Source: Fundidesulfovibrio putealis DSM 16056
Lineage (GTDB): Bacteria; Desulfobacterota; Desulfovibrionia; Desulfovibrionales; Desulfovibrionaceae
Direction: 5' to 3'
Assembly: GCF_000429325.1 (NCBI RefSeq)
Contig: NZ_AUBQ01000015.1
Coordinates: 124,001-188,000, forward strand
Length of the DNA: 64,000 nt
Shown here piece by piece: positions 1-64,000 of this stretch. The position numbers were made by a program, and so were the translations under genes. The notes under the pieces were generated by a model that was not told the origin of the DNA, ran no database searches, and saw nothing but the letters and a program-made list of their open reading frames with translations. Position 1 is the stretch's first letter. Each line of letters begins with the position of its first letter.

Positions 1-534
1 GAAATCGACTATTTTTGGAGTATCATCTGCAATGAGTACGTTGCCAGGCTTTAGGTCGCGGTGTATTATTCCTTTGACGTGAACCGCTTCTACCCCATGC
101 AGGATTGGCAGATAGTACTTGTGAATCCACTTTTTTACAGGTGCCTCTTCCTGCCCCAGGCCTGATTCCGGATAAGTCATGGACAGGTCCGACCCGGCAA
201 CATACTCCATTACAATGTATTCGAATATATTTGTATCAATTTCGACTTGGTCAAAGTCAAATACCTGGATGATGTTGGGGTGTCGCATGTGAGCAAGAAT
301 TTTAACCTCCCGGCGAAATCGCTCAGTTTCCGCAGCCACACCTTCATGATCGTCCTCAAGGCTTTCAAGGTAGGCTTTGGATATGACCTTAAGGGCTACC
401 TTACGATCCAAACCGCGCTGATTTGCAAGGTAAACTTCCCCCTTTCCGCCAGTGGCGATATGAGAAATAATCTCCCATTTCTCGTTAATAAGCAGTCCTT
501 CTTCAAGAACTCCTTTTTTGGCTTCATCTATCAT
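1..534 (-). CDS. Ser/Thr protein kinase, N-terminal part (cut by window edge)
   Basis: Translating the minus strand gives the N-lobe and start of the C-lobe of a eukaryote-like (Hanks-type) Ser/Thr kinase. A glycine-rich loop (ATGGKGEVYLA) is followed by the VALKV lysine and the catalytic loop HRDLKPGNVL; the window ends at the DF of the DFG motif. The start at 534 is preferred because GGAG lies 7 bases upstream; an in-frame ATG at 552 has no ribosome site. About 178 residues are visible; the rest of the kinase and any sensor domain lie outside. It runs in the same direction as the efflux operon to its right, with about 100 bases between, so co-transcription is possible but not shown. Confidence 0.85.
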   Translation of the reverse strand, partial: MIDEAKKGVLEEGLLINEKWEIISHIATGGKGEVYLANQRGLDRKVALKVISKAYLESLEDDHEGVAAETERFRREVKILAHMRHPNIIQVFDFDQVEIDTNIFEYIVMEYVAGSDLSMTYPESGLGQEEAPVKKWIHKYYLPILHGVEAVHVKGIIHRDLKPGNVLIADDTPKIVDF

Positions 535-633
535 GGAATGACTCCGTGCCATAAACACATTTTTAAATAACGCCTGTTGTAAAGCTAGGCCGAAAGTGTG
601 CATAGCATCAATGAGGATAGAATGGTTCTTGTG

Positions 634-3600
634 TTATGTTTCCTCATCTGCATTATCTTCACGTTGTCTTGGCAATGACATCCCTTTCCACAGCGCGAAG
701 ATGGCCGGGTAAAGGATCAGTTCCAATATGGTGGAGGTCACCACGCCGCCGATCATGGGGGCGGCGATGCGCTTCATCACGTCCGAGCCCGCTCCGGTGG
801 AGAACATCACCGGCAAAAGGCCCGCCAGGATCACGGCCACGGTCATGATTTTGGGCCGGATACGCTTCACTGCGCCGTGCATCACGGCGTCATTCAGGTC
901 CGACCGAGTTTTGAGGAGGCCCTTGTCCTGCCACTCCTTGTGAGCCAGTTGCAGGTACAGAAGCATGACCACCCCCGTTTCCGCGTCCAGGCCCGCCAGG
1001 GCGATGATACCCACCCACACCGCGATGCTCAGGTTGTAGCCCAAGAGATACAGCAGCCAGAACGAGCCCACCAGGGAGAAGGGTACGGCCAGCAGCACGA
1101 TGCAGGTGGCCGGGAAAGACTTGGTGTTGAAGTAGAGCAACATGAAGATGATGAAAATGGTTAGAGGGATGACCATTTCCAGCCGCTCCTGGGTGCTGAC
1201 CAGGTTCTCGTACTCGCCGCTCCACACCAGGCGGTAGCCCGCCGGAAGTTGGACGGCGGCCTCCACGGCCCTCTTGAGGCTGTTCACGTAGCCGCCCACG
1301 TCCGTGCCCGAGAAATCGATGTAGACATAGGCCGTGGGCAGCCCGCCCTCGCTTTTTATCATGGAGGGGCCGTTGGTCACCCTGATGTCCGCCAACTCCC
1401 CGAGGGGAACCTGCAGGAGCCTGCGCGGCCCCGGGAAGGAGCCCATTGCGGGCTTGGGGTCCTCGCCCGCTCCCCCGACGGGAACAAGCATGGCCTTGAT
1501 GGTGTCCACGTCCTGGCGCAGGTCGCGAGGGTAGCGCACGTTCACGGGATAGCGCTCCCGGCCCTCGATGGTGGTGGTGAGATTGCGCCCGCCGATGGCT
1601 GATTCGATGATGTCCTGCACCTCGGCCACGGAGAGCCCGTAGCGCGCGATGGCCTGTCGCTTCACCCTGATGTCCAGGTAATAGCCGGTGTTCACCTTGT
1701 CCGCGAACACGGACAGGGTGTGGGGCACGGTTTTGACCACGTTTTCGAGTTGGGTGCCGATCCCCTCGATCACGGCCAGGTCCGGCCCCAGGATTTTTAT
1801 GCCCACCGGGGTGCGGATGCCCGTGGAGAGCATGTCCACCCGGGCCTTGATGGGCATGGTGAAGGCGTTCACCACGCCGGGAATGTTCAATCTGGTGTTC
1901 AGGTCCGCCTTGAGCTTCTCCACGGTCATGCCCGGACGCCACTGGGATTCGGGCTTGAGATTGATGACCGTCTCGAACATTTCCATGGGTGCCGGGTCCG
2001 TGGCCGTCCCAGCTCTTCCGGCCTTGCCGAAGACCTGGGACACCTCGGGCACGGAGGCGATGATGGAATCCTGAAGCTTGAGGAGCTTGGCGGCCTCGGA
2101 AATGGCGATGCCGGGCATGGTCACGGGCATGTAGAACAGCGTGCCCTCGTACAGGGGGGGCATGAACTCAGACCCTAGGCGCATGACCGGCCAGACGGTT
2201 CCGGCCATCACCAGCAGGGCCAGCAGGATGACCGTCTTCTTGAAGCGCAGGGCCAGCACCACGAAGGGATGGTAGAGCACGCGCAGGATGCGGCTCAGGG
2301 GGTTCTTATCCTCGGGGCGCACTTTGCCTCTGATGAAGAGCATCATGAGCATCGGCGTCAGGGTGATGGCCAGGAAGGCGGAAAAGAGCATGGCGAAGGT
2401 TTTGGTGTAGGCCAGGGGTTTGAACAGGCGACCGGCTTGGCCCTGAAGCGTGAACACCGGCAGGAAGCCAACGGTGATCACCAGCAGGGAGAAGAACAAG
2501 GAAGGCCCGACTTCCTGGGCGGCCTCCAGTATCACCTGGGCACGCGAACCGGGGCGGCCTTCGTGCTCCCAGTCCTCAAGCTTCTTGTGGGCGTTCTCCA
2601 CCATGATGATGGCCGCGTCCACCATGGCCCCGATGGCGATGGCGATGCCCGACAGGCTCATGATGTTGGAAGTCACGCCCAGGGCGTTCATGCAGATGAA
2701 CGAAATGATAATGGCCAGCGGCAGTGTGAGGATGATCACCAGGGCGCTGGGCAGATGGAAGAGGAACACGACACACACCGCGCTCACAGCGATGGTGAGC
2801 TTGACGATTTCTTCAGTGAGGGTGGAGATGGCGCGGTGGATGAGGTCCGAGCGGTCATAGGTGACTTCCACCGTGACGCCGGGAGGGAGCGACGGCCCGA
2901 TCTCTGCGATCTTGGCCTTGACCCTGTCGATGACCGCCAACACGTTCTCGCCGAATCGCACCACCACGATGCCTCCGGCAACTTCCCCCTGGCCGTTCAG
3001 GTCCGCCACGCCCCGGCGCATCTCGGGACCCAGGCTCACCGAGGCCACATCCTTGAGATAGATGGGCGTTCCCCGGTTGTCCGTGCCCACGGCGATGGTT
3101 TCCAGGTCGGAGAGGCCGCGCACGTAGCCCCGGCCACGCACCATATATTCCACCCCGGACATCTCCAGAACCCGGCCCTCCACGTCGTTGTTGCTTTGGC
3201 GCACCGCTTCCAGGACTTTTTGCAGGGGCAGGCCATAGGTGAAAAGCCGCCTTGGGTCCACGGTGATCTGGTACTGCTTCACATAGCCGCCAAGAGAAGC
3301 CACTTCGGACACTCCGGGCACGCTCTCCAGGGCCAGTTTCACGTTCCAGTCTTGCAGGGAACGCAGCTTCGCCAGATCGAGCTTCCCGGTCTTGTCCACC
3401 AGGGCGTAGGAGAAACCCCAGCCCAGGCTGGTGGCGTCCGGCCCGAGCACGGGGTTCACGTCGGCGGGAATCTTGGCGCGCACGGACTGCAGGTATTCCA
3501 GCACGCGCGAGCGCGCCCAGTAAATGTCCGTTCCCTCCTTGAAGATCACGTAGATGAACGACGACCCCAGGAAGGAGAAGCCGCGCACGGCGGTGACTCC

Positions 3601-3834
3601 CGGAGCGGCCAGGAGCGAGGTGACTATGGGGTAGGTGACCTGGTCTTCCACCAAGTCTGGGCTTCGGCCCTGCCACTCGGTGTAGATGATTACCTGAGGG
3701 TCCGAGAGGTCCGGGATGGCGTCCAAAGGCGCGTTGCGCATGGCCCATGTGCCCCAGATACCCAGTACTAAGCACATGAGGAAGATGAGGAGTTTGTTGC
3801 GGCCGGAAAAGCCGATGATGTTCTGGATGATCAT
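634..3834 (-). CDS. cusA: CusA-type heavy-metal RND efflux pump
   Basis: This 1066-residue protein has the length and layout of an HME-RND inner-membrane pump. It should use the proton gradient to move metal from periplasm or cytoplasm out through the CusCBA channel. Twelve hydrophobic segments and two large periplasmic loops are evident, with the family signature GAMVDAAIIMVENAHKKL before the mid-protein membrane bundle. The three methionines that define Cu(I)/Ag(I) binding in E. coli CusA have clear counterparts here (FYMPVTMPG, PMEMFET, VDMLSTGI). That argues for monovalent copper/silver rather than Zn/Co/Cd transport. It is the last gene of the operon, 12 bases after cusB. Substrate is inferred from the motif, not measured. 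Confidence 0.93.
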   Translation of the reverse strand: MIIQNIIGFSGRNKLLIFLMCLVLGIWGTWAMRNAPLDAIPDLSDPQVIIYTEWQGRSPDLVEDQVTYPIVTSLLAAPGVTAVRGFSFLGSSFIYVIFKEGTDIYWARSRVLEYLQSVRAKIPADVNPVLGPDATSLGWGFSYALVDKTGKLDLAKLRSLQDWNVKLALESVPGVSEVASLGGYVKQYQITVDPRRLFTYGLPLQKVLEAVRQSNNDVEGRVLEMSGVEYMVRGRGYVRGLSDLETIAVGTDNRGTPIYLKDVASVSLGPEMRRGVADLNGQGEVAGGIVVVRFGENVLAVIDRVKAKIAEIGPSLPPGVTVEVTYDRSDLIHRAISTLTEEIVKLTIAVSAVCVVFLFHLPSALVIILTLPLAIIISFICMNALGVTSNIMSLSGIAIAIGAMVDAAIIMVENAHKKLEDWEHEGRPGSRAQVILEAAQEVGPSLFFSLLVITVGFLPVFTLQGQAGRLFKPLAYTKTFAMLFSAFLAITLTPMLMMLFIRGKVRPEDKNPLSRILRVLYHPFVVLALRFKKTVILLALLVMAGTVWPVMRLGSEFMPPLYEGTLFYMPVTMPGIAISEAAKLLKLQDSIIASVPEVSQVFGKAGRAGTATDPAPMEMFETVINLKPESQWRPGMTVEKLKADLNTRLNIPGVVNAFTMPIKARVDMLSTGIRTPVGIKILGPDLAVIEGIGTQLENVVKTVPHTLSVFADKVNTGYYLDIRVKRQAIARYGLSVAEVQDIIESAIGGRNLTTTIEGRERYPVNVRYPRDLRQDVDTIKAMLVPVGGAGEDPKPAMGSFPGPRRLLQVPLGELADIRVTNGPSMIKSEGGLPTAYVYIDFSGTDVGGYVNSLKRAVEAAVQLPAGYRLVWSGEYENLVSTQERLEMVIPLTIFIIFMLLYFNTKSFPATCIVLLAVPFSLVGSFWLLYLLGYNLSIAVWVGIIALAGLDAETGVVMLLYLQLAHKEWQDKGLLKTRSDLNDAVMHGAVKRIRPKIMTVAVILAGLLPVMFSTGAGSDVMKRIAAPMIGGVVTSTILELILYPAIFALWKGMSLPRQREDNADEET

Positions 3835-3846
3835 GACTGCCCCGGG

Positions 3847-5142
3847 TTAGTGTTGATGCCCGGTGCCGCCGCCGGAACCCTTGAGGCGCGTCTCGGCGTC
3901 CAGGAGGAAATTGGCCGACGCGGCCACGTTCGTCCCTGGGGCCAGGCCAGAGACGATCTCCACGAATCCCCCGGAGCGCATGCCGGTCACCACGTCGCGG
4001 GGTTCGAAATTGTTGGGGCTTGACTCGAAATACACCACCTTACGGAGTCCCGTGTCGATGATGGCCGACTCGGGCACGGCCAGACGGTTGCCCAGGTCCG
4101 ATCCCATCTGGATTTCAGCATACATTTCCGGTTTGAGCAGGCCCTTGGGATTTTGCAACACGAAGCGCACCCTGACGGTCCGGGTGTCCCCGGCGATCAC
4201 CGGATAGATTTGGGCCACCTTGGCGGTGAGGGGCGGGCCGCCCACGCCGGTCAGGGTGATCAAAGCCGTCTGCCCCTCACGGAAATAGGGCAGGTTTTCC
4301 TCGTACACGTCGGCAAGGACCCAGACCGTGCTCAGGTCGGCCAGGTCGTAGAGCTTCTCCCCGGGCATGACCCGCATGCCCAAAGTGGCCTGGCGGGCGA
4401 TTACGAAGCCGTTCACCGGGCTGGTCAAGGCGTAGGTCCTGGAGGGCTTGCCGGTCTTCTCCAGTTGGGAGGCCAGCCCCCCCGCGTCCAGGAGCGTCAG
4501 GCGTTGCCGGGCGGCGGTGAGCAGATCCCGGCTGTCGGATGCGACAAGGCCCGCGAACTCGCCGGAGGAACCCTCCGGGGTTTTCACGCTGGCATTCTTC
4601 CAGCGCAGCAGGTTCAGGTATTCGAGCTGCACGGCGTAGACCTCGGGACTGTAGAGTTCCACCAGAGGCTGGCCTTTCCTGACTTCCTGCCCGGTATGAT
4701 TCGCCAGAAGGCGCTCGATGAAGCCCTCGGTCTTGGTGGTCACGGTAGCCAGTCTGGTTTCGTCCGGGGCCACCCGGCCCGTGCCCCGGATGAACACCTT
4801 GAAGGGCCTCAGTTCGGCCTTGGTCACGGTCACGCCGATGATCTTGGCCTGCTCCGGGGTGATCATGGCCATGGGGGGCATGGGAACGGCCGGGGCGACC
4901 GGGGCGGCCGGGGCCGGGCCGTGCCCGGCATGGTCGCTCCCGGGCGAGGCTTGAGGCGCAGGTGTTGCAGGCTGGTGGGCGGAGTGGTCTGTCGCGGCCG
5001 GGGCAGACGGCTTTTGCGCCATGCTCCCCTGACCGCCGGATTGGGCCAAAGACCCATGGGGCAGGGCCAGGATGGCAAGCAAAAATGCCGCCAGCTTCCA
5101 GGCCGTCAACGCCGATTTCGCGGTCATGGTCAAAGCCTGCAT
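3847..5142 (-). CDS. cusB: CusB-type periplasmic adaptor of metal efflux
   Basis: A 431-residue membrane-fusion protein of the HlyD/CusB family. An N-terminal signal segment is followed by a His/Pro/Ala-rich stretch (several HSAH/HAGHG-like motifs) and a PMPPMAM methionine patch, which could bind metal. The body carries the barrel-sandwich and beta-barrel segments typical of adaptors (GFIERLLANHTGQEV, SPVNGFVIARQATLGMRV). The protein ends in a short GTGHQH tail. It links the pump encoded just downstream to the outer-membrane factor encoded two genes upstream. The His/Met-rich N-terminus fits the role of CusB in handing Cu(I) to CusA, though the exact ligands cannot be assigned by eye. Confidence 0.9.
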   Translation of the reverse strand: MQALTMTAKSALTAWKLAAFLLAILALPHGSLAQSGGQGSMAQKPSAPAATDHSAHQPATPAPQASPGSDHAGHGPAPAAPVAPAVPMPPMAMITPEQAKIIGVTVTKAELRPFKVFIRGTGRVAPDETRLATVTTKTEGFIERLLANHTGQEVRKGQPLVELYSPEVYAVQLEYLNLLRWKNASVKTPEGSSGEFAGLVASDSRDLLTAARQRLTLLDAGGLASQLEKTGKPSRTYALTSPVNGFVIARQATLGMRVMPGEKLYDLADLSTVWVLADVYEENLPYFREGQTALITLTGVGGPPLTAKVAQIYPVIAGDTRTVRVRFVLQNPKGLLKPEMYAEIQMGSDLGNRLAVPESAIIDTGLRKVVYFESSPNNFEPRDVVTGMRSGGFVEIVSGLAPGTNVAASANFLLDAETRLKGSGGGTGHQH

Positions 5143-5172
5143 GCCACCTCTCCGTGCTTGGTTGTTGCGGAC

Positions 5173-5622
5173 CTACTGCTTGCCCTGGTTCATCTGCTGC
5201 ATCTGTTCGGGAGTCATCTCCTTCATCTGCCCAGCCGGAGTCTGCTGCATCTGTCCAGGCGCTCCGTGCTGCATATGCTCGGACGGCATGGCCTTCATCT
5301 GTTCAGGGGACATCAACTTCATCTGTTCCGGGGTCATTTGCTTCATTTGCTCCGGCGTCATCTGGCGGATCTGCTCGGGCGTCAGCTGCCTCATCTGCTC
5401 CGGTGTCATCTGATGGACCTGCTCAGGAGTCATCTGGCGTATATCCGTGGGAGTCATTTGCTTCATCTGCTCGGGCGACATCTGGTGCGAATGCCCGGAG
5501 CCGGGCTGGTTGCCCTGGGACGTATGGGCCTGGGCCATGCTGAAACCGGAAAGCACGGTCATCGAGCCCAGAACGAAGAGAAAAGCGGCCGTAATCGAAA
5601 GAAGCATCGTTTTCGTTTTCAT
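5173..5622 (-). CDS. Exported protein built of methionine-rich octapeptide repeats
   Basis: An N-terminal signal-like segment (MKTKTMLLSITAAFLF onward) is followed by a His-containing linker (GSGHSHQ). About twelve tandem 8-residue units then follow, with consensus M-[TS]-P-E-Q-[MIV]-x-Q, filling almost all of the remaining sequence to the MNQGKQ end. The start at 5622 is chosen over 5634 because GAGGTGG sits just upstream. The gene lies inside the efflux operon between cusC and cusB, the place where a periplasmic copper carrier would fit. Methionine spacing suggests weak Cu(I)/Ag(I) binding along a helix; this is inference. I recognise no named family. The repeat also gives a 24-base periodic DNA sequence, so length variation between strains is likely. 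Confidence 0.82.
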   Translation of the reverse strand: MKTKTMLLSITAAFLFVLGSMTVLSGFSMAQAHTSQGNQPGSGHSHQMSPEQMKQMTPTDIRQMTPEQVHQMTPEQMRQLTPEQIRQMTPEQMKQMTPEQMKLMSPEQMKAMPSEHMQHGAPGQMQQTPAGQMKEMTPEQMQQMNQGKQ

Positions 5623-5630
5623 GATCCACC

Positions 5631-7082
5631 TCATTTCATATTGGAGTTGGCGTGCTGTTCCTCGGCCATGGCGTCCTTGCGTCCGCTCTTGGCGTCTTCC
5701 ATTGGCTTGGGCAGCGTCAGGCCGTCGGTGATGCCCGCCAGCGCTTCCAGGCGGGCCACGGCCTTCTGCTTTTCCGCCAGCTGCGCCCAGTACTGCACCT
5801 CATAGTCCAGCACGTTCTTCAGCCGGGAGACCACGGCATAAATATCTCCCTTGCCCGCCGCGTACCCGGCCATGACCAGCTGGAAATCCTGGCGGCTTTT
5901 GGGAAGAGTTCCGGAAACGAACAACTCGCTCAGGCGTTCGGCGGACTGGAGCATGGAGTAGTTCTCCCGAATGGAGGAAGCTATCATGTTCTTGCCCGCC
6001 TCGAGGTCATATTGGGATTCTGCCAGATCGGAACGGGATTCCTTCAGCCCCTCGGCCTGCTTGACGAAAAAAAAGATCGGAACTGTCATGGAGACGCTGG
6101 CGCTCCACATGTCGATCCAGCGCTGGCGGTATCCGGGGGACCCGGTGACGTCCCCGCCGTCCGGCCCAGCCCCGGTAGCCACATACGGCTCCTGAGTGGC
6201 CCTGTACCCCTTCTGGGCATACCCGGCGGAAAGAGTCACGTCCGGCACGAACTCCGCTTTGGCCTGTGACACCTTGGCCTGGGCTTTCTCGACTTTCTTC
6301 ATGCGGGCCTTGGTTTCCGGCGAATCAAAGGACGCCTTCACCAGGAGGTCGTCGAGGCTTCTCTTGTAGAGGGTCTTGGACGGTTCCCCGGGTTTTCCCA
6401 AGGGAGACTTCACATCCCTGCCGAGGATGGCGTTGAGCATCCCTTCCAGCGTGGAGAGCCGCTGACGGATCATCTCCATCTTCTCCAGCAGCATGTACTT
6501 CTCGGTCTGGGCCATGATCGCGTCCCGCTGGTCGCCCATGCCGGAGGCGTATCTGGCCAGGGCGGCCTTCTCCACCTGATCGAGGAGCTTGGCCTTGTCC
6601 GCAAGGATTTCCATGGTGCGGTGCGCGGCGAACAGGTCGTAATACAGCTCCTTCACGCGCGCGGCGGTTGCCAAGCGCAGGGCATGGAACTGCAAGCCCA
6701 GGGTCTCCATCTCCTTTTCGGCCACCTTGCCCTTCTGTATCAGCTTGCCGGGGAAGGGGACCGTCTGGGAAACGCCGAAGGCCCACAGGGCGTCGTCATA
6801 CTTTCCGAAGGTATAATAGCTCGAGCCGACGTTGGTGTATCCAGCCGAGATCGTGGGGTCCGGCAAGGCCTTTGATTGCGGAATGCGGTGCCTGGCGGAG
6901 GTCACCCTGGCCTGCCCTGCGGCGAGCTCGGGATTGTTGTTCAGAGCCTCGCTGATAAGCGAGGGCAGGTCCATGTCCTGAGCGAAGACGCTTGTCTCTG
7001 CGCAGAGAATCAGAACGAAAGCGATGAGGCTCCAGGACAGCAGCGAACCTTTGCGGGCGACCCGGGAAAGTTGTTTGATCAT
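5631..7082 (-). CDS. cusC: TolC/CusC-family outer-membrane efflux protein
   Basis: The product (483 residues from this start) is an outer-membrane factor with a signal peptide (SLIAFVLILCAETSVFAQ) and two halves of long amphipathic helices, as expected for two OEP repeats. The start at 7082 has AGGA about 6 bases upstream and begins directly with the signal peptide; the longer reading from 7157 adds 25 residues with no support. It is the first clear efflux gene of the operon, 9 bases before the repeat-protein gene. It should form the trimeric exit duct for the CusB/CusA pump. No lipobox cysteine is seen, unlike E. coli CusC. Confidence 0.88.
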   Translation of the reverse strand: MIKQLSRVARKGSLLSWSLIAFVLILCAETSVFAQDMDLPSLISEALNNNPELAAGQARVTSARHRIPQSKALPDPTISAGYTNVGSSYYTFGKYDDALWAFGVSQTVPFPGKLIQKGKVAEKEMETLGLQFHALRLATAARVKELYYDLFAAHRTMEILADKAKLLDQVEKAALARYASGMGDQRDAIMAQTEKYMLLEKMEMIRQRLSTLEGMLNAILGRDVKSPLGKPGEPSKTLYKRSLDDLLVKASFDSPETKARMKKVEKAQAKVSQAKAEFVPDVTLSAGYAQKGYRATQEPYVATGAGPDGGDVTGSPGYRQRWIDMWSASVSMTVPIFFFVKQAEGLKESRSDLAESQYDLEAGKNMIASSIRENYSMLQSAERLSELFVSGTLPKSRQDFQLVMAGYAAGKGDIYAVVSRLKNVLDYEVQYWAQLAEKQKAVARLEALAGITDGLTLPKPMEDAKSGRKDAMAEEQHANSNMK

Positions 7083-7168
7083 GGGGCATCCTGGGCGATT
7101 AGAATGTCTGGGATAAAGATAAGAATCATGGTTAGCAAAGATAAATGGCAAGGGCAATACGGGTGGTA

Positions 7169-7987
7169 TTATAAATCATCTTCCACCTGGGCCGCGAGAA
7201 GCTCGGCAAGATTTTTGAAAAGAGGTGTTCCGATGTTGTTGTATCGGAAAATGATCTCTGAGACCGTCAACGGAAATGCGCCGATCCCCAACCGTCGCTT
7301 CTTGAGGAGCCGCGTCTTCAGAAACTGAACGAAAAGAGAAAGCTCATCAGAGCCATTCTCCCATGTCGAAGAGGCAGTGTCTTGGGGGAGCAAATATGTT
7401 TTATTTGTTTCATATAGCAGCAAATCATAGGTGTGGGAAGATGAGGCTATGCATATCCCCCCATAGCGGATTGACTGCATAGGTAGCCGTTCGGTCATGC
7501 CCGGCCAGTAGTTCCGTGCTTCCTCTATCCTCGCGATACCTTTCTCCAGATTGACGCCAAGCACTGCCCCAGCCGGGAGAACTGCGCCAAAAGCGATGTT
7601 CTTTTCCTCTGCTCCACGACCGAACTTCCGAAGCAACACATCGACGAAAATCGCCCGCCGGATAATTGCAAAGGCCTTGAGCGTCGTGGGATAGCAGAGT
7701 TTGGCTTCCTCCGCCGTGCGCACCGCTGTATACTCCTGCTCGAAACAGTGCAGTACCGCAGCCCACTTGCGAAGGGGTATCCGTAAGCTGTTCAGTTGAA
7801 GTCCAGAGAAGCCGTGGAATTCGTAAGCGCATTGACGGCATCGATATCGCATCCTGCGCAAGGAGTATATCTTTTTGTGGCCACATCGCAGGCATGACGT
7901 TACTCCTTCCGGCCAGAAAATATTCAGAAAGTATGCTCGCGCAGCGTTCTCGTCTTGGATTAACTTAACAGGATCGTGTTCGTTCAT
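7169..7987 (-). CDS. IS1595-transposase-like zinc-ribbon protein, probably domesticated
   Basis: The N-terminus (about residues 10-65) matches the zinc-ribbon and basic region of IS1595-family transposases: FWPEGVTSCLRCGHKKIY, then YRCRQCAYEF, then LRIPLRKW. The C-terminus (FLKTRLLKKRRLG... IIFRYNN... LFKNLAELL) resembles the end of those transposases. In between, where a catalytic D-D-N/E core should be, I see no Asp followed by the usual ET-VGG context; the segment reads FGAVLPAGAVLGVN. No terminal inverted repeats flank it. It lies 86 bases upstream of cusC in the same direction, behind a sigma-54-like promoter. I infer a transposase-derived DNA-binding protein kept as part of the efflux operon, but a decayed IS cannot be excluded. 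Confidence 0.7.
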   Translation of the reverse strand: MNEHDPVKLIQDENAARAYFLNIFWPEGVTSCLRCGHKKIYSLRRMRYRCRQCAYEFHGFSGLQLNSLRIPLRKWAAVLHCFEQEYTAVRTAEEAKLCYPTTLKAFAIIRRAIFVDVLLRKFGRGAEEKNIAFGAVLPAGAVLGVNLEKGIARIEEARNYWPGMTERLPMQSIRYGGICIASSSHTYDLLLYETNKTYLLPQDTASSTWENGSDELSLFVQFLKTRLLKKRRLGIGAFPLTVSEIIFRYNNIGTPLFKNLAELLAAQVEDDL

Positions 7988-8011
7988 ATCTGTCCTGTGG
8001 AAGTTCGTTGA

Positions 8012-8168
8012 CTATTCATGAATATCCCCTAGTGCTACGAATACTCGCGTGAATTTGCGGCACACGACGTTGTCGTAAAATTTGACCACTTTCGTGATCA
8101 TCATCACCGGCCATGAACGAGCGCGTCCAGGGATGTCGCCATTACCCAATAAGGGCGAAGAAAAGCAT
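8012..8168 (-). other. Leader region with three overlapping micro-ORFs
   Basis: Between the sigma-54-like promoter and the zinc-ribbon gene the minus strand holds a chain of short reading frames. The first (8168 to 8142, MLFFALIG) has a very strong ribosome site, AAGGAG, 7 bases before its ATG. Its TAA overlaps the ATG of a second (8142 to 8104, 12 codons). That one ends in a TGATG overlap with a third (8104 to 8012, 30 codons). Such coupling could be an upstream-ORF control of the operon or the remains of a broken gene. The rest of the 8169-8560 gap holds the promoter and the palindrome listed separately. Confidence 0.35.
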
Positions 8169-8216
8169 GATAGTGCTCCTTTTTTATACGGAGTTCATTG
8201 TTGGATAATCAGAGAG

Positions 8217-8232
8217 AGCATTGATCATGCCA
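8217..8232 (-). promoter_or_regulatory. Candidate sigma-54 promoter of the cus operon
   Basis: Read on the minus strand the site is TGGCAT-N5-ATGCT, with exactly ten bases between the GG and GC that sigma-54 contacts. A start near 8206 would transcribe the zinc-ribbon gene and, by read-through, cusC to cusA. The palindrome at 8322-8347 is centred about 128 bases upstream, a normal place for an enhancer site. Confidence 0.6.
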
Positions 8233-8321
8233 GGAAAAATATCAAATAATTTGCGCGTATTAACGGTTAACCACAAGGGCATGGTCACGTGGGTGTCTCA
8301 TTTTTATCCAGGTCGGCGCGC

Positions 8322-8347
8322 CTCATGTGCAACCTGATGCACATGAG
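8322..8347. promoter_or_regulatory. Palindrome, probable enhancer site (TGTGCA-N6-TGCACA)
   Basis: Ten-base arms CTCATGTGCA and TGCACATGAG are perfectly complementary around a six-base spacer. The core TGTGCA-N6-TGCACA recurs at 18024-18041 upstream of another sigma-54-type promoter. It could serve the cus operon to the left, the chemoreceptor operon to the right, or both. Confidence 0.6.
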
Positions 8348-8560
8348 TGATTGATTGTGCTGGGCAAGCCTTGCTGCCCAAAACATACGTGGCCTGCTGA
8401 GCATTGGCTGGCGAGACTTTTCGCGATGATTTCCAGGGACCGTAGGTAAAGGAACAGGACTTGCTTTCTGGCAAGGCAGCGAGAATCGCGGCCATTGCTG
8501 GGCATAAAACGGCTAGCGATGACTTAATATCCAATACAAATATGCTACGTGGAGACATTA

Positions 8561-10585
8561 ATGACATTCCAAGACTTCAAAATTGGGCAGAAACTCATTA
8601 CTGGATTTGGACTGACCATTCTGCTCATGCTGGGAAGCTTTGTCGTAGCGATAATCTACTTGAAGACAATCGATCAGGAGTCTATGGCTGTAAGCGATCA
8701 CTATTTACCATATGCCTTTCAGGCCGATCAGATGGAAAAATCCTTGCTAAAAATTCAGCAGGATTATTTTGCTCTGGCTAATGAACATGTTCCTGATCCG
8801 AAAAGACAACAGAGCCTCAAAGACAAGATCGAGTTTTTCAAGAAGCAACTCGGAATTTTCCAGTCAATGTTCGCGGAGATGAAGAATGAAGAATTTCTTC
8901 AAAAGACCAACAAGATAGCCAGTTCTTTCGACGCATTTCATTCATCTGGCCTGGCAATGGTCGAGGCCTTTCATACTCAAGGCATGGAAAAAGGCCACGC
9001 CTTGAGCAAACAGTTCGATGCCTTGGCTCTCGGCCTCGAACGTCAGGTGGATGAACTTCGGGAACGGCAAGCTCAGGTCGTGCGAGAAGCTGCAACCGGT
9101 GTAACGAATTCGATTGATAGAATTAAACTCGGCATGGGCTTGGCCGGATTCGTCGCCGTGATCTGCGGTGGGGGCATGGCAATCTTGTTGAACAGGGGGA
9201 TAGCCCGCCCGATCACATCGATTTCCAGTTTGGCGCGACGTGCTGCGGCGGGTGAAATGTCACTGCGCATACGTTCTTCGAGTAGAGATGAAGTTGGCGA
9301 ACTGGGCCAGGCTTTCGATTTTCTTCTGGATAAAATCGAGTCGGTGTTGGTTCTGAACCGTGCCGTGCTGGACGCAATCCCTGATCCGGTCTACTTGGTG
9401 GACAAAGAAGGTAAGATATTCCTCGCAAACCAAGCCACGGCGAGGTTCTCTGGACGGACTCTGGAAGATATCCATGGAGCGAGCTGTGCTGACTTGTTTC
9501 GTTCAACGCACCACCAGGGAAATGCTTGTCCTGCTCAGGACCCTGCGGAGACGGATCGAGATCGTGAGGAAATCATGATCTGCGATCTTGTTGGGGACAC
9601 GGTATGCTTTCAGCCCTTTGCCGATACCGTCCGGGACAAGCAGGGGCGAGAAATGGGAGTTATCGAGGTGCTGCGGGACGTGACTACCCTTGTGCGCAAG
9701 GAAGAGGAGATCAAGACCGGCTTCGAGAGGTTGAGTGTGGTTCATGTGGAACTAGGCGAGGCGGCGGCTCGAATAGCCGAAACCTCCGGGGAGGTCACGT
9801 CCCAGGTGGGGCAGGTGGCCAGTGGGGCGAGGCTTCAAACGGAGCGGGTGGGAGAAACCGTGATCTCGATGGGACAACTGCGGGAGACGATCTTGGAGGT
9901 GTCCAGAAACGCAGCATCGGCTGCGGGCCAAGCGGAGTTGGCCAGAGCTAAAGCTCAGGACGGGGCGTCTATAGTAGGCGAATCAGTCAAGGCCATCGGC
10001 GTGGTGCATACTCTTGCGGGCAAACTCAAGACCGATGTTTCCGCCTTGGGGCAGCAGGCTTCGGCCATAGGTCAGATCATCAACGTGATCACGGATATCG
10101 CGGACCAAACCAATCTTCTGGCGCTCAACGCAGCAATCGAGGCGGCCCGAGCGGGCGAGGCAGGGAGGGGATTTGCGGTAGTAGCTGACGAGGTGCGCAA
10201 ACTTGCCGAGAAGACCATGAAAGCCACAACTGAAGTCAGTTCGGCCATAGCCTCCATTCAGCAAGGGGTTGAAGGCAATATCCGTGGAATGGACCAGGCG
10301 GTCGAGGCTGTTGAAACCGCGACGAGCTTGGCCAACCGCTCCGGCCAAGCCCTGGAGGAAATAGTTCCACTTGTGGACGCCACCTCTGATCAGGTGCGTT
10401 CAATAGCCACGGCTGCCGAGGAGCAATCCGCTACATGTGAGGAAATTGGGCGCAATGTGGACAATGTCAACGACATCTCCGTAAAGACCGCTGACGACAT
10501 GAACCTCGCCGCCGAATCCATCGGAAAGCTCGTGGAGTTCGCCCGAAGCCTGCGCTGCTTGGCGGAGACGGAGAACGGCCAATGA
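8561..10585 (+). CDS. Methyl-accepting chemotaxis protein with PAS domain
   Basis: A 674-residue chemoreceptor. Order: a membrane segment near residues 12-34, a helical periplasmic sensor of four-helix-bundle type, a second membrane segment ([18 protein letters not shown]), HAMP, a PAS domain ([21 protein letters not shown]), and a full signalling domain with the conserved tip ([19 protein letters not shown]). The PAS segment contains Cys and His residues (HHQGNACPA), a pattern that might bind a metal or cofactor; this is speculation. The start at 8561 has GGAG six bases upstream; a GTG at 8549 is the only alternative. The gene is first in a four-gene signalling run, overlapping the next gene by four bases (ATGA), so receptor output and c-di-GMP turnover are probably co-regulated. 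Confidence 0.93.
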
Positions 10586-11754
10586 ACATAGAAGGGGGGG
10601 GGCGAATCACGCCGGAGGTAAAGGCCGAACACCTCGCCTTTCTTCGGGGCGGCGGGTTACAGGTTTACGCTCCCCTGGCTACATCGTTGGCTCTTGCCCT
10701 CATGATCATCTGGCTGGTGGTCAAAATCCTCCTCTTCGGTGATTCCGTGATTTCCTATTATACGCCCACCATTCTTCATTTCGAAGACCTCATGGTTGCT
10801 GGTGAGCACTTGCAGCGGACAGTGGAGACTCCCCAAGGCGAATTAGGCGTGGACAATATAGCCGCCCAGCATTTTTTGCATGCCGGTGAGCGATTAAAAG
10901 AGTTGATTTTTAAAAAATGGCCCAAGGACAACATCCATCATGCCATGGAGCTTCTGGGAGAAGTGGGGCAGGTCGAAGAAGCCTTGTCCAAGGGAAACCT
11001 CGGTTCGGTGCAGCGTCATTTATCTTCCGTGATGCCGTTGCTGGAACAACATGTCAGGCAGCACAAGGAAGAACTCGTTGCGGGCAAGCGGAGCATCAAG
11101 CTTCTGGCCATGGGCATCGGGATGGCCTGTCTCTTGATCATCGCCATGGGATTTGCCTCTACGCTTCGTGAACGCAGAAACGCGCAATTGTGTCGTAGAG
11201 AAAGTGAAATCAATTCCGCGCTCACTGCCTTGATTACTGCCTTAGATGCGAGAGAGCCTTACACCAAAGGGCATTCCGTGCGTGTAGCAAACTATGCGGT
11301 TGCCGTGGCGAAAATACTCGGGGTTGATTGTGGGTCCTGTCAACAACTCTATATGGCTGCTCTTCTCCATGACATAGGCAAGATCGGAGTCCCGGACAGG
11401 GTACTTTTAAAGGAGGGCAAGCTTAGCGATGAAGAATTCGCGGTCATGCGGCAACACCCAGTGATAGGGGAGCGCTTGTTGGCCAAAGTGGAATTTCTAG
11501 CTGAGCTTCTTCCGTCCATACGGCATCACCATGAGCGTCACGATGGGAAGGGATATCCCGACGGCCTCGCGCGAGAAAACATCCCATTCTTTGCGCGCTG
11601 TATCGCTGTCGCGGACGCCTACGACGCAATGACAACAAACAGGCCCTACCGTAAGTCACTAACTCCAGAGGAAGCAAAATCCGAATTGCTACGTCTGCGT
11701 GGAGTTCAGTGGAGCAATGAAACCGTAGACGCCATGCTAACCATCATTTCATAA
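10582..11754 (+). CDS. Membrane-anchored HD-GYP phosphodiesterase (c-di-GMP)
   Basis: Two membrane segments (about residues 28-50 and 170-190) enclose a helical periplasmic region. A cytosolic HD-GYP domain follows from about residue 205. The metal-binding [15 protein letters not shown] motif, the [15 protein letters not shown] motif with an intact GYP triad, and the trailing [13 protein letters not shown] are all present, so c-di-GMP hydrolysis is expected. It overlaps the chemoreceptor gene by ATGA and precedes a diguanylate cyclase gene, giving opposing enzymes in one operon. No receiver domain is present, so sensing should be through the periplasmic part. Confidence 0.92.
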
Positions 11755-11775
11755 ACTTAATAAATATTGAATAAT

Positions 11776-12981
11776 ATGAAAGCACTGAAGATTAAAGTTG
11801 CCATTTTCCTCGCCATTGCGGTATGCACATTTATCCTCACTCAGGGGATATATCGCAAAAATATCGGAATGCTCCATGATTCCCTCTACAAAACTCTGGA
11901 CATCGTGGAGGAGATGCACGTAGCAGAGTCATTTCATTCCTCTATGCATTCGATGATTATCTATGCATCGGCCTATCTGCATTCCAAAGAAGAACGCTAC
12001 CGGGATGAATACAACAAGAAGGCCCAAGAGGGAGGACAGTCCGTCGCTCAGCTTGTAAAACTGCGGTTACAGCAGGAAAATGGCCAACATGGCATTCACG
12101 GATTCCACAAAACCAGCCCAATTGATGACGAAATCGCCGCCAACATTGGTCGCTACTTCGAAGAACTCAAGGCGGTCTTGGCCCCTATCATTGCAGGAGA
12201 TGACAGGGACGGCGCGAATAACCTAGAGAAGGCCAACAATATATTTGATGAAGTGTTCCACAAGTATTACGTCAAGATTCATACCTCACACTACGCATCG
12301 CTTGAAAATCTTAAAAATGATGCACATCATGTTTACCAGCAAAGTAACTACATATATTTCACTCAATTTGCCTTGGCCATTGTTGTGGGGTTGTTCCTGT
12401 TGGTATTTGCCGAGCGGGTGTTTCTTAAGATTTATAAACTTACAGAGAAACACTCCCTTATGGATAGTCTGACGACATTACATAATAGGCGCTATCTCGA
12501 CACTGTGATCGCAGGCGAGTTGGAGAAATCAAAAATTCAGGGGCTTGTTTGTTCATTGATTCTTTTGGACATAGACGATTTCAAGAAGTTCAATGACACC
12601 TATGGGCATGTGGCAGGAGACAAGCTTCTTAAGGACTTGGCCGAAGTCTTGAGGCAAACCGTCCGTAAAGCCGACAGGCTGATCCGATACGGTGGAGAAG
12701 AATTTCTTGTCGTATTGCTGGACGCTGACAAACGGCAAGCGGCTGTCGTGGCAGAAAAGATACGCCAAGCGATTCAGGATAATATCTTCCTTTTGCCCGA
12801 AGGTACACGTGCCCGCCAAGTGACTGCCAGCTTCGGGATCGCTTCATTGCCTGAGCACAACGGCAACTTTACCCAGGCGATAAAAGCTGCTGATGTCCTG
12901 ATGTACAAGGCTAAGCGAGAAGGCAAGAATAGAGCCTGTACCGCTACGGTCAACGAAGACTCAGAGTTCACTAACCAATAG
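11776..12981 (+). CDS. Diguanylate cyclase (GGDEF) with periplasmic sensor
   Basis: The protein has an N-terminal membrane segment, a helical periplasmic domain of about 170 residues, a second membrane segment (FALAIVVGLFLLVFAERV) and a GGDEF domain. The active site reads GGEEF, and RKAD lies five residues before it, matching the RxxD product-inhibition site; both point to an active, feedback-controlled enzyme. The start is uncertain: ATG at 11776 or TTG at 11767, neither with a good ribosome site. That may mean translational coupling to the gene ending 21 bases upstream. Together with the preceding HD-GYP gene it forms a make/break pair for c-di-GMP. Confidence 0.92.
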   Translation: MKALKIKVAIFLAIAVCTFILTQGIYRKNIGMLHDSLYKTLDIVEEMHVAESFHSSMHSMIIYASAYLHSKEERYRDEYNKKAQEGGQSVAQLVKLRLQQENGQHGIHGFHKTSPIDDEIAANIGRYFEELKAVLAPIIAGDDRDGANNLEKANNIFDEVFHKYYVKIHTSHYASLENLKNDAHHVYQQSNYIYFTQFALAIVVGLFLLVFAERVFLKIYKLTEKHSLMDSLTTLHNRRYLDTVIAGELEKSKIQGLVCSLILLDIDDFKKFNDTYGHVAGDKLLKDLAEVLRQTVRKADRLIRYGGEEFLVVLLDADKRQAAVVAEKIRQAIQDNIFLLPEGTRARQVTASFGIASLPEHNGNFTQAIKAADVLMYKAKREGKNRACTATVNEDSEFTNQ

Positions 12982-12992
12982 AACAACTGTAT

Positions 12993-15152
12993 ATGCGCAT
13001 CAGAACCAAGCTTCTTATTCTCCTTCTGGCTATCACAGTGATACCGCTTCTGGTTCTCGGAGGCATTCGGGTCTACTCCTCACTGGAATTAGGAAGGGAT
13101 TTAGCTATCCGTCAGAGCGCTACTCTGGTGGAGCAGGCGCGAACACTGATGACCGTTATTGCGGAGGATCATGCCCGTACGCTTTCACGTGAGCACAAGC
13201 TGCTTGCGACATCTCTGAAACTGCAAGCAGAGACCGTGCGATTGTATCTTTTAGGGCCTGTGCCACGTGACCCAGATCCTGTTCTTTACGATACTGATAT
13301 TGATCGGACCAAGGAATCCTTGCGGCTGCGGAAGTTGCGTGGCCGTTGCTCATGGCTGGGGAGAAGAACAGGCCAGGGGGAGGCGGTGGATTGCGTGGAC
13401 AAGCAAGTTTTTCAACTCGCTCCAGGGTTGACAAGACGCGAGGCATGGCCGGACATCGCCCGCTTGGCCGACATGGAGGACGGATATCAGGGTGTTTCGG
13501 AGGGATTGGGAGATCTTATCGCCTGGCAAATTACCGCCCTGAAGAATGGCCTGTTCTCCGTTTATCCTGGGTACGGGCATTTCCTCCCCGGCTATGATGG
13601 CCGCCTATCGATCTGGTATCAAAAAGCAATTTCCAGCCATGAACTGGTCTGGATCGATCCTTTTTTGGACCATGCTTCGGGGGAGGTCCTTTTTGCCACA
13701 GCCGTGGCCATCCGCGATGCCAGGGGCGCGCCAATGGGGGTCAGCGCGATAATGGCTTCCTTGAACGTGCTCCTGCAACAGAACGAGCATACCCAGCATC
13801 TCTCCGGGAACATGGAAGCCATGTTCGTCAAGCTGGAGGAGTCGATGGAAGGGACACGCCACTTGAGGGTTTTGGCGCATAGGGAGCCAAGCGGAGTCAG
13901 GCACACTCATGAAACAGACGGTTCAAGAGATTGGAAAGCTCAAGCCGAGCCTCATTGGTTGACGACGGAAGATGCCCAAACGGAACAACTTCTGTTGGAA
14001 CGGATTCGCGCGGGCGCAACGAGTGTGTTTCAGGCTTCGAACCGGGGAGTTCCAAGTCTATGGGCGGTAGCGCCGGTTCCTGGTGATGTTGGTGTCCTTG
14101 TTTTTACTGCTCCTATGGACGACATCCTCCGGGATGTGCGCACGGCAACAGAGTATCTTGCCAAACGAATGCGAGAGCAAATCACCCAAGCCGTGTGCAT
14201 TCTAGGATTGACCATTTTGTTGGTCTCAGGACTATCCATCCTTATTTCCAGGCGTTTTACAGGCCCATTGCAGCAACTTTCCGAAGCCGCGCGGCAACTG
14301 GCCAAAGGAAATTTCAACGCCAAGGTGGCAATACATGGAAAAGACGAGTTGGCCGGATTGGGTCAAGTATTTAACGAAATGGGGCCGCGTATCGAAGAAA
14401 ACATCCGCTTCAGAGAAGGCGTGGAACTTGCGATGCAAGTGCAGCAGAGCCTGTTGCCTCATGAGCCTCCTGTGATTCCTCGCTTGGATGTTGCGGGAGC
14501 AAGCGTCTATTATGACGAAACAGGCGGAGATTATTATGATTTCATTCTGCGTGAAAACACATATGGGGAGCAATACCTCGCCGTGGCTCTAGGCGATGTC
14601 AGCGGGCATGGCATGGAAGCCGCTTTGCTTATGACCACTGCGAGGGCATTCTTGAGGATGCGTGCCGATATGCCGGGCAGTCCGGCGGAGATCGTCACCA
14701 GCGTCAATCGTTTTCTGAGCAAGGACACCGAAGGAACTGGACGGTTCATGAGCTTGTTTTATTTGGAAATCGAACCTGCGGGTAATTCACTCACTTGGGT
14801 TCGAGCCGGACATGACCCTGCACTGCTTTATGATCAAAATTCCCACGAATTCGTCGAGTTGGGAGGGGCAGGACTTACCATGGGGGTCGAAGAAAACTGG
14901 GTATTTCAAGAATCTCTGCGCCCAGACTTCCATCCTGGGCAGTTCGTTGTGCTGGGTTCTGACGGAATATGGGAAACGCGCAGTCCTCGTGGCGAGATGT
15001 TTGGTAAGGAACGCTTTAAGGAAATCTTGTGCCAGTGTGACGCGATGAATGCCAAGGAGATGGTGGAGGCAGTCCTGGTCGCCCTGGACTGCTTTCGAGG
15101 GGAATCTCCGGTCGAAGACGATGTGACTCTGGTCATAATAAAAAGCGTTTGA
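12993..15152 (+). CDS. SpoIIE-type PP2C phosphatase with extracytoplasmic sensor and HAMP
   Basis: A 719-residue receptor phosphatase. It has an N-terminal membrane segment, a large extracytoplasmic sensor (about residues 30-385, of Cache-like size), a second membrane segment (AVCILGLTILLVSGLSIL), HAMP, a short coil, and a PP2C-like domain. Metal-binding residues are visible in ETGGDYYDF, GDVSGHG, LGSDGIWET and VEDDVTLV. Such enzymes usually dephosphorylate an anti-anti-sigma (STAS) partner; no STAS or anti-sigma gene is next to it here, so the target is unknown. It is the last gene of the chemoreceptor/HD-GYP/GGDEF run, 11 bases after the cyclase gene. Confidence 0.9.
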   Translation: MRIRTKLLILLLAITVIPLLVLGGIRVYSSLELGRDLAIRQSATLVEQARTLMTVIAEDHARTLSREHKLLATSLKLQAETVRLYLLGPVPRDPDPVLYDTDIDRTKESLRLRKLRGRCSWLGRRTGQGEAVDCVDKQVFQLAPGLTRREAWPDIARLADMEDGYQGVSEGLGDLIAWQITALKNGLFSVYPGYGHFLPGYDGRLSIWYQKAISSHELVWIDPFLDHASGEVLFATAVAIRDARGAPMGVSAIMASLNVLLQQNEHTQHLSGNMEAMFVKLEESMEGTRHLRVLAHREPSGVRHTHETDGSRDWKAQAEPHWLTTEDAQTEQLLLERIRAGATSVFQASNRGVPSLWAVAPVPGDVGVLVFTAPMDDILRDVRTATEYLAKRMREQITQAVCILGLTILLVSGLSILISRRFTGPLQQLSEAARQLAKGNFNAKVAIHGKDELAGLGQVFNEMGPRIEENIRFREGVELAMQVQQSLLPHEPPVIPRLDVAGASVYYDETGGDYYDFILRENTYGEQYLAVALGDVSGHGMEAALLMTTARAFLRMRADMPGSPAEIVTSVNRFLSKDTEGTGRFMSLFYLEIEPAGNSLTWVRAGHDPALLYDQNSHEFVELGGAGLTMGVEENWVFQESLRPDFHPGQFVVLGSDGIWETRSPRGEMFGKERFKEILCQCDAMNAKEMVEAVLVALDCFRGESPVEDDVTLVIIKSV

Positions 15153-15256
15153 GTTGAGGAGGCGACACGCAAGAAACGATTTTTCAATGATGCCACCGGC
15201 GGGCTGGCAAGTTACATTTGTTTGTTTCAACCCTAAACTCTTACATGGAGGACTTT

Positions 15257-15649
15257 ATGCTTCAGAACGCAACTTTCATCACGAAGAATCTTGTGGCGAC
15301 CATCTTTGCCTTAATCCTTGCGTTCCCCCATGTGGCCTTTTCAGCTCAACAAGCAGATCACGCCCAAGGGGGAGATTCTGGAAATAAAATGGCCCATGGA
15401 GACATGATGAAGTCGAACGGCATGATGGGGTCAAAGATGATGATGGACGGGAAAGGCATGATGATGATGGGGGGCAAGATGATGATGGATGGAAAGAGTA
15501 TGATGATGTCTGGAAATAAGTCTGGTGATCAGGGGATGATGATGAACGGAGAGAAAATGATGATGGACGGTGAAAAAATGATGGGTGATGGTCAGAAGAT
15601 GATGGAAGATGGGCAAAAAACGATAGATGCCAGTAAAAATGCTCAGTAG
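15257..15649 (+). CDS. Exported Met-rich protein with MMxDGxK repeats
   Basis: The start at 15257 is set by GGAGG five bases upstream; the ATG-rich upstream extension is unlikely. A signal peptide (LVATIFALILAFPHVAFSA) precedes a mature region of about 100 residues. That region is dominated by repeated units such as KMMMDGK and EKMMGDGQK, roughly seven residues apart, so more than a quarter of it is Met. This is a plausible low-affinity Cu(I)/Ag(I) sponge in the periplasm, in line with the efflux operon nearby, but it has no named family that I know. The gene at 18247-18639 encodes a related repeat style. Confidence 0.75.
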   Translation: MLQNATFITKNLVATIFALILAFPHVAFSAQQADHAQGGDSGNKMAHGDMMKSNGMMGSKMMMDGKGMMMMGGKMMMDGKSMMMSGNKSGDQGMMMNGEKMMMDGEKMMGDGQKMMEDGQKTIDASKNAQ

Positions 15650-15683
15650 GATTAACATGTTCCGTAATTCCAACAGTTAAACA

Positions 15684-15698
15684 ACCGCCTCTGGCGGT
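15684..15698 (+). terminator. Short hairpin after the Met-rich gene
   Basis: ACCGCC and GGCGGT pair around a three-base loop, 35 bases past the stop codon. There is no T run after it, so termination would be weak. Confidence 0.35.
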
Positions 15699-15749
15699 GT
15701 GATACGAAAAGGTTTGACCGTTCCTTGGTTGATTCTGTTGGAAAAAGAA

Positions 15750-15792
15750 GGCTCTCCAAATCAAGCCCGACGGGGCAAAGATGAGGAGAGCC
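15750..15792 (+). promoter_or_regulatory. Nested stem-loop, possible structured leader
   Basis: GGCTCTCC (15750-15757) pairs perfectly with GGAGAGCC (15785-15792). Inside it GCCC (15765-15768) pairs with GGGC (15773-15776). The purine-rich internal loop contains CAAAGATGA. It lies in the 305-base gap before the gene at 15955 and has no T tract, so it resembles a regulatory RNA element more than a terminator. I could not match it to a known riboswitch. Confidence 0.35.
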
Positions 15793-15954
15793 GACCGAGC
15801 GTCTCTTTTCGATCCGCATCGTCAAACAGGAGAAAGACAGGCAACGAGATGTGTGGTGGCGAGCGTGCGGGCACCCAAAATGATCACAGCGCTTGAACAA
15901 AGATTAATGGAATGGTATCCACACTCCCAAATAGGTAAAGGAGGGAGAAGCTGC

Positions 15955-16158
15955 ATGAAAAATAAATCTGGTGAAATGGAGCTGGCTCTGCCGCAAATGC
16001 CTATGTTGTCTGTGTTAAATGTTGACAGCATACGCGAAAAACAACGCAATGATGGTCATTTTGATTGTTTTGGACGGGCTTCGTCAGGTTATTGCGACCA
16101 GTATGGCTGCGCATACCGTCCAGAATGCCTGGATGTTTCCCAGGTTCTTGAGGGTTGA
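15955..16158 (+). CDS. Small Cys-rich protein, possible metal-binding regulator
   Basis: A 67-residue protein starting at an ATG with GGAGGGAG about 7 bases upstream. The C-terminal half carries four cysteines in the pattern DCFGRASSGYCDQ, then GCAYRPECLD. This is a compact C-x8-C-x4-C-x5-C cluster that could hold zinc or iron. There is no signal peptide, so it should be cytosolic. I recall similar short Cys-cluster proteins in deltaproteobacteria but cannot name the family. It lies 86 bases upstream of the cytochrome gene on the same strand and may be co-transcribed with it. Confidence 0.6.
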   Translation: MKNKSGEMELALPQMPMLSVLNVDSIREKQRNDGHFDCFGRASSGYCDQYGCAYRPECLDVSQVLEG

Positions 16159-16243
16159 ATCAGTCGCGGGCTTGCCGGTGGCAGCTGATTTTAATTTATT
16201 CAATAAAACAGGGATGGTCAGGAGCAGGTACGGGGGTTCGAAA

Positions 16244-16840
16244 ATGAAAGCCGTCTCTTGTTTAATGGTAGTCCTTGGTTCTTCTGCTGCGATGGCTCTT
16301 CTGTTTGTGTGGAGTGGTTTTTTTAATATTTCAGCCAGGGAACCACACTGGAGTGCAACAACTCTGCTGATCGGGGTAGTGCGTGACCGTTCGATTGCAG
16401 TGCATAGCAATAACATTATGCTGGATCAAGTTGACAATTCAAAATATCTTTCAGCTGGCCTAGAACACTTCCACGACATGTGCCGTTTGTGTCATGGCGC
16501 TCCAGGATATCCCCAAAGCGAATTCGCAAAAGGACTTTATCCAAGCCCGCCAGAACTGGCATCAAAGACCGTGCAAAGCAGAAGTGACGTGGAAATATAC
16601 TGGATTGTCGACAATGGCCTCAAAATGACGGGCATGCCTGCCTTTGGATCAACCCACGATAAGGACGCGATCCTCGGAATGATGGCAGTTCTACGAAAGC
16701 TGCCATCTTTGTCTGCGAACGAATATCTCAGTATGCTTGATGCAGCTGGCCTTGTCAAAAAAACGCAGAACAATTCTCACGGCGCAACAAACGATGAATC
16801 CCATTCTCCGTTGATTGATCAAAAAGGCCATCATCATTAG
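16244..16840 (+). CDS. Membrane-anchored or periplasmic c-type cytochrome (one heme)
   Basis: From the ATG at 16244 (GGGGG upstream) the 198-residue product has an N-terminal hydrophobic signal/anchor (MKAVSCLMVVLGSSAAMALLFVW). A class I cytochrome c domain follows, with one heme site CRLCH and a likely axial Met in KMTGMPAFG. The pattern resembles cbb3-type/monoheme cytochrome domains used as periplasmic electron carriers. The tail ends in four residues that are mostly histidine (KGHHH). A longer reading from 16019 adds a segment without signal-peptide character and is not preferred. A strong terminator follows at 16877. Confidence 0.85.
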   Translation: MKAVSCLMVVLGSSAAMALLFVWSGFFNISAREPHWSATTLLIGVVRDRSIAVHSNNIMLDQVDNSKYLSAGLEHFHDMCRLCHGAPGYPQSEFAKGLYPSPPELASKTVQSRSDVEIYWIVDNGLKMTGMPAFGSTHDKDAILGMMAVLRKLPSLSANEYLSMLDAAGLVKKTQNNSHGATNDESHSPLIDQKGHHH

Positions 16841-16876
16841 ATTGATACCATGGTTTTTATCGTCCGTGAAGACGAT

Positions 16877-16915
16877 AACAAGAAGCCCAGCCATTAGCCG
16901 GGCTTCTTGTTTTGG
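16877..16915 (+). terminator. Strong intrinsic terminator
   Basis: Twelve-base arms AACAAGAAGCCC and GGGCTTCTTGTT are fully complementary around an 11-base loop, followed by TTTT on the plus strand. It ends the cytochrome transcript and lies between converging genes, so it may also stop the minus-strand operon ending at 16935. Confidence 0.85.
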
Positions 16916-16934
16916 GGAAGTGAGGTGTCGCGGG

Positions 16935-17189
16935 TTAGCGAGAATAGTTGAAGAACCTGAACATGGGCATGAACGCCCAGAAATTCTCAAGCGCGGTGTT
17001 CGGGTTGGTCGAGGTGACCTGAGTATTGGGGAGGGGCGTGTTTGTGACTGTTGTTGCCTGGTTGCCCCAGAAGTAAGCCATCGGTGTATAGGCCCAAGGG
17101 TTTTGAGCGGTGTTGGTCTGGGCGGAGGCTACTGACACACCGCTCAAAAGGGCCAGGGCCAGCATAAAAGAGGCGATACGGATTTTCAT
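16935..17189 (-). CDS. Small exported protein with Trp/MPM C-terminal motif (paralogue 2)
   Basis: An 84-residue product with a signal peptide (ASFMLALALLSGVSVASAQ), an Asn/Thr-rich middle, and the ending NFWAFMPMFRFFNYSR. The gene at 17630-17902 ends in the same way (NLWSLMPMLQFFGTSR), so the two are paralogues. The ATG at 17189 is favoured by GGAG eight bases upstream; ATG 17195 is two codons earlier. It is the third gene of a minus-strand operon that begins behind a sigma-54-like promoter. Function unknown; the conserved aromatic/Met tail could bind a surface or metal. Confidence 0.72.
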   Translation of the reverse strand: MKIRIASFMLALALLSGVSVASAQTNTAQNPWAYTPMAYFWGNQATTVTNTPLPNTQVTSTNPNTALENFWAFMPMFRFFNYSR

Positions 17190-17250
17190 GATCATTTCTC
17201 CTTGCGGTGAGATGTTGCAGTGTGCTTACTCTTGAGCCTGGGCAACACAT

Positions 17251-17589
17251 TTATCTGTCATAGTCGCGACTATAGAAATTTCGGTTAATGGGGTTGCGGC
17301 TTTGACCCTTTGCGGGAGGATCATTCGGGCCATATGACATGTGGTTCGAAGAGGGCGTATCGCTGGAACTGATTGAACTGCTGCTCATGCTACCCATGCT
17401 GCCGGAGTTGCTCACGCCGCTTGAACCACCGTTCGAAAAGGAGCTGTTTCCGCCCCCCATGCTGCCGCCGCTGTTTCCCCCGCCCATGCCTCCGCCTCCG
17501 CCGCCACCACCCATGGCAAAGGCTAGGGAGCTGACAAGCAGCATGGAGAGACACAAGGCCAACACTTTCTTTACAGAACGATTACCCAT
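17251..17589 (-). CDS. Exported Gly/Ser-rich low-complexity protein
   Basis: A signal peptide (VLALCLSMLLVSSLAFA) is followed by a Gly8-Met run, GGGNSGG-type repeats and a Ser-rich stretch. A short charged tail (NRNFYSRDYDR) ends the protein. It sits between the two paralogous Trp/MPM proteins with gaps of 40 and 61 bases, so all three are probably one transcript. Low complexity prevents family assignment; a flexible secreted or cell-surface protein is likely. Confidence 0.65.
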   Translation of the reverse strand: MGNRSVKKVLALCLSMLLVSSLAFAMGGGGGGGGMGGGNSGGSMGGGNSSFSNGGSSGVSNSGSMGSMSSSSISSSDTPSSNHMSYGPNDPPAKGQSRNPINRNFYSRDYDR

Positions 17590-17629
17590 TATTCTTCTCC
17601 TATCCGCTTGATGAGACCATTCCCGCTAA

Positions 17630-17902
17630 TTACCGGGAAGTACCGAAAAATTGGAGCATCGGCATGAGCGACCACAGATTCCCTTGCGCAGTGTTGGCCT
17701 GGCTAGCAGTGCCAACCTGAATGCCAGCCTGGGTCCCAAAGCCGAACATGGGCCACGCAAACGAGGTGTTAGCATTGGTGTTGGCATTGGTAGGGATGAC
17801 GGTCTGAGAGGAGGTGAATCCTCCGCCCATCATCTGGGCCGATGCCAGGGACGCGGTCAGCAGCAACGCAGACAAAATTGCGAAAGTGGTGATCTTCTTC
17901 AT
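17630..17902 (-). CDS. Small exported protein with Trp/MPM C-terminal motif (paralogue 1)
   Basis: A 90-residue product starting MKKITTFAILSALLLTASLASAQ, a clear signal peptide. It continues with an MMGGG patch, an NTNANTSFAWPMFGFG segment and a C-terminal NLWSLMPMLQFFGTSR. AGGAGG lies 6 bases before the ATG. It leads a three-gene operon with a sigma-54-like promoter about 50 bases upstream and a TGTGCA palindrome beyond that. This suggests control by the NtrC-type regulator encoded at 19314. Role unknown. Confidence 0.75.
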   Translation of the reverse strand: MKKITTFAILSALLLTASLASAQMMGGGFTSSQTVIPTNANTNANTSFAWPMFGFGTQAGIQVGTASQANTAQGNLWSLMPMLQFFGTSR

Positions 17903-17954
17903 GGTAAATTCCTCCTGGGGAACTACACTCCGAGTTTGTGAGATGCCAACTTAA

Positions 17955-17970
17955 AGCAGACTTCGTGCCA
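17955..17970 (-). promoter_or_regulatory. Candidate sigma-54 promoter of the small-exported-protein operon
   Basis: The minus strand reads TGGCAC-N5-CTGCT, a near-perfect -24/-12 element with ten bases between GG and GC. Transcription would begin near 17943, leaving a leader of about 40 bases before the ATG at 17902. Confidence 0.75.
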
Positions 17971-18023
17971 TCGTGATTTGTTGTGAATAAACAGTGGGTA
18001 AGCGTAGGGATTGTCTGTGGGCC

Positions 18024-18041
18024 TGTGCAATCATCTGCACA
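18024..18041. promoter_or_regulatory. Enhancer-like palindrome TGTGCA-N6-TGCACA
   Basis: Perfect six-base arms around ATCATC, centred about 89 bases upstream of the start predicted from the promoter at 17955-17970. It has the same core and spacing as the palindrome at 8322-8347. The remainder of the gap 17903-18246 shows nothing else I can name. Confidence 0.65.
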
Positions 18042-18246
18042 TTCTGGGCAGTGGGCTGGTTCTTTTTGATGCAGGCCGGGAAGGTATTAGTTGGTCAGCG
18101 ACGGCGCTTGACCGCGTTGACCACCTCGACCGTGGCAAATCCGTTAACACTATGTCTGGACCTGTCTCTAGCACTGCCTCCTCGGTTGGCTGGGGTGTCT
18201 GGTCTAAACGGGGGCTACTCCATTAATGTTGAAGTCGACCTATGCA

Positions 18247-18639
18247 TTAGCGAGATAATCTCGTAGCATTGTCATACCCAGTTTGAATTTTTTCCATTCC
18301 CTCTTCCATCATCTTTCTTGCTCTAGTCATCAATAGTTTTCCCTCGCTCATCATTTTCTTGGATTCTTCTATCTTTCTCCTTTTTTCATCGAAGGTACTC
18401 CTTGTTGTCATCATCTCGCCTTGGCTTTTCATCATTATTTCCCCATCGCTCAGCATCTGCTCTCCTGTCAAGGCGTTAGCACTCATCATCATTTTCGCTC
18501 CATCGAGCATTTTCTCCATTCCACTTCGAACAAATGCATTGTCTTGCACGGGGTCTACAGCCAGGACGAAGCCAACTGTCACCAGGAGTAGGACTACCAA
18601 CAGAGCTGTAACAAATTGAAGTTTGGAGAGTCGCATCAT
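18247..18639 (-). CDS. Membrane-anchored Met-rich helical protein
   Basis: A 130-residue protein with an N-terminal hydrophobic segment (FVTALLVVLLLVTVGFVLAV) and a charged, methionine-rich helical remainder with recurring units such as GAKMMMSAN, GEIMMKSQGEMM and KKMMSEGKLL. It resembles the plus-strand Met-rich protein at 15257 in style (GxxMMxxG spacing) but not closely in sequence. It is the last gene after the histidine kinase/regulator pair and the membrane protein at 18670, with a 30-base gap, so it is probably in that operon. A metal-buffering role is inferred. Confidence 0.72.
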   Translation of the reverse strand: MMRLSKLQFVTALLVVLLLVTVGFVLAVDPVQDNAFVRSGMEKMLDGAKMMMSANALTGEQMLSDGEIMMKSQGEMMTTRSTFDEKRRKIEESKKMMSEGKLLMTRARKMMEEGMEKIQTGYDNATRLSR

Positions 18640-18669
18640 GTTCTCTCTTGTTAAGATTGTTGCGGAAAA

Positions 18670-19317
18670 TCATACGTTCTTTGTCGATTCATTGGAGAGC
18701 TCTCCGCCAATCTGGCGTAAACGGTTTTCAAGTTCACGGGCAAGGTCAATCATTGGCACTTGTCCTGAGGATTCATGCGAGACAACGATCCTTGCCAGCT
18801 CCCTTAGCGCTCCCACGGCTGCGTCTATGATCAGTCCCTGCTCTTCAATGATTCGCAGAGACTCCATAATCTCAGAGGGGGGAGTATAACGCCTGCAATG
18901 CCGAACCTGTCCGCCTATGATCATATTCGCATTGAGCAGGTAGTGGGATAGGGTGGCGGTAAGAACCTTGACAGTATCAAGAGCGGCAGAATCCTTCTCC
19001 TGTGTGAGGAGTAATTGTTGAATCCTGTTGGCGCGATTGAGGTATGAACCGGCCAAGAACCCGAATGCTGCTCCGAAAAGTGCCAGTGGGGCCGCCATAG
19101 GGATCATAGCGTATTCCAGGGCCAGAATGGCTTGTAGGCTCCAATTGCCTGGGGCAAGTGGGGATAAGTGTCCGGGAATGGCCCCCAGGGATAATAAGAA
19201 CATCACGTAGGGATGTAGCAAGGCATACCCGGTTAGGCTCCCCGCAAGTGCTCCCAAGAGAGGACGAAGCCATGCATTACGCTGCTTTATGGTACCATCG
19301 CTGCCCTGTTGTTTCAT
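18670..19317 (-). CDS. Membrane protein with histidine-kinase-like dimerisation helix, no ATPase domain
   Basis: Two hydrophobic regions (about residues 18-45 and 62-92) precede a helical region containing TATLSHYLLNANMIIGGQV. That region lines up with the H-box of histidine kinases (typically LSHEINNPL-MIIGG), and a paired helix with RIIEEQGLIIDAAV follows. The protein stops at 215 residues, before any ATP-binding domain. It overlaps the end of the regulator gene by four bases. It may act as a phosphotransfer or dimerisation partner, or as a negative modulator, of the adjacent kinase/regulator pair; this is inference. Confidence 0.65.
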   Translation of the reverse strand: MKQQGSDGTIKQRNAWLRPLLGALAGSLTGYALLHPYVMFLLSLGAIPGHLSPLAPGNWSLQAILALEYAMIPMAAPLALFGAAFGFLAGSYLNRANRIQQLLLTQEKDSAALDTVKVLTATLSHYLLNANMIIGGQVRHCRRYTPPSEIMESLRIIEEQGLIIDAAVGALRELARIVVSHESSGQVPMIDLARELENRLRQIGGELSNESTKNV

Positions 19318-20702
19318 CTCTTCTCTCCTTCCAAACCGTAGCGGTGCAATTTTGCGTGGAGTGTTTTCCGTGAAATGCCCAGTTGCCGGGCTGTCTCGCT
19401 TTTGTTGCCATCACAAGCCTGGAGCGTATCGGATATGGCCGTTTTTTCGACCTCCTCCAGGCTTATGCCAGCCAGGGATTGTGCTTGTTCTGAAGACGGC
19501 GAGACGGTCGGAGTATTGCACGCAAGGTGGGGAGGCAACTCCCGTTCGCAGACATAATCGCCGACCAGGAGCACCACGGCCCGTTCGATGGCGTTTTCCA
19601 GTTCCCGCACGTTGCCGGGCCAGGAGTACTTGCGCAAACAGTCCATGGCGGACGGCGTGAACCCCTTCACCGTCTTGCGGTTTTTATGGGCCATGCGTTC
19701 AAGGAAGTGTCCGGCCAGCAGGGGGATGTCCTCCACTCGTTCCCGCAGAGCTGGCAAACGGAGAGTAACCACGTTGAGCCGGTAATAGAGGTCGGCCCGG
19801 AACCGACCGGTTTCCACTTCGGCCTGGAGGTCGCGGTTGGTCGCGGCCAGGACGCGTACGTCCACATGCAGGGTGGACACTCCCCCCACGCGCTCAAAGG
19901 TCCGTTCCTGGACGACGCGCAGGAGCTTGGACTGCATGGCCGCCGAGGTTTCGCCGATCTCATCGAGAAAGATGGTACCCTTGTCTGCGAGAAGAAAGCG
20001 ACCTTCCCGACGCTTGTCGGCTCCGGTGAAAGCGCCGCGTTCATGCCCGAAAAGTTCTGATTCCAGGAGGGACTCGGTCAAAGCCGCGCAGTTTACGGCA
20101 ATAAAAGGGCCGTTACGGCGTGGGCTATTTGCGTGGATGGCCTTGGCTACAAGCTCTTTCCCTGTGCCAGATTCCCCGGTGATAAGCACCGTCGCTTCAG
20201 AGGGTGCGATCATGGCCACTGTCTCCATGACTTGAAAAATGGCCTGACTGTTGCCGATCATGCCCTGCGTGTCGATGGAACTTCCCAACCGTTCACGCAG
20301 GAAGATATTTTCTGATTTGAGCAATGAATGCTCAAGGGCGCGTTCGGACGCGAGGCGTAGCACATCCAGGTCCAGGGGTTTGATGAGGTAGTCGTAAGCT
20401 CCGGATTTGAGAGCCTCGATGGCGGTTTCCACATTCGAATACGCTGTCATGATCAGAACCGGAATAGCCGGGTTGTAGACTTTTATCTCCTTGAGAGCAT
20501 CTATCCCGCTCATCCCGGCCATGCGCACGTCCATAAGAATCAAGTCGAAAGGAGTGCCCCGCACCAGTTCCACCGCCTTCTCTCCATTCTCTGCTTCCTC
20601 AACGCCGTAGCCCCAATCCTTAAGCACGGTTCGCAGCATCGTCCGATGTCCGGGGTCGTCATCAACCACGAGCAGAATAGGCTTGGTGAGGTGCGCCATC
20701 AT
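19314..20702 (-). CDS. NtrC-family sigma-54 response regulator (ZraR/AtoC type)
   Basis: A 462-residue activator with three domains. The receiver has its phosphoacceptor Asp in LILMDVRMAG. The AAA+ domain has a Walker A GESGTGKE and the sigma-54 contact loop GAFTGADKRREG. A Fis-type helix-turn-helix lies at the C-terminus (SETARQLGISRKTLHAKLHRYG). The intact GAFTGA loop means it should open sigma-54 promoters. Candidates are seen at 8217, 17955 and 22623, each with TGTGCA-type sites upstream. The gene overlaps its kinase gene (20699) and the downstream membrane protein gene (19317), so all are one operon. Confidence 0.95.
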   Translation of the reverse strand: MMAHLTKPILLVVDDDPGHRTMLRTVLKDWGYGVEEAENGEKAVELVRGTPFDLILMDVRMAGMSGIDALKEIKVYNPAIPVLIMTAYSNVETAIEALKSGAYDYLIKPLDLDVLRLASERALEHSLLKSENIFLRERLGSSIDTQGMIGNSQAIFQVMETVAMIAPSEATVLITGESGTGKELVAKAIHANSPRRNGPFIAVNCAALTESLLESELFGHERGAFTGADKRREGRFLLADKGTIFLDEIGETSAAMQSKLLRVVQERTFERVGGVSTLHVDVRVLAATNRDLQAEVETGRFRADLYYRLNVVTLRLPALRERVEDIPLLAGHFLERMAHKNRKTVKGFTPSAMDCLRKYSWPGNVRELENAIERAVVLLVGDYVCERELPPHLACNTPTVSPSSEQAQSLAGISLEEVEKTAISDTLQACDGNKSETARQLGISRKTLHAKLHRYGLEGEKR

Positions 20703-22480
20703 TTCCCTCCTAAATCCGAGTGCTTCATAGACGGGAGAAACACGGTGAATGTAGTATATGAATTCGATTGGCTGTCCACTGATATCGCGCCATGATGATT
20801 CTCAACGATGCGGTGAGCTATGGCCAAGCCAAGCCCTGTGCCGGACGGTTTGGTCGTAAAGTAGGGATTGAAGATGTTGGCCATCACCTCGCTGGACATG
20901 CCGTGCCCAGTATCTGTGATCGCAATGGCTACTCCTGTCTCCGCCGGTTTCGCTTCAATGGTCAAGACACCTCCGTCATCCATGGCCTGAATGGCATTGA
21001 GAATCAGATTCAAAAATGCTTGCGTCATCCTTTCTGGGTCCAGACGGATACGTGGCAGCGTCTTGTCTGGAGCGAATAATATCCGGATGCCTTTGGATAG
21101 GGCATCGGAGGCCCCAAGGCGTAGGGCATGGCTCATTACGGCGTTCAGGTCGCTTTCAACCAGCTTCACTTCGCCTGGCCGAGCGAATTCCAACAGTTCC
21201 GATACGACGCGGTTCAAACGATCCACCTCTTGGACCATTACCCTGGCGGCCTCCTGATCGGGGCCATCGTGCAGTTTCCCTGCTAAGTATGAGGCGAATC
21301 CGCGTATCGAACTCAGAGGGTTCCTGATTTCATGGGCCACGCCTGCCGCCAGATTACCCAAGGCTGAAAGACGTTCGCTCCGTCTGAGGCGTTCCTGAAG
21401 GTCGCGCACCTCACCCAGGCTTCTGAAGATGAACAGGTTTCCGAGAAAGCTGCCTTCGTCATTGACGATCCGGGAGGCGCTCACGTTGACCGGCTGCCTC
21501 TTGCCCCCAGGGAGGGGAAGACTCACTTCTTGTTCAAGAACCACCATCCCGTCCGCCATGTCCCGTAGGATCCCTTTCCAGGCAGGGTCGTCCGCATGGC
21601 CAAGAAGGCTGCCCGCAAGCTGATCTTGTTCTTTCCCGAGGATGTTGGCAGCCGCCGCGTTAACCAAGCTCACTCTTCCCTGCTGATCGGTGGTCAAAAG
21701 TCCCACTGGGAGACAGGTGACTACTTCGGTCGCGAAAGTTTGGGAATCTTGGAGCAGGCGGCGCGAAAGGCGGGAGTGTTGCAACCAGAAAATTGAAACC
21801 GCTCCTCCGAGGACCACGAGCCCCAGAAGCAAGGCCATCATCACGGAATGTCGCAAATCCTGCTCCATGGCATCCTCATACGGTCGGACATCCAGGTCCA
21901 CGGCTATGATCGGCCATTCTTCCTGAGGACTATCCGCAAGGCCGTTACTCGTAGGCTGTCCGGGGGGGGGCATGCCGGGCATGCGCATCATGTGACGGTG
22001 CGTGCTGGTCAGCGGGCTGAAACATTTGTAGACTTCAAACACTGACTCCCCTCCGGCAACAGTCCTGATTCTCCAACGAGGCTCGTCGCCAGGTTTCAAA
22101 CCCTCGATCCCTTCCGGGGTTTGAAACGGCTGACCTATCAATTCATGGTTGTTGTGTGCCCTTATTCGCCCCTGTCCATCGGTCACGGCCATGGAGACGA
22201 TTCCGGGCTGCTTGGCTGTTTCCTCGACGAGCGCCTGGAGGTATGGCTCCCCCATGTGCAATCCCATGCCTGCCCGGGCTCCGGCTTCGACTGCCAGGAT
22301 GAGCGCCTGTGCGCGTTCCATGAGGTTGCGGGTCATGATGTTCCGTTCCCGTTGAGCATTCCTTAGCGCGGAGACGGCGACAACAGCTCCAAGGAGCAGG
22401 GCCAAGCCCACAATGATCCATGGCGAAATGTGCAGGGCGAGGCCTCGTTTTGGCGACTTCAAATTCCACTTGATATCCAT
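20699..22480 (-). CDS. Sensor histidine kinase, ZraS-like, partner of the NtrC-type regulator
   Basis: A 593-residue membrane kinase. It has an N-terminal membrane segment, a periplasmic sensor of about 180 residues with a short His/Met/Pro-rich patch (HRHMMRMPGMPPPG), and a second membrane segment. A PAS domain follows (LLTTDQQGRVSLVNAAAANILG), then the H-box AHEIRNPLSSIRG and an ATPase domain with LNLILNAIQAM, DTGHGM and GTGLGLAIAHRIV. The metal-binding-looking periplasmic patch and the divergent ZraP-like gene fit an envelope metal-stress sensor like E. coli ZraS. It overlaps the regulator gene by four bases. The upstream gap carries a sigma-54 element that is nearly symmetrical, so autoregulation is possible. 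Confidence 0.93.
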   Translation of the reverse strand: MDIKWNLKSPKRGLALHISPWIIVGLALLLGAVVAVSALRNAQRERNIMTRNLMERAQALILAVEAGARAGMGLHMGEPYLQALVEETAKQPGIVSMAVTDGQGRIRAHNNHELIGQPFQTPEGIEGLKPGDEPRWRIRTVAGGESVFEVYKCFSPLTSTHRHMMRMPGMPPPGQPTSNGLADSPQEEWPIIAVDLDVRPYEDAMEQDLRHSVMMALLLGLVVLGGAVSIFWLQHSRLSRRLLQDSQTFATEVVTCLPVGLLTTDQQGRVSLVNAAAANILGKEQDQLAGSLLGHADDPAWKGILRDMADGMVVLEQEVSLPLPGGKRQPVNVSASRIVNDEGSFLGNLFIFRSLGEVRDLQERLRRSERLSALGNLAAGVAHEIRNPLSSIRGFASYLAGKLHDGPDQEAARVMVQEVDRLNRVVSELLEFARPGEVKLVESDLNAVMSHALRLGASDALSKGIRILFAPDKTLPRIRLDPERMTQAFLNLILNAIQAMDDGGVLTIEAKPAETGVAIAITDTGHGMSSEVMANIFNPYFTTKPSGTGLGLAIAHRIVENHHGAISVDSQSNSYTTFTVFLPSMKHSDLGGK

Positions 22481-22534
22481 AGAAGGGCTCCCTTCAGCCT
22501 ACGGTGTGCCGAACCTGTATCCAATTTACTCACG

Positions 22535-22611
22535 TTGCACAAAACACATTGGATCCAAACAGCTGCCTTTGCACAGCCGAAAATAGTCTTCTATCCTATT
22601 ATGTTGTGCAA
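22535..22611. promoter_or_regulatory. Cluster of TGCACA half-sites upstream of the sigma-54 promoter
   Basis: TTGCACAA (22535-22542), TTGCACA (22569-22575) and the inverted TTGTGCAA (22604-22611) are spaced about 35 bases apart in the divergent gap. They share the TGCACA half-site of the palindromes at 8322 and 18024. I read them as enhancer sites for the neighbouring NtrC-type regulator. Confidence 0.5.
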
Positions 22612-22622
22612 TTGGGCGGCCA

Positions 22623-22638
22623 TGGCACATGTCGTGCC
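22623..22638 (+). promoter_or_regulatory. Candidate sigma-54 promoter, readable on both strands
   Basis: TGGCAC-N5-GTGCC has ten bases between GG and GC on the plus strand and points to the lipoprotein gene at 22691 (start near 22649). Because the site is almost self-complementary, the minus strand also gives AGGCAC-N5-GTGCC toward the histidine kinase gene. Confidence 0.65.
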
Positions 22639-22690
22639 TAAAGCATGCCAGGCGATTTCCGGCAAGGAAAAACACCCCTGGGAGGCAAAA

Positions 22691-22813
22691 GTGAAAAGAG
22701 TATGTCTGGTCTTGATCGTAGCGCTGCTGCTTGCTTCCTGCGACCTCGGTACTCTCCTTGGGGCAGTGAAGCAGGGGGCGCAGGAATGGCGACGGATTCG
22801 GCCGTTCTGGTGA
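22691..22813 (+). CDS. Tiny lipoprotein
   Basis: A 40-codon gene beginning with GTG, preceded by GGGAGG at 5 bases. The product has a lipoprotein signal (VCLVLIVALLLASC, lipobox LASC), leaving only about 25 mature residues (CDLGTLLGAVKQ... ending RRIRPFW). It follows a sigma-54-type promoter by 53 bases and precedes the ZraP-like gene by 117 bases. Its small size and position suggest a membrane-tethered stress peptide; no family is recognised. Confidence 0.6.
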   Translation: MKRVCLVLIVALLLASCDLGTLLGAVKQGAQEWRRIRPFW

Positions 22814-22930
22814 ATATCCACGAGGGCTCAAATCTGTTGTCCGAAACCAACGCGTAGCCACCACGGCGAGAATCATCGTTCAACACCCGTTTGGCCAGTA
22901 ATTGCCAACACGATGTAAAAGGAGAAGACA

Positions 22931-23382
22931 ATGAAGACCCAATCGATGCGAATTCTGACCATGTCCCTGGCCCTGGCCGCTCTGTTCAGTTTGAACAGTC
23001 TCGCCTTTGCCCAGGGAGGGATGATGGGCAATGCCGCCATGATGGGTGGAAACTCCGGCTCCATGATGGGCCTGACTCCCGAAAAGCAGGCCGCCGCTCA
23101 AAAATGGATGCGGAGTTCTACGCCTCCACCTCTTCGGAGCGTCAGCAGCTCACGTCCAAGCAGTATGAGCTGAACGCGATTATCTACAGCTCAAACCCTG
23201 ATGACAAGAAGGTCCAGGCCCTTACTAAGGACGTCTCCGACCTGCGCGTCAAGCTCTATGAAGCTTGGGTGGGCTTCCAGAAGCAGATGGTGAAGGAAGG
23301 GCTCCCGGTCATGGGCGATATGGGCATGATGGGCGGCATGGGAAACAAGAACTGTATGATGGCGGGGGGGATGGGGTTCTAG
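22931..23382 (+). pseudogene. ZraP/Spy-like periplasmic metal-stress protein, frameshifted
   Basis: Frame one gives a signal peptide, an MMGGN-type Met/Gly patch and LTPEKQAAAQ (57 codons, to 23101). The rest of the family pattern continues in another frame from 23101: KMDAEFYASTSSERQQLTSK, a helical body, and a Met/Gly-rich end (MGMMGGMGNK). The break falls in a run of five A (23100-23104). One extra A, or a -1 slip there, restores a 150-residue protein of normal family size. It could be a sequencing error, a recent mutation, or slippage used on purpose. AAGGAG precedes the ATG. Its position, divergent from a ZraSR-like pair, matches zraP in E. coli. Confidence 0.75.
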
Positions 23383-23413
23383 TAGAATTCTCTTGTTAGA
23401 CTCTGCAAAATCG

Positions 23414-23442
23414 AGCCCCTCTTTCGCCGGGAGGGGCTATTT
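23414..23442 (+). terminator. Terminator-like hairpin after the ZraP-like gene
   Basis: AGCCCCTC and GAGGGGCT pair around a nine-base loop, followed by ATTTC, 31 bases after the stop. Confidence 0.65.
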
Positions 23443-23592
23443 CGCATTGTCTCGCCTCGAACGCCGATAGCAGTGTATCAATCAACCCGTTGCTACCTCT
23501 CCGTGTGATCCTCATGAAGTCCCAGTGTGCAGGGTTTTATGGTCATCATTTCTCCGGGAGACCACGAATGCAACGTTGTAATCATGCGCAAG

Positions 23593-23628
23593 AGCTGGAC
23601 TAGGGTGGGCAACAAACCCGGTCCAGCT
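23593..23628. terminator. Long hairpin downstream of the orphan kinase gene
   Basis: AGCTGGAC/GTCCAGCT outer arms and GGGT/ACCC inner arms form an extended stem. It lies about 70 bases past the minus-strand gene ending at 23695 and has no T tract, so its role in termination is uncertain. Nothing else is evident in 23443-23694. Confidence 0.35.
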
Positions 23629-23694
23629 GGCAAATTCTGGTTCGTATTGTCATGTGAGCAGAATCCTGCCTGGCCGTTGTCCGAATGGTGATGT

Positions 23695-24720
23695 TCAGCC
23701 ATCCTGATTCGATTTAACCCCATAGAGGGGATCGTCGCCTACCCGCTCACGAGGAATGTGCATATGGAAGGCTGCGCCTTTCCCCTGTTCGCTCTCCACG
23801 GTCATGTCTCCGCCGATATCCGAGAGGAACTTCTTAGTCGAGGCCAGGGTCAAGCCCTGACCGCCCGGCTTGGTGCTGAAAAAGGGTTTGAAAATCATGT
23901 CTCTGTGTTCCGGCGCGATGCCCGGCCCGTTGTCACGTACTGTGATCTGGCAAACTGCCCCTTGCAGCCTGGTGGCGAGGGTCACTACCTCACCGGGTGG
24001 CGAGACTTCTATGGCGTTTTTCAAAAGCGCGTCGATGATGCCGCCGAAGTCCTCCGAGACGGCCCGGGTGCGGCAGCCCGCCGGATCGACATCCAACTGG
24101 ATCGCAACCCCGGCCTTAAATCCCATGTCTTTGAGACGGTTCGCGCTGGCTGCAACAATGTCGTTGACGTTGAGGGAGGTGGAGGGGACATGTCGCGCGG
24201 GTATAAAGCGAACTAGGGCAGCCAAGAGGCGGTCCAACCGGTCGATCTCGCCTAGAACATCTTGCTTCAACTTGGAATTGTGGAATTCGTTCTCTTCACT
24301 GACCAAACGGCGAAGGGCGACTGCAACGTCCTTTACCTCCAGGCCGATAGCCGCAGCGGCTCGTCCAAGAACGGCTAGCCTCTCAGCTCCGAGCACTCGC
24401 TCTTGTTCTTTGGCCCGGCGATCCTCCAGCATCCCAATAAGTAAGGCCACGACATTGAACATCACAAGTTGGGCTATCACCGTGAATGGCGTGTCGTGGA
24501 TCATTTTCCCGGCCAACATCGGAGGAAGATACAACACGGTGATGGCAAGGGAAGTGATAAGGGAGATTTTTAGCCCGAACCAGAATCCAGCCAGCAATAT
24601 GGGAATGAAATAGAGTTCTCTGTGCAGCAGGTGGAAGGCGGAGTGATCACTGACGCTGCCGTAGTGTAGTGCCGTTACTGCGAGGATAAGGCCAGCAACG
24701 GCAAATGCCTTAATGTTCAT
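23695..24720 (-). CDS. Membrane kinase-like protein lacking the phosphoacceptor histidine
   Basis: Three or four membrane segments fill the first 100 residues (IPILLAGFWFGLKISLITSLAI and similar), resembling small integral-membrane sensor kinases. A coil and an ATP-binding domain follow, with DALLKNAIEVS, DNGPGIAPEHRDMIF and PFFSTKPGGQGLTLA. At the H-box position the sequence reads AAAIGLEVKDVAVAL, with Leu where His should be; I checked the codons. It therefore cannot autophosphorylate in the usual way, though it may bind ATP and pair with another kinase. No regulator gene is adjacent. Confidence 0.8.
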   Translation of the reverse strand: MNIKAFAVAGLILAVTALHYGSVSDHSAFHLLHRELYFIPILLAGFWFGLKISLITSLAITVLYLPPMLAGKMIHDTPFTVIAQLVMFNVVALLIGMLEDRRAKEQERVLGAERLAVLGRAAAAIGLEVKDVAVALRRLVSEENEFHNSKLKQDVLGEIDRLDRLLAALVRFIPARHVPSTSLNVNDIVAASANRLKDMGFKAGVAIQLDVDPAGCRTRAVSEDFGGIIDALLKNAIEVSPPGEVVTLATRLQGAVCQITVRDNGPGIAPEHRDMIFKPFFSTKPGGQGLTLASTKKFLSDIGGDMTVESEQGKGAAFHMHIPRERVGDDPLYGVKSNQDG

Positions 24721-25138
24721 GACACCTCCTCGCGGTTTTTGATTTCAAACATTATCCTGGTGGCGGCGAGTCAATATTTTATCTCACATTGTATCCTGTG
24801 CTCGTCCAATCAATTGACTAATCCACGGAGTCTGCTCCTTCAAATTTCTAAAATAGTTAGAACAAGTAAACTGTTAGGGCAAGGAAAAACAAGCTGGGTG
24901 TGGGTAGTTGTTGTGTCCCGCCGGGTGGGAAGGTGTCCCTGGTAAAAGCGGTCAAGGCGGAGATGACTTGCTCTTGTCACGCATTTTTCTAATCCTAACT
25001 GCGCCCAAAAGGTGTTGACCTGTTTTGAGACATGAGTATGTTTTGAACATGTTTTTGACGCGTCTTTGCTCGCTCTGTGCCGTTGGCCGGAGAGTGTGTC
25101 AAAAACGACCGTTTTTAAAACACCTGGAGTCCTTTGAC
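24721..25138. other. Intergenic boundary between signalling block and accessory region
   Basis: No gene is supported here. The stretch is AT-rich near 24750-24880. Its right part has several GTTTTGA copies, and an inverted repeat GTTTTTGAC (25051-25059) / GTCAAAAAC (25098-25106) upstream of the Fic gene, a possible operator. I find no tRNA or obvious attachment site, so the exact edge of the element cannot be placed. Confidence 0.45.
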
Positions 25139-25819
25139 ATGAACCGGAGCAAGGAAAAGGCGCTGTTCATAGCTAAGAAGAATATTGCAGGCTTGGTCTA
25201 CAGCTTCCAAGCTCTCGAAGGGATGCCTTTCACGCTGCCTGAAGTTCAGACGTACCTTCAAGGCATTACCGTGGGTGGCCACAAGGTGTCCGATCAAGAC
25301 AAGCTGAAACAACAATCCCTTGCCTGGCAGCACCTGATTCAGCTTGTGGAGAATAATGAATTCCGGCTCACAAAGAGCATTGCCTGTGAACTCAATGGGA
25401 TCGTCGCCAAAGAAGATTCCGCCGATCCTGGCCGTTTCCGGCATGGGATGGTCTGGATCACTGGGACAGACTACTCACCGCCCGACCATGACACCCTTGA
25501 CGCTAGGTTCGATCACTTGCTCACAAGAGTGCAGGGTCTGAAGAAGCCGTTCTCCATTGGCGTTTCAGTGGCTCTCGACATGGCCCACAACCAATACTTT
25601 TTCGATGGCAACAAAAGGACAGGGCTGCTGATGTTGAATGGAATTTTCATGTCTGAAGGCATCCTCCCATTCAGCATACCCGCCAAAAGCGTTCTGGAAT
25701 ACAACGAAAAAGTGTTGCGATATTACGAGACAGGTGACGAAAGAGAGATGTCTCGCTTTTTTGACGTCCAATTTGCGAAAGAATATCCAGGATTTCAAAT
25801 TGAAGGGATGGAACTGTGA
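25139..25819 (+). CDS. Fic-family protein with substituted catalytic histidine
   Basis: A 226-residue Fic-domain protein (family: AMP or similar transfer to target side chains). The signature reads HNQYFFDGNKRTGLLMLNG. Aligned on DGNKRT, the usual catalytic His of HPFxDGN is replaced by Gln, with a His two residues earlier. The anion-binding GNKR part is intact. The ATG at 25139 has GGAG nine bases upstream; longer readings start in the regulatory repeats. Its stop overlaps the recombinase start, so the two are co-translated. It may be inactive as an AMPylase, or use a different mechanism. Confidence 0.8.
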   Translation: MNRSKEKALFIAKKNIAGLVYSFQALEGMPFTLPEVQTYLQGITVGGHKVSDQDKLKQQSLAWQHLIQLVENNEFRLTKSIACELNGIVAKEDSADPGRFRHGMVWITGTDYSPPDHDTLDARFDHLLTRVQGLKKPFSIGVSVALDMAHNQYFFDGNKRTGLLMLNGIFMSEGILPFSIPAKSVLEYNEKVLRYYETGDEREMSRFFDVQFAKEYPGFQIEGMEL

Positions 25820-26391
25820 TCCTTGGCTACGCACGAGTATCCACTACCAAGCAGGAACTTGAGAGCCAGGTCAAACGCCTGGAGTCTGCCGGGGTGACAA
25901 AAATCTTCACCGACGTCATGAGCGGGAAGCGTTTCGACCGCCCTGGCCTAGCCGAGATGATGGCTTTCGCCCGCGAAGGCGATACTCTTTGTGTTGTCCG
26001 TCTGGATCGTTTGGGACGCTCCATACGAGAACTCTTGGAGATCGTGGACCATTTCAAGGCGAGGAAAGTGGACTTCAGGTCCTTGGAAGAGCAGCTGGAT
26101 ACAACCACGGCAGCAGGGTCACTGATCTTCCACGTCTTTGCCGCGCTGACCGACTTTGAGCGCCGCCTCATAGCCGAACGCACTCGGGACGGTCTTGCCG
26201 TGGCCATGGCCAAGGGCAACATGCCAGGAAGGCCCAGAATTGAGGACGCCAAGGTCGAACAGGCCATGCGCCTTCTTAGCGAGGGACATACCAAGGCAGC
26301 AGCAGCCCGAGCTGCGGGTATTAGTCGCTCGACCCTGCTTCGTCGTCTCGAACAGCCTAATCACCCATCGATAGCCTTGTTGCAGGCTTAG
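25816..26391 (+). CDS. Serine recombinase of the resolvase/invertase family
   Basis: A 191-residue small serine recombinase. The catalytic N-terminal domain begins MILGYARVSTTKQ, with the nucleophilic Ser in RVST, and continues through VVRLDRLGRSIRELL and FAALTDFERRLIAERT. A C-terminal helix-turn-helix follows (TKAAAARAAGISRSTLLRRL). The GTG start overlaps the Fic stop codon. Typical roles are dimer resolution or DNA inversion; the crossover site is not obvious nearby. Together with ParA downstream it suggests maintenance functions of a mobile element. Confidence 0.9.
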   Translation: MILGYARVSTTKQELESQVKRLESAGVTKIFTDVMSGKRFDRPGLAEMMAFAREGDTLCVVRLDRLGRSIRELLEIVDHFKARKVDFRSLEEQLDTTTAAGSLIFHVFAALTDFERRLIAERTRDGLAVAMAKGNMPGRPRIEDAKVEQAMRLLSEGHTKAAAARAAGISRSTLLRRLEQPNHPSIALLQA

Positions 26392-26483
26392 AAGCCATCG
26401 TGCTAAGTTGAAAATCCAAGTGCATGGCGGGTTAAGGTTTCCCCGCCGCCGCACCGACTGACGCGCTGCCAGCGAGGAATATT

Positions 26484-27611
26484 ATGAGCGACTCTTGTCC
26501 TGAGCCGATCCCTCCGAGGACGGCTTGCCTAGTCCCCCCCGAGGACCTCGCGTTCGATTTGCATAACCCCAGACTGTCTCTTCAGTACGAAGTGAGTCCG
26601 GGGGCTGGCGAAAAAGAATTTATTCTAGCCCTCAAGCGGGCGGCAGACCCAGCTGAACTTTTACTGTCCATCGTCAACAACGGGTACTTGGACATCGAAC
26701 CCATGGTGGTCATGGGTGAGGCTAGGCCCTACCGCGTGTTGGAGGGCAACCGTCGGCTGGCCGCTATTCGCCTCCTGCGTGACCCGCAGTTGGCCAAGGA
26801 CTGCCGTATTTCCCTCCCGGAAATTCCTCCAGGTAAAGACCTGCACTTGGACCAGATATTGGTCATGCGCGTGGAGCATGAGGACGAGGCCCGTGCATAT
26901 ATTGGCTTCAAGCATATCAACGGCCCACACAAGTGGGATTCCCTGGCCAAAGCCAAATATGCTTCAGACTGGTTTGACCAGGGCGGCATCAGCGTGGAGG
27001 AAATATCACAGCGCATTGGTGATTCCTTCGACACCGTGCGTAAGCTCCTTCATGGCTGGAAAGTCCTGAAGCAGGCCAATGACGCAGGCGTCTTTTCCAT
27101 GGAGGACCGTTACCCCACGCGCAAACTTCATTTTTCACACCTCTATGTGGCCCTTACTCGAAGCCAAGTACGCGAGTATCTGGGGTTACCAACCACCTTC
27201 TCAGGGGCCGAGATTACCGACAACCCCATCCCGCCCGACAAACTGAAGCAGTTGGGTAAGTTCTGTACGTGGCTCTATGGCAGCAAAAAGGACAGTCATA
27301 AACCCGTAGTCGCATCCCAGAACCCGGATGTCAAAAACCTATCCGAGGTGTTGGCGGACGGAAAAGCTTTGGCCCTGTTGGAAATGCATCGGGACCTGTA
27401 CCGCGCCCATGCCGCACTGACTCCCGATGACGTTCTGTTTCAAGAGGCCCTCTACCGAGCCGAGGATTCCGCAAAAAAAGCCTTAAGCAACGTACATAGC
27501 TATTCTGGTACAGAGACACTGTACAATACTGCACTTACCCTTAAGGAAGTTGCCACCCAACTCTGTTTGAACATGAAAATTCGGCGTGAGGGCGGCGTCC
27601 AGGGGGATTGA
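26484..27611 (+). CDS. ParB/Srx-domain protein of a candidate defence cassette
   Basis: A 375-residue protein. Its first third resembles the ParB/sulfiredoxin fold, including VLEGNRRLAAIRLL, which matches the ParB box with its conserved G-x-R-R. A central helix-turn-helix-like region follows (ISVEEISQRIGDSFDTVRKLLHGW). The C-terminal half is helical and unrecognised. It is not next to the parA gene at 29759, so it is unlikely to be the partition ParB. Instead it is 3 bases upstream of the putative nuclease gene and near the methylase gene. GAGGA precedes the ATG. ParB-fold proteins can be CTPases or nucleases; neither is shown here. Confidence 0.7.
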   Translation: MSDSCPEPIPPRTACLVPPEDLAFDLHNPRLSLQYEVSPGAGEKEFILALKRAADPAELLLSIVNNGYLDIEPMVVMGEARPYRVLEGNRRLAAIRLLRDPQLAKDCRISLPEIPPGKDLHLDQILVMRVEHEDEARAYIGFKHINGPHKWDSLAKAKYASDWFDQGGISVEEISQRIGDSFDTVRKLLHGWKVLKQANDAGVFSMEDRYPTRKLHFSHLYVALTRSQVREYLGLPTTFSGAEITDNPIPPDKLKQLGKFCTWLYGSKKDSHKPVVASQNPDVKNLSEVLADGKALALLEMHRDLYRAHAALTPDDVLFQEALYRAEDSAKKALSNVHSYSGTETLYNTALTLKEVATQLCLNMKIRREGGVQGD

Positions 27612-27614
27612 TCC

Positions 27615-28709
27615 GTGTTCATGTCCGTATACGTTGAAACTCCTGCGTCCAGGCTGGCGGACTGGTTAGAATTCCAGGCCATTATCCATGAATACCGCGA
27701 GGTATCACTGGATCTTTTGTGGGAGGCCATGGGCCTTGCTGAGGATACTCCAGTGGACGCCTTTGGGGAGGAAGACCCTTACGATACTGAAGTGGGAATG
27801 AGCGAAGATACACAACGCGAGCGGGTCCGGGCCAGAGTGGAACGCGAACTAGAGCGTCGCATGGAAGCCTTAGGGCCGACAGCGTATCCTTTTGTCCTAG
27901 CTGATGACGTTCTTTGCTGTACTCTGGATCGCGATGGGGCAACGCCCACAGAAGGGCAGTTGGCCTATTTGCTCTGTCTTCGCCTTAGCATACCTTTGTC
28001 CGAGGTGCTGGATCTGGACAGACTTCCGGCCATTAACACTGGTGTTGAGCGCAACCTTTTCCAGCACTGCGCCAACTTGGCCGCAGCCGGATACCTGGGG
28101 GGGCGGACGTATGCCTTTGGCTGGCCCAGGCCTGACAGAACCGATTTGCTAGGTGCGTTAACTGTGTTGGAAGATGCCATGCAGAGTGAGGGCGTCGTTC
28201 GATCCGCTATTCCCAGGACAGCCCCGCGTAATCCGAAAGACGACCAACTTGATGTCGTGGCTTGGATTCCTCACAACGACGGCCCCGGGTGCGCCTTGAC
28301 CTTGTGGGGTCAGGTGGCCACCGGTAAAGACTGGACGATCAAGGCGTTCAACTCCGACCATGTTGAACTCTTCATGCGTCATTGGTATGCGAAGCCCCCG
28401 ATGTTGAAACCGGTGCGGGCGATGTTTGTTCCCTTCAGCCTTTTTGATGATATCCATGATCGGGACCCTGGAGAGTATGTCGAGACATTACAGCTAAATA
28501 CCATATCGTACGGTATCATCTTTCATCGCTACCGCTTACCTGCCTGCGTGCAACGCGCTTTCAATCGCCCGGAGGACGTTTCGGTCATGAGAGCCCTACC
28601 AAGCGCCGAAGTAGCTCGCCTCCTACGGCAATGGTGGAGTGGTTTTGAAGCGGCACTTCGCCGTGCTGCGATGGGATCAGAAAGGGATCATGCCGCTGAC
28701 GCGGCGTAG
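27615..28709 (+). CDS. Unknown protein with PD-(D/E)XK-nuclease-like motif
   Basis: A 364-residue protein with no clear family. An N-terminal helical part rich in Glu/Arg precedes a segment NPKDDQLDVVAWIPHND followed by LTLWGQVATGKDW. In PD-(D/E)XK-like enzymes a buried Asp (LDVVAW) is followed by a strand with the remaining catalytic residues. A Q-x-A-[ST]-G-x-x-W variant of that strand occurs in some restriction-like families, as I recall. The start may be GTG 27615 or ATG 27621. The 3' end overlaps the convergent methylase gene by 22 bases. I infer a DNA-cleaving partner of the methylase; this is unproven. Confidence 0.55.
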   Translation: MFMSVYVETPASRLADWLEFQAIIHEYREVSLDLLWEAMGLAEDTPVDAFGEEDPYDTEVGMSEDTQRERVRARVERELERRMEALGPTAYPFVLADDVLCCTLDRDGATPTEGQLAYLLCLRLSIPLSEVLDLDRLPAINTGVERNLFQHCANLAAAGYLGGRTYAFGWPRPDRTDLLGALTVLEDAMQSEGVVRSAIPRTAPRNPKDDQLDVVAWIPHNDGPGCALTLWGQVATGKDWTIKAFNSDHVELFMRHWYAKPPMLKPVRAMFVPFSLFDDIHDRDPGEYVETLQLNTISYGIIFHRYRLPACVQRAFNRPEDVSVMRALPSAEVARLLRQWWSGFEAALRRAAMGSERDHAADAA

Positions 28710-29554
28710 CGTAGCGGGCTGGGAGGATCAGTCGGAACGCGCATCCAGGGCGGAAGAATGAGCAATTCCGTTGCGAAACGCTTTACTTGTGCGCTGTAGC
28801 GCAACGACACCGGCGTTATCCGAGCCCAGGCGTAGAGTTCCCGAATCAAGGGATGGTCGTCGTACGTCAACACCCAGGGTAATCCTGGATGAGACTTGAG
28901 CCAGTCGGACAGTCGGGTATGGTGTTCGGGGCGGAAGGAGTTCATGTACAAGTGTCGCCCTTGGCCCACATATGGCGGATCAAGAAAGAGAAATGGTGGC
29001 CGCTTGGCCACAGCTTCCAGAAATTCCAGAGCGTCTAGGCTGCTGACGCTGATGCTTCCGCGCCACGCCGCCAAGCGGGCAATTCGCTGTGTCAGTCGAG
29101 CGGGGTTATAGCGCGCAGTTATGGGGTATGCTCCTGTTTGTTCCAATCCCCCGATTGGGCGGCCCCGCAAGATTCCCGAACGGTTTACCCGGTTCAGATA
29201 GAAGGTGGCGAACCCTCGGGTTGTGAGGTCGTGCCCTTCTGGACGTTCCCACACAGCACGTTGTCGACGCCACTCATCTACCGTCACCGGCGTATCTTGC
29301 AACAATCGTAAGAAGTTGTCTGTGTCGCTAAGAGCAGCCAACCAAAAATCACGGATAGCAGGGTCAGCGTCATTAAGAGCCAAACGTGAGGCTTTCCCAG
29401 CGTAAAGTAACGCGATGGAAGCCCCGGCCCCACCAGCAAAAGGTTCAGCTACAGTCCAGCCCGTAAGACCATTGGTTTCCATGAGCGAAGCCAAGTATGC
29501 GGCCATGGCACTTTTCCCACCAGGGTATCGTAAGGGGCTAAAGATCGTTGCCAT
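28688..29554 (-). CDS. dam: Dam-type (D12 class) adenine-N6 DNA methyltransferase
   Basis: A 288-residue methylase with the D12-class order. RYPGGKSAMAAYLA is followed by the AdoMet-binding AEPFAGGAGASIALL, and later the catalytic FLFLDPPYVGQG with DPPY. Related enzymes methylate adenine, often in GATC, but the target here cannot be read from sequence. It converges on the putative nuclease gene and overlaps its end by 22 bases, so the cassette is compact. Solitary methylases on mobile elements protect against host restriction; next to a possible nuclease it may instead be the modification half of a system. Confidence 0.9.
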   Translation of the reverse strand: MATIFSPLRYPGGKSAMAAYLASLMETNGLTGWTVAEPFAGGAGASIALLYAGKASRLALNDADPAIRDFWLAALSDTDNFLRLLQDTPVTVDEWRRQRAVWERPEGHDLTTRGFATFYLNRVNRSGILRGRPIGGLEQTGAYPITARYNPARLTQRIARLAAWRGSISVSSLDALEFLEAVAKRPPFLFLDPPYVGQGRHLYMNSFRPEHHTRLSDWLKSHPGLPWVLTYDDHPLIRELYAWARITPVSLRYSAQVKRFATELLILPPWMRVPTDPPSPLRYAASAA

Positions 29555-29581
29555 GGTTTTGGCCTAGCATAAACACCCTCC

Positions 29582-29591
29582 GGTGGCCACC
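29582..29591. promoter_or_regulatory. Palindrome in the dam-parA divergent gap
   Basis: GGTGGCCACC is fully self-complementary and lies in the 204-base divergent gap 29555-29758. That gap also has AT-rich promoter-like sequence (TAATAT near 29707) and one AAAGCACGAAA motif. It could be an operator or a centromere-like site for the ParA pair. Confidence 0.35.
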
Positions 29592-29666
29592 AGGAATTTT
29601 GAGGCTTCCCGCAGACTGCGGCAGGCACGAGCAACCATTTGACCTGGTCCGGCAGTGTTTGCTTTT

Positions 29667-29677
29667 TTTCGTGCTTT
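29667..29677 (-). repeat. AAAGCACGAAA intergenic motif, copy 1
   Basis: The core lies in a run of A on the minus strand. Related copies are at 35036, 43875 and 57299, all at gene junctions of the mobile element. Confidence 0.4.
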
Positions 29678-29758
29678 TTTGATTGCCATATTTTTTGTTG
29701 CCGTGTTAATATCTTTTCTGGCTTGAACAGAAGTACGTCAACCCGAGAGGACGAAAGC

Positions 29759-30394
29759 ATGAAAACCATAGTTCTTGCTAGCCAGAAAGGAGGTGCAGGA
29801 AAGACCACCCTGGCCGCTCATCTGGCCGTGATGGCGGAGAAGGCCGGTGACGGGCCATGCGTGCTCATCGACACTGACCCGCAGGCAAGCCTAGCCGCAT
29901 GGTGGAACGGTCGAGAGGAAGAAACCCCTGCCTTTGCACCAACGAACTTGAAGGAGCTTCCAGCCAAGCTGGAGGCCTTGGCCCTGGCCAAGTTCAAATT
30001 TGCCATCATCGACACCCCCCCGGCCATAACCGAATCGATCCGGGCGGTTGTGTCACTTGCTGATTTCGTCCTGATCCCGACTAGGCCGAGTCCTCATGAT
30101 CTCCGGGCCGTGGGGTCAACCGTGGAGCTTGCCGCAGGGGCACAACGCCCGTTCGCATTCGCTCTGACCCAGGCTAAGGCAAATTCCAAAATCACTGTGC
30201 AAGCCATGGGCGCACTCTCTGAACATGGCGTTGTCGCCTCGGCGATCATCCATGACCGGGTTGATTTTGCCTCATCTATGGTGGATGGCCGTACGGTTCT
30301 GGAGATTGACCCGCGTGGACGTTCAGCGTCTGAGGTGGCCGAGCTATGGAAATTCTGCAAAAAACGAATTAACGATAACAAGAAAGCCAGATAG
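29759..30394 (+). CDS. parA: ParA-type partition ATPase
   Basis: From the ATG at 29759 (GAGAGGA upstream) the 211-residue product has the deviant Walker A box KGGAGKTT near residue 10, a Walker A'-like IDTDPQASLAAW and the Walker B region AIIDTPPA. These are features of small ParA/Soj-type ATPases that position plasmids or integrative elements. It lacks the N-terminal DNA-binding extension of larger plasmid ParAs. A ribbon-helix-helix-like partner gene follows 15 bases downstream, as in ParA-ParG type modules. Confidence 0.92.
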   Translation: MKTIVLASQKGGAGKTTLAAHLAVMAEKAGDGPCVLIDTDPQASLAAWWNGREEETPAFAPTNLKELPAKLEALALAKFKFAIIDTPPAITESIRAVVSLADFVLIPTRPSPHDLRAVGSTVELAAGAQRPFAFALTQAKANSKITVQAMGALSEHGVVASAIIHDRVDFASSMVDGRTVLEIDPRGRSASEVAELWKFCKKRINDNKKAR

Positions 30395-30409
30395 CAAGAG
30401 GAAGAGACC

Positions 30410-30655
30410 ATGTCCAAGAAGCCCGCTCCCCTTTCCGCCGGTTTGGTCGCCAAAAAGGGACAAGCCGCAGTTGGAGACGATGCAACCCCAAGGCAGCTGG
30501 AACAAAAGAACACGACGGTAGCTCACCTGAATTTCACCGTAGATGCCGATTTTCGGCGGCGTTTTAAGATGCGCGCAGCCGAGTCAGGCTTGAAGCTCAA
30601 TGAGCTTCTGCGGGAAGCACTGGATGCCTGGGAAGAAAAGCAGAAAGCACGTTAG
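30410..30655 (+). CDS. Small ribbon-helix-helix-like partition partner
   Basis: An 81-residue protein with a flexible basic N-terminus. A short strand-helix-helix segment (VAHLNFTVDADFRRRFKMRAAESGLKLNELLREALDAWEE) is typical of ribbon-helix-helix DNA binders such as ParG or CopG. It begins 15 bases after parA with AGAGGA upstream. It probably binds the partition site, represses the operon and stimulates ParA. Confidence 0.75.
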   Translation: MSKKPAPLSAGLVAKKGQAAVGDDATPRQLEQKNTTVAHLNFTVDADFRRRFKMRAAESGLKLNELLREALDAWEEKQKAR

Positions 30656-30669
30656 CACAAGGCTGCGGA

Positions 30670-32001
30670 CTATCTCTCCAGCTCGTCGCCCCGGCTCCTT
30701 TCGGGAAGGGCACGTTCCGCTTCACTGAAGCGATCCTTGAACATGTCCAGGTCCTTCGAGGCAGCGCCACTCGCTTCGAGACGTGGTCGCCAGTCCTTGG
30801 CAACCTGGAGCATGTCGTGAAGAACGCCCCGAGCTTGGTCTGGTGTAAGCCCGAAGGGCCTCACATCGCTGAGCACGTTTTCCAGGGTGGGCCGGGCTCC
30901 GAGCTTCCCGCAACGGAGGGCCAGCATGTACTTTCGGGCATCCTTGTAGCCTTGAACAGCCGGTGTGATGTCATAAGCTGGCGTCATGCGGACATGGCCA
31001 CGCGTAACAAAGAACGCGTGGTTTTTGGGATGATCGTCCGTGTTCTTGCAAAGAACATTGAAGGCCATCCTTCGGAAAAGCTCAGGACCGGCGTCTACAT
31101 CGCCATGGCGACGAGCTGCCTGAGCAAGGCCTTGGTAGCTCCCCCATCCTTTTTCATCATCTTTGCGCCGATCGGCAAGGGTAAGCCCTGAAATGACATG
31201 CTGGGGGCGGTTGCCTTCATCGCGGTCGAAACGCCGGACGAGCAGGATGTTCATGTCGTTGGTGGTAACGATCTGTGTTTCAGCCGTCTGAATACCGCAA
31301 TCGCGCGCGAGCTGCATGAGCGCATGCTCAAGCATTGGGTCGTTCCAGGCGTCCACCAGCTTAGGGAACTTGGCGATCCATTCTCCTCCCTGGGGGTCTG
31401 TGTATAAGGCCTTCGGGCGACTTCCGCCCACCAATGAACCGCTGAAGGCCATGGCGCGGAACAGGGGGCTGGAAAGATCGTCGCGCAACTGAGCCAGCGT
31501 CCCTTCCTCGACGTGCGTCTCGATCTTGGCCAGCATCCCGGCGATGAGTTCCAAATCATTGACGGGCTTCATGAGCGAAGGGCCGTCATACCATTCAGCC
31601 ATGGAGGCGGGGCCTTTGAGGTCGGGGCCGAAGGCCAGGGCACCGATCCTGTGCGGCTCGTGCACGGCTGTGAGGATGTCTATTTCAGGAAGGCTCTCAA
31701 TGGCCGTTGGACAGTAAAGCGATAACAGTCGCCTCCCCCAGGAGTCCGGCGCAACGTCCTCGAACACGTTCGGCAGACAGCCCGTATCACGGAAGGCCAC
31801 AGGGGTCTCCAGGGAAAGGGGCAGACGAACTGGGCTTAACGGGATGGCGTCCGGTAGCCGCCGGTACTTTTGGCCGTATCCGAACTGATACCGGCCCAAA
31901 TCGGGGTCATGGGTGAGCAGCCCGGCGGGCACGTATTTTTTCCCAGGCAAGTAGATGTAAACATAAACTTCTTTGGGCCTAGAAGTCGTACTTGGAGTCA
32001 T
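30670..32001 (-). CDS. hipA: HipA-family Ser/Thr kinase toxin
   Basis: A 443-residue HipA-type protein. Family features are the GGSRPKALYTD loop, EHALMQLARDCGIQTAET, and the kinase core LCKNTDDHPKNHAFFV with its NxDDHxKN catalytic signature and a following DITP. The ATG at 32001 lies inside the end of the antitoxin gene, overlapping it by 23 bases, a usual arrangement for translationally coupled hipBA. The known E. coli enzyme phosphorylates glutamyl-tRNA synthetase and halts growth; the target here is not known. Confidence 0.9.
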   Translation of the reverse strand: MTPSTTSRPKEVYVYIYLPGKKYVPAGLLTHDPDLGRYQFGYGQKYRRLPDAIPLSPVRLPLSLETPVAFRDTGCLPNVFEDVAPDSWGRRLLSLYCPTAIESLPEIDILTAVHEPHRIGALAFGPDLKGPASMAEWYDGPSLMKPVNDLELIAGMLAKIETHVEEGTLAQLRDDLSSPLFRAMAFSGSLVGGSRPKALYTDPQGGEWIAKFPKLVDAWNDPMLEHALMQLARDCGIQTAETQIVTTNDMNILLVRRFDRDEGNRPQHVISGLTLADRRKDDEKGWGSYQGLAQAARRHGDVDAGPELFRRMAFNVLCKNTDDHPKNHAFFVTRGHVRMTPAYDITPAVQGYKDARKYMLALRCGKLGARPTLENVLSDVRPFGLTPDQARGVLHDMLQVAKDWRPRLEASGAASKDLDMFKDRFSEAERALPERSRGDELER

Positions 32002-32329
32002 CGGAGGTCCTTCTGTTGTGCCCGCGCACCCTCTCTGGCAACGACCGCACGGTAATGGCTGTACCCATGGCGTCCTCTCCAGGATCGACCAACTCGCCGA
32101 CACGATAATCTAGTTCAAGCACCCAGAGCACGTGCGTCAAAATGCCCAACGAAACGCCCGGTTCCCCTTTCTCCAGCTTGGCCAGGGTGGGGCGGGTGAT
32201 CCTCGCCCGCTTGGCCAGGTCCTTGGCAGTCAAGCCACGGCGCTTTCTGGCTGTGCGGATATCTCCGCCGAGCTTTCGCAACGTGTCCAGCACGACTTCC
32301 GGCAATGCTTCTTTCGCATCGGTCTTCAT
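31979..32329 (-). CDS. hipB: HipB-like XRE antitoxin
   Basis: From the ATG at 32329 the 116-residue product contains an XRE helix-turn-helix (IRTARKRRGLTAKDLAKRA, then ITRPTLAKLEKGEPG) and a charged, flexible tail that should contact the toxin. It is upstream of and overlaps hipA. An inverted repeat just upstream is a likely operator for autorepression. The ribosome site is weak. Confidence 0.88.
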   Translation of the reverse strand: MKTDAKEALPEVVLDTLRKLGGDIRTARKRRGLTAKDLAKRARITRPTLAKLEKGEPGVSLGILTHVLWVLELDYRVGELVDPGEDAMGTAITVRSLPERVRGHNRRTSDDSKYDF

Positions 32330-32338
32330 GGAAAGTAG

Positions 32339-32382
32339 AGTATGCACAAAGTGTATATTAGGCAATGTCTAGTTTGCATACT
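32339..32382. promoter_or_regulatory. hipBA operator palindrome
   Basis: AGTATGCA (32339-32346) and TGCATACT (32375-32382) are perfect inverted repeats 28 bases apart, directly before hipB. The AT-rich spacer (GTGTATATTA) probably holds the promoter. Confidence 0.65.
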
Positions 32383-32452
32383 CAAGATTCTGATTTTCAC
32401 GTTCCCCCTGGATATTCCTCTGCCTCCAGTCGTCCAGCCTGGCCAAGCCGAG

Positions 32453-34753
32453 TCAAGATGGGCTTCGGCCTGGGCATGGAGCGGAATGTCTTCGAATTAA
32501 GTGGTGGCGTCGAGAATACACAGCTGTCCCAGTTTTGCCGTTGAGCATCAATGCGACCTCGTTGTATGTTTTGTCCAAGTTCTCCAGGATTATCTTGTCC
32601 TCCTCCGATGTCCAGGGCTTGCTTTTTGTAGTGGCCGTATGAGGTTTGCGTAACCCGAGGTCGCTTCTTCTTCTGGCTACACTTGAGCGTGCGCGATTTA
32701 ATGCAAGTGCAATTTCGCTATCTGTTTGGTTGGAATTTTGAATTATGAACTCATCTTCATCTGTGGTGAATCTTCTGTCGTTCACATGCGATGGGCCACC
32801 TCTATTTAGCCCAAGTATTTTACGGCGATGGCATATAGTGCCTCTATGGCGTCCAAGCTTTTGAGCAATGTCTGAGTCTGTCAATATTTCCCAATTGTCG
32901 ATTATAAATTTGTCGTCAGCTGCGGTCATCCAACCTTGCTTTCTCCCTTTGTTCGTATCCTTTAACAACCCAAGATTTGAGCGCTTAACTTGAATGCTTT
33001 GCACGGAACGATTTATGTGTTCAGCAATTTTTGCGTCAGTTAAGTGTGTTGAGGCTTTGAGATAATCAATCTCCTCTTTGGTCCATCTAGTGGAGGCGGC
33101 ATTTTGTTTTGATTGCAAGTCTATGTCTTCTGGGTCGACGCCAAGCATTATCAATAGATTTCTTCGTTTTGGATTTAGTCGCGTGTCCCATGTTCGAATT
33201 TGATACCGATACCATCTTGCAAGTGTCTGGTTCATATGCCGTCTGGATACTTTGCAATGTCCATGGATACTTTTGAACTCAACAAGACGGCCAAACATTT
33301 CATCCCAGCTATCACCGATCCGATCAATAATTTTGGCGTCAATTGATTTTCTTATTGTTTCAGTGTCAATGTCCTGTGAAAATACTTCTATAATTATTTT
33401 GTTTCCATCTTCTGCATGCTTGACATATGGATTGTCTTTGTTAAGTCCAGCCCGTGATAGTCTTATCCAAGAGTCAAAACGACCGTCACTTGCACGCATG
33501 GCTTCCAAAACTGTCCATACCTGTTCGTATCCAGACATGCCCAGCGCATCAGAAAGCTCCTCTCCTCCCGCGTCGTCAAGGTAAAGTGGTAAAAAAATGA
33601 ATCCAATTTTGTCAGGATGCTTTGCGTCTTTTCGAGAAGCTCGACCAACAGCCTGCACAATATCTATTTCGCCGCGTTTCTTCCGCATGAATGCTACCAT
33701 GTCGACAGCGGGGACATCTATGCCCATGGTCAAACAACGGGCATTGCTGACCGAAATATCTTGATCCGCGCTTAACAAATTCATTACTTCTGACCGCTGG
33801 GAAGCAGGCATTCGAGAGGATATGTAAGAATGAAAGACATCAGGCCATACCTCTTGAACCGATCCGCTTGAAAACGCCGCACACTCATCTATGGTATTAA
33901 AGAAAAGAATACTCTTGCGGATGCCGTATTTTTTGCACGCGGCTTTTAATGCTAACGCATTTGCGGCAGATTCTATGTCTGAAGAATTCGACAAGAGAAG
34001 TTCGCGTGTAACATCTTGCTTTGTTATCACGGAAATTATTATTCGATAATCCGCAATCAAGCCTTGCGCCACAGCCTCAGCAAAAGTCAATTCGTAAACA
34101 CGTTCCCCATAGAGTTCTGTGTCATCCATGGAGAAGTAACGATTATTCCCCTCTAAATTCTTCTGCTTCTCTTCATATGATCGAGGGGTAGCGGTCATAA
34201 ACAGTCGTTTGCGGATAAGAACATGCCGATCCAACAAAGGAACAGAGAAGCCACCAAATGAAAGCCCTACGTAGGCTTCTCCTGCTGTACAATGGGCCTC
34301 GTCAAAAATGCCAAAATCGAAATGGAGCCCTTCCGGTATGGCCTCTGCAAGCATTCCTGCGGATTGATAGGTGCAGCAGACGACGTGTTTCCCGCCGTTC
34401 AGGCTATTAAAGTATTCCCGGATCACGGCAGGGCTTGTGGTTATCCTTGTCTCTGTGATTTCAGAAATGTCCAGATCGTCAAAAACGGATTTATCCGAAC
34501 ATACTCCAAAGAACTCCGCATCTTTCCATTCCGTTGTTGCTGCCCACTGGCCCACAGTTTGCCGCAGGAGCCAAAGCGACGGCACAAAGATTACCACGAC
34601 TCGGCTTTCTAGGCCTTCTGCGACCCAAGGCCCTATAAGGGTCTTGCCGGTTCCGCACGGCATTACAATGGTAGCTCTGTCTCGTGTCCTAAACGCTTCG
34701 ATTGCGGCTGAAACTGCTTTGGCCTGATGTGGACGTGGCTTTATGATATTCAT
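32453..34753 (-). CDS. DEAH-box helicase with helicase-associated domain and four Myb/SANT-like repeats
   Basis: A 766-residue superfamily 2 helicase. Motif I is MPCGTGKT (about residue 33), motif II is FDEAHC, and motif VI is QAVGRASRKD. A helicase-associated segment (FKSIHGHCKVSRRH, near residue 500) follows. From about residue 555 there are four units of about 52 residues, each beginning with a Trp or Phe plus acidic residues (RWTKEEIDYL, WMTAADDKFI, RFTTDEDEFI, PWTSEEDKII) and ending in an R-R-x-x-LGL-like helix. These resemble Myb/SANT DNA-binding repeats. GAGGT precedes the ATG. The gene is visibly AT-richer than its neighbours, which suggests separate acquisition. Defence or DNA-repair roles are both possible. 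Confidence 0.85.
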   Translation of the reverse strand: MNIIKPRPHQAKAVSAAIEAFRTRDRATIVMPCGTGKTLIGPWVAEGLESRVVVIFVPSLWLLRQTVGQWAATTEWKDAEFFGVCSDKSVFDDLDISEITETRITTSPAVIREYFNSLNGGKHVVCCTYQSAGMLAEAIPEGLHFDFGIFDEAHCTAGEAYVGLSFGGFSVPLLDRHVLIRKRLFMTATPRSYEEKQKNLEGNNRYFSMDDTELYGERVYELTFAEAVAQGLIADYRIIISVITKQDVTRELLLSNSSDIESAANALALKAACKKYGIRKSILFFNTIDECAAFSSGSVQEVWPDVFHSYISSRMPASQRSEVMNLLSADQDISVSNARCLTMGIDVPAVDMVAFMRKKRGEIDIVQAVGRASRKDAKHPDKIGFIFLPLYLDDAGGEELSDALGMSGYEQVWTVLEAMRASDGRFDSWIRLSRAGLNKDNPYVKHAEDGNKIIIEVFSQDIDTETIRKSIDAKIIDRIGDSWDEMFGRLVEFKSIHGHCKVSRRHMNQTLARWYRYQIRTWDTRLNPKRRNLLIMLGVDPEDIDLQSKQNAASTRWTKEEIDYLKASTHLTDAKIAEHINRSVQSIQVKRSNLGLLKDTNKGRKQGWMTAADDKFIIDNWEILTDSDIAQKLGRHRGTICHRRKILGLNRGGPSHVNDRRFTTDEDEFIIQNSNQTDSEIALALNRARSSVARRRSDLGLRKPHTATTKSKPWTSEEDKIILENLDKTYNEVALMLNGKTGTAVYSRRHHLIRRHSAPCPGRSPS

Positions 34754-35121
34754 TTACTACCTCAAAACTTTTCCGACCCAGATGGGCCAGGCTTTTGGAT
34801 TTCCAGCCCTGGCAGTCCTGTCCATGCGACGCGTGACCGTCCCCTGCTTCTCTCTAGCCCACAGAACAGGGCCACCCTCGGGCGCTACTTCCGCGTTGTT
34901 TCGGCCACCCACACGTCAATGAGCGCCTTGTGGTGGGCTTCAATCTCCTGCCCCTTGTTTCGGAGGAGAGTCCCCTTCTTCGCGCTGCACGCACGAAGTG
35001 GGGGCAAGGTTGGCCTGGCAAAGAGAGAAAGCCATAAAGCACGAAATCTATCAAGCACTAAAACACAAAAACACGAAAAGCGCATCCCTGGCCAAGGCCC
35101 ATCTCTCACCTTCATTTCAAA
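34754..35121. other. Intergenic region, no supported gene
   Basis: Frames exist on both strands, but none has a good start. On the minus strand, a stretch near 34885-34985 reads KKGTLLRNKGQEIEAHHKALIDVW and looks protein-like, so a small gene or remnant is possible. The segment 35034-35086 is A-rich with CACGAAA and CACTAAA repeats. Confidence 0.35.
35036..35046 (+). repeat. AAAGCACGAAA intergenic motif, copy 2
   Basis: Followed on the plus strand by CAAGCACTAAAACAC and AACACGAAAAG, so this copy is an expanded array of the same theme. Confidence 0.4.
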
Positions 35122-35160
35122 CCAGGTTCGCGGTTTGAGATCCCAAAACCGCGAACCTGG
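35122..35160. repeat. Perfect 15-base inverted repeat
   Basis: CCAGGTTCGCGGTTT and AAACCGCGAACCTGG are complementary around nine bases, 3 bases past the stop of the last gene of the conjugation operon. It may end that transcript, though the following T tract is poor (TTTGAAAT). Confidence 0.7.
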
Positions 35161-35163
35161 CCG

Positions 35164-35457
35164 CTAATAGTAATGGATCTTCGCGAGGGTCCAGTTCGTC
35201 CTGTCGCAGTTGGCCAAGTCCACATGGCGCTCGATGGTGTCACCCGGAGGCAGAGCCTGACCGTCAGTGGAGTAGGCGATGAACATGGCCAGATCGACAG
35301 CCTGGCAATCGTTCCGAACTTCGCGCAACATCACTTCCGCAACAAGCAGCTGATCGCTTGCCGTCATCTCCAGAAGCAAAAATGACCGACCGACCCTCAA
35401 CTCATCCAAGGCAAGGAACGGACCCTGGAAGGTCCTCCGCAACGTATTTACGACCAC
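35164..35457 (-). CDS. Hypothetical protein at the end of the transfer operon
   Basis: A 97-residue protein from a GTG start with AAGGAG five bases upstream. It shows no signal peptide; the sequence alternates hydrophobic strands with a DC...NC pair of cysteines (RNDCQAVDL and DLANCDRTN) and ends TLAKIHYY. It follows the tail-collar protein gene by 14 bases and is probably co-transcribed. I do not recognise it. Confidence 0.6.
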   Translation of the reverse strand: MVVNTLRRTFQGPFLALDELRVGRSFLLLEMTASDQLLVAEVMLREVRNDCQAVDLAMFIAYSTDGQALPPGDTIERHVDLANCDRTNWTLAKIHYY

Positions 35458-35471
35458 AGGTACTCCTTCAC

Positions 35472-36152
35472 TCAGAGGATCGAACGGATGAGATACCGCA
35501 CTCTCGTGTGAACCGGCGCTGTTTCCGAACCACCGCTGTATGTTCCGGTTTGAGCGCTTACGTAGGCCGTTCCCGTCAACGACCCGCTGTTGAGCGACCC
35601 GGAAATTGATCCGCCTGATGTTGAACGAGTTTCAGTGTTGTAGTTTGCACCTGTAACAGCCCCCATTCCTCCGCCACCGGTATAATCACCTCCCGTATTA
35701 ACTACGGTCTGCGTAAACCAATATGTTTGGGATGACGCCGATCCACTCAATGAGGTCGAATTCAGCCCCCCACTGACAGGAGCGTTCTGCCCAGGCACGG
35801 ACACGGTATGTGACCTGATGGTGTCCGAAACTTGAGTGCCTACAAGTCCAGCCGTGGTCGTGCCGCGCAGGAACTGGCCATTATAGTTGGGGATAGGCTG
35901 GCCACCCAGAACGGCACGAAGGCGATCATACTGGCTGCCAGCCGGTACGGCCTGACCGTTGCACTCAAGCCATTTGCCCATATCTGCGGGGTTGGAGCCG
36001 GATGGCCACGCGACCACCGTTCCCACGGCGATGGTGCTTTGGCTGGTGATAGCGACCGTCATTGGGTCGAAGCTAGTGGCGTCGGCAGTCAAACCGAGCC
36101 TGGGTATGGCCAACGCCCAAAACAGGAAGATCAAGCGGAGCAAACGCATCAT
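35472..36152 (-). CDS. Secreted phage-tail-collar-like protein
   Basis: A signal peptide (LLRLIFLFWALAIPRLGLTA) precedes a tail-collar-type fold. VGTVVAWPSGSNPADMGKWL, ECNGQAVPAGSQYDRLRAVLG and PNYNGQFLRG match the family pattern seen in phage tail fibres. The remaining half is Gly/Ser/Thr-rich low complexity (TGGDYTGGGGMG) and ends VHTRVRYLIRSIL, like tail-fibre tips. The start overlaps the topoisomerase stop. Export and operon position suggest a surface or pilus-linked adhesin rather than a phage part. Confidence 0.7.
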   Translation of the reverse strand: MMRLLRLIFLFWALAIPRLGLTADATSFDPMTVAITSQSTIAVGTVVAWPSGSNPADMGKWLECNGQAVPAGSQYDRLRAVLGGQPIPNYNGQFLRGTTTAGLVGTQVSDTIRSHTVSVPGQNAPVSGGLNSTSLSGSASSQTYWFTQTVVNTGGDYTGGGGMGAVTGANYNTETRSTSGGSISGSLNSGSLTGTAYVSAQTGTYSGGSETAPVHTRVRYLIRSIL

Positions 36153-38137
36153 TCCGCTCCCTCAGGCTTGCCGTTGTCGTCCTGGAAAGTGACCTTGCAA
36201 TTCGGGAAGCCGGAGCACCCCCAGAAGTTGTATGCTCCTGGCCCATCCTTGGTGCGGTGAGCCAGAGGCTTCCCGCACTCCGGGCATTTATGCGTGCTCA
36301 GAGGTGGTTTCTCGCGTTTCTCCAAACGATGGCCGGGTTTGCCTCCGTTGTCAGCAAACGTGGCTGGGCAGTCAGGATAGCCAGAGCATCCCCAGAAGTC
36401 GTAACCACCCTGGCCGTTCTTTCCGGGAGCACGGACGATTCGGCGCAATGGCTTTCCGCAGTCAGGGCAAGGTGTCACGGTCGCAGCCTGGAACAGCCCG
36501 AGTTCTTGCTCCAGGCAGTGGTGCATTTTGCGCATCACATCAATGTAACCGGTGCGGCCCTCGGCAATGGCGTCCAGATCGTCTTCCAGCTCCTTGGTGA
36601 AGGAGAACTCGAGGAATGCGAAACGTCCCATCAGCGCATCCACCACGGCCTCGCCGTCCGCCGTGGCCGCCAGGGCACGTTTCTCCAGGCGGACGTAACC
36701 CCGACCGAGGATATTCTCCAGGATGGCCGCATAGGTGGACGGACGCCCGATGCCGCGTCCTTCCAGAGCCTTGACGAGCGTAGCTTCAGTGTAGCGCGGC
36801 GGTGCTTTGGTCTTGTGGGTGACGACCTTGCCTCCACCCACCGTGAGCAGGGAGCCTGCGTTGAGCTGGGGGACAGGGTTATCCGCCTCTTCCTCCCCAT
36901 CCTCGGTTTGATCCGCAGCCATGACCATCTTCCAGCCTGGCCTTACCAGAGTCCGGCCTTTGGCCTCGAACTCCGGCATCCTGCCTTCAATGTCCTCGCC
37001 TTGGAGCAGGGCGGTACGAACTGCGAAAACGGCATCCTCCAACTGGCTGGCCAGGGTGCGTAACCGAATCATCGTGTAGAGGGCTTTTTCGCTGTCAGTG
37101 TCTCCAGCCTCTTCCACCTCAATGTGCGTGGGCCGGATGGCTTCATGGGCTTCCTGCGCTCCGGCCTTGCTCTTCCAACGGCGCGGCGTGGCCACCACCG
37201 GCCAGTTGCTGTTCCGGCAGTATTCCCGGATTTCAGCCACGGCCTCCTCGCTGATATTGGGGGAATCCGTGCGCATATAGGTGATATGGCCAGCCTCATA
37301 GAGCCGTTGGGCAGCTTCCATTGTCTTCTTGGGGGAGAGTTTGAGGGAGTTCGAGGCTGCCTGCTGCAAGGTCGACGTGGTGAAGGGGGCTGGTGGAACT
37401 GCCTTGGTCTCAGTGTCCTGGCAGGCCAGAACCTTGACCCGGCGCATGGCTGCTACCCTGACGGCCTTCTCCTTCTCCAGGAGATATTCCTGACCAGGCC
37501 CGAGCCAGGCCTTCGCCAACCAGTTGGCTTTCCAGCCAGGAGTGATGTTGTCCAGGGCATCAAAGACCAACTCCACGCCGTAATGCGTGGTCATCTTGAA
37601 CGCCCTGATCTCGCGCTCCCGCTCCACCACAAGGCGCAAAGCCGGGCTTTGCACCCTCCCAGCCGACTTTTTGCCGCCGATGGCGCGAGAGAGGGGGACG
37701 GACACCATGTAGCCCACCAGCCTGTCCAGTACCCGCCGTCCCTCCTGGGCCGCAACGAGGTTCCTGTCCAGGGCGCGGGGATGTTCCAGGGCCATTTTGA
37801 CGGCCTTCTCCGTGATCTCCGAGAAGGTGATCCTTCCAGGATTCTCCAGCCGCAGGGCGTCCTCCAGGTGCCAGGCTATAGCCTCTCCTTCGCGGTCAGG
37901 GTCCATGGCCAGGAAAACAGAGTCCGCAGACTTTACCGCGCTGGCCAGCTTGGCCAAGACAGACTTGCCGCGCTCGGTTGGGGCATACGATGGTCGGAAG
38001 TTCGGAGGACTCACACCCATGTCATACAGGGGCAGATCGCGCACGTGTCCGACGCTGGCTTCCACCCTCCAGCCGCTGCCCAGGAACCCTTGGATCTTCT
38101 TAACCTTGCCCGGAGATTCGACAATCAAAAGCTTCAT
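36149..38137 (-). CDS. topA: Type IA DNA topoisomerase with two zinc ribbons
   Basis: A 662-residue enzyme. The TOPRIM domain starts LLIVESPGKVKKIQGFLG and includes MDPDREGEAIAWHLED. The active-site Tyr lies in AGHITYMRTDSPNIS. The C-terminus has two zinc-ribbon modules (CPDCGKPL...CSGYPDC and CPECGKPL...CSGFPNC). It is shorter than chromosomal TopA, like conjugative-element topoisomerases (e.g. TraE of RP4). It sits in the transfer operon, 11 bases after the transglycosylase gene, and probably assists DNA processing during transfer. Confidence 0.92.
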   Translation of the reverse strand: MKLLIVESPGKVKKIQGFLGSGWRVEASVGHVRDLPLYDMGVSPPNFRPSYAPTERGKSVLAKLASAVKSADSVFLAMDPDREGEAIAWHLEDALRLENPGRITFSEITEKAVKMALEHPRALDRNLVAAQEGRRVLDRLVGYMVSVPLSRAIGGKKSAGRVQSPALRLVVEREREIRAFKMTTHYGVELVFDALDNITPGWKANWLAKAWLGPGQEYLLEKEKAVRVAAMRRVKVLACQDTETKAVPPAPFTTSTLQQAASNSLKLSPKKTMEAAQRLYEAGHITYMRTDSPNISEEAVAEIREYCRNSNWPVVATPRRWKSKAGAQEAHEAIRPTHIEVEEAGDTDSEKALYTMIRLRTLASQLEDAVFAVRTALLQGEDIEGRMPEFEAKGRTLVRPGWKMVMAADQTEDGEEEADNPVPQLNAGSLLTVGGGKVVTHKTKAPPRYTEATLVKALEGRGIGRPSTYAAILENILGRGYVRLEKRALAATADGEAVVDALMGRFAFLEFSFTKELEDDLDAIAEGRTGYIDVMRKMHHCLEQELGLFQAATVTPCPDCGKPLRRIVRAPGKNGQGGYDFWGCSGYPDCPATFADNGGKPGHRLEKREKPPLSTHKCPECGKPLAHRTKDGPGAYNFWGCSGFPNCKVTFQDDNGKPEGAE

Positions 38138-38148
38138 GGCGTACTACC

Positions 38149-38772
38149 TCATGATCCTTTCATTTCGTTGCTGGCCACTTCCCGGAACCGCTTCACCAGC
38201 ATCGGCGAGGCAGCAGGGCGCTGGGCAGCAATTGCTGGCGCGGAAGAAGGAACTGACGGCGCTTCACCGCCGAGGCGGCGAAGCACGGCAGCGGCATAAG
38301 CCCAGCCACGTTCGGGGTTGCGATCGACAGGGGTATGGTAGGAGGCGACTGCGCGCCAGTTCAGCCCATGGCGCTTGATTTCCTTGCCGAGAATCCAGAC
38401 GCCCACCTGGATGTTGCCGGGAGGGTCCAGGATGACCTCCAAGGGCAGGCGGTAGCGTCTGATCCACCAGGAGTTAATCTGCATGACTCCCACATCGAAG
38501 GAGAGGCCTGCGGCCAGGGCCGCGCGGCTGATCGCCACGGCCTGCTCTTTCGTGACGGGTCTGACTGTTCGCCCCGCGATGTTCAGAATCCATGGCTGCA
38601 TCCCGGACTCTTGACCGGCGATGGCCAAGGCCAGAGGACGCGGAACGCTGTAACGATCACACGGGGCGTCGAAGAGGCTGGCCAGGTCCTGGCCAGCCAG
38701 GACCTGATTGCACGACAGGAGAACCAGGATGAGCCCGGCTAGTGCCTGAATCACCGGTCCAACTCCCGGCAT
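38149..38772 (-). CDS. Lytic transglycosylase (VirB1-like)
   Basis: A 207-residue exported enzyme. A signal peptide (QALAGLILVLLSCNQVLA) precedes an SLT domain with the catalytic Glu in LALAIAGQESGMQPW and the motifs VGVMQINSWW and VASYHTP. It should open peptidoglycan locally for the secretion channel. It overlaps the end of the ArdC/primase gene by 22 bases, consistent with one operon. Confidence 0.87.
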   Translation of the reverse strand: MPGVGPVIQALAGLILVLLSCNQVLAGQDLASLFDAPCDRYSVPRPLALAIAGQESGMQPWILNIAGRTVRPVTKEQAVAISRAALAAGLSFDVGVMQINSWWIRRYRLPLEVILDPPGNIQVGVWILGKEIKRHGLNWRAVASYHTPVDRNPERGWAYAAAVLRRLGGEAPSVPSSAPAIAAQRPAASPMLVKRFREVASNEMKGS

Positions 38773-41120
38773 TGTTCCTTGGCTAGGCCGCGACCAAGTT
38801 GCTGTGTCACCTCCTTGATCCCCCGGCTGGCGTGAAGATCGTTCCAGTCAGTCAACCTGGCCTCCCGTTCTTCCTTGGTGAAGGCCGGGACGATGACGCA
38901 GCCTCCGACAGCCAAAGCGGCCTGTTTGGCTTTCTCCACGCCGATGTTGCCGTGCTCCCGAGCATGGTCGTTGTCGGCGCAGATGGCGATCTTGGCCATG
39001 GGGAACTTTTCGCGCAGAGCCTTGGCCACGGGCTCAAGATTGCCTGCATCGAAGGCCACGACGACAGGCATGCTCGATGCCATGTGCAGGCTGACGCCGG
39101 TGGCGTAGCCTTCAGCGATGAGCAGAATTTGGCCTTGCTCCAAGTTCTTATCGGGATCGATCAGACTGAAGCAGCCTTTCTTTTCGGCACCGGCCTGGAA
39201 TCGCTTCGTCCCATCCCAGTCGATTTCCTGGACGTTCCGAAGTTCGCCCGTTGCGTTATAGAGAGGGACCAGCAGGAGCATGGCGTCAGAAGACTCTTTG
39301 ATGTCGCCATAAGGGTGGATGCCCTTTTTGAGGAGATAAGGGTTCCTAATCGCCGCCATGGGCATAATGGGCGGGAGGACGCTAAAGTCCTGCTGGCACC
39401 GCAGGGCCACGTCGTCTTGAAGCGCCAGGCGCTCGCGTTCTCGTTGTTTGCTGCGCTGCTCCGCTTCCAGTCGCAGGGCCATCTTCTGCTCTTCCGTCAG
39501 GGTATGGCCGGTGGCCTTCCACTTGGTCTTTTCGCCGGTGAGATAGTTCTCGTACCACCCAGCAGGACGGCCATCGAGATATCCCTTGTAGGCTCCATCG
39601 CGGGCCTGAGGTTTGCCGCCCAGAACGGAAACGCGGTGAATCTTGCCGTCCATGACGGGAAGCTGGCCTTTGAGGTCAAGTCCGGCATCGCGGAGCGCCT
39701 GAGCGAATTCAGAGAGAGGGTCCATGGTCTTGGCCGGGCTGGCAGCCTTGTCAGGGAACCAGGTTTTCAGCTTGGCCAGGTCGGAACCTTCCGGCGCGAA
39801 CCAGAGTTTGGCCTCGGCGTCCCATTTGGCACCGGCAGCCTTGGCCAGGTTCTTTTCCCGGAAGGGTACGGCCAGGAACACCTTCCCGGTGGCCGGTTGG
39901 GATGGCGCGGCGGGTTCCTTGGAGGGCTCGACATCATGGGCCATGGTGGTCACTGCACCATCCCGAGACAGTTCCAAGGCATGCTTGAGAGCGGCAAAGG
40001 CATCGGCACGGGTCGGGAAGAATTTGTCCTTGAACTGCGCCAGGAGGCCATCGTTGTTCGGGATGGCGAACCACTCCTCCGGTTTGGACTGCATAACCAT
40101 GTCCACGATGCCACCGCTCACGGGGTCTTTGTTCGTTGCCAGACCGCCGGGCCTGGATTCACTCCAGCCCTCGGGCAGGGTGAGGTTTGATGAAGCCAAT
40201 TCCTGGCCTTTGCCGAGTTCCTGCTTCTGTTCCATAGTGAGCACGTATTGTTTGATCTTTTCGGCGTCCCGGCAGGCCCGGACGATTTCATAGGGGTCCT
40301 GCTCCAACACCTTGATCCACGAATCCACGTAGGCCAGATGTTGGCCGGGGTCATAGCCGATGCCCATATCCTGGCCGAGCATCCAGGATGCGATTTCGGC
40401 CCGGAGTTCTTCCTTGGCGTACACTTCCGAACCGAACGGACCGAACTCGCGTCCCATGCGCGACTCATGGCCGGTCCAGTGACCGAGTTCATGCAGTGCC
40501 GTGGAGTAGTAATCGCCGGGGGTCTGGAAGCGATCCAGAGTGGGCAGGCTGATTTCATCCTTGGCGGGGCTGTAGAAAGCCCGATTGCGCTGGTTGTGTT
40601 TGATGACTGCGCCGGAATTGCGAAGAATGGCTTCCGCTTTCTCGTTCGGGTCCCAATCCCGGATGAGCGTGGAGGGGGCCAGAGGAGGAACGTCTCCATC
40701 AAGCTGGCTGACATGGAAAACGGAAGAAAAACGGGCCACCGGCCTGGCCAGCTCCACCTTGTTCATCACCTGGTTGCCGTCGCCATCGAGCACTGGCTTG
40801 CCGTTGTCATCCAAGGCGGGTTCTTCCTTGGTGAACTGCCAGAAGACGATAGTCTGTGATCTCTCGCCCTTGCGAACACGGCAGTCCAACGAGTTGGCCT
40901 GTTTGAGCGTCATCCAGCGAGGATCGGCATACCCTTTGCGGGAGAGCATGAGCCTGTTGATGCCGCTGTAGACCGTGCCCGAGACGGGGTTCATGGGCGG
41001 GTGGAGTTCACCTGGCCGCCAGGGTTTCTGCCACGGCGCGGCCCCGGTTTTGAGATCTTCGATGATCTGCTCGGCGAACACCTGATGGACCGGTTTGCGC
41101 GCGTTTGCATCATTCGCCAT
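38751..41120 (-). CDS. ArdC-type antirestriction/zincin fused to a TOPRIM primase-like domain
   Basis: From the ATG at 41120 the protein has 789 residues. The N-terminal ArdC-like ssDNA-binding domain (KPVHQVFAEQIIEDLKTGAAPW) is followed by a zincin with HELGHWTGHESRM (HExxH). A DUF5710-like repeat follows (VPFREKNLAKAAGAKWD), and the C-terminal TOPRIM domain has AEGYATGVSLHMA and AICADNDHAREHG. Such multidomain proteins are carried into recipients and protect or prime incoming DNA. A longer reading from 41267 has no support and crosses the small upstream gene. Confidence 0.88.
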   Translation of the reverse strand: MANDANARKPVHQVFAEQIIEDLKTGAAPWQKPWRPGELHPPMNPVSGTVYSGINRLMLSRKGYADPRWMTLKQANSLDCRVRKGERSQTIVFWQFTKEEPALDDNGKPVLDGDGNQVMNKVELARPVARFSSVFHVSQLDGDVPPLAPSTLIRDWDPNEKAEAILRNSGAVIKHNQRNRAFYSPAKDEISLPTLDRFQTPGDYYSTALHELGHWTGHESRMGREFGPFGSEVYAKEELRAEIASWMLGQDMGIGYDPGQHLAYVDSWIKVLEQDPYEIVRACRDAEKIKQYVLTMEQKQELGKGQELASSNLTLPEGWSESRPGGLATNKDPVSGGIVDMVMQSKPEEWFAIPNNDGLLAQFKDKFFPTRADAFAALKHALELSRDGAVTTMAHDVEPSKEPAAPSQPATGKVFLAVPFREKNLAKAAGAKWDAEAKLWFAPEGSDLAKLKTWFPDKAASPAKTMDPLSEFAQALRDAGLDLKGQLPVMDGKIHRVSVLGGKPQARDGAYKGYLDGRPAGWYENYLTGEKTKWKATGHTLTEEQKMALRLEAEQRSKQRERERLALQDDVALRCQQDFSVLPPIMPMAAIRNPYLLKKGIHPYGDIKESSDAMLLLVPLYNATGELRNVQEIDWDGTKRFQAGAEKKGCFSLIDPDKNLEQGQILLIAEGYATGVSLHMASSMPVVVAFDAGNLEPVAKALREKFPMAKIAICADNDHAREHGNIGVEKAKQAALAVGGCVIVPAFTKEEREARLTDWNDLHASRGIKEVTQQLGRGLAKEQCRELDR

Positions 41121-41304
41121 GGTCGCTGCCCTCTTCACCGGCGAACATATCCTCCAGGTCGTCAGGTCCGACGGCCAGTTCCTCGAAGGCTCCCATGAAC
41201 TCTGCAACCTCGGGATCGACCGGTATTCCCAGTCCCGGATTTTCCATGGCCTGAACGTCCACCGCACGGGCGGCTGCCATCAAATACTCCTTGTCCACGA
41301 TCAT
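41110..41304 (-). CDS. Small acidic protein between TraF and ArdC/primase genes
   Basis: A 64-residue acidic protein (many Glu/Asp: PEVAEFMGAFEEL, DLEDMFAGEEG). Its ATG overlaps the stop of the peptidase gene (ATGA), and its end overlaps the start of the ArdC gene by 11 bases, so translational coupling supports it as real. No family recognised. Confidence 0.65.
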   Translation of the reverse strand: MIVDKEYLMAAARAVDVQAMENPGLGIPVDPEVAEFMGAFEELAVGPDDLEDMFAGEEGSDHGE

Positions 41305-41834
41305 CCTCCTATGGGTTCAAAGACTCGAACTGGCTTCACCTTCTGAAGTGACGCCAACGGCAACAGACCAAAATACCGACCGTCGAAACCGCCGGGATGT
41401 TCACGAGAAAGGATCAAGACCATTCCTTCAGGAATCCGGCCTGGAGAAAGGGTGGTAGAAATCGGCATGGGCCGATCCAGACTGTCCGTGGCGGCGATCA
41501 TGCTTTGCGGCATCATCCGGCCATTGACGCGAATACCCTCCGGCCCCACATCCAAAAGATCGCCGGGAAGGCCCGCTACCACCTTGAGGAGGGGCTCGGT
41601 GCCGTCAGGACAGGAGCCGGAGCGCAGATAGCCCCGGTCGAGGGCCAGGGAGGCGAAGGGTTCAATGGCCAGACAGACGCTGACCAGGTCGCCACGATCA
41701 ATGCCAGGATTGCCGGGAACGAGCTGATAAATCCCCTTGGGCATGGAAGGCGTGGCGTTGAAGCGATACCCTTGCTGAAAGAGAAAGAAGCCCGAACAGA
41801 CCAGCAGGAGCAGAATCCAGAGGAGGCGCTTCAT
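41301..41834 (-). CDS. traF: TraF-type signal peptidase (S26) of conjugation
   Basis: A 177-residue protein with an N-terminal membrane anchor (LLWILLLLVCSGFFLF). The S26 catalytic residues are visible: Ser in FNATPSMPKGIY and Lys in LLKVVAGLPGDLL. TraF of RP4 cyclises the pilin TrbC; a trbC gene is present at 62566. It overlaps the coupling-protein gene by four bases. Confidence 0.87.
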   Translation of the reverse strand: MKRLLWILLLLVCSGFFLFQQGYRFNATPSMPKGIYQLVPGNPGIDRGDLVSVCLAIEPFASLALDRGYLRSGSCPDGTEPLLKVVAGLPGDLLDVGPEGIRVNGRMMPQSMIAATDSLDRPMPISTTLSPGRIPEGMVLILSREHPGGFDGRYFGLLPLASLQKVKPVRVFEPIGG

Positions 41835-43816
41835 TTCGATCCACCCTGCTTCTTCAGGTAATCCGCGTAGGAGCGCCCTTCGGGCTTTTCTTTGTCCTGG
41901 CCAGCGGCGTCCGGGCTCTTCACGGGACAGAGGGAATCTGATTTGGCGGGAGCCCCCATCTTGGCCCGCTCGGAGAATGTGGGATCAAGGAAGAACAGAT
42001 TCTGCCGACCGTAGATCGGTGAGCGCCCGGCAACGAAAATGAGCATGTCACCTGGTTTCTTGGCCTTGTCGCCCTTTTTCTGGAGGCCGGGCAGCCGCAT
42101 GCATTCGTCGGGCGTCAAGAGCGCCCTGGCTGTTTCAGAAACGCTGACCGAGGCGTTTTTCAGATGGCCGCTACGTGAGCCGGACACGGAGGTCTTCTGG
42201 GTCAAGACCGTGGTCTTGCCCGTCATTTCCGACAACTCCTTGGCCGTTTCCAGAGTGTTCGGCGCGTAGGCGATGCGGATATGGCAGTTGCCCTTGATGC
42301 CGTTCTCTTTCCCGTAGGTCTCAATGAGCTGCTCGACGTTCTGGATGACGAGCATGTAGCTGATCCCGTATCCCGCCGCATAGGCGATGGACTTGTTGAC
42401 GATCTCCATCTTCCCGATGGACGTGAACTCATCCAGGAGCATCAGCAGCCGACGGCTGGGCTTCTTCTGTTCGCCGTTCTCGAACTCCATGCGTTCGCAG
42501 ATGCGTGTGATGATGAGGTTCAGTATGAGGCGGATCAGTGGTCGCAGCCGGTTGACGTCAGCCGGGCTCATGACCAGGTACAGGTCCACCGGAACCTCAT
42601 GATTCATGAGGTCGTGAACCCGGAAATCCGAGCGGGATGTGTTCATGGCCACGACCGGGTCACGATAGAGCGCCAGGTTGACCAGGGCGGTGGAGACGAC
42701 GCCGGAGCCTTCGTTCCCGGCCTTGTTGAGCATTTCCCTGGCAGAACTGGCGATGAACAAGTGGATATGCTCGCCGCCAGTGGCCCCGTTGGGGAAGCAT
42801 TCCTTGACGAGGGCCGCATGCTCCGTTTCGAGCATCTCCTGGAGCAACTCCTCGATGGTGCGGTTTTCATCAGCGAGCATGTTCCCGAGGTCGTGGAGGG
42901 TGGCGGTTCGTTTTTGCCGATGGCGCACCATGACAAGGCAATGGAGGAGCACCCCGGCAATGAAGGCGAATCCCGCCTTGCTCCAATGGTCCTGTAGGCC
43001 CTTGCCTTCCGGGTCCACGATCATGGTGGCGATGTTCTGGACATCCGGGATGGCCTGGAGGGTGTCCAGCCGCACCTCTTCAAGCGGATTGAAGCAGGCG
43101 CTGATTCCACTGGAGTCGGAAGGGTCAAACCGTAGAACCGTATGCCCAAGGGATTGGCGGTAACGTGAGGTCAGAGCCCAGTTCTCGCCTTTGATGTCCA
43201 GGCTCACCGTCGAGCCGGGATAGGAAAGGAGGGTTGGGATGATGATGCCCACGCCCTTGCCGGATCGTGTGGGCGCATAAAGGAGCATGTGTTCCGGCCC
43301 ATCATGGCGAAGGTAGCAGTGAGCCCAGGCTGGCCGGAGACGAAGCCACAGCCGGATCGCCTGCCAGCCATGGAACTGTTTGACCCATCCGCCGACATAA
43401 ACGCCACGGCCTTCCAGAAGGCCCATTTCGGAAATTTCTTCTTCCGCCGCCCAATGGGCCGAGCCGTGCAGGTCAGTGCGTCCCTTGGGCTTTCGCGCGC
43501 TCATCAGGGCGTAGCCGAGAATGAGCATCTGCGGGGCCATGAACAGCATCTGACCATGGAACACCGCTTGGCGCACAGCTTCATGCTGGCTCCCCAGCTG
43601 ATGCCAGATGATTATTTTCCAGGGGGCGTACCAGACCGTACCGAAAGCGGACATCCAAGGCAGGCCTAAGGCAGGCTGGTAGGCGAAGTACGCGGCGACT
43701 TGTTGTGTGGCCAGACTCAGACTGGCCAGGGCCAGAAGAAGGGAAAACAGCAGATACCCCCAGCGAAGAGCGGCTTTCTTCCGTCCAGGATCGCCGAGGC
43801 CGTACTGATTTTGCAT
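41831..43816 (-). CDS. traG: TraG/VirD4-type coupling protein
   Basis: A 661-residue type IV coupling ATPase with two N-terminal membrane segments. Walker A is in YAPTRSGKGVGIIIPTLL, followed by SLDIKGENW, and Walker B is LLMLLDEFTSIGKM. It links the relaxosome to the secretion channel. It follows trbI after a 67-base A-rich gap, which is wider than most gaps in this operon. Confidence 0.95.
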   Translation of the reverse strand: MQNQYGLGDPGRKKAALRWGYLLFSLLLALASLSLATQQVAAYFAYQPALGLPWMSAFGTVWYAPWKIIIWHQLGSQHEAVRQAVFHGQMLFMAPQMLILGYALMSARKPKGRTDLHGSAHWAAEEEISEMGLLEGRGVYVGGWVKQFHGWQAIRLWLRLRPAWAHCYLRHDGPEHMLLYAPTRSGKGVGIIIPTLLSYPGSTVSLDIKGENWALTSRYRQSLGHTVLRFDPSDSSGISACFNPLEEVRLDTLQAIPDVQNIATMIVDPEGKGLQDHWSKAGFAFIAGVLLHCLVMVRHRQKRTATLHDLGNMLADENRTIEELLQEMLETEHAALVKECFPNGATGGEHIHLFIASSAREMLNKAGNEGSGVVSTALVNLALYRDPVVAMNTSRSDFRVHDLMNHEVPVDLYLVMSPADVNRLRPLIRLILNLIITRICERMEFENGEQKKPSRRLLMLLDEFTSIGKMEIVNKSIAYAAGYGISYMLVIQNVEQLIETYGKENGIKGNCHIRIAYAPNTLETAKELSEMTGKTTVLTQKTSVSGSRSGHLKNASVSVSETARALLTPDECMRLPGLQKKGDKAKKPGDMLIFVAGRSPIYGRQNLFFLDPTFSERAKMGAPAKSDSLCPVKSPDAAGQDKEKPEGRSYADYLKKQGGSK

Positions 43817-43874
43817 GAAAACTATCTTCCTTGTTTCCGTTGTTGTTTGCTATCTTGCTTTCTTGTTTTTGTTC

Positions 43875-43885
43875 TTACGTGCTTT
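43875..43885 (-). repeat. AAAGCACGTAA motif, copy 3
   Basis: Overlaps the trbI stop codon and begins an A/G/C-rich leader on the minus strand before traG. Confidence 0.35.
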
Positions 43886-45086
43886 AGTTCTCGCGATAGG
43901 GCTCCCGGAAAACCAGGTCTTTGGTAACGACGACGTTGAAACGGTATCCGGGCCGGATTTCGAGCGTGGGCTTGATGTTCATGCCCTTGGAGAGGACTTG
44001 GGCCGTCGTCTGGCCCAACTGAGCGGCCAGGGAGGAAGCCATCTGCTGCTGGAGTGAAGGGGAAGCGTTGCTGGTGACGCCGGTGTTTGGCGTCACGGAA
44101 TCCACGGCCCAGGATGTGCCGCCGGTGATGAGGGACATCAACAGGGCGTTGCCGAAGATGCGGAAGTAGTGATTGTTTACCTCGTCGTTGAATCCGCTGT
44201 ATCCAGCGGCATCGGTCCCCGGCATGGATTCGAGAGTGATGGCCGAGCCGTCGGGAAAGATAATCCTGTTCCAGGCCACCAGCACACGGGACTGGCCATA
44301 GATGATTCTGGAATCGTAGACGCCGTAGAGCTTGGAGCCCTGAGGGATGAGCAGGTAACGGCCATCGGCTGTGTCGTAGACGTTCTGGCTTACCAGGGCG
44401 ACGAGCTGGCCAGGGAGGTCGGAGTTGATGCCCCCGATCATCGCGGATGGGATGATCGATCCCGTTTTGACCTCGAAAGGATGCCCAGCCATGCGGATGC
44501 TGGAGGACAGCCATTGACGGTCCGAAGTTTTGGAACGCTCGAGGAAGCCTTCCTTGTCTTTGTCAGCCGCAGGGTTGTAATCCCCCTGGGCTGCGCCCGA
44601 AAGACCAGGGCGATCAGCGGAGGCATTGGAAGAACGAGTTTCGCCACTCTGGGCAGCGACTTGCACCACGCCGGTCTTGTCCGGCGCGTTATCCTTCTCC
44701 TTCCCTTTGCGGACAGTCAGAGGCGAAGAAAGAGCAGCCATGGCAGCCTGATGTTTCTGTCTCCTCAGGTCTTCTCTTTCGCGACGCAGCTCAGGCGGTT
44801 CACTGCTCGTGACCACGACGATCTGCGGCTGCTCGTCCTTCTTCTGCTCCACAGGGGCGGGAGGGGGAGGCGTCGCCAATCCCATGCCGCCAGCATCGCT
44901 CACCAAAGGCTTGTCGTCGCGCGTGATGACCGCCGGTTTAGCCTTATCCTCCTTCTTGCCCTTGTCAGAGAAGTGGAGGGAGTAGACCAGAGCCCCAATC
45001 ACCACCATGATGGCGGCAGCGCCTGCAATGAGCGGCCACTTCCGCATTCTCTCTGTTTGCACGAGTACATTCGGATCGTTCGACAT
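43884..45086 (-). CDS. trbI: TrbI/VirB10-like channel protein
   Basis: A 400-residue protein from the ATG at 45086 (AAGGAAG upstream). One membrane segment (WPLIAGAAAIMVVIGALVYSLHF) is followed by a Pro-rich spacer (PPPPAPVEQ) and a C-terminal VirB10 beta domain with PSAMIGGINSDLPGQLVALV, YLLIPQGSKLYGVYDS, GTDAAGYSGFNDEVNNHY and GYRFNVVVTKDLVF. It spans the envelope and gates the outer channel. Unusually, the thin-pilus genes separate it from trbH. Confidence 0.93.
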   Translation of the reverse strand: MSNDPNVLVQTERMRKWPLIAGAAAIMVVIGALVYSLHFSDKGKKEDKAKPAVITRDDKPLVSDAGGMGLATPPPPAPVEQKKDEQPQIVVVTSSEPPELRREREDLRRQKHQAAMAALSSPLTVRKGKEKDNAPDKTGVVQVAAQSGETRSSNASADRPGLSGAAQGDYNPAADKDKEGFLERSKTSDRQWLSSSIRMAGHPFEVKTGSIIPSAMIGGINSDLPGQLVALVSQNVYDTADGRYLLIPQGSKLYGVYDSRIIYGQSRVLVAWNRIIFPDGSAITLESMPGTDAAGYSGFNDEVNNHYFRIFGNALLMSLITGGTSWAVDSVTPNTGVTSNASPSLQQQMASSLAAQLGQTTAQVLSKGMNIKPTLEIRPGYRFNVVVTKDLVFREPYREN

Positions 45087-45088
45087 CT

Positions 45089-46201
45089 TCAGCTTCCTTT
45101 GGCGCAAGTGGTACAGACGATGATGCGGCCATAGTCCGACATGGGATTGACCCAGCCCAGGGTGTCGTCAGTGGTCAAAAGCCGTAGATTCACCCGCCAT
45201 TGCGTCGGATTGAGGCTGGTGGCCCAGGCCTGGAACGCCGTCAGCGGGGGAGCTTCGGCTCCGGCGGCGGAGATGGAGGGCGCAACGAAAATCTCAGGAA
45301 CGGTATTGGTACCTGGAGGGCAGACAGGTTTCTCAATGACATCGCCATCCCTGGCCAGGGTGGCGGTTTTGAACAGAGTGCTGTTGCCGGTGTCGGCCAG
45401 GACTTCCATCTTGCCGTTGCGGCAGATGTAGAGCCCCTGGTTGGCATCGAGGAAAACCCTTCCTTCCACGGAAGCATCGCAGGTTTCGGAGCCAAAAGTC
45501 CGGGGGGTGAACTGGATTTCCTGGACGTTGCGGATGGCATGGTCCGTCATGTCCAGTTCCGTCTGCATAGCGTTGAGTTCAGGATGCCCAGGTACCGACA
45601 CGCGGTAGAGGAAATCCTGACCAAGGCTTGAGCTGTCGAAGGTGGCCAGCGCCCCGAGGTGGCCAGCACCTGGGGATGCGACTCCCACGCTGGCCAGGTC
45701 GAGAACCCAGCCGCCGAAGGCACCGCGAAGCGTCCCGGAAGCTTGCCCAGGGATATCCCCCGTGGGTATGAACCCTCCTGAACCGCCAGCCATGGCGGCA
45801 GCAGAGGGTACGATGGCCGTGCCGAATTTGGGCTTGCTGACATCGTGGCCAAGGCCACCCGTGGTGAGGATCACGGCCTGAAGGGCATTCGATGACGGTT
45901 GGCGGAAATGGATCTGATACGTCTGACCCCAGACGTTGTTTCCTTGGAAGCCCACCTGGAGGAAACTCTCAGCGACAAGAGGAGCCGTATCGATCGCAGG
46001 CCCGCTGGTTGCCGTTGTCTGGCCCAGCAAATTCGTCTGGTGCTTGCGCACATAAGCGGCTGTTGCCCGGCTTACCTGGCCAAGCTGGTCCGCAGCCTGA
46101 CGCTTCTCCAGCTCGTTGGAGCCCATCACCCAGAGGTTGGCCAGGGACGGCAGCAGTATGAACATGACCGCCATCGCGGCGACTACTTCAATGAGCTTCA
46201 T
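45089..46201 (-). CDS. pilV: PilV-like thin-pilus tip minor pilin
   Basis: A 370-residue protein with a pilin-like N-terminus (LIEVVAAMAVMFILLPSLANLWV) and the PilV-type segment NELEKRQAADQLGQVSRATAAYV. A long Gly/Pro-rich body contains four C-terminal cysteines. In IncI1 plasmids the PilV C-terminus picks recipient cells and is switched by a shufflon. Here I see no shufflon repeats or extra C-terminal cassettes next to the gene. It precedes trbI by 2 bases. Confidence 0.8.
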   Translation of the reverse strand: MKLIEVVAAMAVMFILLPSLANLWVMGSNELEKRQAADQLGQVSRATAAYVRKHQTNLLGQTTATSGPAIDTAPLVAESFLQVGFQGNNVWGQTYQIHFRQPSSNALQAVILTTGGLGHDVSKPKFGTAIVPSAAAMAGGSGGFIPTGDIPGQASGTLRGAFGGWVLDLASVGVASPGAGHLGALATFDSSSLGQDFLYRVSVPGHPELNAMQTELDMTDHAIRNVQEIQFTPRTFGSETCDASVEGRVFLDANQGLYICRNGKMEVLADTGNSTLFKTATLARDGDVIEKPVCPPGTNTVPEIFVAPSISAAGAEAPPLTAFQAWATSLNPTQWRVNLRLLTTDDTLGWVNPMSDYGRIIVCTTCAKGS

Positions 46202-46204
46202 GGA

Positions 46205-46633
46205 TTAATTCACCCCCACCACGCTGACGAGGCTTCCTTCGGGAACGAAAGCAGGCAAGGGAGTCGTCCCCCCGTGTCCGGGTTCCAGTTTGCCGCCGTC
46301 GGCCCGGCCAACTGCCTGGCTCCCCCAGAAGAGGGTGCGCGTGGCCTCGATTTCCCCGGATGAGGCCGGACCCCAAACGTAGAGGCAACCAGCCTCGATA
46401 CGGGCCTTCCAGGGCCGCATCATCGTCCAGCCAGTGGGAAGGTTCAGAGAAGAAGAGGCAATGTCTCCAGGCGTCTTGTGACCATTGAAAACGTAGAGAT
46501 AGACCTCGTTGCGGAAAACGCCGTAGTTCACCGCGATTGCCTGAGCCTGCTGTTCGTCTATGGAGTCCATGCTGACAAACCGCATCATGGCCATGACGCC
46601 CATGAGGAATGCGAGTACGATAAGGGCCTTCAT
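46205..46633 (-). CDS. pilM: PilM-like thin-pilus protein
   Basis: A 142-residue protein with a single N-terminal membrane segment (ALIVLAFLMGVMAMMRFV) and the IncI1 PilM pattern: NYGVFRNEVYLYV, LPTGWTMMRPWKARI and LYVWGPASSGE. Its ATG overlaps the ATPase stop by four bases. In IncI1 plasmids it is required for thin-pilus biogenesis; the biochemical role is unknown. Confidence 0.75.
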   Translation of the reverse strand: MKALIVLAFLMGVMAMMRFVSMDSIDEQQAQAIAVNYGVFRNEVYLYVFNGHKTPGDIASSSLNLPTGWTMMRPWKARIEAGCLYVWGPASSGEIEATRTLFWGSQAVGRADGGKLEPGHGGTTPLPAFVPEGSLVSVVGVN

Positions 46634-47655
46634 ACCGCCTTGAGCCCCTTGTCCACGAACAGATTGCGTTGCTGGCGCATGTCGTCGCCCAAGGTATGAA
46701 GCTGATTGTCCCGAAGCTTCGCCCTGATTCCTTTCATGCGGGTGGAGGCATCAGTGGACTGCCCATCGTAAGGGAAGGGCAACAGAAGGAACTGAGGTAC
46801 TTTCTGCAATCTCTCCTCGCATTCCAAATCCTGGAAGATGATGCCCAGAAGGGAGTTGGCCAGGTTCTCGCAGGCATTGGCTCCATCAATCTCCTGAGCC
46901 CAGTTGATGAGGCGCTCCAGCGCCGCCAGCACGTCAAAACCGTGGATGGTAGCCACCACGAGTTGCTGGCGGGAGCCGAGCGCCACACGCAGGGATTCGA
47001 TGGCCGCGTACTTCGTGTGAATCTCCCCGATGAAGATCACGTTCGGGCTGGCATAGAGGTGAGCCCGTTCAATGTGGGCGGCCAGCTCATGCTCTCCATG
47101 GATTTCCGTCTGGAAGCAGTAGCCGTGTTCCCCCCAGCTTCCGCCCAGAGGCAGTTCAGCCGGATTCTCGAAAGTTACCCCGTGGCCGCCAAACAATTTG
47201 AGCCTGGCGGACACCAGGGCGCTGGCCGTGGTCGTCTTGCCGCTGGCCTGTGCACCGGCGACGAGGATCAGGCCGTGACGCTGCCTCGGCATGAGCAGCC
47301 ATTCACACAGGAACTGAGGGAGCCCCAGACACCAAAGGTCTGGGACTTCGGCGGGAAGACGGCGCAGAAACCAGGTCCGGCCACCGTCAACGTCCTGGAA
47401 GTCCGCAACCCGATAATGCACGCCGCCGTGCTGAAAGCGGATCGTGGTGCGGCTGACCCGCATGCCGGATGTCGGGTCGAGTTGTCTCATGGACAAAAAG
47501 GCATCCATGAGCTTCTTGGGCAGATCACTGATTTCCGTCATGCATTCGCCGGGCAGTGAAACAAGCTGTTGTCCGGTATCCGGGCATCCCTTGAGTTTCG
47601 CGGACCCGTCCGGGAGAATGAGAAGGTCGGAGAACGTCAGGTCCGACAACACCAT
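46630..47655 (-). CDS. PilT-like secretion/retraction ATPase
   Basis: From the ATG at 47655 the 341-residue product contains a GspE/PilT-type ATPase. Walker A is VAGAQASGKTTTASALV. Downstream are Asp-box-like AAHIERAHLYASPNVIFIGEIHT and the His-box LVVATIHGFDVLAALERLI. It is separate from PilQ (49195), giving the thin pilus two ATPases, one probably for assembly and one for retraction or an accessory task. IncI1 R64 has only PilQ, to my knowledge. Confidence 0.78.
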   Translation of the reverse strand: MVLSDLTFSDLLILPDGSAKLKGCPDTGQQLVSLPGECMTEISDLPKKLMDAFLSMRQLDPTSGMRVSRTTIRFQHGGVHYRVADFQDVDGGRTWFLRRLPAEVPDLWCLGLPQFLCEWLLMPRQRHGLILVAGAQASGKTTTASALVSARLKLFGGHGVTFENPAELPLGGSWGEHGYCFQTEIHGEHELAAHIERAHLYASPNVIFIGEIHTKYAAIESLRVALGSRQQLVVATIHGFDVLAALERLINWAQEIDGANACENLANSLLGIIFQDLECEERLQKVPQFLLLPFPYDGQSTDASTRMKGIRAKLRDNQLHTLGDDMRQQRNLFVDKGLKAV

Positions 47656-47657
47656 GA

Positions 47658-48131
47658 TTACCTCGCCGTGAAGGTGATCGTGTTCGTTACCGAGGCACAC
47701 GCAGCCACGATGTCGGCGACTGTCCCCCCCGTCACGTCCGTGCCGTTGACGTTCACCGACAACCACGCGTCCGTCTGGAACTTGGCCAGCTTGGTGCACT
47801 CATCCTGGGGAATGGAGGTCAAGGTAATCGAAAAGGCGGACGTGCCATTGACTGGCGCAAGAGTGATATCGCCGCCGAAGGAATTTCTAAGGCTGGAGCC
47901 TTTGATAAAGGGCTTGGGAACCAACCCCGCTTGGAGTGCCAGAGCATTATCCAGACCGGTATAGTCGGAGCTGCCGGAGAACATCTGCTGAACCTGCATC
48001 CGCAGGGTGATGAGGTTCTGTTCCGTCTCGCCCAGCTTGGACGAGCTGAAGGCGGAATTAAGGCCGAGCGCGGCCCCGGCCAGGATGATCAGTCCAACCA
48101 GAATGGCACCAAGGGTTTCAAGAAGCGTCAT
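47658..48131 (-). CDS. pilS: PilS-like major thin-pilus prepilin (type IVb)
   Basis: A 157-residue prepilin. The mature pilin would start very close to the N-terminus (MTLLETLGAILVGLIILAGAALGL), with Glu at position 5. The body contains FSGSSDYTGLDNALALQAGLV, typical of PilS, and two cysteines (DECTKL, VAACASV) that could form the pilin disulfide. Its ATG overlaps the pilR stop. A prepilin peptidase gene (PilU) is not seen in the window. Confidence 0.85.
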   Translation of the reverse strand: MTLLETLGAILVGLIILAGAALGLNSAFSSSKLGETEQNLITLRMQVQQMFSGSSDYTGLDNALALQAGLVPKPFIKGSSLRNSFGGDITLAPVNGTSAFSITLTSIPQDECTKLAKFQTDAWLSVNVNGTDVTGGTVADIVAACASVTNTITFTAR

Positions 48132-49198
48132 CAGAATCCTCCAGAAGGCAGAAGTTGAGATTGCATCGAGCCGATGGCAGCCGCGATGAGGCTGACCAAG
48201 CCGGTCAAAGCGATTATTGCCGCGATGTTGAGCACCCGTGCCTGCTGCTTCACGAGTTCCACGCCATCGTTCATCCATTCGGCTGCAAGTTCGTGCATTC
48301 TGAGATGAAAGCCGGGCAGGGAAGCGTACACACGCAGATCGTCGACCATTTCTGAGTCGGGAAATTCCATCCCGCAGTCGTGGAGGGCTTCGCCGAAGTT
48401 CTTGCCGGTACCCGTCTCCAGGGCGATGGCCAGGATGCGTTCCCGAAGATACGCAGGGATGTGATCGGAATTGAGCATGTTCTCCAGGATATGCGTCAGC
48501 TGCATGCCCGAGCGCATGAGTGTGGAGACGGTGAACAACCACACGCAGCCCACGGTCAGCCTGTAGATGGACCACGGGGGCAGGTTTTCCATCAGAAGCC
48601 GGAATCTTCCGGTCCAGACCGGCAGGGTCAGGAGCGATGCGGCCAGAGCGCCCAGGAGGACCAGAAGGGCCACTACCCCCATGGGGGAGGTCACAAACGA
48701 GGTCGTCTTGTACAGGATCGCCGCCGCGCCGTGCCATGAAGATGGGTCCGAAAGCATGGCGAATTTTGGCATCACCACGATGGACACAACCAGAAGCAGC
48801 ACCACGATCATGGCCGACAAGAAGGCCGGATACGCCAAGGCGGAAGTCACAGCCCGCAGGATGGACTGTCTGGCGGTCAGCAGACTGGCCGCCAGTTCAA
48901 GACCTTCGGACAACTTGCCGGAACGTTGGCCGGAGCTTATGAGCATGACCTCTTCCGGTGTGGCGTATCCCGTCAGGCAGGCCCCCAGGTTATGCCCGAG
49001 GCCAAGGTACTCGAGTATCTGAGAATAGACCTTGGCGGTGTGCGAACGCCGCAGAGACGCCCGATGCTGCATCTGGCGCAGACTTTGATCCAGGTTGAGC
49101 CCGTGGCGGGTTTGAGCCGCCAGCTTCTTCCAGGTCCGCATACGCACGGACGCATTGAAGCTCAGGCGGTGCATGAAGTTGGACAATATCCCCATCAT
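48131..49198 (-). CDS. pilR: PilR-like inner-membrane platform protein (GspF/TcpE family)
   Basis: A 355-residue GspF-type protein with three membrane segments (LSAMIVVLLLVVSIVV, MGVVALLVLLGALAASLL and NIAAIIALTGLVSLIAAAI). It recruits the assembly ATPase and pilin to the inner membrane. It overlaps pilQ by four bases upstream and pilS downstream. Confidence 0.88.
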   Translation of the reverse strand: MMGILSNFMHRLSFNASVRMRTWKKLAAQTRHGLNLDQSLRQMQHRASLRRSHTAKVYSQILEYLGLGHNLGACLTGYATPEEVMLISSGQRSGKLSEGLELAASLLTARQSILRAVTSALAYPAFLSAMIVVLLLVVSIVVMPKFAMLSDPSSWHGAAAILYKTTSFVTSPMGVVALLVLLGALAASLLTLPVWTGRFRLLMENLPPWSIYRLTVGCVWLFTVSTLMRSGMQLTHILENMLNSDHIPAYLRERILAIALETGTGKNFGEALHDCGMEFPDSEMVDDLRVYASLPGFHLRMHELAAEWMNDGVELVKQQARVLNIAAIIALTGLVSLIAAAIGSMQSQLLPSGGF

Positions 49199-50733
49199 GA
49201 CCGCCCTCCCTGCATGAAGACCTGAGTGAAGTTGAGAGGCACTCCCAGGCGTTCTTCTGCGATGTAAGGGTCCACCAGCCCAGCCTTGATCAGATTGACG
49301 GCATGCTGGACGTAGCTTTCACCTCCCTTTTCCTTGACCCAGTATTCATGGGCTCGGGGAATGTTGCCCTCGCGCAGGTAGCCCAGCATTTCCTGATCCG
49401 TGGCAATGATCTCCGCCGCCACAGTCTGTCCGACCAGCCCTCGTTTGCTGCATTCGTCGCAACCTTCGCCACGGACGTAGACGCCCTCGCGGTCGTCAAG
49501 AACGCGGCTAAGGCGGTCTTGAACATCCTCGGGAACGTAATTGCTCCTCTCCTCCGGTTTCAGATCAAGCAGACGAACCTTGCACGTGGGACACAACACC
49601 GGAATGAGGCGCTGGTATTCCAGTCCGGCAAGTACGTTGTGGTCGCAAAGCTGCTCCAACGGGTTTCGGAAATGCGTGGCCAGGGTACTGACCATGCGCG
49701 CGATGATGCCGAAGGCGTTGTTGGCGTGGATTGTCGCCCACACCGCATGGCCGGTGAGCGCCGCGTCGATGGCGGCTATGGCCGCTTCAGTATAGCGGAT
49801 TTCTCCGATCATCAGCACGTCAGGATCGGAGCGCATGGCACCCGCGATGGCATCGCGGTAAGCGTCTGCGCGCCTCACCTTGTCGTTGCTCGAAATCAGC
49901 ACCTGGCGCACGCCTTTGAGCGGATACTCGGGCGGGTCCTCGATCGAGAAGTACGCCTTCTCCGGGTTCCGTTCGACCTGGGCCTCCATGACATGCTTGA
50001 GCAGGGTGGATTTCCCATGTCCGGTGGGGCCTGAGATGATGGTCAACCCGGTGCGCCGGGTTAAGTACTGGGCGGTGTTGCACTGTTCGGCAGTGAACCC
50101 GAGCCTGGTCATGCGCTCGGTCAGAGTTCCCGTGGCCGAGGTGGAGTCGTAAAGCAGTCGCAGGGACATGGACGTACCCACGCCGTCCTGAGCCAGGGTG
50201 CACTCCACCGGTTCGCTGTGCACACGCACTGAATGCACCTGGGGAGGCAGATAGTCCCGTTTGGCTATCCGACCGTCCTGGCGCTCCGAGGGGCTGAAAC
50301 AGGTGTCTGCGGACAGACTGAAATACCCGTAGAGACAGGAGATGACCAAACGACCGAAATCGCCATCAAGCTGGGTGTAATCCGTCAGCATGCCGAGAAT
50401 TCGGAACCGGATCATGGAGTAGGGGCCGAAGTCGATGATATGGATGTCAGTCGCCCCTGACAGGTAGGCCTTCATCAGCAGATCGATGGCGAACTGCTGG
50501 ACTTCGTTGTCTCCCTGACCGGTACGAGAAGCCAAGTTGGCGTATTTCCCATCAAATTCCTGCGGGGGATGAAATTCGTAGGTCACGATGCCGCGCCGCC
50601 GCATGTTGCCGACGAAGGACACCATTTCCAGGTTGCCCCGCAGCTCGGCGCTCATGTGCAGCATGCCATCCAACAAGGCGACCCGGCCTCGCATGGACTC
50701 CGGTACGCCCTCAACAAAGGTGTTCAGTTCCAT
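49195..50733 (-). CDS. pilQ: PilQ-like pilus assembly ATPase
   Basis: A 512-residue GspE-type ATPase. Walker A is ISGPTGHGKSTLLKHV, the Walker B region is DPDVLMIGEIRYTEAA, and the His box is GHAVWATIHANNAF. A C-terminal tetracysteine zinc site is formed by VLCPTCK and GCDECSK. It should drive thin-pilus extension. Confidence 0.92.
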   Translation of the reverse strand: MELNTFVEGVPESMRGRVALLDGMLHMSAELRGNLEMVSFVGNMRRRGIVTYEFHPPQEFDGKYANLASRTGQGDNEVQQFAIDLLMKAYLSGATDIHIIDFGPYSMIRFRILGMLTDYTQLDGDFGRLVISCLYGYFSLSADTCFSPSERQDGRIAKRDYLPPQVHSVRVHSEPVECTLAQDGVGTSMSLRLLYDSTSATGTLTERMTRLGFTAEQCNTAQYLTRRTGLTIISGPTGHGKSTLLKHVMEAQVERNPEKAYFSIEDPPEYPLKGVRQVLISSNDKVRRADAYRDAIAGAMRSDPDVLMIGEIRYTEAAIAAIDAALTGHAVWATIHANNAFGIIARMVSTLATHFRNPLEQLCDHNVLAGLEYQRLIPVLCPTCKVRLLDLKPEERSNYVPEDVQDRLSRVLDDREGVYVRGEGCDECSKRGLVGQTVAAEIIATDQEMLGYLREGNIPRAHEYWVKEKGGESYVQHAVNLIKAGLVDPYIAEERLGVPLNFTQVFMQGGRS

Positions 50734-51383
50734 GACACCTCCTGCTCGAAAGCCAGGATCGTGGATGTGTGGCCACGGCGGATGGAAACCCCCCGTCGAT
50801 CGATAGCGCTGACCACTCCACCGGAGAAACGATCTCCGGGCCGCAGGGATACCAGCTGCCCCGAGCCCAGCCGGACAGTCGCGGTGGATCGTCCATCCAC
50901 GCCCTGAATGGAGACCACCACCGGGGAAGCATCTTTGGCCTTCGGAACCAGAGTGGACTTGGGCAACTCTGGCAAAGCGATGGCCTGCGGCTGTACAGGA
51001 GCCGCCTTGGGTTGAATTTTTTCGCGCTCCTGCGCGATTGCGGCCTGGATGCGCATTTCTTCGAGCTGCGCCCGGAGGGTGGTGATCACGCCCAGGTTTC
51101 CGGCCACAGGAATGTGAGGTTCAGCCTTGGGAACCGTCTCGCCTTGGGCATTGGCCGTCGAAGTCTCGGGATGCCTGACTTGCGTCTCTTGAGACGACGG
51201 AGTTGGAATGTCCTTGCCGGGCTTGACGGTGGGCGTTTTGGGAGCCTTTGAGGACTGCGGTATGGGAGGCGGCGGAGGGGACATCCACTGACTCACAGCC
51301 AGCGATCCCATGTAAATCAGGGATACAGCCGCAAAAACACCGCCCACGACCCAGAAGATACGTTTGTTATCGAGGAATCGCAT
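50724..51383 (-). CDS. pilP: PilP-like thin-pilus protein
   Basis: From the ATG at 51383 the 219-residue protein has one membrane segment (IFWVVGGVFAAVSLIYMGSL), a Pro-rich linker, a helical region (TLRAQLEEMRIQAAIAQER) and a small C-terminal beta domain (VVVSIQGVDGRSTATVRL). The last resembles PilP C-domains that touch the secretin. It overlaps pilO and pilQ slightly. Confidence 0.82.
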   Translation of the reverse strand: MRFLDNKRIFWVVGGVFAAVSLIYMGSLAVSQWMSPPPPPIPQSSKAPKTPTVKPGKDIPTPSSQETQVRHPETSTANAQGETVPKAEPHIPVAGNLGVITTLRAQLEEMRIQAAIAQEREKIQPKAAPVQPQAIALPELPKSTLVPKAKDASPVVVSIQGVDGRSTATVRLGSGQLVSLRPGDRFSGGVVSAIDRRGVSIRRGHTSTILAFEQEVSWN

Positions 51384-52623
51384 AGATAGCCCCTTTGAAC
51401 GTCCAGGAGCCTTTCTCCTGGACCATGCTGTCCAACATGAGCCCTGGCATTTTGGTGAACGCCTCGGGCAAAGACCCATCCAGAACAATTGCTGCTGGCA
51501 CGTCGTTGAGTTCCCATTGGCCGCGAAACCAGGGACACACCACTTCCACGTCCTCGATGACCATCTTCTCCTGTGCATGGAACGTCAGCTTGAGGCGGGC
51601 TCCCATCGCCTGGGTGCAAGCGTAGAGAAGCTTCGTGCAGTACTCGCGCGGGAGCAGGGAGGGCGTTCCTTGGAGGCGGGAAACTTTGGGGACCGGAACG
51701 CGGGAGATGGCCTTTTGCGGGTTCTCAAGGCGCGCTCCAAGGGGCAGATGGGTATAATCCGCCCCAGGGCGATGCCCCCAGGACGCGTTGACGGCCTGGC
51801 CGTCAAAGGTCGCTCCTTCCAGGACCCAGCCGCTGGCCACCATGGGCAAGGACAGCATGGTCTTGAGTCCTGTCTGGATGGTTTCCCTCAAGTCAGGTGC
51901 GGCAACCCAAGGCCGCTGAAAGTGCTGCTCGGGGTTGGCCAGGATTTCCCGACGGCGCTGTTCCTTGTCGAGCATGGCCGCACGGGTGGCTTCCACGGCC
52001 TTCTTTCCGGCCTGGTGCTCCAGGAAAAGCTTCAGGCCATAGACTCCGGCCAGCAGCAGAAGGACAGTGACGGTCGCGACAATCCGGTTGCGCTGTTGAG
52101 CCGGAACAGGGTGCAGGGGGATCAGGGAACCCCCGCTCCTGCTCGGCAGCGCGAACAGAATTGATGGTACGAGGGGGGAAAGCCATTTGAGACTTTCCTC
52201 GACAGTTTCACAGGTCACGGATTCCTCGAAATCCGTATCCAGCAGGCCGCGCAGGGATTGAATCGAAGCTTCGGCGTCTTCGCGTGTCGCGAAGACCTGG
52301 TCGCCCATGCCCACCACGATCGACTGGGACATGGCGAACACCCACCAGAATTGGCCCTCGGCATCCTCCAGGCAGAACAGCCCCACGAACGAGGGGGATG
52401 CAACCTGTATCGAGGAGGCCAAGGCGCGCACGCCCCGCCAGGCCTGGAAGTCGCCATGGCTCGCGCCGAGGGCGTATTGACGCTGCCGGAAAGCAACCAT
52501 GTCCAGGGAAGGGTCTTCTTTCCGGGCAGTCCGCCTCAGTTCCGGTATGCCCAACTTCAGGTTGTTCAGATTCCACTGGAGGCCGACAGCCCAGTTCCTA
52601 TTATGGAGTGAGACGCGGCGCAT
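51367..52623 (-). CDS. pilO: PilO-like thin-pilus assembly protein
   Basis: A 418-residue protein: a cytosolic N-terminal part, one membrane segment near residue 180 (IVATVTVLLLLAGVYGLKLFLEH) and a periplasmic part. Layout, length and place between pilN and pilP match IncI1/Tcp-type PilO. It is the inner-membrane alignment subunit in related systems. Start ATG adjoins the pilN stop. Confidence 0.8.
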   Translation of the reverse strand: MRRVSLHNRNWAVGLQWNLNNLKLGIPELRRTARKEDPSLDMVAFRQRQYALGASHGDFQAWRGVRALASSIQVASPSFVGLFCLEDAEGQFWWVFAMSQSIVVGMGDQVFATREDAEASIQSLRGLLDTDFEESVTCETVEESLKWLSPLVPSILFALPSRSGGSLIPLHPVPAQQRNRIVATVTVLLLLAGVYGLKLFLEHQAGKKAVEATRAAMLDKEQRRREILANPEQHFQRPWVAAPDLRETIQTGLKTMLSLPMVASGWVLEGATFDGQAVNASWGHRPGADYTHLPLGARLENPQKAISRVPVPKVSRLQGTPSLLPREYCTKLLYACTQAMGARLKLTFHAQEKMVIEDVEVVCPWFRGQWELNDVPAAIVLDGSLPEAFTKMPGLMLDSMVQEKGSWTFKGAIYAIPR

Positions 52624-54246
52624 TTAAACCTCGGCTGATTCCACCTGGATGGTGATCACCAGCAGCGTTCTGCCGTACTGGGCCTTCCTCGCGGTGGTCG
52701 GTATGCCGATGGACGTGTTTGAATCACGCGACTCCTTCTCGAATCCGCACAGCACCAACGTCTGCCCCATCTTCATCGTGGAACGTTGGGAGAAGGCGCG
52801 CGTTGAAGTCTGCGGCAATTGAATCGTGATGTCCGAGGTCTTGATCTCGCTCATCTCTTCGAGAGCTGAGAGATTGATATTGTACTGAAGGATCACCCGG
52901 CGTTGATCCAGGATGTGCGGGATCACGGTCATGCTGAAACCGGTAGTGACCTCGCCGGGAGTCAGTTCCGTTGTCTGGTTGAAATTGGTCGTGGAGGTTC
53001 CCGCGCTGGCCAGATAGGCGCGACGCTCGATCGCCATGACCGGCACCGGCTGATTGCTCATCACGAGCCCGCCTGCCGACGTGACCTGAGACGCCTTTCC
53101 CCATTGGCGTAGTGCCTTAAGCATGGCCCCCGAGCCCTTGAGCTTGCCGGAGACGATGGTGGCCGCAGCCGTGTTGACGCTCCCGATGTTGGCCAGGTTG
53201 CCTGCCACCACGGAGATGTCCTTGTCCTCGAAAAGAGCCTGGAGGTTGAAGCCGACATCCGTGTTGTCGGAGATGTTCAAAGCCCAGACCTGGACCGTAA
53301 GGGCCACCTGGCGGGAGATGCGGCTGTTCAACTCTTCAATGTAGGAAGCCACGCGCCGCAGAGAGTCAGGCGTATCTCGAACGGTGATCGTACCCGCAGC
53401 CTGGTTGCTGACCACAGCGCCCTTGGGAGAGATCAGCGCCTTCACTTCCTTTTCCGTGTCCGCCCAGATGTCGAAGGACAGGCTGGTTCCGGTGGATTGA
53501 GCTGTCTGCGAAGAGGTGTCCGCCGTAGAGACCGTCTGGTTCACCCGTGATCCGCCGATGCTGGACGCGGCGGATTCCTTGGATTTGTTCGTCAACTTGT
53601 TTTCGTACGTGACCTTTCCGGGAGCGCCCAGCAGGGTGAACGTCTTGACCATCATCCGCGCGAAAAGAATGTTTCCGCTGTTGGAGTCGTAATCCCAGCC
53701 GTAACCGGAGATCATGGCCACCTGATCGAGCAGACCCCGCAAGGTTCCTTCGTATGAGATCGTCAGCTGCCTGCCATCGCTTTTCGTGCCTCCCGAACCA
53801 CCTGCGGAACCCCCTGGAACAGCCAGGAGGGCTTCCAGTTCCATGTTGACGCCAGGGGACGAACCGGGGGCGGCAGGAGCGGAAGGCGCTGAATGTCCCT
53901 GGTCCGAACTTGATGCTGTAGGAACGCTCTTTTTCCCCGGTTCGTCCGGGTCGGAAGCAACCTGGACCGGCAGCGATACAAGTTCGCTGATTGAGGCCGC
54001 AATCGCGGGCAGTGATCCCGTGCGCCGAAGCGTCACATGCTTGTTCAGGATAGGGTTGGCGCTGGCACGGAGCGGCATGGCCTTCGCCCCCAGGTACGGT
54101 TCCGGCGTCACATCCACGGTGCGAGCCCGGCTTTGTTCGCGGAACTTCTCGCCCTGTTGCTCTACGGAATCCACCTGAGTGCTCTTCTTGGCGCATCCAC
54201 CGGCTGCGAGAACCAGAATGAGCAACAACAAAATACATCTCGACAT
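52624..54246 (-). CDS. pilN: PilN-like lipoprotein secretin
   Basis: From the ATG at 54246 the 540-residue protein has a lipobox signal (LLLLILVLAAGGCAKK), secretin N-domains (LRGLLDQVAMISGYGWDYD, VRDTPDSLRRVASYIEELN) and a secretin beta domain with PVPVMAIERRAYLAS and TLVLCGFEKES. It forms the outer-membrane gate for the thin pilus. It follows the trbH fusion gene by one base, joining the two systems in a single transcript. Confidence 0.9.
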   Translation of the reverse strand: MSRCILLLLILVLAAGGCAKKSTQVDSVEQQGEKFREQSRARTVDVTPEPYLGAKAMPLRASANPILNKHVTLRRTGSLPAIAASISELVSLPVQVASDPDEPGKKSVPTASSSDQGHSAPSAPAAPGSSPGVNMELEALLAVPGGSAGGSGGTKSDGRQLTISYEGTLRGLLDQVAMISGYGWDYDSNSGNILFARMMVKTFTLLGAPGKVTYENKLTNKSKESAASSIGGSRVNQTVSTADTSSQTAQSTGTSLSFDIWADTEKEVKALISPKGAVVSNQAAGTITVRDTPDSLRRVASYIEELNSRISRQVALTVQVWALNISDNTDVGFNLQALFEDKDISVVAGNLANIGSVNTAAATIVSGKLKGSGAMLKALRQWGKASQVTSAGGLVMSNQPVPVMAIERRAYLASAGTSTTNFNQTTELTPGEVTTGFSMTVIPHILDQRRVILQYNINLSALEEMSEIKTSDITIQLPQTSTRAFSQRSTMKMGQTLVLCGFEKESRDSNTSIGIPTTARKAQYGRTLLVITIQVESAEV

Positions 54247-54247
54247 T

Positions 54248-55555
54248 CTAATCCTCCGCAACTTCAACAACATTGTTTCCTTGGTACACAGTCACTCGCA
54301 GTGGGTTTCCTCCGCGATGCAGGCCAGAAAAAAGCTGCTTTATGGCTCCGACGAAATCCCCGTCGAACTTGGCTCTGGCCTCAAGTTCAAAATCATGCTT
54401 CGCCTTCCAGACCAGCTGGTATTGAGCCTTGATCGCCCAGGAATCGAGCTGCGAATGGAGGCTGCCAGGTTCAATGATCCAGCTCGGAGCTGGAACTGCC
54501 GAGGGGGCTGCATCGGAATTCCCTTGAGAGGGAGCCAGTTCCGCAAGGGCCTCCTGGACAGGTGATGCCGGAGCAACTGGAACGGCAGGGGCTGAGGCAG
54601 GGACAGGATTCCCCGCTGAAACCGGCGTGGGGTCCACGGGTTTCGCGGCGGCAGGGCTTGCTTCGGTTGGCTTGGCCACAGGCGTGGGAGCCAGAACCGG
54701 AGTCGGAAGAGCAACTGGGGTCGGTGCGGGGGCTGGCCTTGTGGATGCCAGCGGCTTGGACGGGCGGTCCCCGGAGGACGCCGGAGGGACAGCCTGTGCC
54801 GTGGCGGGAGAGGCAGGCCCACGCAGGGACACCATCCGCCCGGCCTCAAGGACGGTATCCGGCTTCACATTGTTCAGGCGGCAGAACTCCGCCACCGGCA
54901 CCTTGTTGCGCTTTGCGATCCGCGCCGCCGTGCTCTTGCTGCGAACCGGCACCCCGGCATCATGCGCCGGGACAGTGGGAGGTTCTGAGCCTGGCTTTGC
55001 ACCAGGCCCAGAACCTTTCATCAACCTGTCTGGATGGACCTGAACCTGGGAAGGCGTGGGAACCGTCGGCTCATCCAGCAGGGGGAGGGACTCCAAAGGG
55101 AAAGATGTTGAAGACTTCACGGAGGGAGCATCGATTCTGGGCGACAGGCTTCCCATGGTCAGGGGACGAACCGTGCCGAAGGAATCACCGTCGGAAGTCC
55201 TGACCTGGAGGTAACAAGTGGGCGAGGTTTCATCGCGGATGACGTCCAGGGTATAGCCGACCCTGATCCCAGCCGGAGAGTCAGGAGGAGAGATCAGGAA
55301 GCCTTGAGCCCGCAGAGTAGTGTCCAGTTCCTGGCCGAAGGTGTTTTTCGTTTTGGCCAGGGTCAGGGTCGTGCGCCCCGGAGGATAACGGCGGGCCAGT
55401 TCCTCAGCTGCCATGGTGGCCAGGGATTGGGCGTCTCCTGGGTACGTGTCGCTCACCCCGTCGTATGTGGGCATGCCGCCGTTATCCACATGGCGGGTCT
55501 GCATGACGCAGCCCTGGAGCTGCATGGCCAGGAGCAGGAGAAGTATGTATCGCAT
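54248..55555 (-). CDS. TrbH-LysM-TcpQ fusion lipoprotein
   Basis: A 435-residue lipoprotein (ILLLLLAMQLQGC). The N-terminal part resembles TrbH (ATMAAEELARRYPPGRTTLTL, FGQELDTTLRAQGF). The middle has a LysM-like segment (STAARIAKRNKVPVAEFCRL) and a long Pro/Ala/Val spacer. The last 80 residues match the TcpQ/PilL C-terminal domain (SWAIKAQYQLVWKAKHDFEL, GDFVGAIKQLF, VTVYQGNNVVEV). It therefore joins a T4SS outer-membrane subunit with a pilus secretin partner, directly between trbG and pilN. The ATG at 55555 has GAGG upstream. Confidence 0.8.
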   Translation of the reverse strand: MRYILLLLLAMQLQGCVMQTRHVDNGGMPTYDGVSDTYPGDAQSLATMAAEELARRYPPGRTTLTLAKTKNTFGQELDTTLRAQGFLISPPDSPAGIRVGYTLDVIRDETSPTCYLQVRTSDGDSFGTVRPLTMGSLSPRIDAPSVKSSTSFPLESLPLLDEPTVPTPSQVQVHPDRLMKGSGPGAKPGSEPPTVPAHDAGVPVRSKSTAARIAKRNKVPVAEFCRLNNVKPDTVLEAGRMVSLRGPASPATAQAVPPASSGDRPSKPLASTRPAPAPTPVALPTPVLAPTPVAKPTEASPAAAKPVDPTPVSAGNPVPASAPAVPVAPASPVQEALAELAPSQGNSDAAPSAVPAPSWIIEPGSLHSQLDSWAIKAQYQLVWKAKHDFELEARAKFDGDFVGAIKQLFSGLHRGGNPLRVTVYQGNNVVEVAED

Positions 55556-55563
55556 CGCCAGCC

Positions 55564-56526
55564 TCACTTCTTGCGGATGGTAATGCGTTGCTGCTTGCTG
55601 CCGACGCCCGAGATGAGAAACGCCTCCTGGAACACGCCATCCACGATCATGGCCATGTTCTTCAGCCGGAAGTTCGCCATCGTATCCTGGCCACCGTTGC
55701 GCACGAGAAGAACAGGGGCATCACCGGATTGGACCGAAGGTGGGAGCTTGATGAACATCTGACGACCGTCGTCGAAGACCTGGATTGGCTTCCAGGGAGC
55801 ATCCCCCTTGATTTCATAACTGAAGTTCAGTTGGCTCAGATCCTTTGGCTCACCATCCGCATCCACTGTCTTCCACTGCTTATCCTTGGTCTCCTTGGCG
55901 TCCTTCTCTTTAAGCCGGATGGCGTTGTCTTCGGGGTAGAGAAAGCCGACACGGGGCGTGTGGCCGGTGCGTTGGCTGACCAGCTTCAGGATGTAGGCCC
56001 GGCGGTCCGTGGTGATGATCGCGTTGGTGACAAGACCGGCATCCATGGGTTTGATCAGGACATGGGCGGTGTTTCCCGACTTGACCACCTCGCAAACCCA
56101 GCGCGCCGAGTCGCCGACCACAACTTCATTCAACGATTCGCCCGGTTGGAGCTCAACCACGGAAATGAGGCTTGGAGCGCAGATGACCGTCGGGGAAGAG
56201 GCTCCATATGGGAACATGAGCTTGCCGTTGGCCTGGATGGGCGTAGCTCCAGAAGTTTCCCAGTCTTGGGCCATTTTCACGGCTTGGCGTTCCCTTGCGT
56301 TCAGTGGCACGTCGGGGTTGAGATAGTCCGCCTGGCGGAGTTGCTCGGTGGATTTTCCCTTGCCTGTCGTCCGCTGGCTGACCGAGGCATCCATCTGGTA
56401 CTCCTCGGGAACCATCATGGTTTTTGCGGGCTTTCCTTTCTCGTCAGCGCGCGGCTGCTCCGCAGCCCAAAGAGGTTGCCCCAGGAGGAGGGTCACGAAC
56501 ACCGCCACGAACAATCGTTTCAACAT
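55564..56526 (-). CDS. trbG: TrbG/VirB9-like channel subunit
   Basis: A 320-residue exported protein with a signal peptide (RLFVAVFVTLLLGQPLWAAE). The VirB9 fold shows as LQPGESLNEVVVGDSARW, AHVLIKPMDAGLVTNAIITT and RRAYILKLVS, with a C-terminal QVFDDGRQMFIKLP stretch. It is part of the outer-membrane core with TrbH and TrbI. Confidence 0.92.
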   Translation of the reverse strand: MLKRLFVAVFVTLLLGQPLWAAEQPRADEKGKPAKTMMVPEEYQMDASVSQRTTGKGKSTEQLRQADYLNPDVPLNARERQAVKMAQDWETSGATPIQANGKLMFPYGASSPTVICAPSLISVVELQPGESLNEVVVGDSARWVCEVVKSGNTAHVLIKPMDAGLVTNAIITTDRRAYILKLVSQRTGHTPRVGFLYPEDNAIRLKEKDAKETKDKQWKTVDADGEPKDLSQLNFSYEIKGDAPWKPIQVFDDGRQMFIKLPPSVQSGDAPVLLVRNGGQDTMANFRLKNMAMIVDGVFQEAFLISGVGSKQQRITIRKK

Positions 56527-56534
56527 GCTGCTTC

Positions 56535-57254
56535 CTACTTTTTGGGAGTTGATGCGGGTTCCATCACGCTGGAACTGGACAAGCCCGTCACGTAAACGCC
56601 CCCAGGGTTCCGAAGAATTTGCGCGTCCGTGGTGGGAGGCTGGATTTGGATCGTCAGGGTCGCTTGGTAGCCCTCACTGGCGACCTGGACGCCAGAGTGG
56701 TTTCGCGTGACTTCGGTCCACTCAACCCGCCAGGAGTCTGCGCTGACCTGCGCGGGCAGGCTCTTGATGTTGACCTGGACGAGTTTGTCTTTGGCCCGCT
56801 CATAAGGGTTGTTGGTTTCGTACCACTGGCGCATCTGTCCCTTGGCAGCGCCGATGGCGAAATACGACAGTCGCTCGATGAACCTCTTCTGGAGGTCCAG
56901 GTCGGCAGTCACGGAGCGCCACTGCGTGACGAAGGTGGCCAGCTCCGCCTGGACGACTCTTGTTGGCGTCGGCGAAGCCACGGAGGCCCGCTCGACGGCA
57001 GCGACCCGACCGAGCTGATCCACCTCAACGACATAGGGCACAACTTTGGATTGAGTGGCCTGGACCACGTTGCCCATGACCGAGATGCCGGTGATCCCAA
57101 GGGCAATGAAAGCCGCCATGCGCCACTGCCTGGCGCGCTGGATGTAACTGCCATAGCGCTCTAGCCATTCCTCACGGCCACGCACATAGGAGAACTTCTC
57201 CGCTGAGGCTGACAGCTCACCGGCATCTGGTTTCGACTTTGATTTCAACAGCAT
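56535..57254 (-). CDS. trbF: TrbF/VirB8-like inner-membrane subunit
   Basis: A 239-residue bitopic protein with one membrane segment (MAAFIALGITGISVMGNVV) and a periplasmic NTF2-like VirB8 domain (VVPYVVEVDQLGRVAAVE, WYETNNPYERAKDKLVQV). It follows trbL after a 100-base A-rich gap. Confidence 0.92.
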   Translation of the reverse strand: MLLKSKSKPDAGELSASAEKFSYVRGREEWLERYGSYIQRARQWRMAAFIALGITGISVMGNVVQATQSKVVPYVVEVDQLGRVAAVERASVASPTPTRVVQAELATFVTQWRSVTADLDLQKRFIERLSYFAIGAAKGQMRQWYETNNPYERAKDKLVQVNIKSLPAQVSADSWRVEWTEVTRNHSGVQVASEGYQATLTIQIQPPTTDAQILRNPGGVYVTGLSSSSVMEPASTPKK

Positions 57255-57298
57255 TCAGCCATTCTCCTTACTCACGGCGCTCCCTCTATTCCTTTTGC

Positions 57299-57309
57299 TT
57301 TCGTGCTTT
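57299..57309 (-). repeat. AAAGCACGAAA intergenic motif, copy 4
   Basis: Lies in the trbL-trbF gap, beside two GAAAACCAGAA copies on the minus strand. Confidence 0.4.
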
Positions 57310-57354
57310 CTGGTTTTCATTTCTTCTGGTTTTCATCTTTCCACAGAGCTGCGG

Positions 57355-58602
57355 CTACGCTTGGCCATTTCCGCCCCCATCCTTGCCGCCGGGACTGGAG
57401 CCATCACCGGGCAGGCCCAGATTGCGCATCTTCATTTCCTGAAGGCGTGAACTCATTGCGGCCCCAAAGCGTTCACCATGAGACAGATTCCCGCTCTCGG
57501 TCTTGGCCTGCTTATGGGCTTGCCAGAGCGATCCCGCGATGTGGCGGGCCTTCCCCAGGCCCGTGGCTCCGTCCATGGAGGCGATCTGAGCGGCCTTTCT
57601 GGTGGCGTCGATCCCGCTAGCAGCACCAATAGCTCCCGACGCGGCTCCAACCATTCCCCCGAGCGTGGCTCCTGCTGCGCCTGCGACTGCTGACGAAAGA
57701 CTTGATCCGGGCGTAGTGTGGGAGCCGTTCACGATGCCTGCCACCATGGAGGGAACATTCTGGGCTATCGCGTAAATAATGATTGCCGTAGCGATGTAGA
57801 TGAATCCTTCAGCAAGTCCCGGTGAAGCAGAAGACTGTACTTGCGCTTGCAAGTCTTTAAACATCTGGAGTCCAAGGCTCATCACAAGCTGCATGGCGTA
57901 CAGTTTGACGGCAACAGAAAGGACATACCTCATGACATTGATCGCGTATTCTTTCATAAACTCAGCGCCGCCGAGCCCGAGAAGGACTATTGCGGCGCTG
58001 ACAGCAATGTAAGATTCACATTTTATCAATATGACTTGTGCTGTTAACAGTGAAAAAACAATCAAGATGATAATTGAACATATTCCTATGAGAAGTATTG
58101 GGCCAAGGTTGAATCCATTGTCGTACGATGCCTTTGATATCAATCCGTTTTCTCCGTTAATGGTGTTCCATAGTGACTTCACGACATCCAGTCCGGCCTT
58201 CAAAGGTTCCGCAGTGTCATACTGGCTTGCTCCGGCTGTGCCTGCTAGTTCACTGAGTCCGTCGATAACGCTTTTGGTCCAGGGAACGTAGTTCACAATG
58301 ACGGCTGCCACGAGGCCGCAAAACAGCATTGAAACAATAAATTGACTTAGAAGATCAGCAATACTTGTCCTGTTCAAAGCTGCCTTGACGCCAAACATAA
58401 CAACTGTTAGTGTTACACACAGACTAAATAGCTTTAGCGCAGCGTTTTGAAGGGTATTGTTCCAGGTTGTTGCGAGTGTTTGTACTTTGGTAACAATTCC
58501 CGTGAGTGCATCTGTGCTCTGTGCAAATGACTCTCCTGGGAGCATCACAACAGCAAAAAGGGGTATCAACGCCATGAATAAAAAGTACATTATGTATTTC
58601 AT
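57355..58602 (-). CDS. trbL: TrbL/VirB6-like polytopic channel protein
   Basis: From the ATG at 58602 the 415-residue protein has a signal-like start and several membrane segments (FIVSMLFCGLVAAVIVNYV, ILLIGICSIIILIVFSLL, AVSAAIVLLGLGGAEF). A Gly/Ala-rich cytosolic tail (SSAVAGAAGATLGGMVG) follows. The 5' half (58000-58602) is AT-richer than the 3' half. The first 29 bases overlap head-to-head with a plus-strand gene. TrbL/VirB6 relatives are the proteins recognised by entry-exclusion factors in several systems. Confidence 0.9.
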   Translation of the reverse strand: MKYIMYFLFMALIPLFAVVMLPGESFAQSTDALTGIVTKVQTLATTWNNTLQNAALKLFSLCVTLTVVMFGVKAALNRTSIADLLSQFIVSMLFCGLVAAVIVNYVPWTKSVIDGLSELAGTAGASQYDTAEPLKAGLDVVKSLWNTINGENGLISKASYDNGFNLGPILLIGICSIIILIVFSLLTAQVILIKCESYIAVSAAIVLLGLGGAEFMKEYAINVMRYVLSVAVKLYAMQLVMSLGLQMFKDLQAQVQSSASPGLAEGFIYIATAIIIYAIAQNVPSMVAGIVNGSHTTPGSSLSSAVAGAAGATLGGMVGAASGAIGAASGIDATRKAAQIASMDGATGLGKARHIAGSLWQAHKQAKTESGNLSHGERFGAAMSSRLQEMKMRNLGLPGDGSSPGGKDGGGNGQA

Positions 58603-59014
58603 CTGGGTTTGCGTTCTCACTTCATTTACTACCAAGCTGGCTTTTGCGCTCGATGAGCATCCACGCAAAGACGAGTTCAAGGTCATTCGAGAAATGTGTG
58701 AAGCTCCATGGGATAATGCTGAATATTTCAAAAAACGTTTTCCTGAGGCATTCGCCGAGGCAACTAAATGTAAAAAATACATGTGCTCGGGAGTTGAAAC
58801 GCCATCTATTGACTACATCACGGACAGAAGTGGAGCGTTTGATGTGACTCTTTGCAAATCTGTGATTATTGCTGCAAAGCCTGGCGGACTTGAAGAGCAA
58901 ATGCGTAAGCTTGACAAAGAAGGTTTTGAGGCAATGAAAGCAGGAGACAGAAAAACAGCCAATGAAGTTATAAGTCGGCAGAGGCAATTTAAAAAAGACA
59001 ATGGTATTGATTAG
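58574..59014 (+). CDS. Exported protein at the trbK position, opposite strand; candidate entry-exclusion factor
   Basis: The only plus-strand gene in the transfer operon. From the ATG at 58574 it gives 146 residues: an N-terminal hydrophobic signal (YIMYFIWVCVLTSFTTKLAFA) and a charged helical body with four cysteines in the mature part (EMCEAPWD, TKCKKYMCSG, DVTLCKS), ending RQRQFKKDNGID. It is AT-rich like the trbL 5' half. In RP4-type operons trbK, the entry-exclusion lipoprotein, lies between trbJ and trbL on the same strand. Here this gene takes that place but is inverted. There is no lipobox. The role is inferred from position only. Confidence 0.65.
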   Translation: MNKKYIMYFIWVCVLTSFTTKLAFALDEHPRKDEFKVIREMCEAPWDNAEYFKKRFPEAFAEATKCKKYMCSGVETPSIDYITDRSGAFDVTLCKSVIIAAKPGGLEEQMRKLDKEGFEAMKAGDRKTANEVISRQRQFKKDNGID

Positions 59015-59025
59015 CATTTTGCACC

Positions 59026-59880
59026 TCACCACCCAGACGGATCGCGCTGGTTGCTGTTGACGACGGCATCCAGCGCGTTCGTATTGAACATCTTCCCCGT
59101 TGCTGCTTTCCACGCTTCCTCATGCATCTGTTTGTCCTTCTCGTCCTTCATGTCTCTTTGGACGGAAGACTGAATAGACACGGCCAGGAGCTGGCGAAGA
59201 CGCTGCGACTCCCTGAGTTGCATGGTCGCAATCTGGTTTCCTGCTTCCAGGGCTTTCATTTGACCATCAGGGGTCAACAGCAGGTCGTCCAACTGGCTGT
59301 CCAGTTCAGCGGCCTTTTGTTCTATTTCTTCAATCTGGCCGCCGGACTCCTGAAACGCGGCTTCTTGGGCCTGTTCAGCTTCTTTTTCGATCTGCTCACG
59401 CATCTTGAGGAATGCGGCCTCGGACGCTGCCCGCTCTTCCTCGGTCATGGGTGCGCCATCAGGCTTAGAAGTCTTGAACAGATCTTTAATTGCTCCCCTG
59501 TTGGCGTAGGTCGCCTTGAAAATTTGGCTTAGGGCTGACGCATCACCACGTTGCAGGTTCAAACCCTGCGAAAGTGATGAAAGCTGACTGAATGTTCCTT
59601 TCATGCTTCCAAGCACAGACATAGGTAGTTTTACGGTGTTTTGAAGCATGTTCTTGTAACGGTCCATATTCTGTTGAACCATCGTTATCTGCTTCTCTGT
59701 CTGAGTCATGGCCTCGGACACTTGCTTGTAAACTTGCTGAAGTTTTTCAAGGCTTGTGACTCGTTCCAGTGCTTGTGTGAACATTTGACTGCAATTGGTG
59801 CAGGTCACAACCATTGCATTGGAGTCTTTCGCAATGATAAGCGCCAGAGACAACGCAATGAAGAAATAAAGAATTTTCAT
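59026..59880 (-). CDS. trbJ: TrbJ/VirB5-like periplasmic protein
   Basis: From the ATG at 59880 the 284-residue protein has a signal peptide (ILYFFIALSLALIIAKDSNA). It then has a CTNCSQ motif and long helices (ALERVTSLEKLQQVYKQV, EAAFLKMREQIEKEAEQAQE), as in TrbJ/VirB5. It is probably a pilus-tip or periplasmic assembly factor. It overlaps trbE by four bases. Confidence 0.85.
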   Translation of the reverse strand: MKILYFFIALSLALIIAKDSNAMVVTCTNCSQMFTQALERVTSLEKLQQVYKQVSEAMTQTEKQITMVQQNMDRYKNMLQNTVKLPMSVLGSMKGTFSQLSSLSQGLNLQRGDASALSQIFKATYANRGAIKDLFKTSKPDGAPMTEEERAASEAAFLKMREQIEKEAEQAQEAAFQESGGQIEEIEQKAAELDSQLDDLLLTPDGQMKALEAGNQIATMQLRESQRLRQLLAVSIQSSVQRDMKDEKDKQMHEEAWKAATGKMFNTNALDAVVNSNQRDPSGW

Positions 59881-62291
59881 GCCGCATGTCCTCCGGTTCG
59901 TTCTTTGAGCCACTCGTCAGTCCAGTGTTCCCCATGAACAGATTGCAGTTCCTTGATCCTGGAAACGCTTTCTTTGTCACTGACGCCAAGGAAAGAAAGT
60001 GACTTCAGTTGCAACGCAAGCTGCATGAGCCTTCTCCCCTTTGGCGTAACAACGTAGTAATCCCGCTTCGGAGTGGCCGAGGCGATGATCTCGATCTGAC
60101 GGCTGTTGAGGCCCATATTGCGGTACAGCTCCGCCTGCACTTCTTGTCTGGCCGTGATATTGGGCAGAAATGCCTTCGTATGGCAGGACTCGACCAGCAC
60201 ATCCAGGATTCCCGAATTCTTGGCGTCCGAAAGACTTTGCGTCGCCAGTACGACTGAGCAGTTTGCTTTTCGCATTACTTTCAGCCATTCACGGACTTTC
60301 GCGCGAAAGACGGCATGCCCGAGCATCAGCCAAGCCTCATCAAGAAGGATCAACGTCGGCTGGCCTTTGAGTGCGCGTTCGATTTCGTGAAAAATGTAGA
60401 GCAGGACGGGGATCAGGTTTTTGTCCCCAAGGTTCATCAGCTCCTCAATCTCGAACACCATGAAGCGTTCCATTCCCAGGTTGTCGGTCTCAGCATCGAG
60501 GAGTTGGCCCATTGCGCCTTGCCGGGTGTAGTGCAGCAATGCTTCAGCGACACGCGGCTCCTGGAGCATGTTCACGAAGTCCGTCAGGCTGCGCATTTCT
60601 CGGGGGTTACTCCGCAGCAAATTCATCGCCCCATGGATCGCCTTTCTGTAGCCAGGCCCGACAGCCAGGCCCTGGAGCTCGACAAGCGTTGCAATCCACT
60701 CCTCAGCCCATGCCTGTTCGGAAGGGTCGTCGATGTTTCTCAACGGAGCGAAGGCCAGGTTAGTTCCTCTACCCAGCTCATGATGCGTTCCTCCGACAGC
60801 GGCACATAAGGGGAACAACGACATGCCCTTGTCGAAGGCGAAAACCTGCGCGTTCTCATAGCGGCGGAACTGGGCGGCGATCAGTGCCAGGAGCGTGGAC
60901 TTGCCCGCGCCGATGGGACCAAAGATCAAGGCGTGTCCGACATCGCCAACGTGCAGATTGAACCAGAACGGAGTTGAGCCCTGCGTGGTGCAGACCATCA
61001 GTGCTGGAGATTTTGGTGGATAGAACGGACAAGGGCAGTGCTTTTCCCCAACCCAGGCGCTGGAAAGAGGAAGAAGGTCGGCAAGGTTGAGCGTGTTGAC
61101 CAGCGGGCGGCGAATGTTGGCGAACCAGTTGCCAGGGTGAGTGCCAAGCCATGCATCAACGGCATTGATGGTCTCAATGCGGCAGCCGAACCCCATGGCC
61201 AGGAGTTCACGGCGCAGTTCCCTGGCCCACTCATGGAGGAACTCACGGTTTTCGTTGAGCAGGACGATGCACGAAGTCATATAGCCTGCGCCGACATACC
61301 CTCCTTGCACTTCCGAGAGAGCCTCCTCGGCATCCTCGACCATGGCTGCCGCATCACGGTTCGCCCTGGCATTGGGATTGTTGAAAAGCTTGTCGAAGAA
61401 CTTGAAGACCCCTTGTTTCCAGCCTTTCCGAAAGGAATCGATTTCCTTCTGGGCATCGAACTGATCCAGGCAGATGAACCTGGTTGAGAAGCGGTATTGC
61501 AGCTGAAGGCCATCCAGGACAGACAGCATGGCTGGCCAGCTTTCCTGGGGCAGTCCGTCAATCCCGACCACAGCGATGGACTGGCTTCCAATCTTTGGAG
61601 TCAAACCCCCGATCAAATCTTCCGAGCCAAGCACCGCATCCAGGTACATGGGAGTCTGCGGCACACGAACTGGCTGATCGACACCCGTAGTGCAGAGCTG
61701 GAGGTGCGAGAGGAGTTCACTCAGGATGGCCTGTCCGCCTTCTTCTTCGACCGTATACTCTTCGAGTCGGCGCAGTCGGAGAACCGAGGCAAGGGCATCC
61801 TCGAACTCAAGAAGGGCGTTCAGAAAAGAATTGTAGGCCCGTTCAAGGCTGGAAGCGCTTCCACCGCCTGTCTTGGTCGCGGAAGAGAGCTTTTCGACTC
61901 CAAGATTGGGCTTGAAGGACAGGATGACGACGATCCTGGTGCGGCAAACGTCGCCGTTGAAATAGGCCCGACGCTCCTCGTCTATCAGCTGGGTGACGGG
62001 ATCGGGGAAATGGCTGTCTTCTCGGGGTGCGTACGCTTGGTATCGGCTGCGGACGGCATCCACATGGAGCATCCAGCCAGAGCCGAGCAGCTTCACGGCA
62101 TTGTTGAACTGTGCTGAGACGAAGGCCAACTCGTCAGCCGTGCTGGAAGCCGTGTCCTGCCCTTCTGCCGAGAATCCCGCCAGGAATGTGCCGTCCTTGC
62201 ACAGAACGACGCCTGGTGCGATCAGCGCCGCATAAGGCAACAGATCAGACAGGCCACGCGCGCGGGAGCGGAAGTTGCGCAACTCGAGCAT
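59877..62291 (-). CDS. trbE: TrbE/VirB4-like ATPase
   Basis: An 804-residue conjugation ATPase. Walker A is FGPIGAGKSTLLALIAAQF, Walker B is PTLILLDEAWLML, and the C-terminal KRDYYVVTPKGRRLMQL is typical of VirB4. It powers assembly and substrate movement. Confidence 0.95.
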   Translation of the reverse strand: MLELRNFRSRARGLSDLLPYAALIAPGVVLCKDGTFLAGFSAEGQDTASSTADELAFVSAQFNNAVKLLGSGWMLHVDAVRSRYQAYAPREDSHFPDPVTQLIDEERRAYFNGDVCRTRIVVILSFKPNLGVEKLSSATKTGGGSASSLERAYNSFLNALLEFEDALASVLRLRRLEEYTVEEEGGQAILSELLSHLQLCTTGVDQPVRVPQTPMYLDAVLGSEDLIGGLTPKIGSQSIAVVGIDGLPQESWPAMLSVLDGLQLQYRFSTRFICLDQFDAQKEIDSFRKGWKQGVFKFFDKLFNNPNARANRDAAAMVEDAEEALSEVQGGYVGAGYMTSCIVLLNENREFLHEWARELRRELLAMGFGCRIETINAVDAWLGTHPGNWFANIRRPLVNTLNLADLLPLSSAWVGEKHCPCPFYPPKSPALMVCTTQGSTPFWFNLHVGDVGHALIFGPIGAGKSTLLALIAAQFRRYENAQVFAFDKGMSLFPLCAAVGGTHHELGRGTNLAFAPLRNIDDPSEQAWAEEWIATLVELQGLAVGPGYRKAIHGAMNLLRSNPREMRSLTDFVNMLQEPRVAEALLHYTRQGAMGQLLDAETDNLGMERFMVFEIEELMNLGDKNLIPVLLYIFHEIERALKGQPTLILLDEAWLMLGHAVFRAKVREWLKVMRKANCSVVLATQSLSDAKNSGILDVLVESCHTKAFLPNITARQEVQAELYRNMGLNSRQIEIIASATPKRDYYVVTPKGRRLMQLALQLKSLSFLGVSDKESVSRIKELQSVHGEHWTDEWLKERTGGHAA

Positions 62292-62569
62292 CAGGATTTT
62301 CTCCAGATGCCGGACTTGGCCGGGTAGAACAGTTGCTGCTTATGGTGGCGCAGCCAGACGCGGACCATCAGAGGATCGGCTTTGGCCATCCGTCTGGCGA
62401 CGAGCATTGCGCTGAAGTAGAACAGGACAGCCGTGATGCCCGCCACCCACGTCATGCCGCCGAAGCCCACCACAAAGGAGATCAATCCGATGGACAACGC
62501 CAGCTCCCGTTCGGCCCCCATGATGTGGTTATGCCGATGGAGCGATCTACGAATGGGCAGAGTCCTCAC
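62291..62569 (-). CDS. trbD: TrbD/VirB3-like membrane protein
   Basis: A 92-residue protein with two adjacent membrane segments (ALSIGLISFVVGFGG, GITAVLFYFSAMLVARRM) and an RRSLHRHNHIMGAERELAL N-terminus. It shares a base with trbE and overlaps trbC by four bases. Confidence 0.88.
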   Translation of the reverse strand: MRTLPIRRSLHRHNHIMGAERELALSIGLISFVVGFGGMTWVAGITAVLFYFSAMLVARRMAKADPLMVRVWLRHHKQQLFYPAKSGIWRKS

Positions 62570-62880
62570 AGCACTGCTCCAGAGAACGAGAAGATGCTGT
62601 CAACGATGCCCGTGGCGAAGGCAATGAAGCAAATGGCGAAGACGACGTTCAAAAGCAGTTTGACGCCGCCTGCGATGTCCTCCTTGTTGAAGATGTAGAC
62701 CAAGCCGACAATGGCCATGCCAGCAATGGCGATCCATCGCCCGGCAGGGCCGGTGATTGTGCCCACCACCTTTTCAAGCGGCGATGAAAATTCCGTTATC
62801 CCCCCAGAAGCCATAGCTTCGGGGCAGAACGTCAGAAACAGCGTTACGAATCCGATAGAGAAATATGCAGCACGACGCAT
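62566..62880 (-). CDS. trbC: TrbC/VirB2-like conjugative pilin
   Basis: A 104-residue pilin precursor with a signal peptide (YFSIGFVTLFLTFCPEAMASG) and two hydrophobic segments (WIAIAGMAIVGLVYIF and LLLNVVFAICFIAFATGIV). With a TraF-type peptidase in the operon it may be cyclised as in RP4. Its ATG (62880) touches the trbB stop. Confidence 0.88.
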   Translation of the reverse strand: MRRAAYFSIGFVTLFLTFCPEAMASGGITEFSSPLEKVVGTITGPAGRWIAIAGMAIVGLVYIFNKEDIAGGVKLLLNVVFAICFIAFATGIVDSIFSFSGAVL

Positions 62881-63881
62881 TATGCGGCCTCCCCTTGTGA
62901 AATGTACTTTTGATACCATTTCTGACCGTTGGATTTTTCTTTCTTGTTGAAGATGTACTCCAATGAGTAAGAGTGCCTTTCGTGGTCGTAGCCATGCACA
63001 AGGGCCACTTGCGATATCTGACGTCCACGAGGCGTCTTTTCTATGAATACGATGATGTTGATGGCCCGACTGATCAGGCGGTGCATCGGAGAGGTTAAGC
63101 GTTCGGCTACCAGGTCTTCGAGCCTGCCCAGGGCGTCGACGGCGCTGTCCGCGTGAAGGGTGGCCAATCCGCCGGGGTGGCCGGTATTCCATGCCTTGAG
63201 GAGGTCGAGAGCCGCCCCATCGCGAACTTCGCCGACGATGATCCTGTCCGGTCGGTAACGCATGGTCACGGTGGTCAGGCGCTGCATGTTCACGTTGTCC
63301 GAGGTACGGAACACCACGCGGTTCAAGCTGGCCACCTGGAGTTCGCTGACGTCCTCCATGGCCACGACCCTCTCGTCAGGGCAAAGCCGTGAAAGTGCTT
63401 CGATGAGGGCGTTGACAAATGTGGTCTTCCCGGAGCCTGTACCGCCGACAACCAGGATGTTGCACCTGCGGCGGATTGCCTCATGCAGAAAGTCCAGGCA
63501 TTCACTGTCCAGAATGCCTTTCTCCACGTAGGATTCGAGCGGAAAGACTGTGGCGGGCTTCTTGCGGATCGTGAAGGAAGGGCCGCGAGCAATGGGAGAA
63601 TCCGTACCCTCGAACCTGCTGCCATCGAGAGGCAGCTCTCCTTCCACGATGGGGTTCTCCCTGGTGATGGTGGTTCCCAGTGCCGAAGCGACCAAGGAAA
63701 CGACCCGACGTCCTTGGTCGGCAGTCAGGCTGCCCATCTGGCTCATGGGTTCCCCAAACCGCTCAATCCACAAAGAACCGTCCGGGTTCAGCATGATTTC
63801 CTGAACATCTGGATCGCGAAGGGCATCCATGACGACAGGTCCCATGGCCTGCTCCAGGTTCCGGTTCAGGCGGTCCAACAT
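62880..63881 (-). CDS. trbB: TrbB/VirB11-like ATPase
   Basis: A 333-residue traffic ATPase. Walker A is LVVGGTGSGKTTFVNALI, followed by MEDVSELQV, RPDRIIVGEVRDGAAL and NTGHPGGLATLHADSA. The start at 63881 is chosen because it overlaps the preceding stop (TGATG); a longer reading from 63953 runs through the upstream gene. Confidence 0.94.
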   Translation of the reverse strand: MLDRLNRNLEQAMGPVVMDALRDPDVQEIMLNPDGSLWIERFGEPMSQMGSLTADQGRRVVSLVASALGTTITRENPIVEGELPLDGSRFEGTDSPIARGPSFTIRKKPATVFPLESYVEKGILDSECLDFLHEAIRRRCNILVVGGTGSGKTTFVNALIEALSRLCPDERVVAMEDVSELQVASLNRVVFRTSDNVNMQRLTTVTMRYRPDRIIVGEVRDGAALDLLKAWNTGHPGGLATLHADSAVDALGRLEDLVAERLTSPMHRLISRAINIIVFIEKTPRGRQISQVALVHGYDHERHSYSLEYIFNKKEKSNGQKWYQKYISQGEAA

Positions 63882-64000
63882 CACAAAAGCCCTCGGTAGA
63901 CGAACACGGCCACGTTGACGGTGGCCGAGATCGCGACGATGACCGCCAGCCAAGTCATGTTGTTCTGGAAGGAGGCCATGGCCTTCCGATGCCCATGGAG
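63881..64000 (-). CDS. 3' end of an upstream transfer gene (partial)
   Basis: In the frame ending at the TGA that overlaps the trbB ATG, the minus strand encodes MASFQNNMTWLAVIVAIS and ends NVAVFVYRGLL, with one membrane segment. The true start may be that ATG (near 63979) or outside the window. Too little is visible to name it. Confidence 0.45.
   Translation of the reverse strand, partial: LHGHRKAMASFQNNMTWLAVIVAISATVNVAVFVYRGLL

Follow-up and report, generated by a model that had tools for sequence, protein, structure and literature searches.

The closest tested system to the three-gene locus described here is PD-lambda-5, whose anti-phage activity has been measured (Vassallo et al. 2022, PMC9519451). 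It combines a methylase of the D12 family with PD-lambda-5_A, a single protein of about 460 amino acids, and it occurs in prophages and islands, as our trio does. A second point of comparison is Type II restriction-modification (R-M), in which the gene for a PD-(D/E)XK-type nuclease lies beside that for a methylase of interchangeable class. ParB clamps are known from chromosome segregation, and ParB, KorB, and Noc are CTP-dependent DNA clamps with a nucleotide-binding domain and a helix-turn-helix (HTH) domain. Proteins of the ParB/Srx superfamily also appear in DNA modification or restriction settings, among them GmrSD, DndB, and other defence proteins of this fold (PMC4619093, PMC10853773, PMC12839542); the nuclease of GmrSD is of the HNH type and its substrate must be modified DNA, and Dnd involves phosphorothioate.

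The locus that we analysed lies in a 64,000-nucleotide stretch of the Fundidesulfovibrio putealis DSM 16056 genome (the window) and consists of genes for a ParB-like protein, for a protein that RefSeq labels hypothetical and that we call X, and for a DNA methylase, with the following features.

26484-27611, plus strand: gene for the ParB-like protein, 375 amino acids
Within the ParB-like protein: N-terminal ParB/Srx nucleotide-binding domain, HTH middle domain, and C-terminal helices; motifs NPR (residues 28-30) and EGNRR (residues 87-91)
27615-28709, plus strand: gene for X, 364 amino acids, GTG start, 3 bases 3' of the ParB-like gene
Within X (predicted): winged helix, residues about 7-138; PD-(D/E)XK nuclease domain, residues about 139-316
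28251-28253, plus strand: Asp213 codon of X, presumed metal ligand, invariant in 105 of 105 aligned relatives
28311-28313, plus strand: Gln233 codon of X, the E/Q position of PD-(D/E)XK, invariant in 105 of 105 aligned relatives
28341-28343, plus strand: Lys243 codon of X, putative migrated catalytic lysine, assigned from the position pattern in 105 relatives
28688-29554, minus strand: gene for a D12-class N6-adenine DNA methylase, 288 amino acids, convergent with X

A sequence-only reading of this DNA had given the same gene positions, the 3-base gap, and a convergent overlap of 22 bases, which we confirmed as a tail-to-tail overlap of the X and methylase genes. It had also placed the cassette in cargo, and this is the cargo of a conjugative element (type IV secretion genes, a topoisomerase, and an ArdC-like antirestriction protein).

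The window methylase belongs to the same D12 family as that of PD-lambda-5 (PADLOC PD-Lambda-5_B, 7e-93 over residues 1 to 275; Pfam PF02086, 9.6e-17) and has a DPPY motif. The N-domain of PD-lambda-5_A is homologous to the N terminus of the ParB-like protein (PADLOC, 1.2e-13; hhalign, 99.8% over 195 columns), although the PADLOC match covers residues 20 to 161 of that protein and no more. In contrast, the C-terminal half of PD-lambda-5_A has no counterpart in the trio, and the trio has in X a separate PD-(D/E)XK-type protein that PD-lambda-5 lacks and, unlike PD-lambda-5, can also have a methylase of the C5 or N4/N6 class. We considered whether PD-lambda-5_A might be a fusion of ParB and X and rejected this, as hhalign gave a probability of 0.3% for its C-terminal half against X; since these parts are unrelated, the trio falls outside PD-lambda-5. 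Seven loci among the matches listed carry ParB-X and PD-lambda-5_A around a single D12 methylase gene, which ties the trio to a system of measured anti-phage activity. PDC-M38, a PADLOC candidate, has an A protein of 715 amino acids that matches residues 51 to 344 of the ParB-like protein (4.8e-20), but the match stops at profile position 340 of 715 and the extra half has no match in X. Neither GmrSD nor Dnd has X or an obligate base methylase, and Pfam found no PF03235 or HNH match in the ParB-like protein or in X. As in Type II R-M, a methylase gene of interchangeable class adjoins the gene for a nuclease, here a predicted one of PD-(D/E)XK type, and in the trio the methylase is on its own strand; what sets the trio apart from Type II systems is a nearly obligatory third gene, for a ParB-type clamp protein.

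Our literature search found no description of the trio and no paper on PDC-M38, but most subscription journals were outside that search, so this absence is no proof of novelty. In the DefensePredictor paper (PMC13092281), the text makes no mention of ParB, and an overlapping find in its figures or supplements is not excluded. A paper on a Wolbachia prophage describes a ParB-like domain inside a methylase, which is not this trio (PMC3089641), and one on PAO1161 concerns an unrelated type I system (PMC6945700). The earlier remark that this exact trio was not recognised as a named system needs a qualification: no description was found, but PD-lambda-5 already pairs a ParB-like protein with the same methylase family. 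The trio is a real, widespread, restriction-modification-like cassette that is apparently undescribed.

A search of genomes and viral contigs with a ParB alignment recovered at least 160 loci. Nearly all of them were fetched with ParB motifs alone, the exceptions being a few plasmid and phage loci (L004 and L006-L013), so selection has little bearing on how often X and the methylase were counted. Among the matches listed, X lies directly 3' and on the same strand in 152 of 160 distinct ParB-like genes, a methylase gene is found within 2.5 kb of 135 of the 152 distinct X genes, and in 114 of those 135 it is the immediately next gene after X. Where no methylase was found (17 X genes among the matches listed), the contig ends within about 530 bases of X in 7 cases, and about ten ParB-X pairs lack a methylase in this 2.5-kb range although the contig is long enough to hold one, which counts against the R-M reading proposed below. 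The density of methylase genes near ParB-X is 0.32 per kb within 1.5 kb, compared to 0.005 to 0.015 per kb at 1.5 to 4.5 kb. The trio occurs in at least 14 bacterial phyla, counted from the genome loci among the matches listed, and in phages. The three genes travel together, and their association, on which the sequence-only reading had staked its proposal of a cassette, is well supported. Protein-only searches with X alone or ParB alone returned almost nothing in genome and viral contigs; one putative relative, L003, was discarded because the match was spurious and lay on the wrong strand.

The trio is rare in the class to which the window belongs (4 of 348 genomes). A trio in the identical convergent arrangement is present in another genus of the same family, with 71% identity for ParB and 60% for X; the same convergent trio is also found in a third genome of the class and, with a D12 methylase, in Vibrio campbellii, which argues that the arrangement in the window is not due to chance. 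Visual comparison of the window with L002 brought out no obvious operator shared by their upstream regions. On a Mesorhizobium plasmid, the genes for ParB, X, and an N4/N6 methylase follow one another, and in the P2-like phages Wphi, 12474III, and Pseudomonas D14A, ParB and X are joined by a convergent C5 cytosine methylase. In P2-like phages and prophages the cassette is placed between portal and replication genes, and a defence hotspot is known in P2-like phages (PMC9122126). Wphi and E. coli W each carry a version of the cassette. We also found the X-family "hypothetical protein" in 139 of 5,426 complete E. coli genomes, where RefSeq annotates the three genes as ParB N-terminal domain-containing protein, hypothetical protein, and DNA cytosine methyltransferase.

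All three natural disruptions that we saw in E. coli strains break X (by IS5, by ISKpn26, and as a split gene), and the methylase is the same and intact in each. This asymmetry is expected of R-M, but the sample consists of three strains only, which are perhaps not independent. In two further loci, L023 and L082, all that is left of X is a piece of its N terminus. A NotI-family nuclease gene is beside ParB-X in three of the four loci that have one, the fourth being L082 with its degraded X.

The enzyme beside ParB-X is not always of the class seen in the window. The methylase had been called Dam or an adenine methylase, of which the second part holds, as it is a D12 adenine methylase; the label Dam is too specific, since the NCBIfam Dam profile scores 39 bits against a cut-off of 115 bits. 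Across the loci, Pfam assigned the methylases beside ParB-X to three unrelated classes, D12 N6-adenine, C5 cytosine, and N4/N6, and the class changes at least 11 times on a FastTree tree of ParB plus X, with the C5 methylases on one side of a branch and the D12 and N4/N6 enzymes interchanging. For example, L050 and L078 are 75% identical in ParB and 67% in X, yet one has an N4/N6 and the other a D12 methylase, while the Wphi and 12474III methylases are 98% identical although their ParB and X proteins are only 32% and 25% identical. Pairwise identity in ParB tracks that in X, with correlations of 0.94 to 0.97, compared to 0.54 to 0.80 for ParB and the methylase, so ParB and X probably act together. 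Thus, the methylase is the exchangeable part of the cassette and has been swapped repeatedly, while ParB and X co-evolve tightly. The simplest reading is that ParB and X form one two-part machine that nearly always needs some adjacent DNA methylase.

Neither NCBIfam nor PADLOC has a match for the X protein, and Pfam yields none that is significant; its match in PHROGs, phrog_14650 (2.9e-31), is a family without a known function. An AlphaFold model built on 105 relatives (pLDDT 88, pTM 0.90) has a nuclease-like build, and the top structure matches found by VIA are MspJI (Z 6.3), BsaWI (6.0), FokI (5.7), PaqCI (5.4), and AspBHI (5.3), followed by BspD6I, Card1, NgoMIV, and Shedu SduA. The best matches are thus nearly all PD-(D/E)XK restriction enzymes, but the scores are modest, with Z values of no more than 6.3 that fall inside the range that the tool calls common. 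Over the N-terminal 130 residues, the matches are to winged helices (FOXN1, JetABC subunits, and BrxR). Foldseek alone gave nothing significant with the X model, and a profile search of solved structures found no significant relative of X, restriction enzymes included. The earlier suspicion of a nuclease, which a predicted structure without such a fold would have refuted, survives this comparison.

For the assignment of X as a nuclease, the sequence evidence is stronger than the fold comparison. Among the matches listed, D16, R82, D213, Q233, and R305 are invariant in all 105 aligned relatives, and E19 and D209 are kept in 104 of the 105. A lysine is found only at position 243 in 88 of these proteins, only at position 235 in 16, at both in 1, and at neither in none; the larger set of 152 X sequences among the matches listed has the same pattern save for one truncated protein. 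Position 235 gives the classical Q-x-K spacing, and position 243 is ten residues after Q233. The Fisher P value for this alternation (5e-18) overstates independence, since there are only about two switches between the positions on the tree. Even so, a working PD-(D/E)XK active site would be predicted to leave just such a pattern, with a lysine at one or the other of two positions and in no case absent. For the PD-(D/E)XK core that had been proposed from the stretch KDDQLDVVAW...QVATGKDW, the lysine needs correcting: the conserved residue is K243 and not the K of QVATGKDW. We regard the assignment of X as a winged helix joined to a PD-(D/E)XK nuclease domain as a prediction that the sequence pattern supports well and the fold matches support consistently but modestly, with cleavage itself inferred.

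In the ParB-like protein, Pfam found only a weak HTH match, and PHROGs placed it in a family of unknown function (phrog_3694, 8.8e-71). Its AlphaFold model (pLDDT 93.5) matched ParB and KorB in Foldseek at E values of about 1e-5 and, in VIA, matched KorB with a Z score of 10.9 over 201 residues and ParB bound to CDP- or CTP-type nucleotides with Z scores of about 10. On the strength of this model, the protein has the ParB/KorB clamp fold, and the ParB/Srx domain and HTH that had been read from the DNA are both covered by the match. Aligned to solved ParB chains, the Glu of the ParB GERR motif is replaced by Asn (GNRR), and Asn is found at this position in 80 of 80 aligned relatives among the matches listed. 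However, EGNRR was part of the search pattern behind this set, which by itself accounts for some of the invariance. The PDB titles among the structure matches include the Myxococcus ParB mutants E93A and Q52A. Residues E93 and Q52 of Myxococcus ParB serve CTP hydrolysis. With Asn aligned to the GERR Glu, nucleotide binding may be kept and hydrolysis changed, and we infer that the family may bind nucleotide with altered turnover. The protein further differs from ParB, KorB, and Noc in that it has no ParA partner and is paired with a nuclease instead.

The trio is very probably a relative of R-M immunity that has yet to be described, as it recurs in phages and in 14 bacterial phyla and does so with methylases of three unrelated kinds. 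Specifically, we propose, with a probability of roughly three in four, that the cassette is a three-gene defence unit in which X and the ParB-like protein restrict and the methylase protects, the defence role being inferred. The methylase, read from its own strand, would mark a short DNA site wherever it occurs in host DNA. X and the ParB-like protein would form one functional unit, in which the HTH and clamp domain of the ParB-like protein would recognise or load at unmethylated sites and X, as a winged-helix PD-(D/E)XK nuclease, would cut DNA there. Invading DNA without the methyl mark would be degraded and host DNA spared. A constant presence of some DNA methylase, whatever its class, is what the protective half of an R-M system should show. 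Further support comes from the tie to PD-lambda-5 and from the setting of the cassette in the cargo of a conjugative element and in P2-like phages. Binding between ParB and X, block by methylation, nucleotide gating, phage or plasmid exclusion, and cutting at the site that the methylase protects are all inferred. It remains unexplained how one ParB-X pair matches methylases of different classes, as the Wphi and 12474III case illustrates, and this counts against the R-M reading.

Two alternatives, the first a more specific form of this proposal, seem possible to us without being favoured by the odds. The first keeps the proposal and adds a mechanism, namely that the ParB-like protein is a nucleotide-gated sliding clamp that, once loaded at an unmethylated site, moves along the DNA and delivers X some way from that site. 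The model, which spans the whole ParB nucleotide-binding and HTH region at the KorB score given above, is compatible with this, and the uniform Glu-to-Asn change may mean that hydrolysis is changed; yet there is no evidence for sliding, nucleotide binding, or a ParB-X complex, the invariance of EGNRR carries the reservation already made, and the clamp mechanism is an inference. The other is an abortive or addiction system, in which loss or inhibition of the methylase would let ParB-X cut the host chromosome and so stabilise the element or kill infected cells, without direct restriction of incoming DNA. The carriers of the cassette, conjugative elements and temperate phages, fit this, as does the description of the related PD-lambda-5 as a compacted RM+Abi system (PMC9519451), but the presumed Abi part, the C-terminal half of PD-lambda-5_A, is the half that is not homologous to X (0.3%). 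Since any R-M system can behave as an addiction module, direct restriction and addiction overlap.

Functions outside DNA restriction fit the data far less well. A pair of ParB-like protein and X acting as a methylation-sensitive repressor, with the nuclease activity of X lost, would make use of the winged helix in X and the HTH in its partner, but a dead nuclease would not require that D213, Q233, and one of two lysines be kept in 105 of 105 X proteins, and we consider such an epigenetic or regulatory module very unlikely. Hardly credible at all is a role in partition, in which the ParB-like protein would bind the centromere for the ParA encoded next to the cassette (29639-30394), with X and the methylase along as passengers. 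The ParB fold and the position of the parA gene, 84 bases beyond the methylase in the window, are what suggest it. However, only 3 of 152 relatives among the matches listed, the window being one of the three, have a ParA-type Walker motif within 5 kb, whereas X adjoins nearly all, and the window ParA has a small ribbon-helix-helix gene alongside (30413-30652). This scarcity of ParA largely refutes a partition role; the earlier reading had likewise taken the ParB-like gene as separate from the parA pair.

If the restriction reading is true, the conserved pairing of a ParB clamp with a restriction-type nuclease would join two fields and suggest a new way of searching DNA for unmethylated sites. 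The trio might even represent a new class of R-M, with a ParB-type nucleotide-gated clamp for recognition, a winged-helix PD-(D/E)XK nuclease for cleavage, and a protective methylase plugged in from any of three unrelated families, but this we offer only tentatively. The reading would give a function to phrog_3694 and phrog_14650, families found in phages and 14 phyla, and to the "hypothetical protein" of 139 of 5,426 complete E. coli genomes.

In the window, the cassette of the ParB-like gene, X (the 364-residue predicted winged-helix and PD-(D/E)XK nuclease) and the D12 methylase gene is flanked by the first two features below, and the others lie further along.

25025-25819, Fic-family protein
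30670-32365, HipA-like kinase and, upstream of it, a helix-turn-helix gene
32453-34753, SF2 helicase with a helicase-associated domain
38751-41267, large protein with ArdC N-terminal, zincin-like metallopeptidase and Toprim domains
45089-46201, shufflon-type pilV-like gene (PF04917)

The helicase resembles type IIG and type I restriction subunits (PADLOC, 4e-69) and may be a further defence gene. The large protein is a probable antirestriction protein, carried by the cassette's own conjugative element. The pilV-like gene suggests that the conjugation cluster includes a pilus-tip region that can invert.

Among loci from other genomes and viral contigs (L numbers), NotI-family restriction endonuclease genes were found near ParB/X genes in four, identified by PF12183 or by similarity.

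L082 7316-8194, PF12183; only an N-terminal remnant of X is left in this locus
L046 8457-9293, similarity
L078 8749-9600, similarity
L090 5798-6679, similarity

In three E. coli P2-like prophages, X is disrupted (L174 3053-3914, L175 2795-3775 and L181 1567-2604) by IS5, by ISKpn26 or by splitting of the gene, and the methylase is intact in all three.

We also observed a Z1-domain protein adjoining ParB-X (the ParB-like gene with X directly downstream) in L010 (92-8003, annotated) and L012 (5959-12714, apparent). L012 holds two ParB-X pairs; L010 also encodes a C5 methylase, a DUF262 protein and a PD-(D/E)XK motif protein, that is, its pair is part of a bigger restriction-like cluster. Seven further loci (L027, at 7125-10530, L036, L038, L055, L060, L071 and L088) combine a single D12 methylase with ParB-X and a gene of the type encoding the A protein of PD-lambda-5, a tested anti-phage system; PADLOC confirmed this gene in L027. 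It is as if one protective methylase were common to two effectors in these compound loci.
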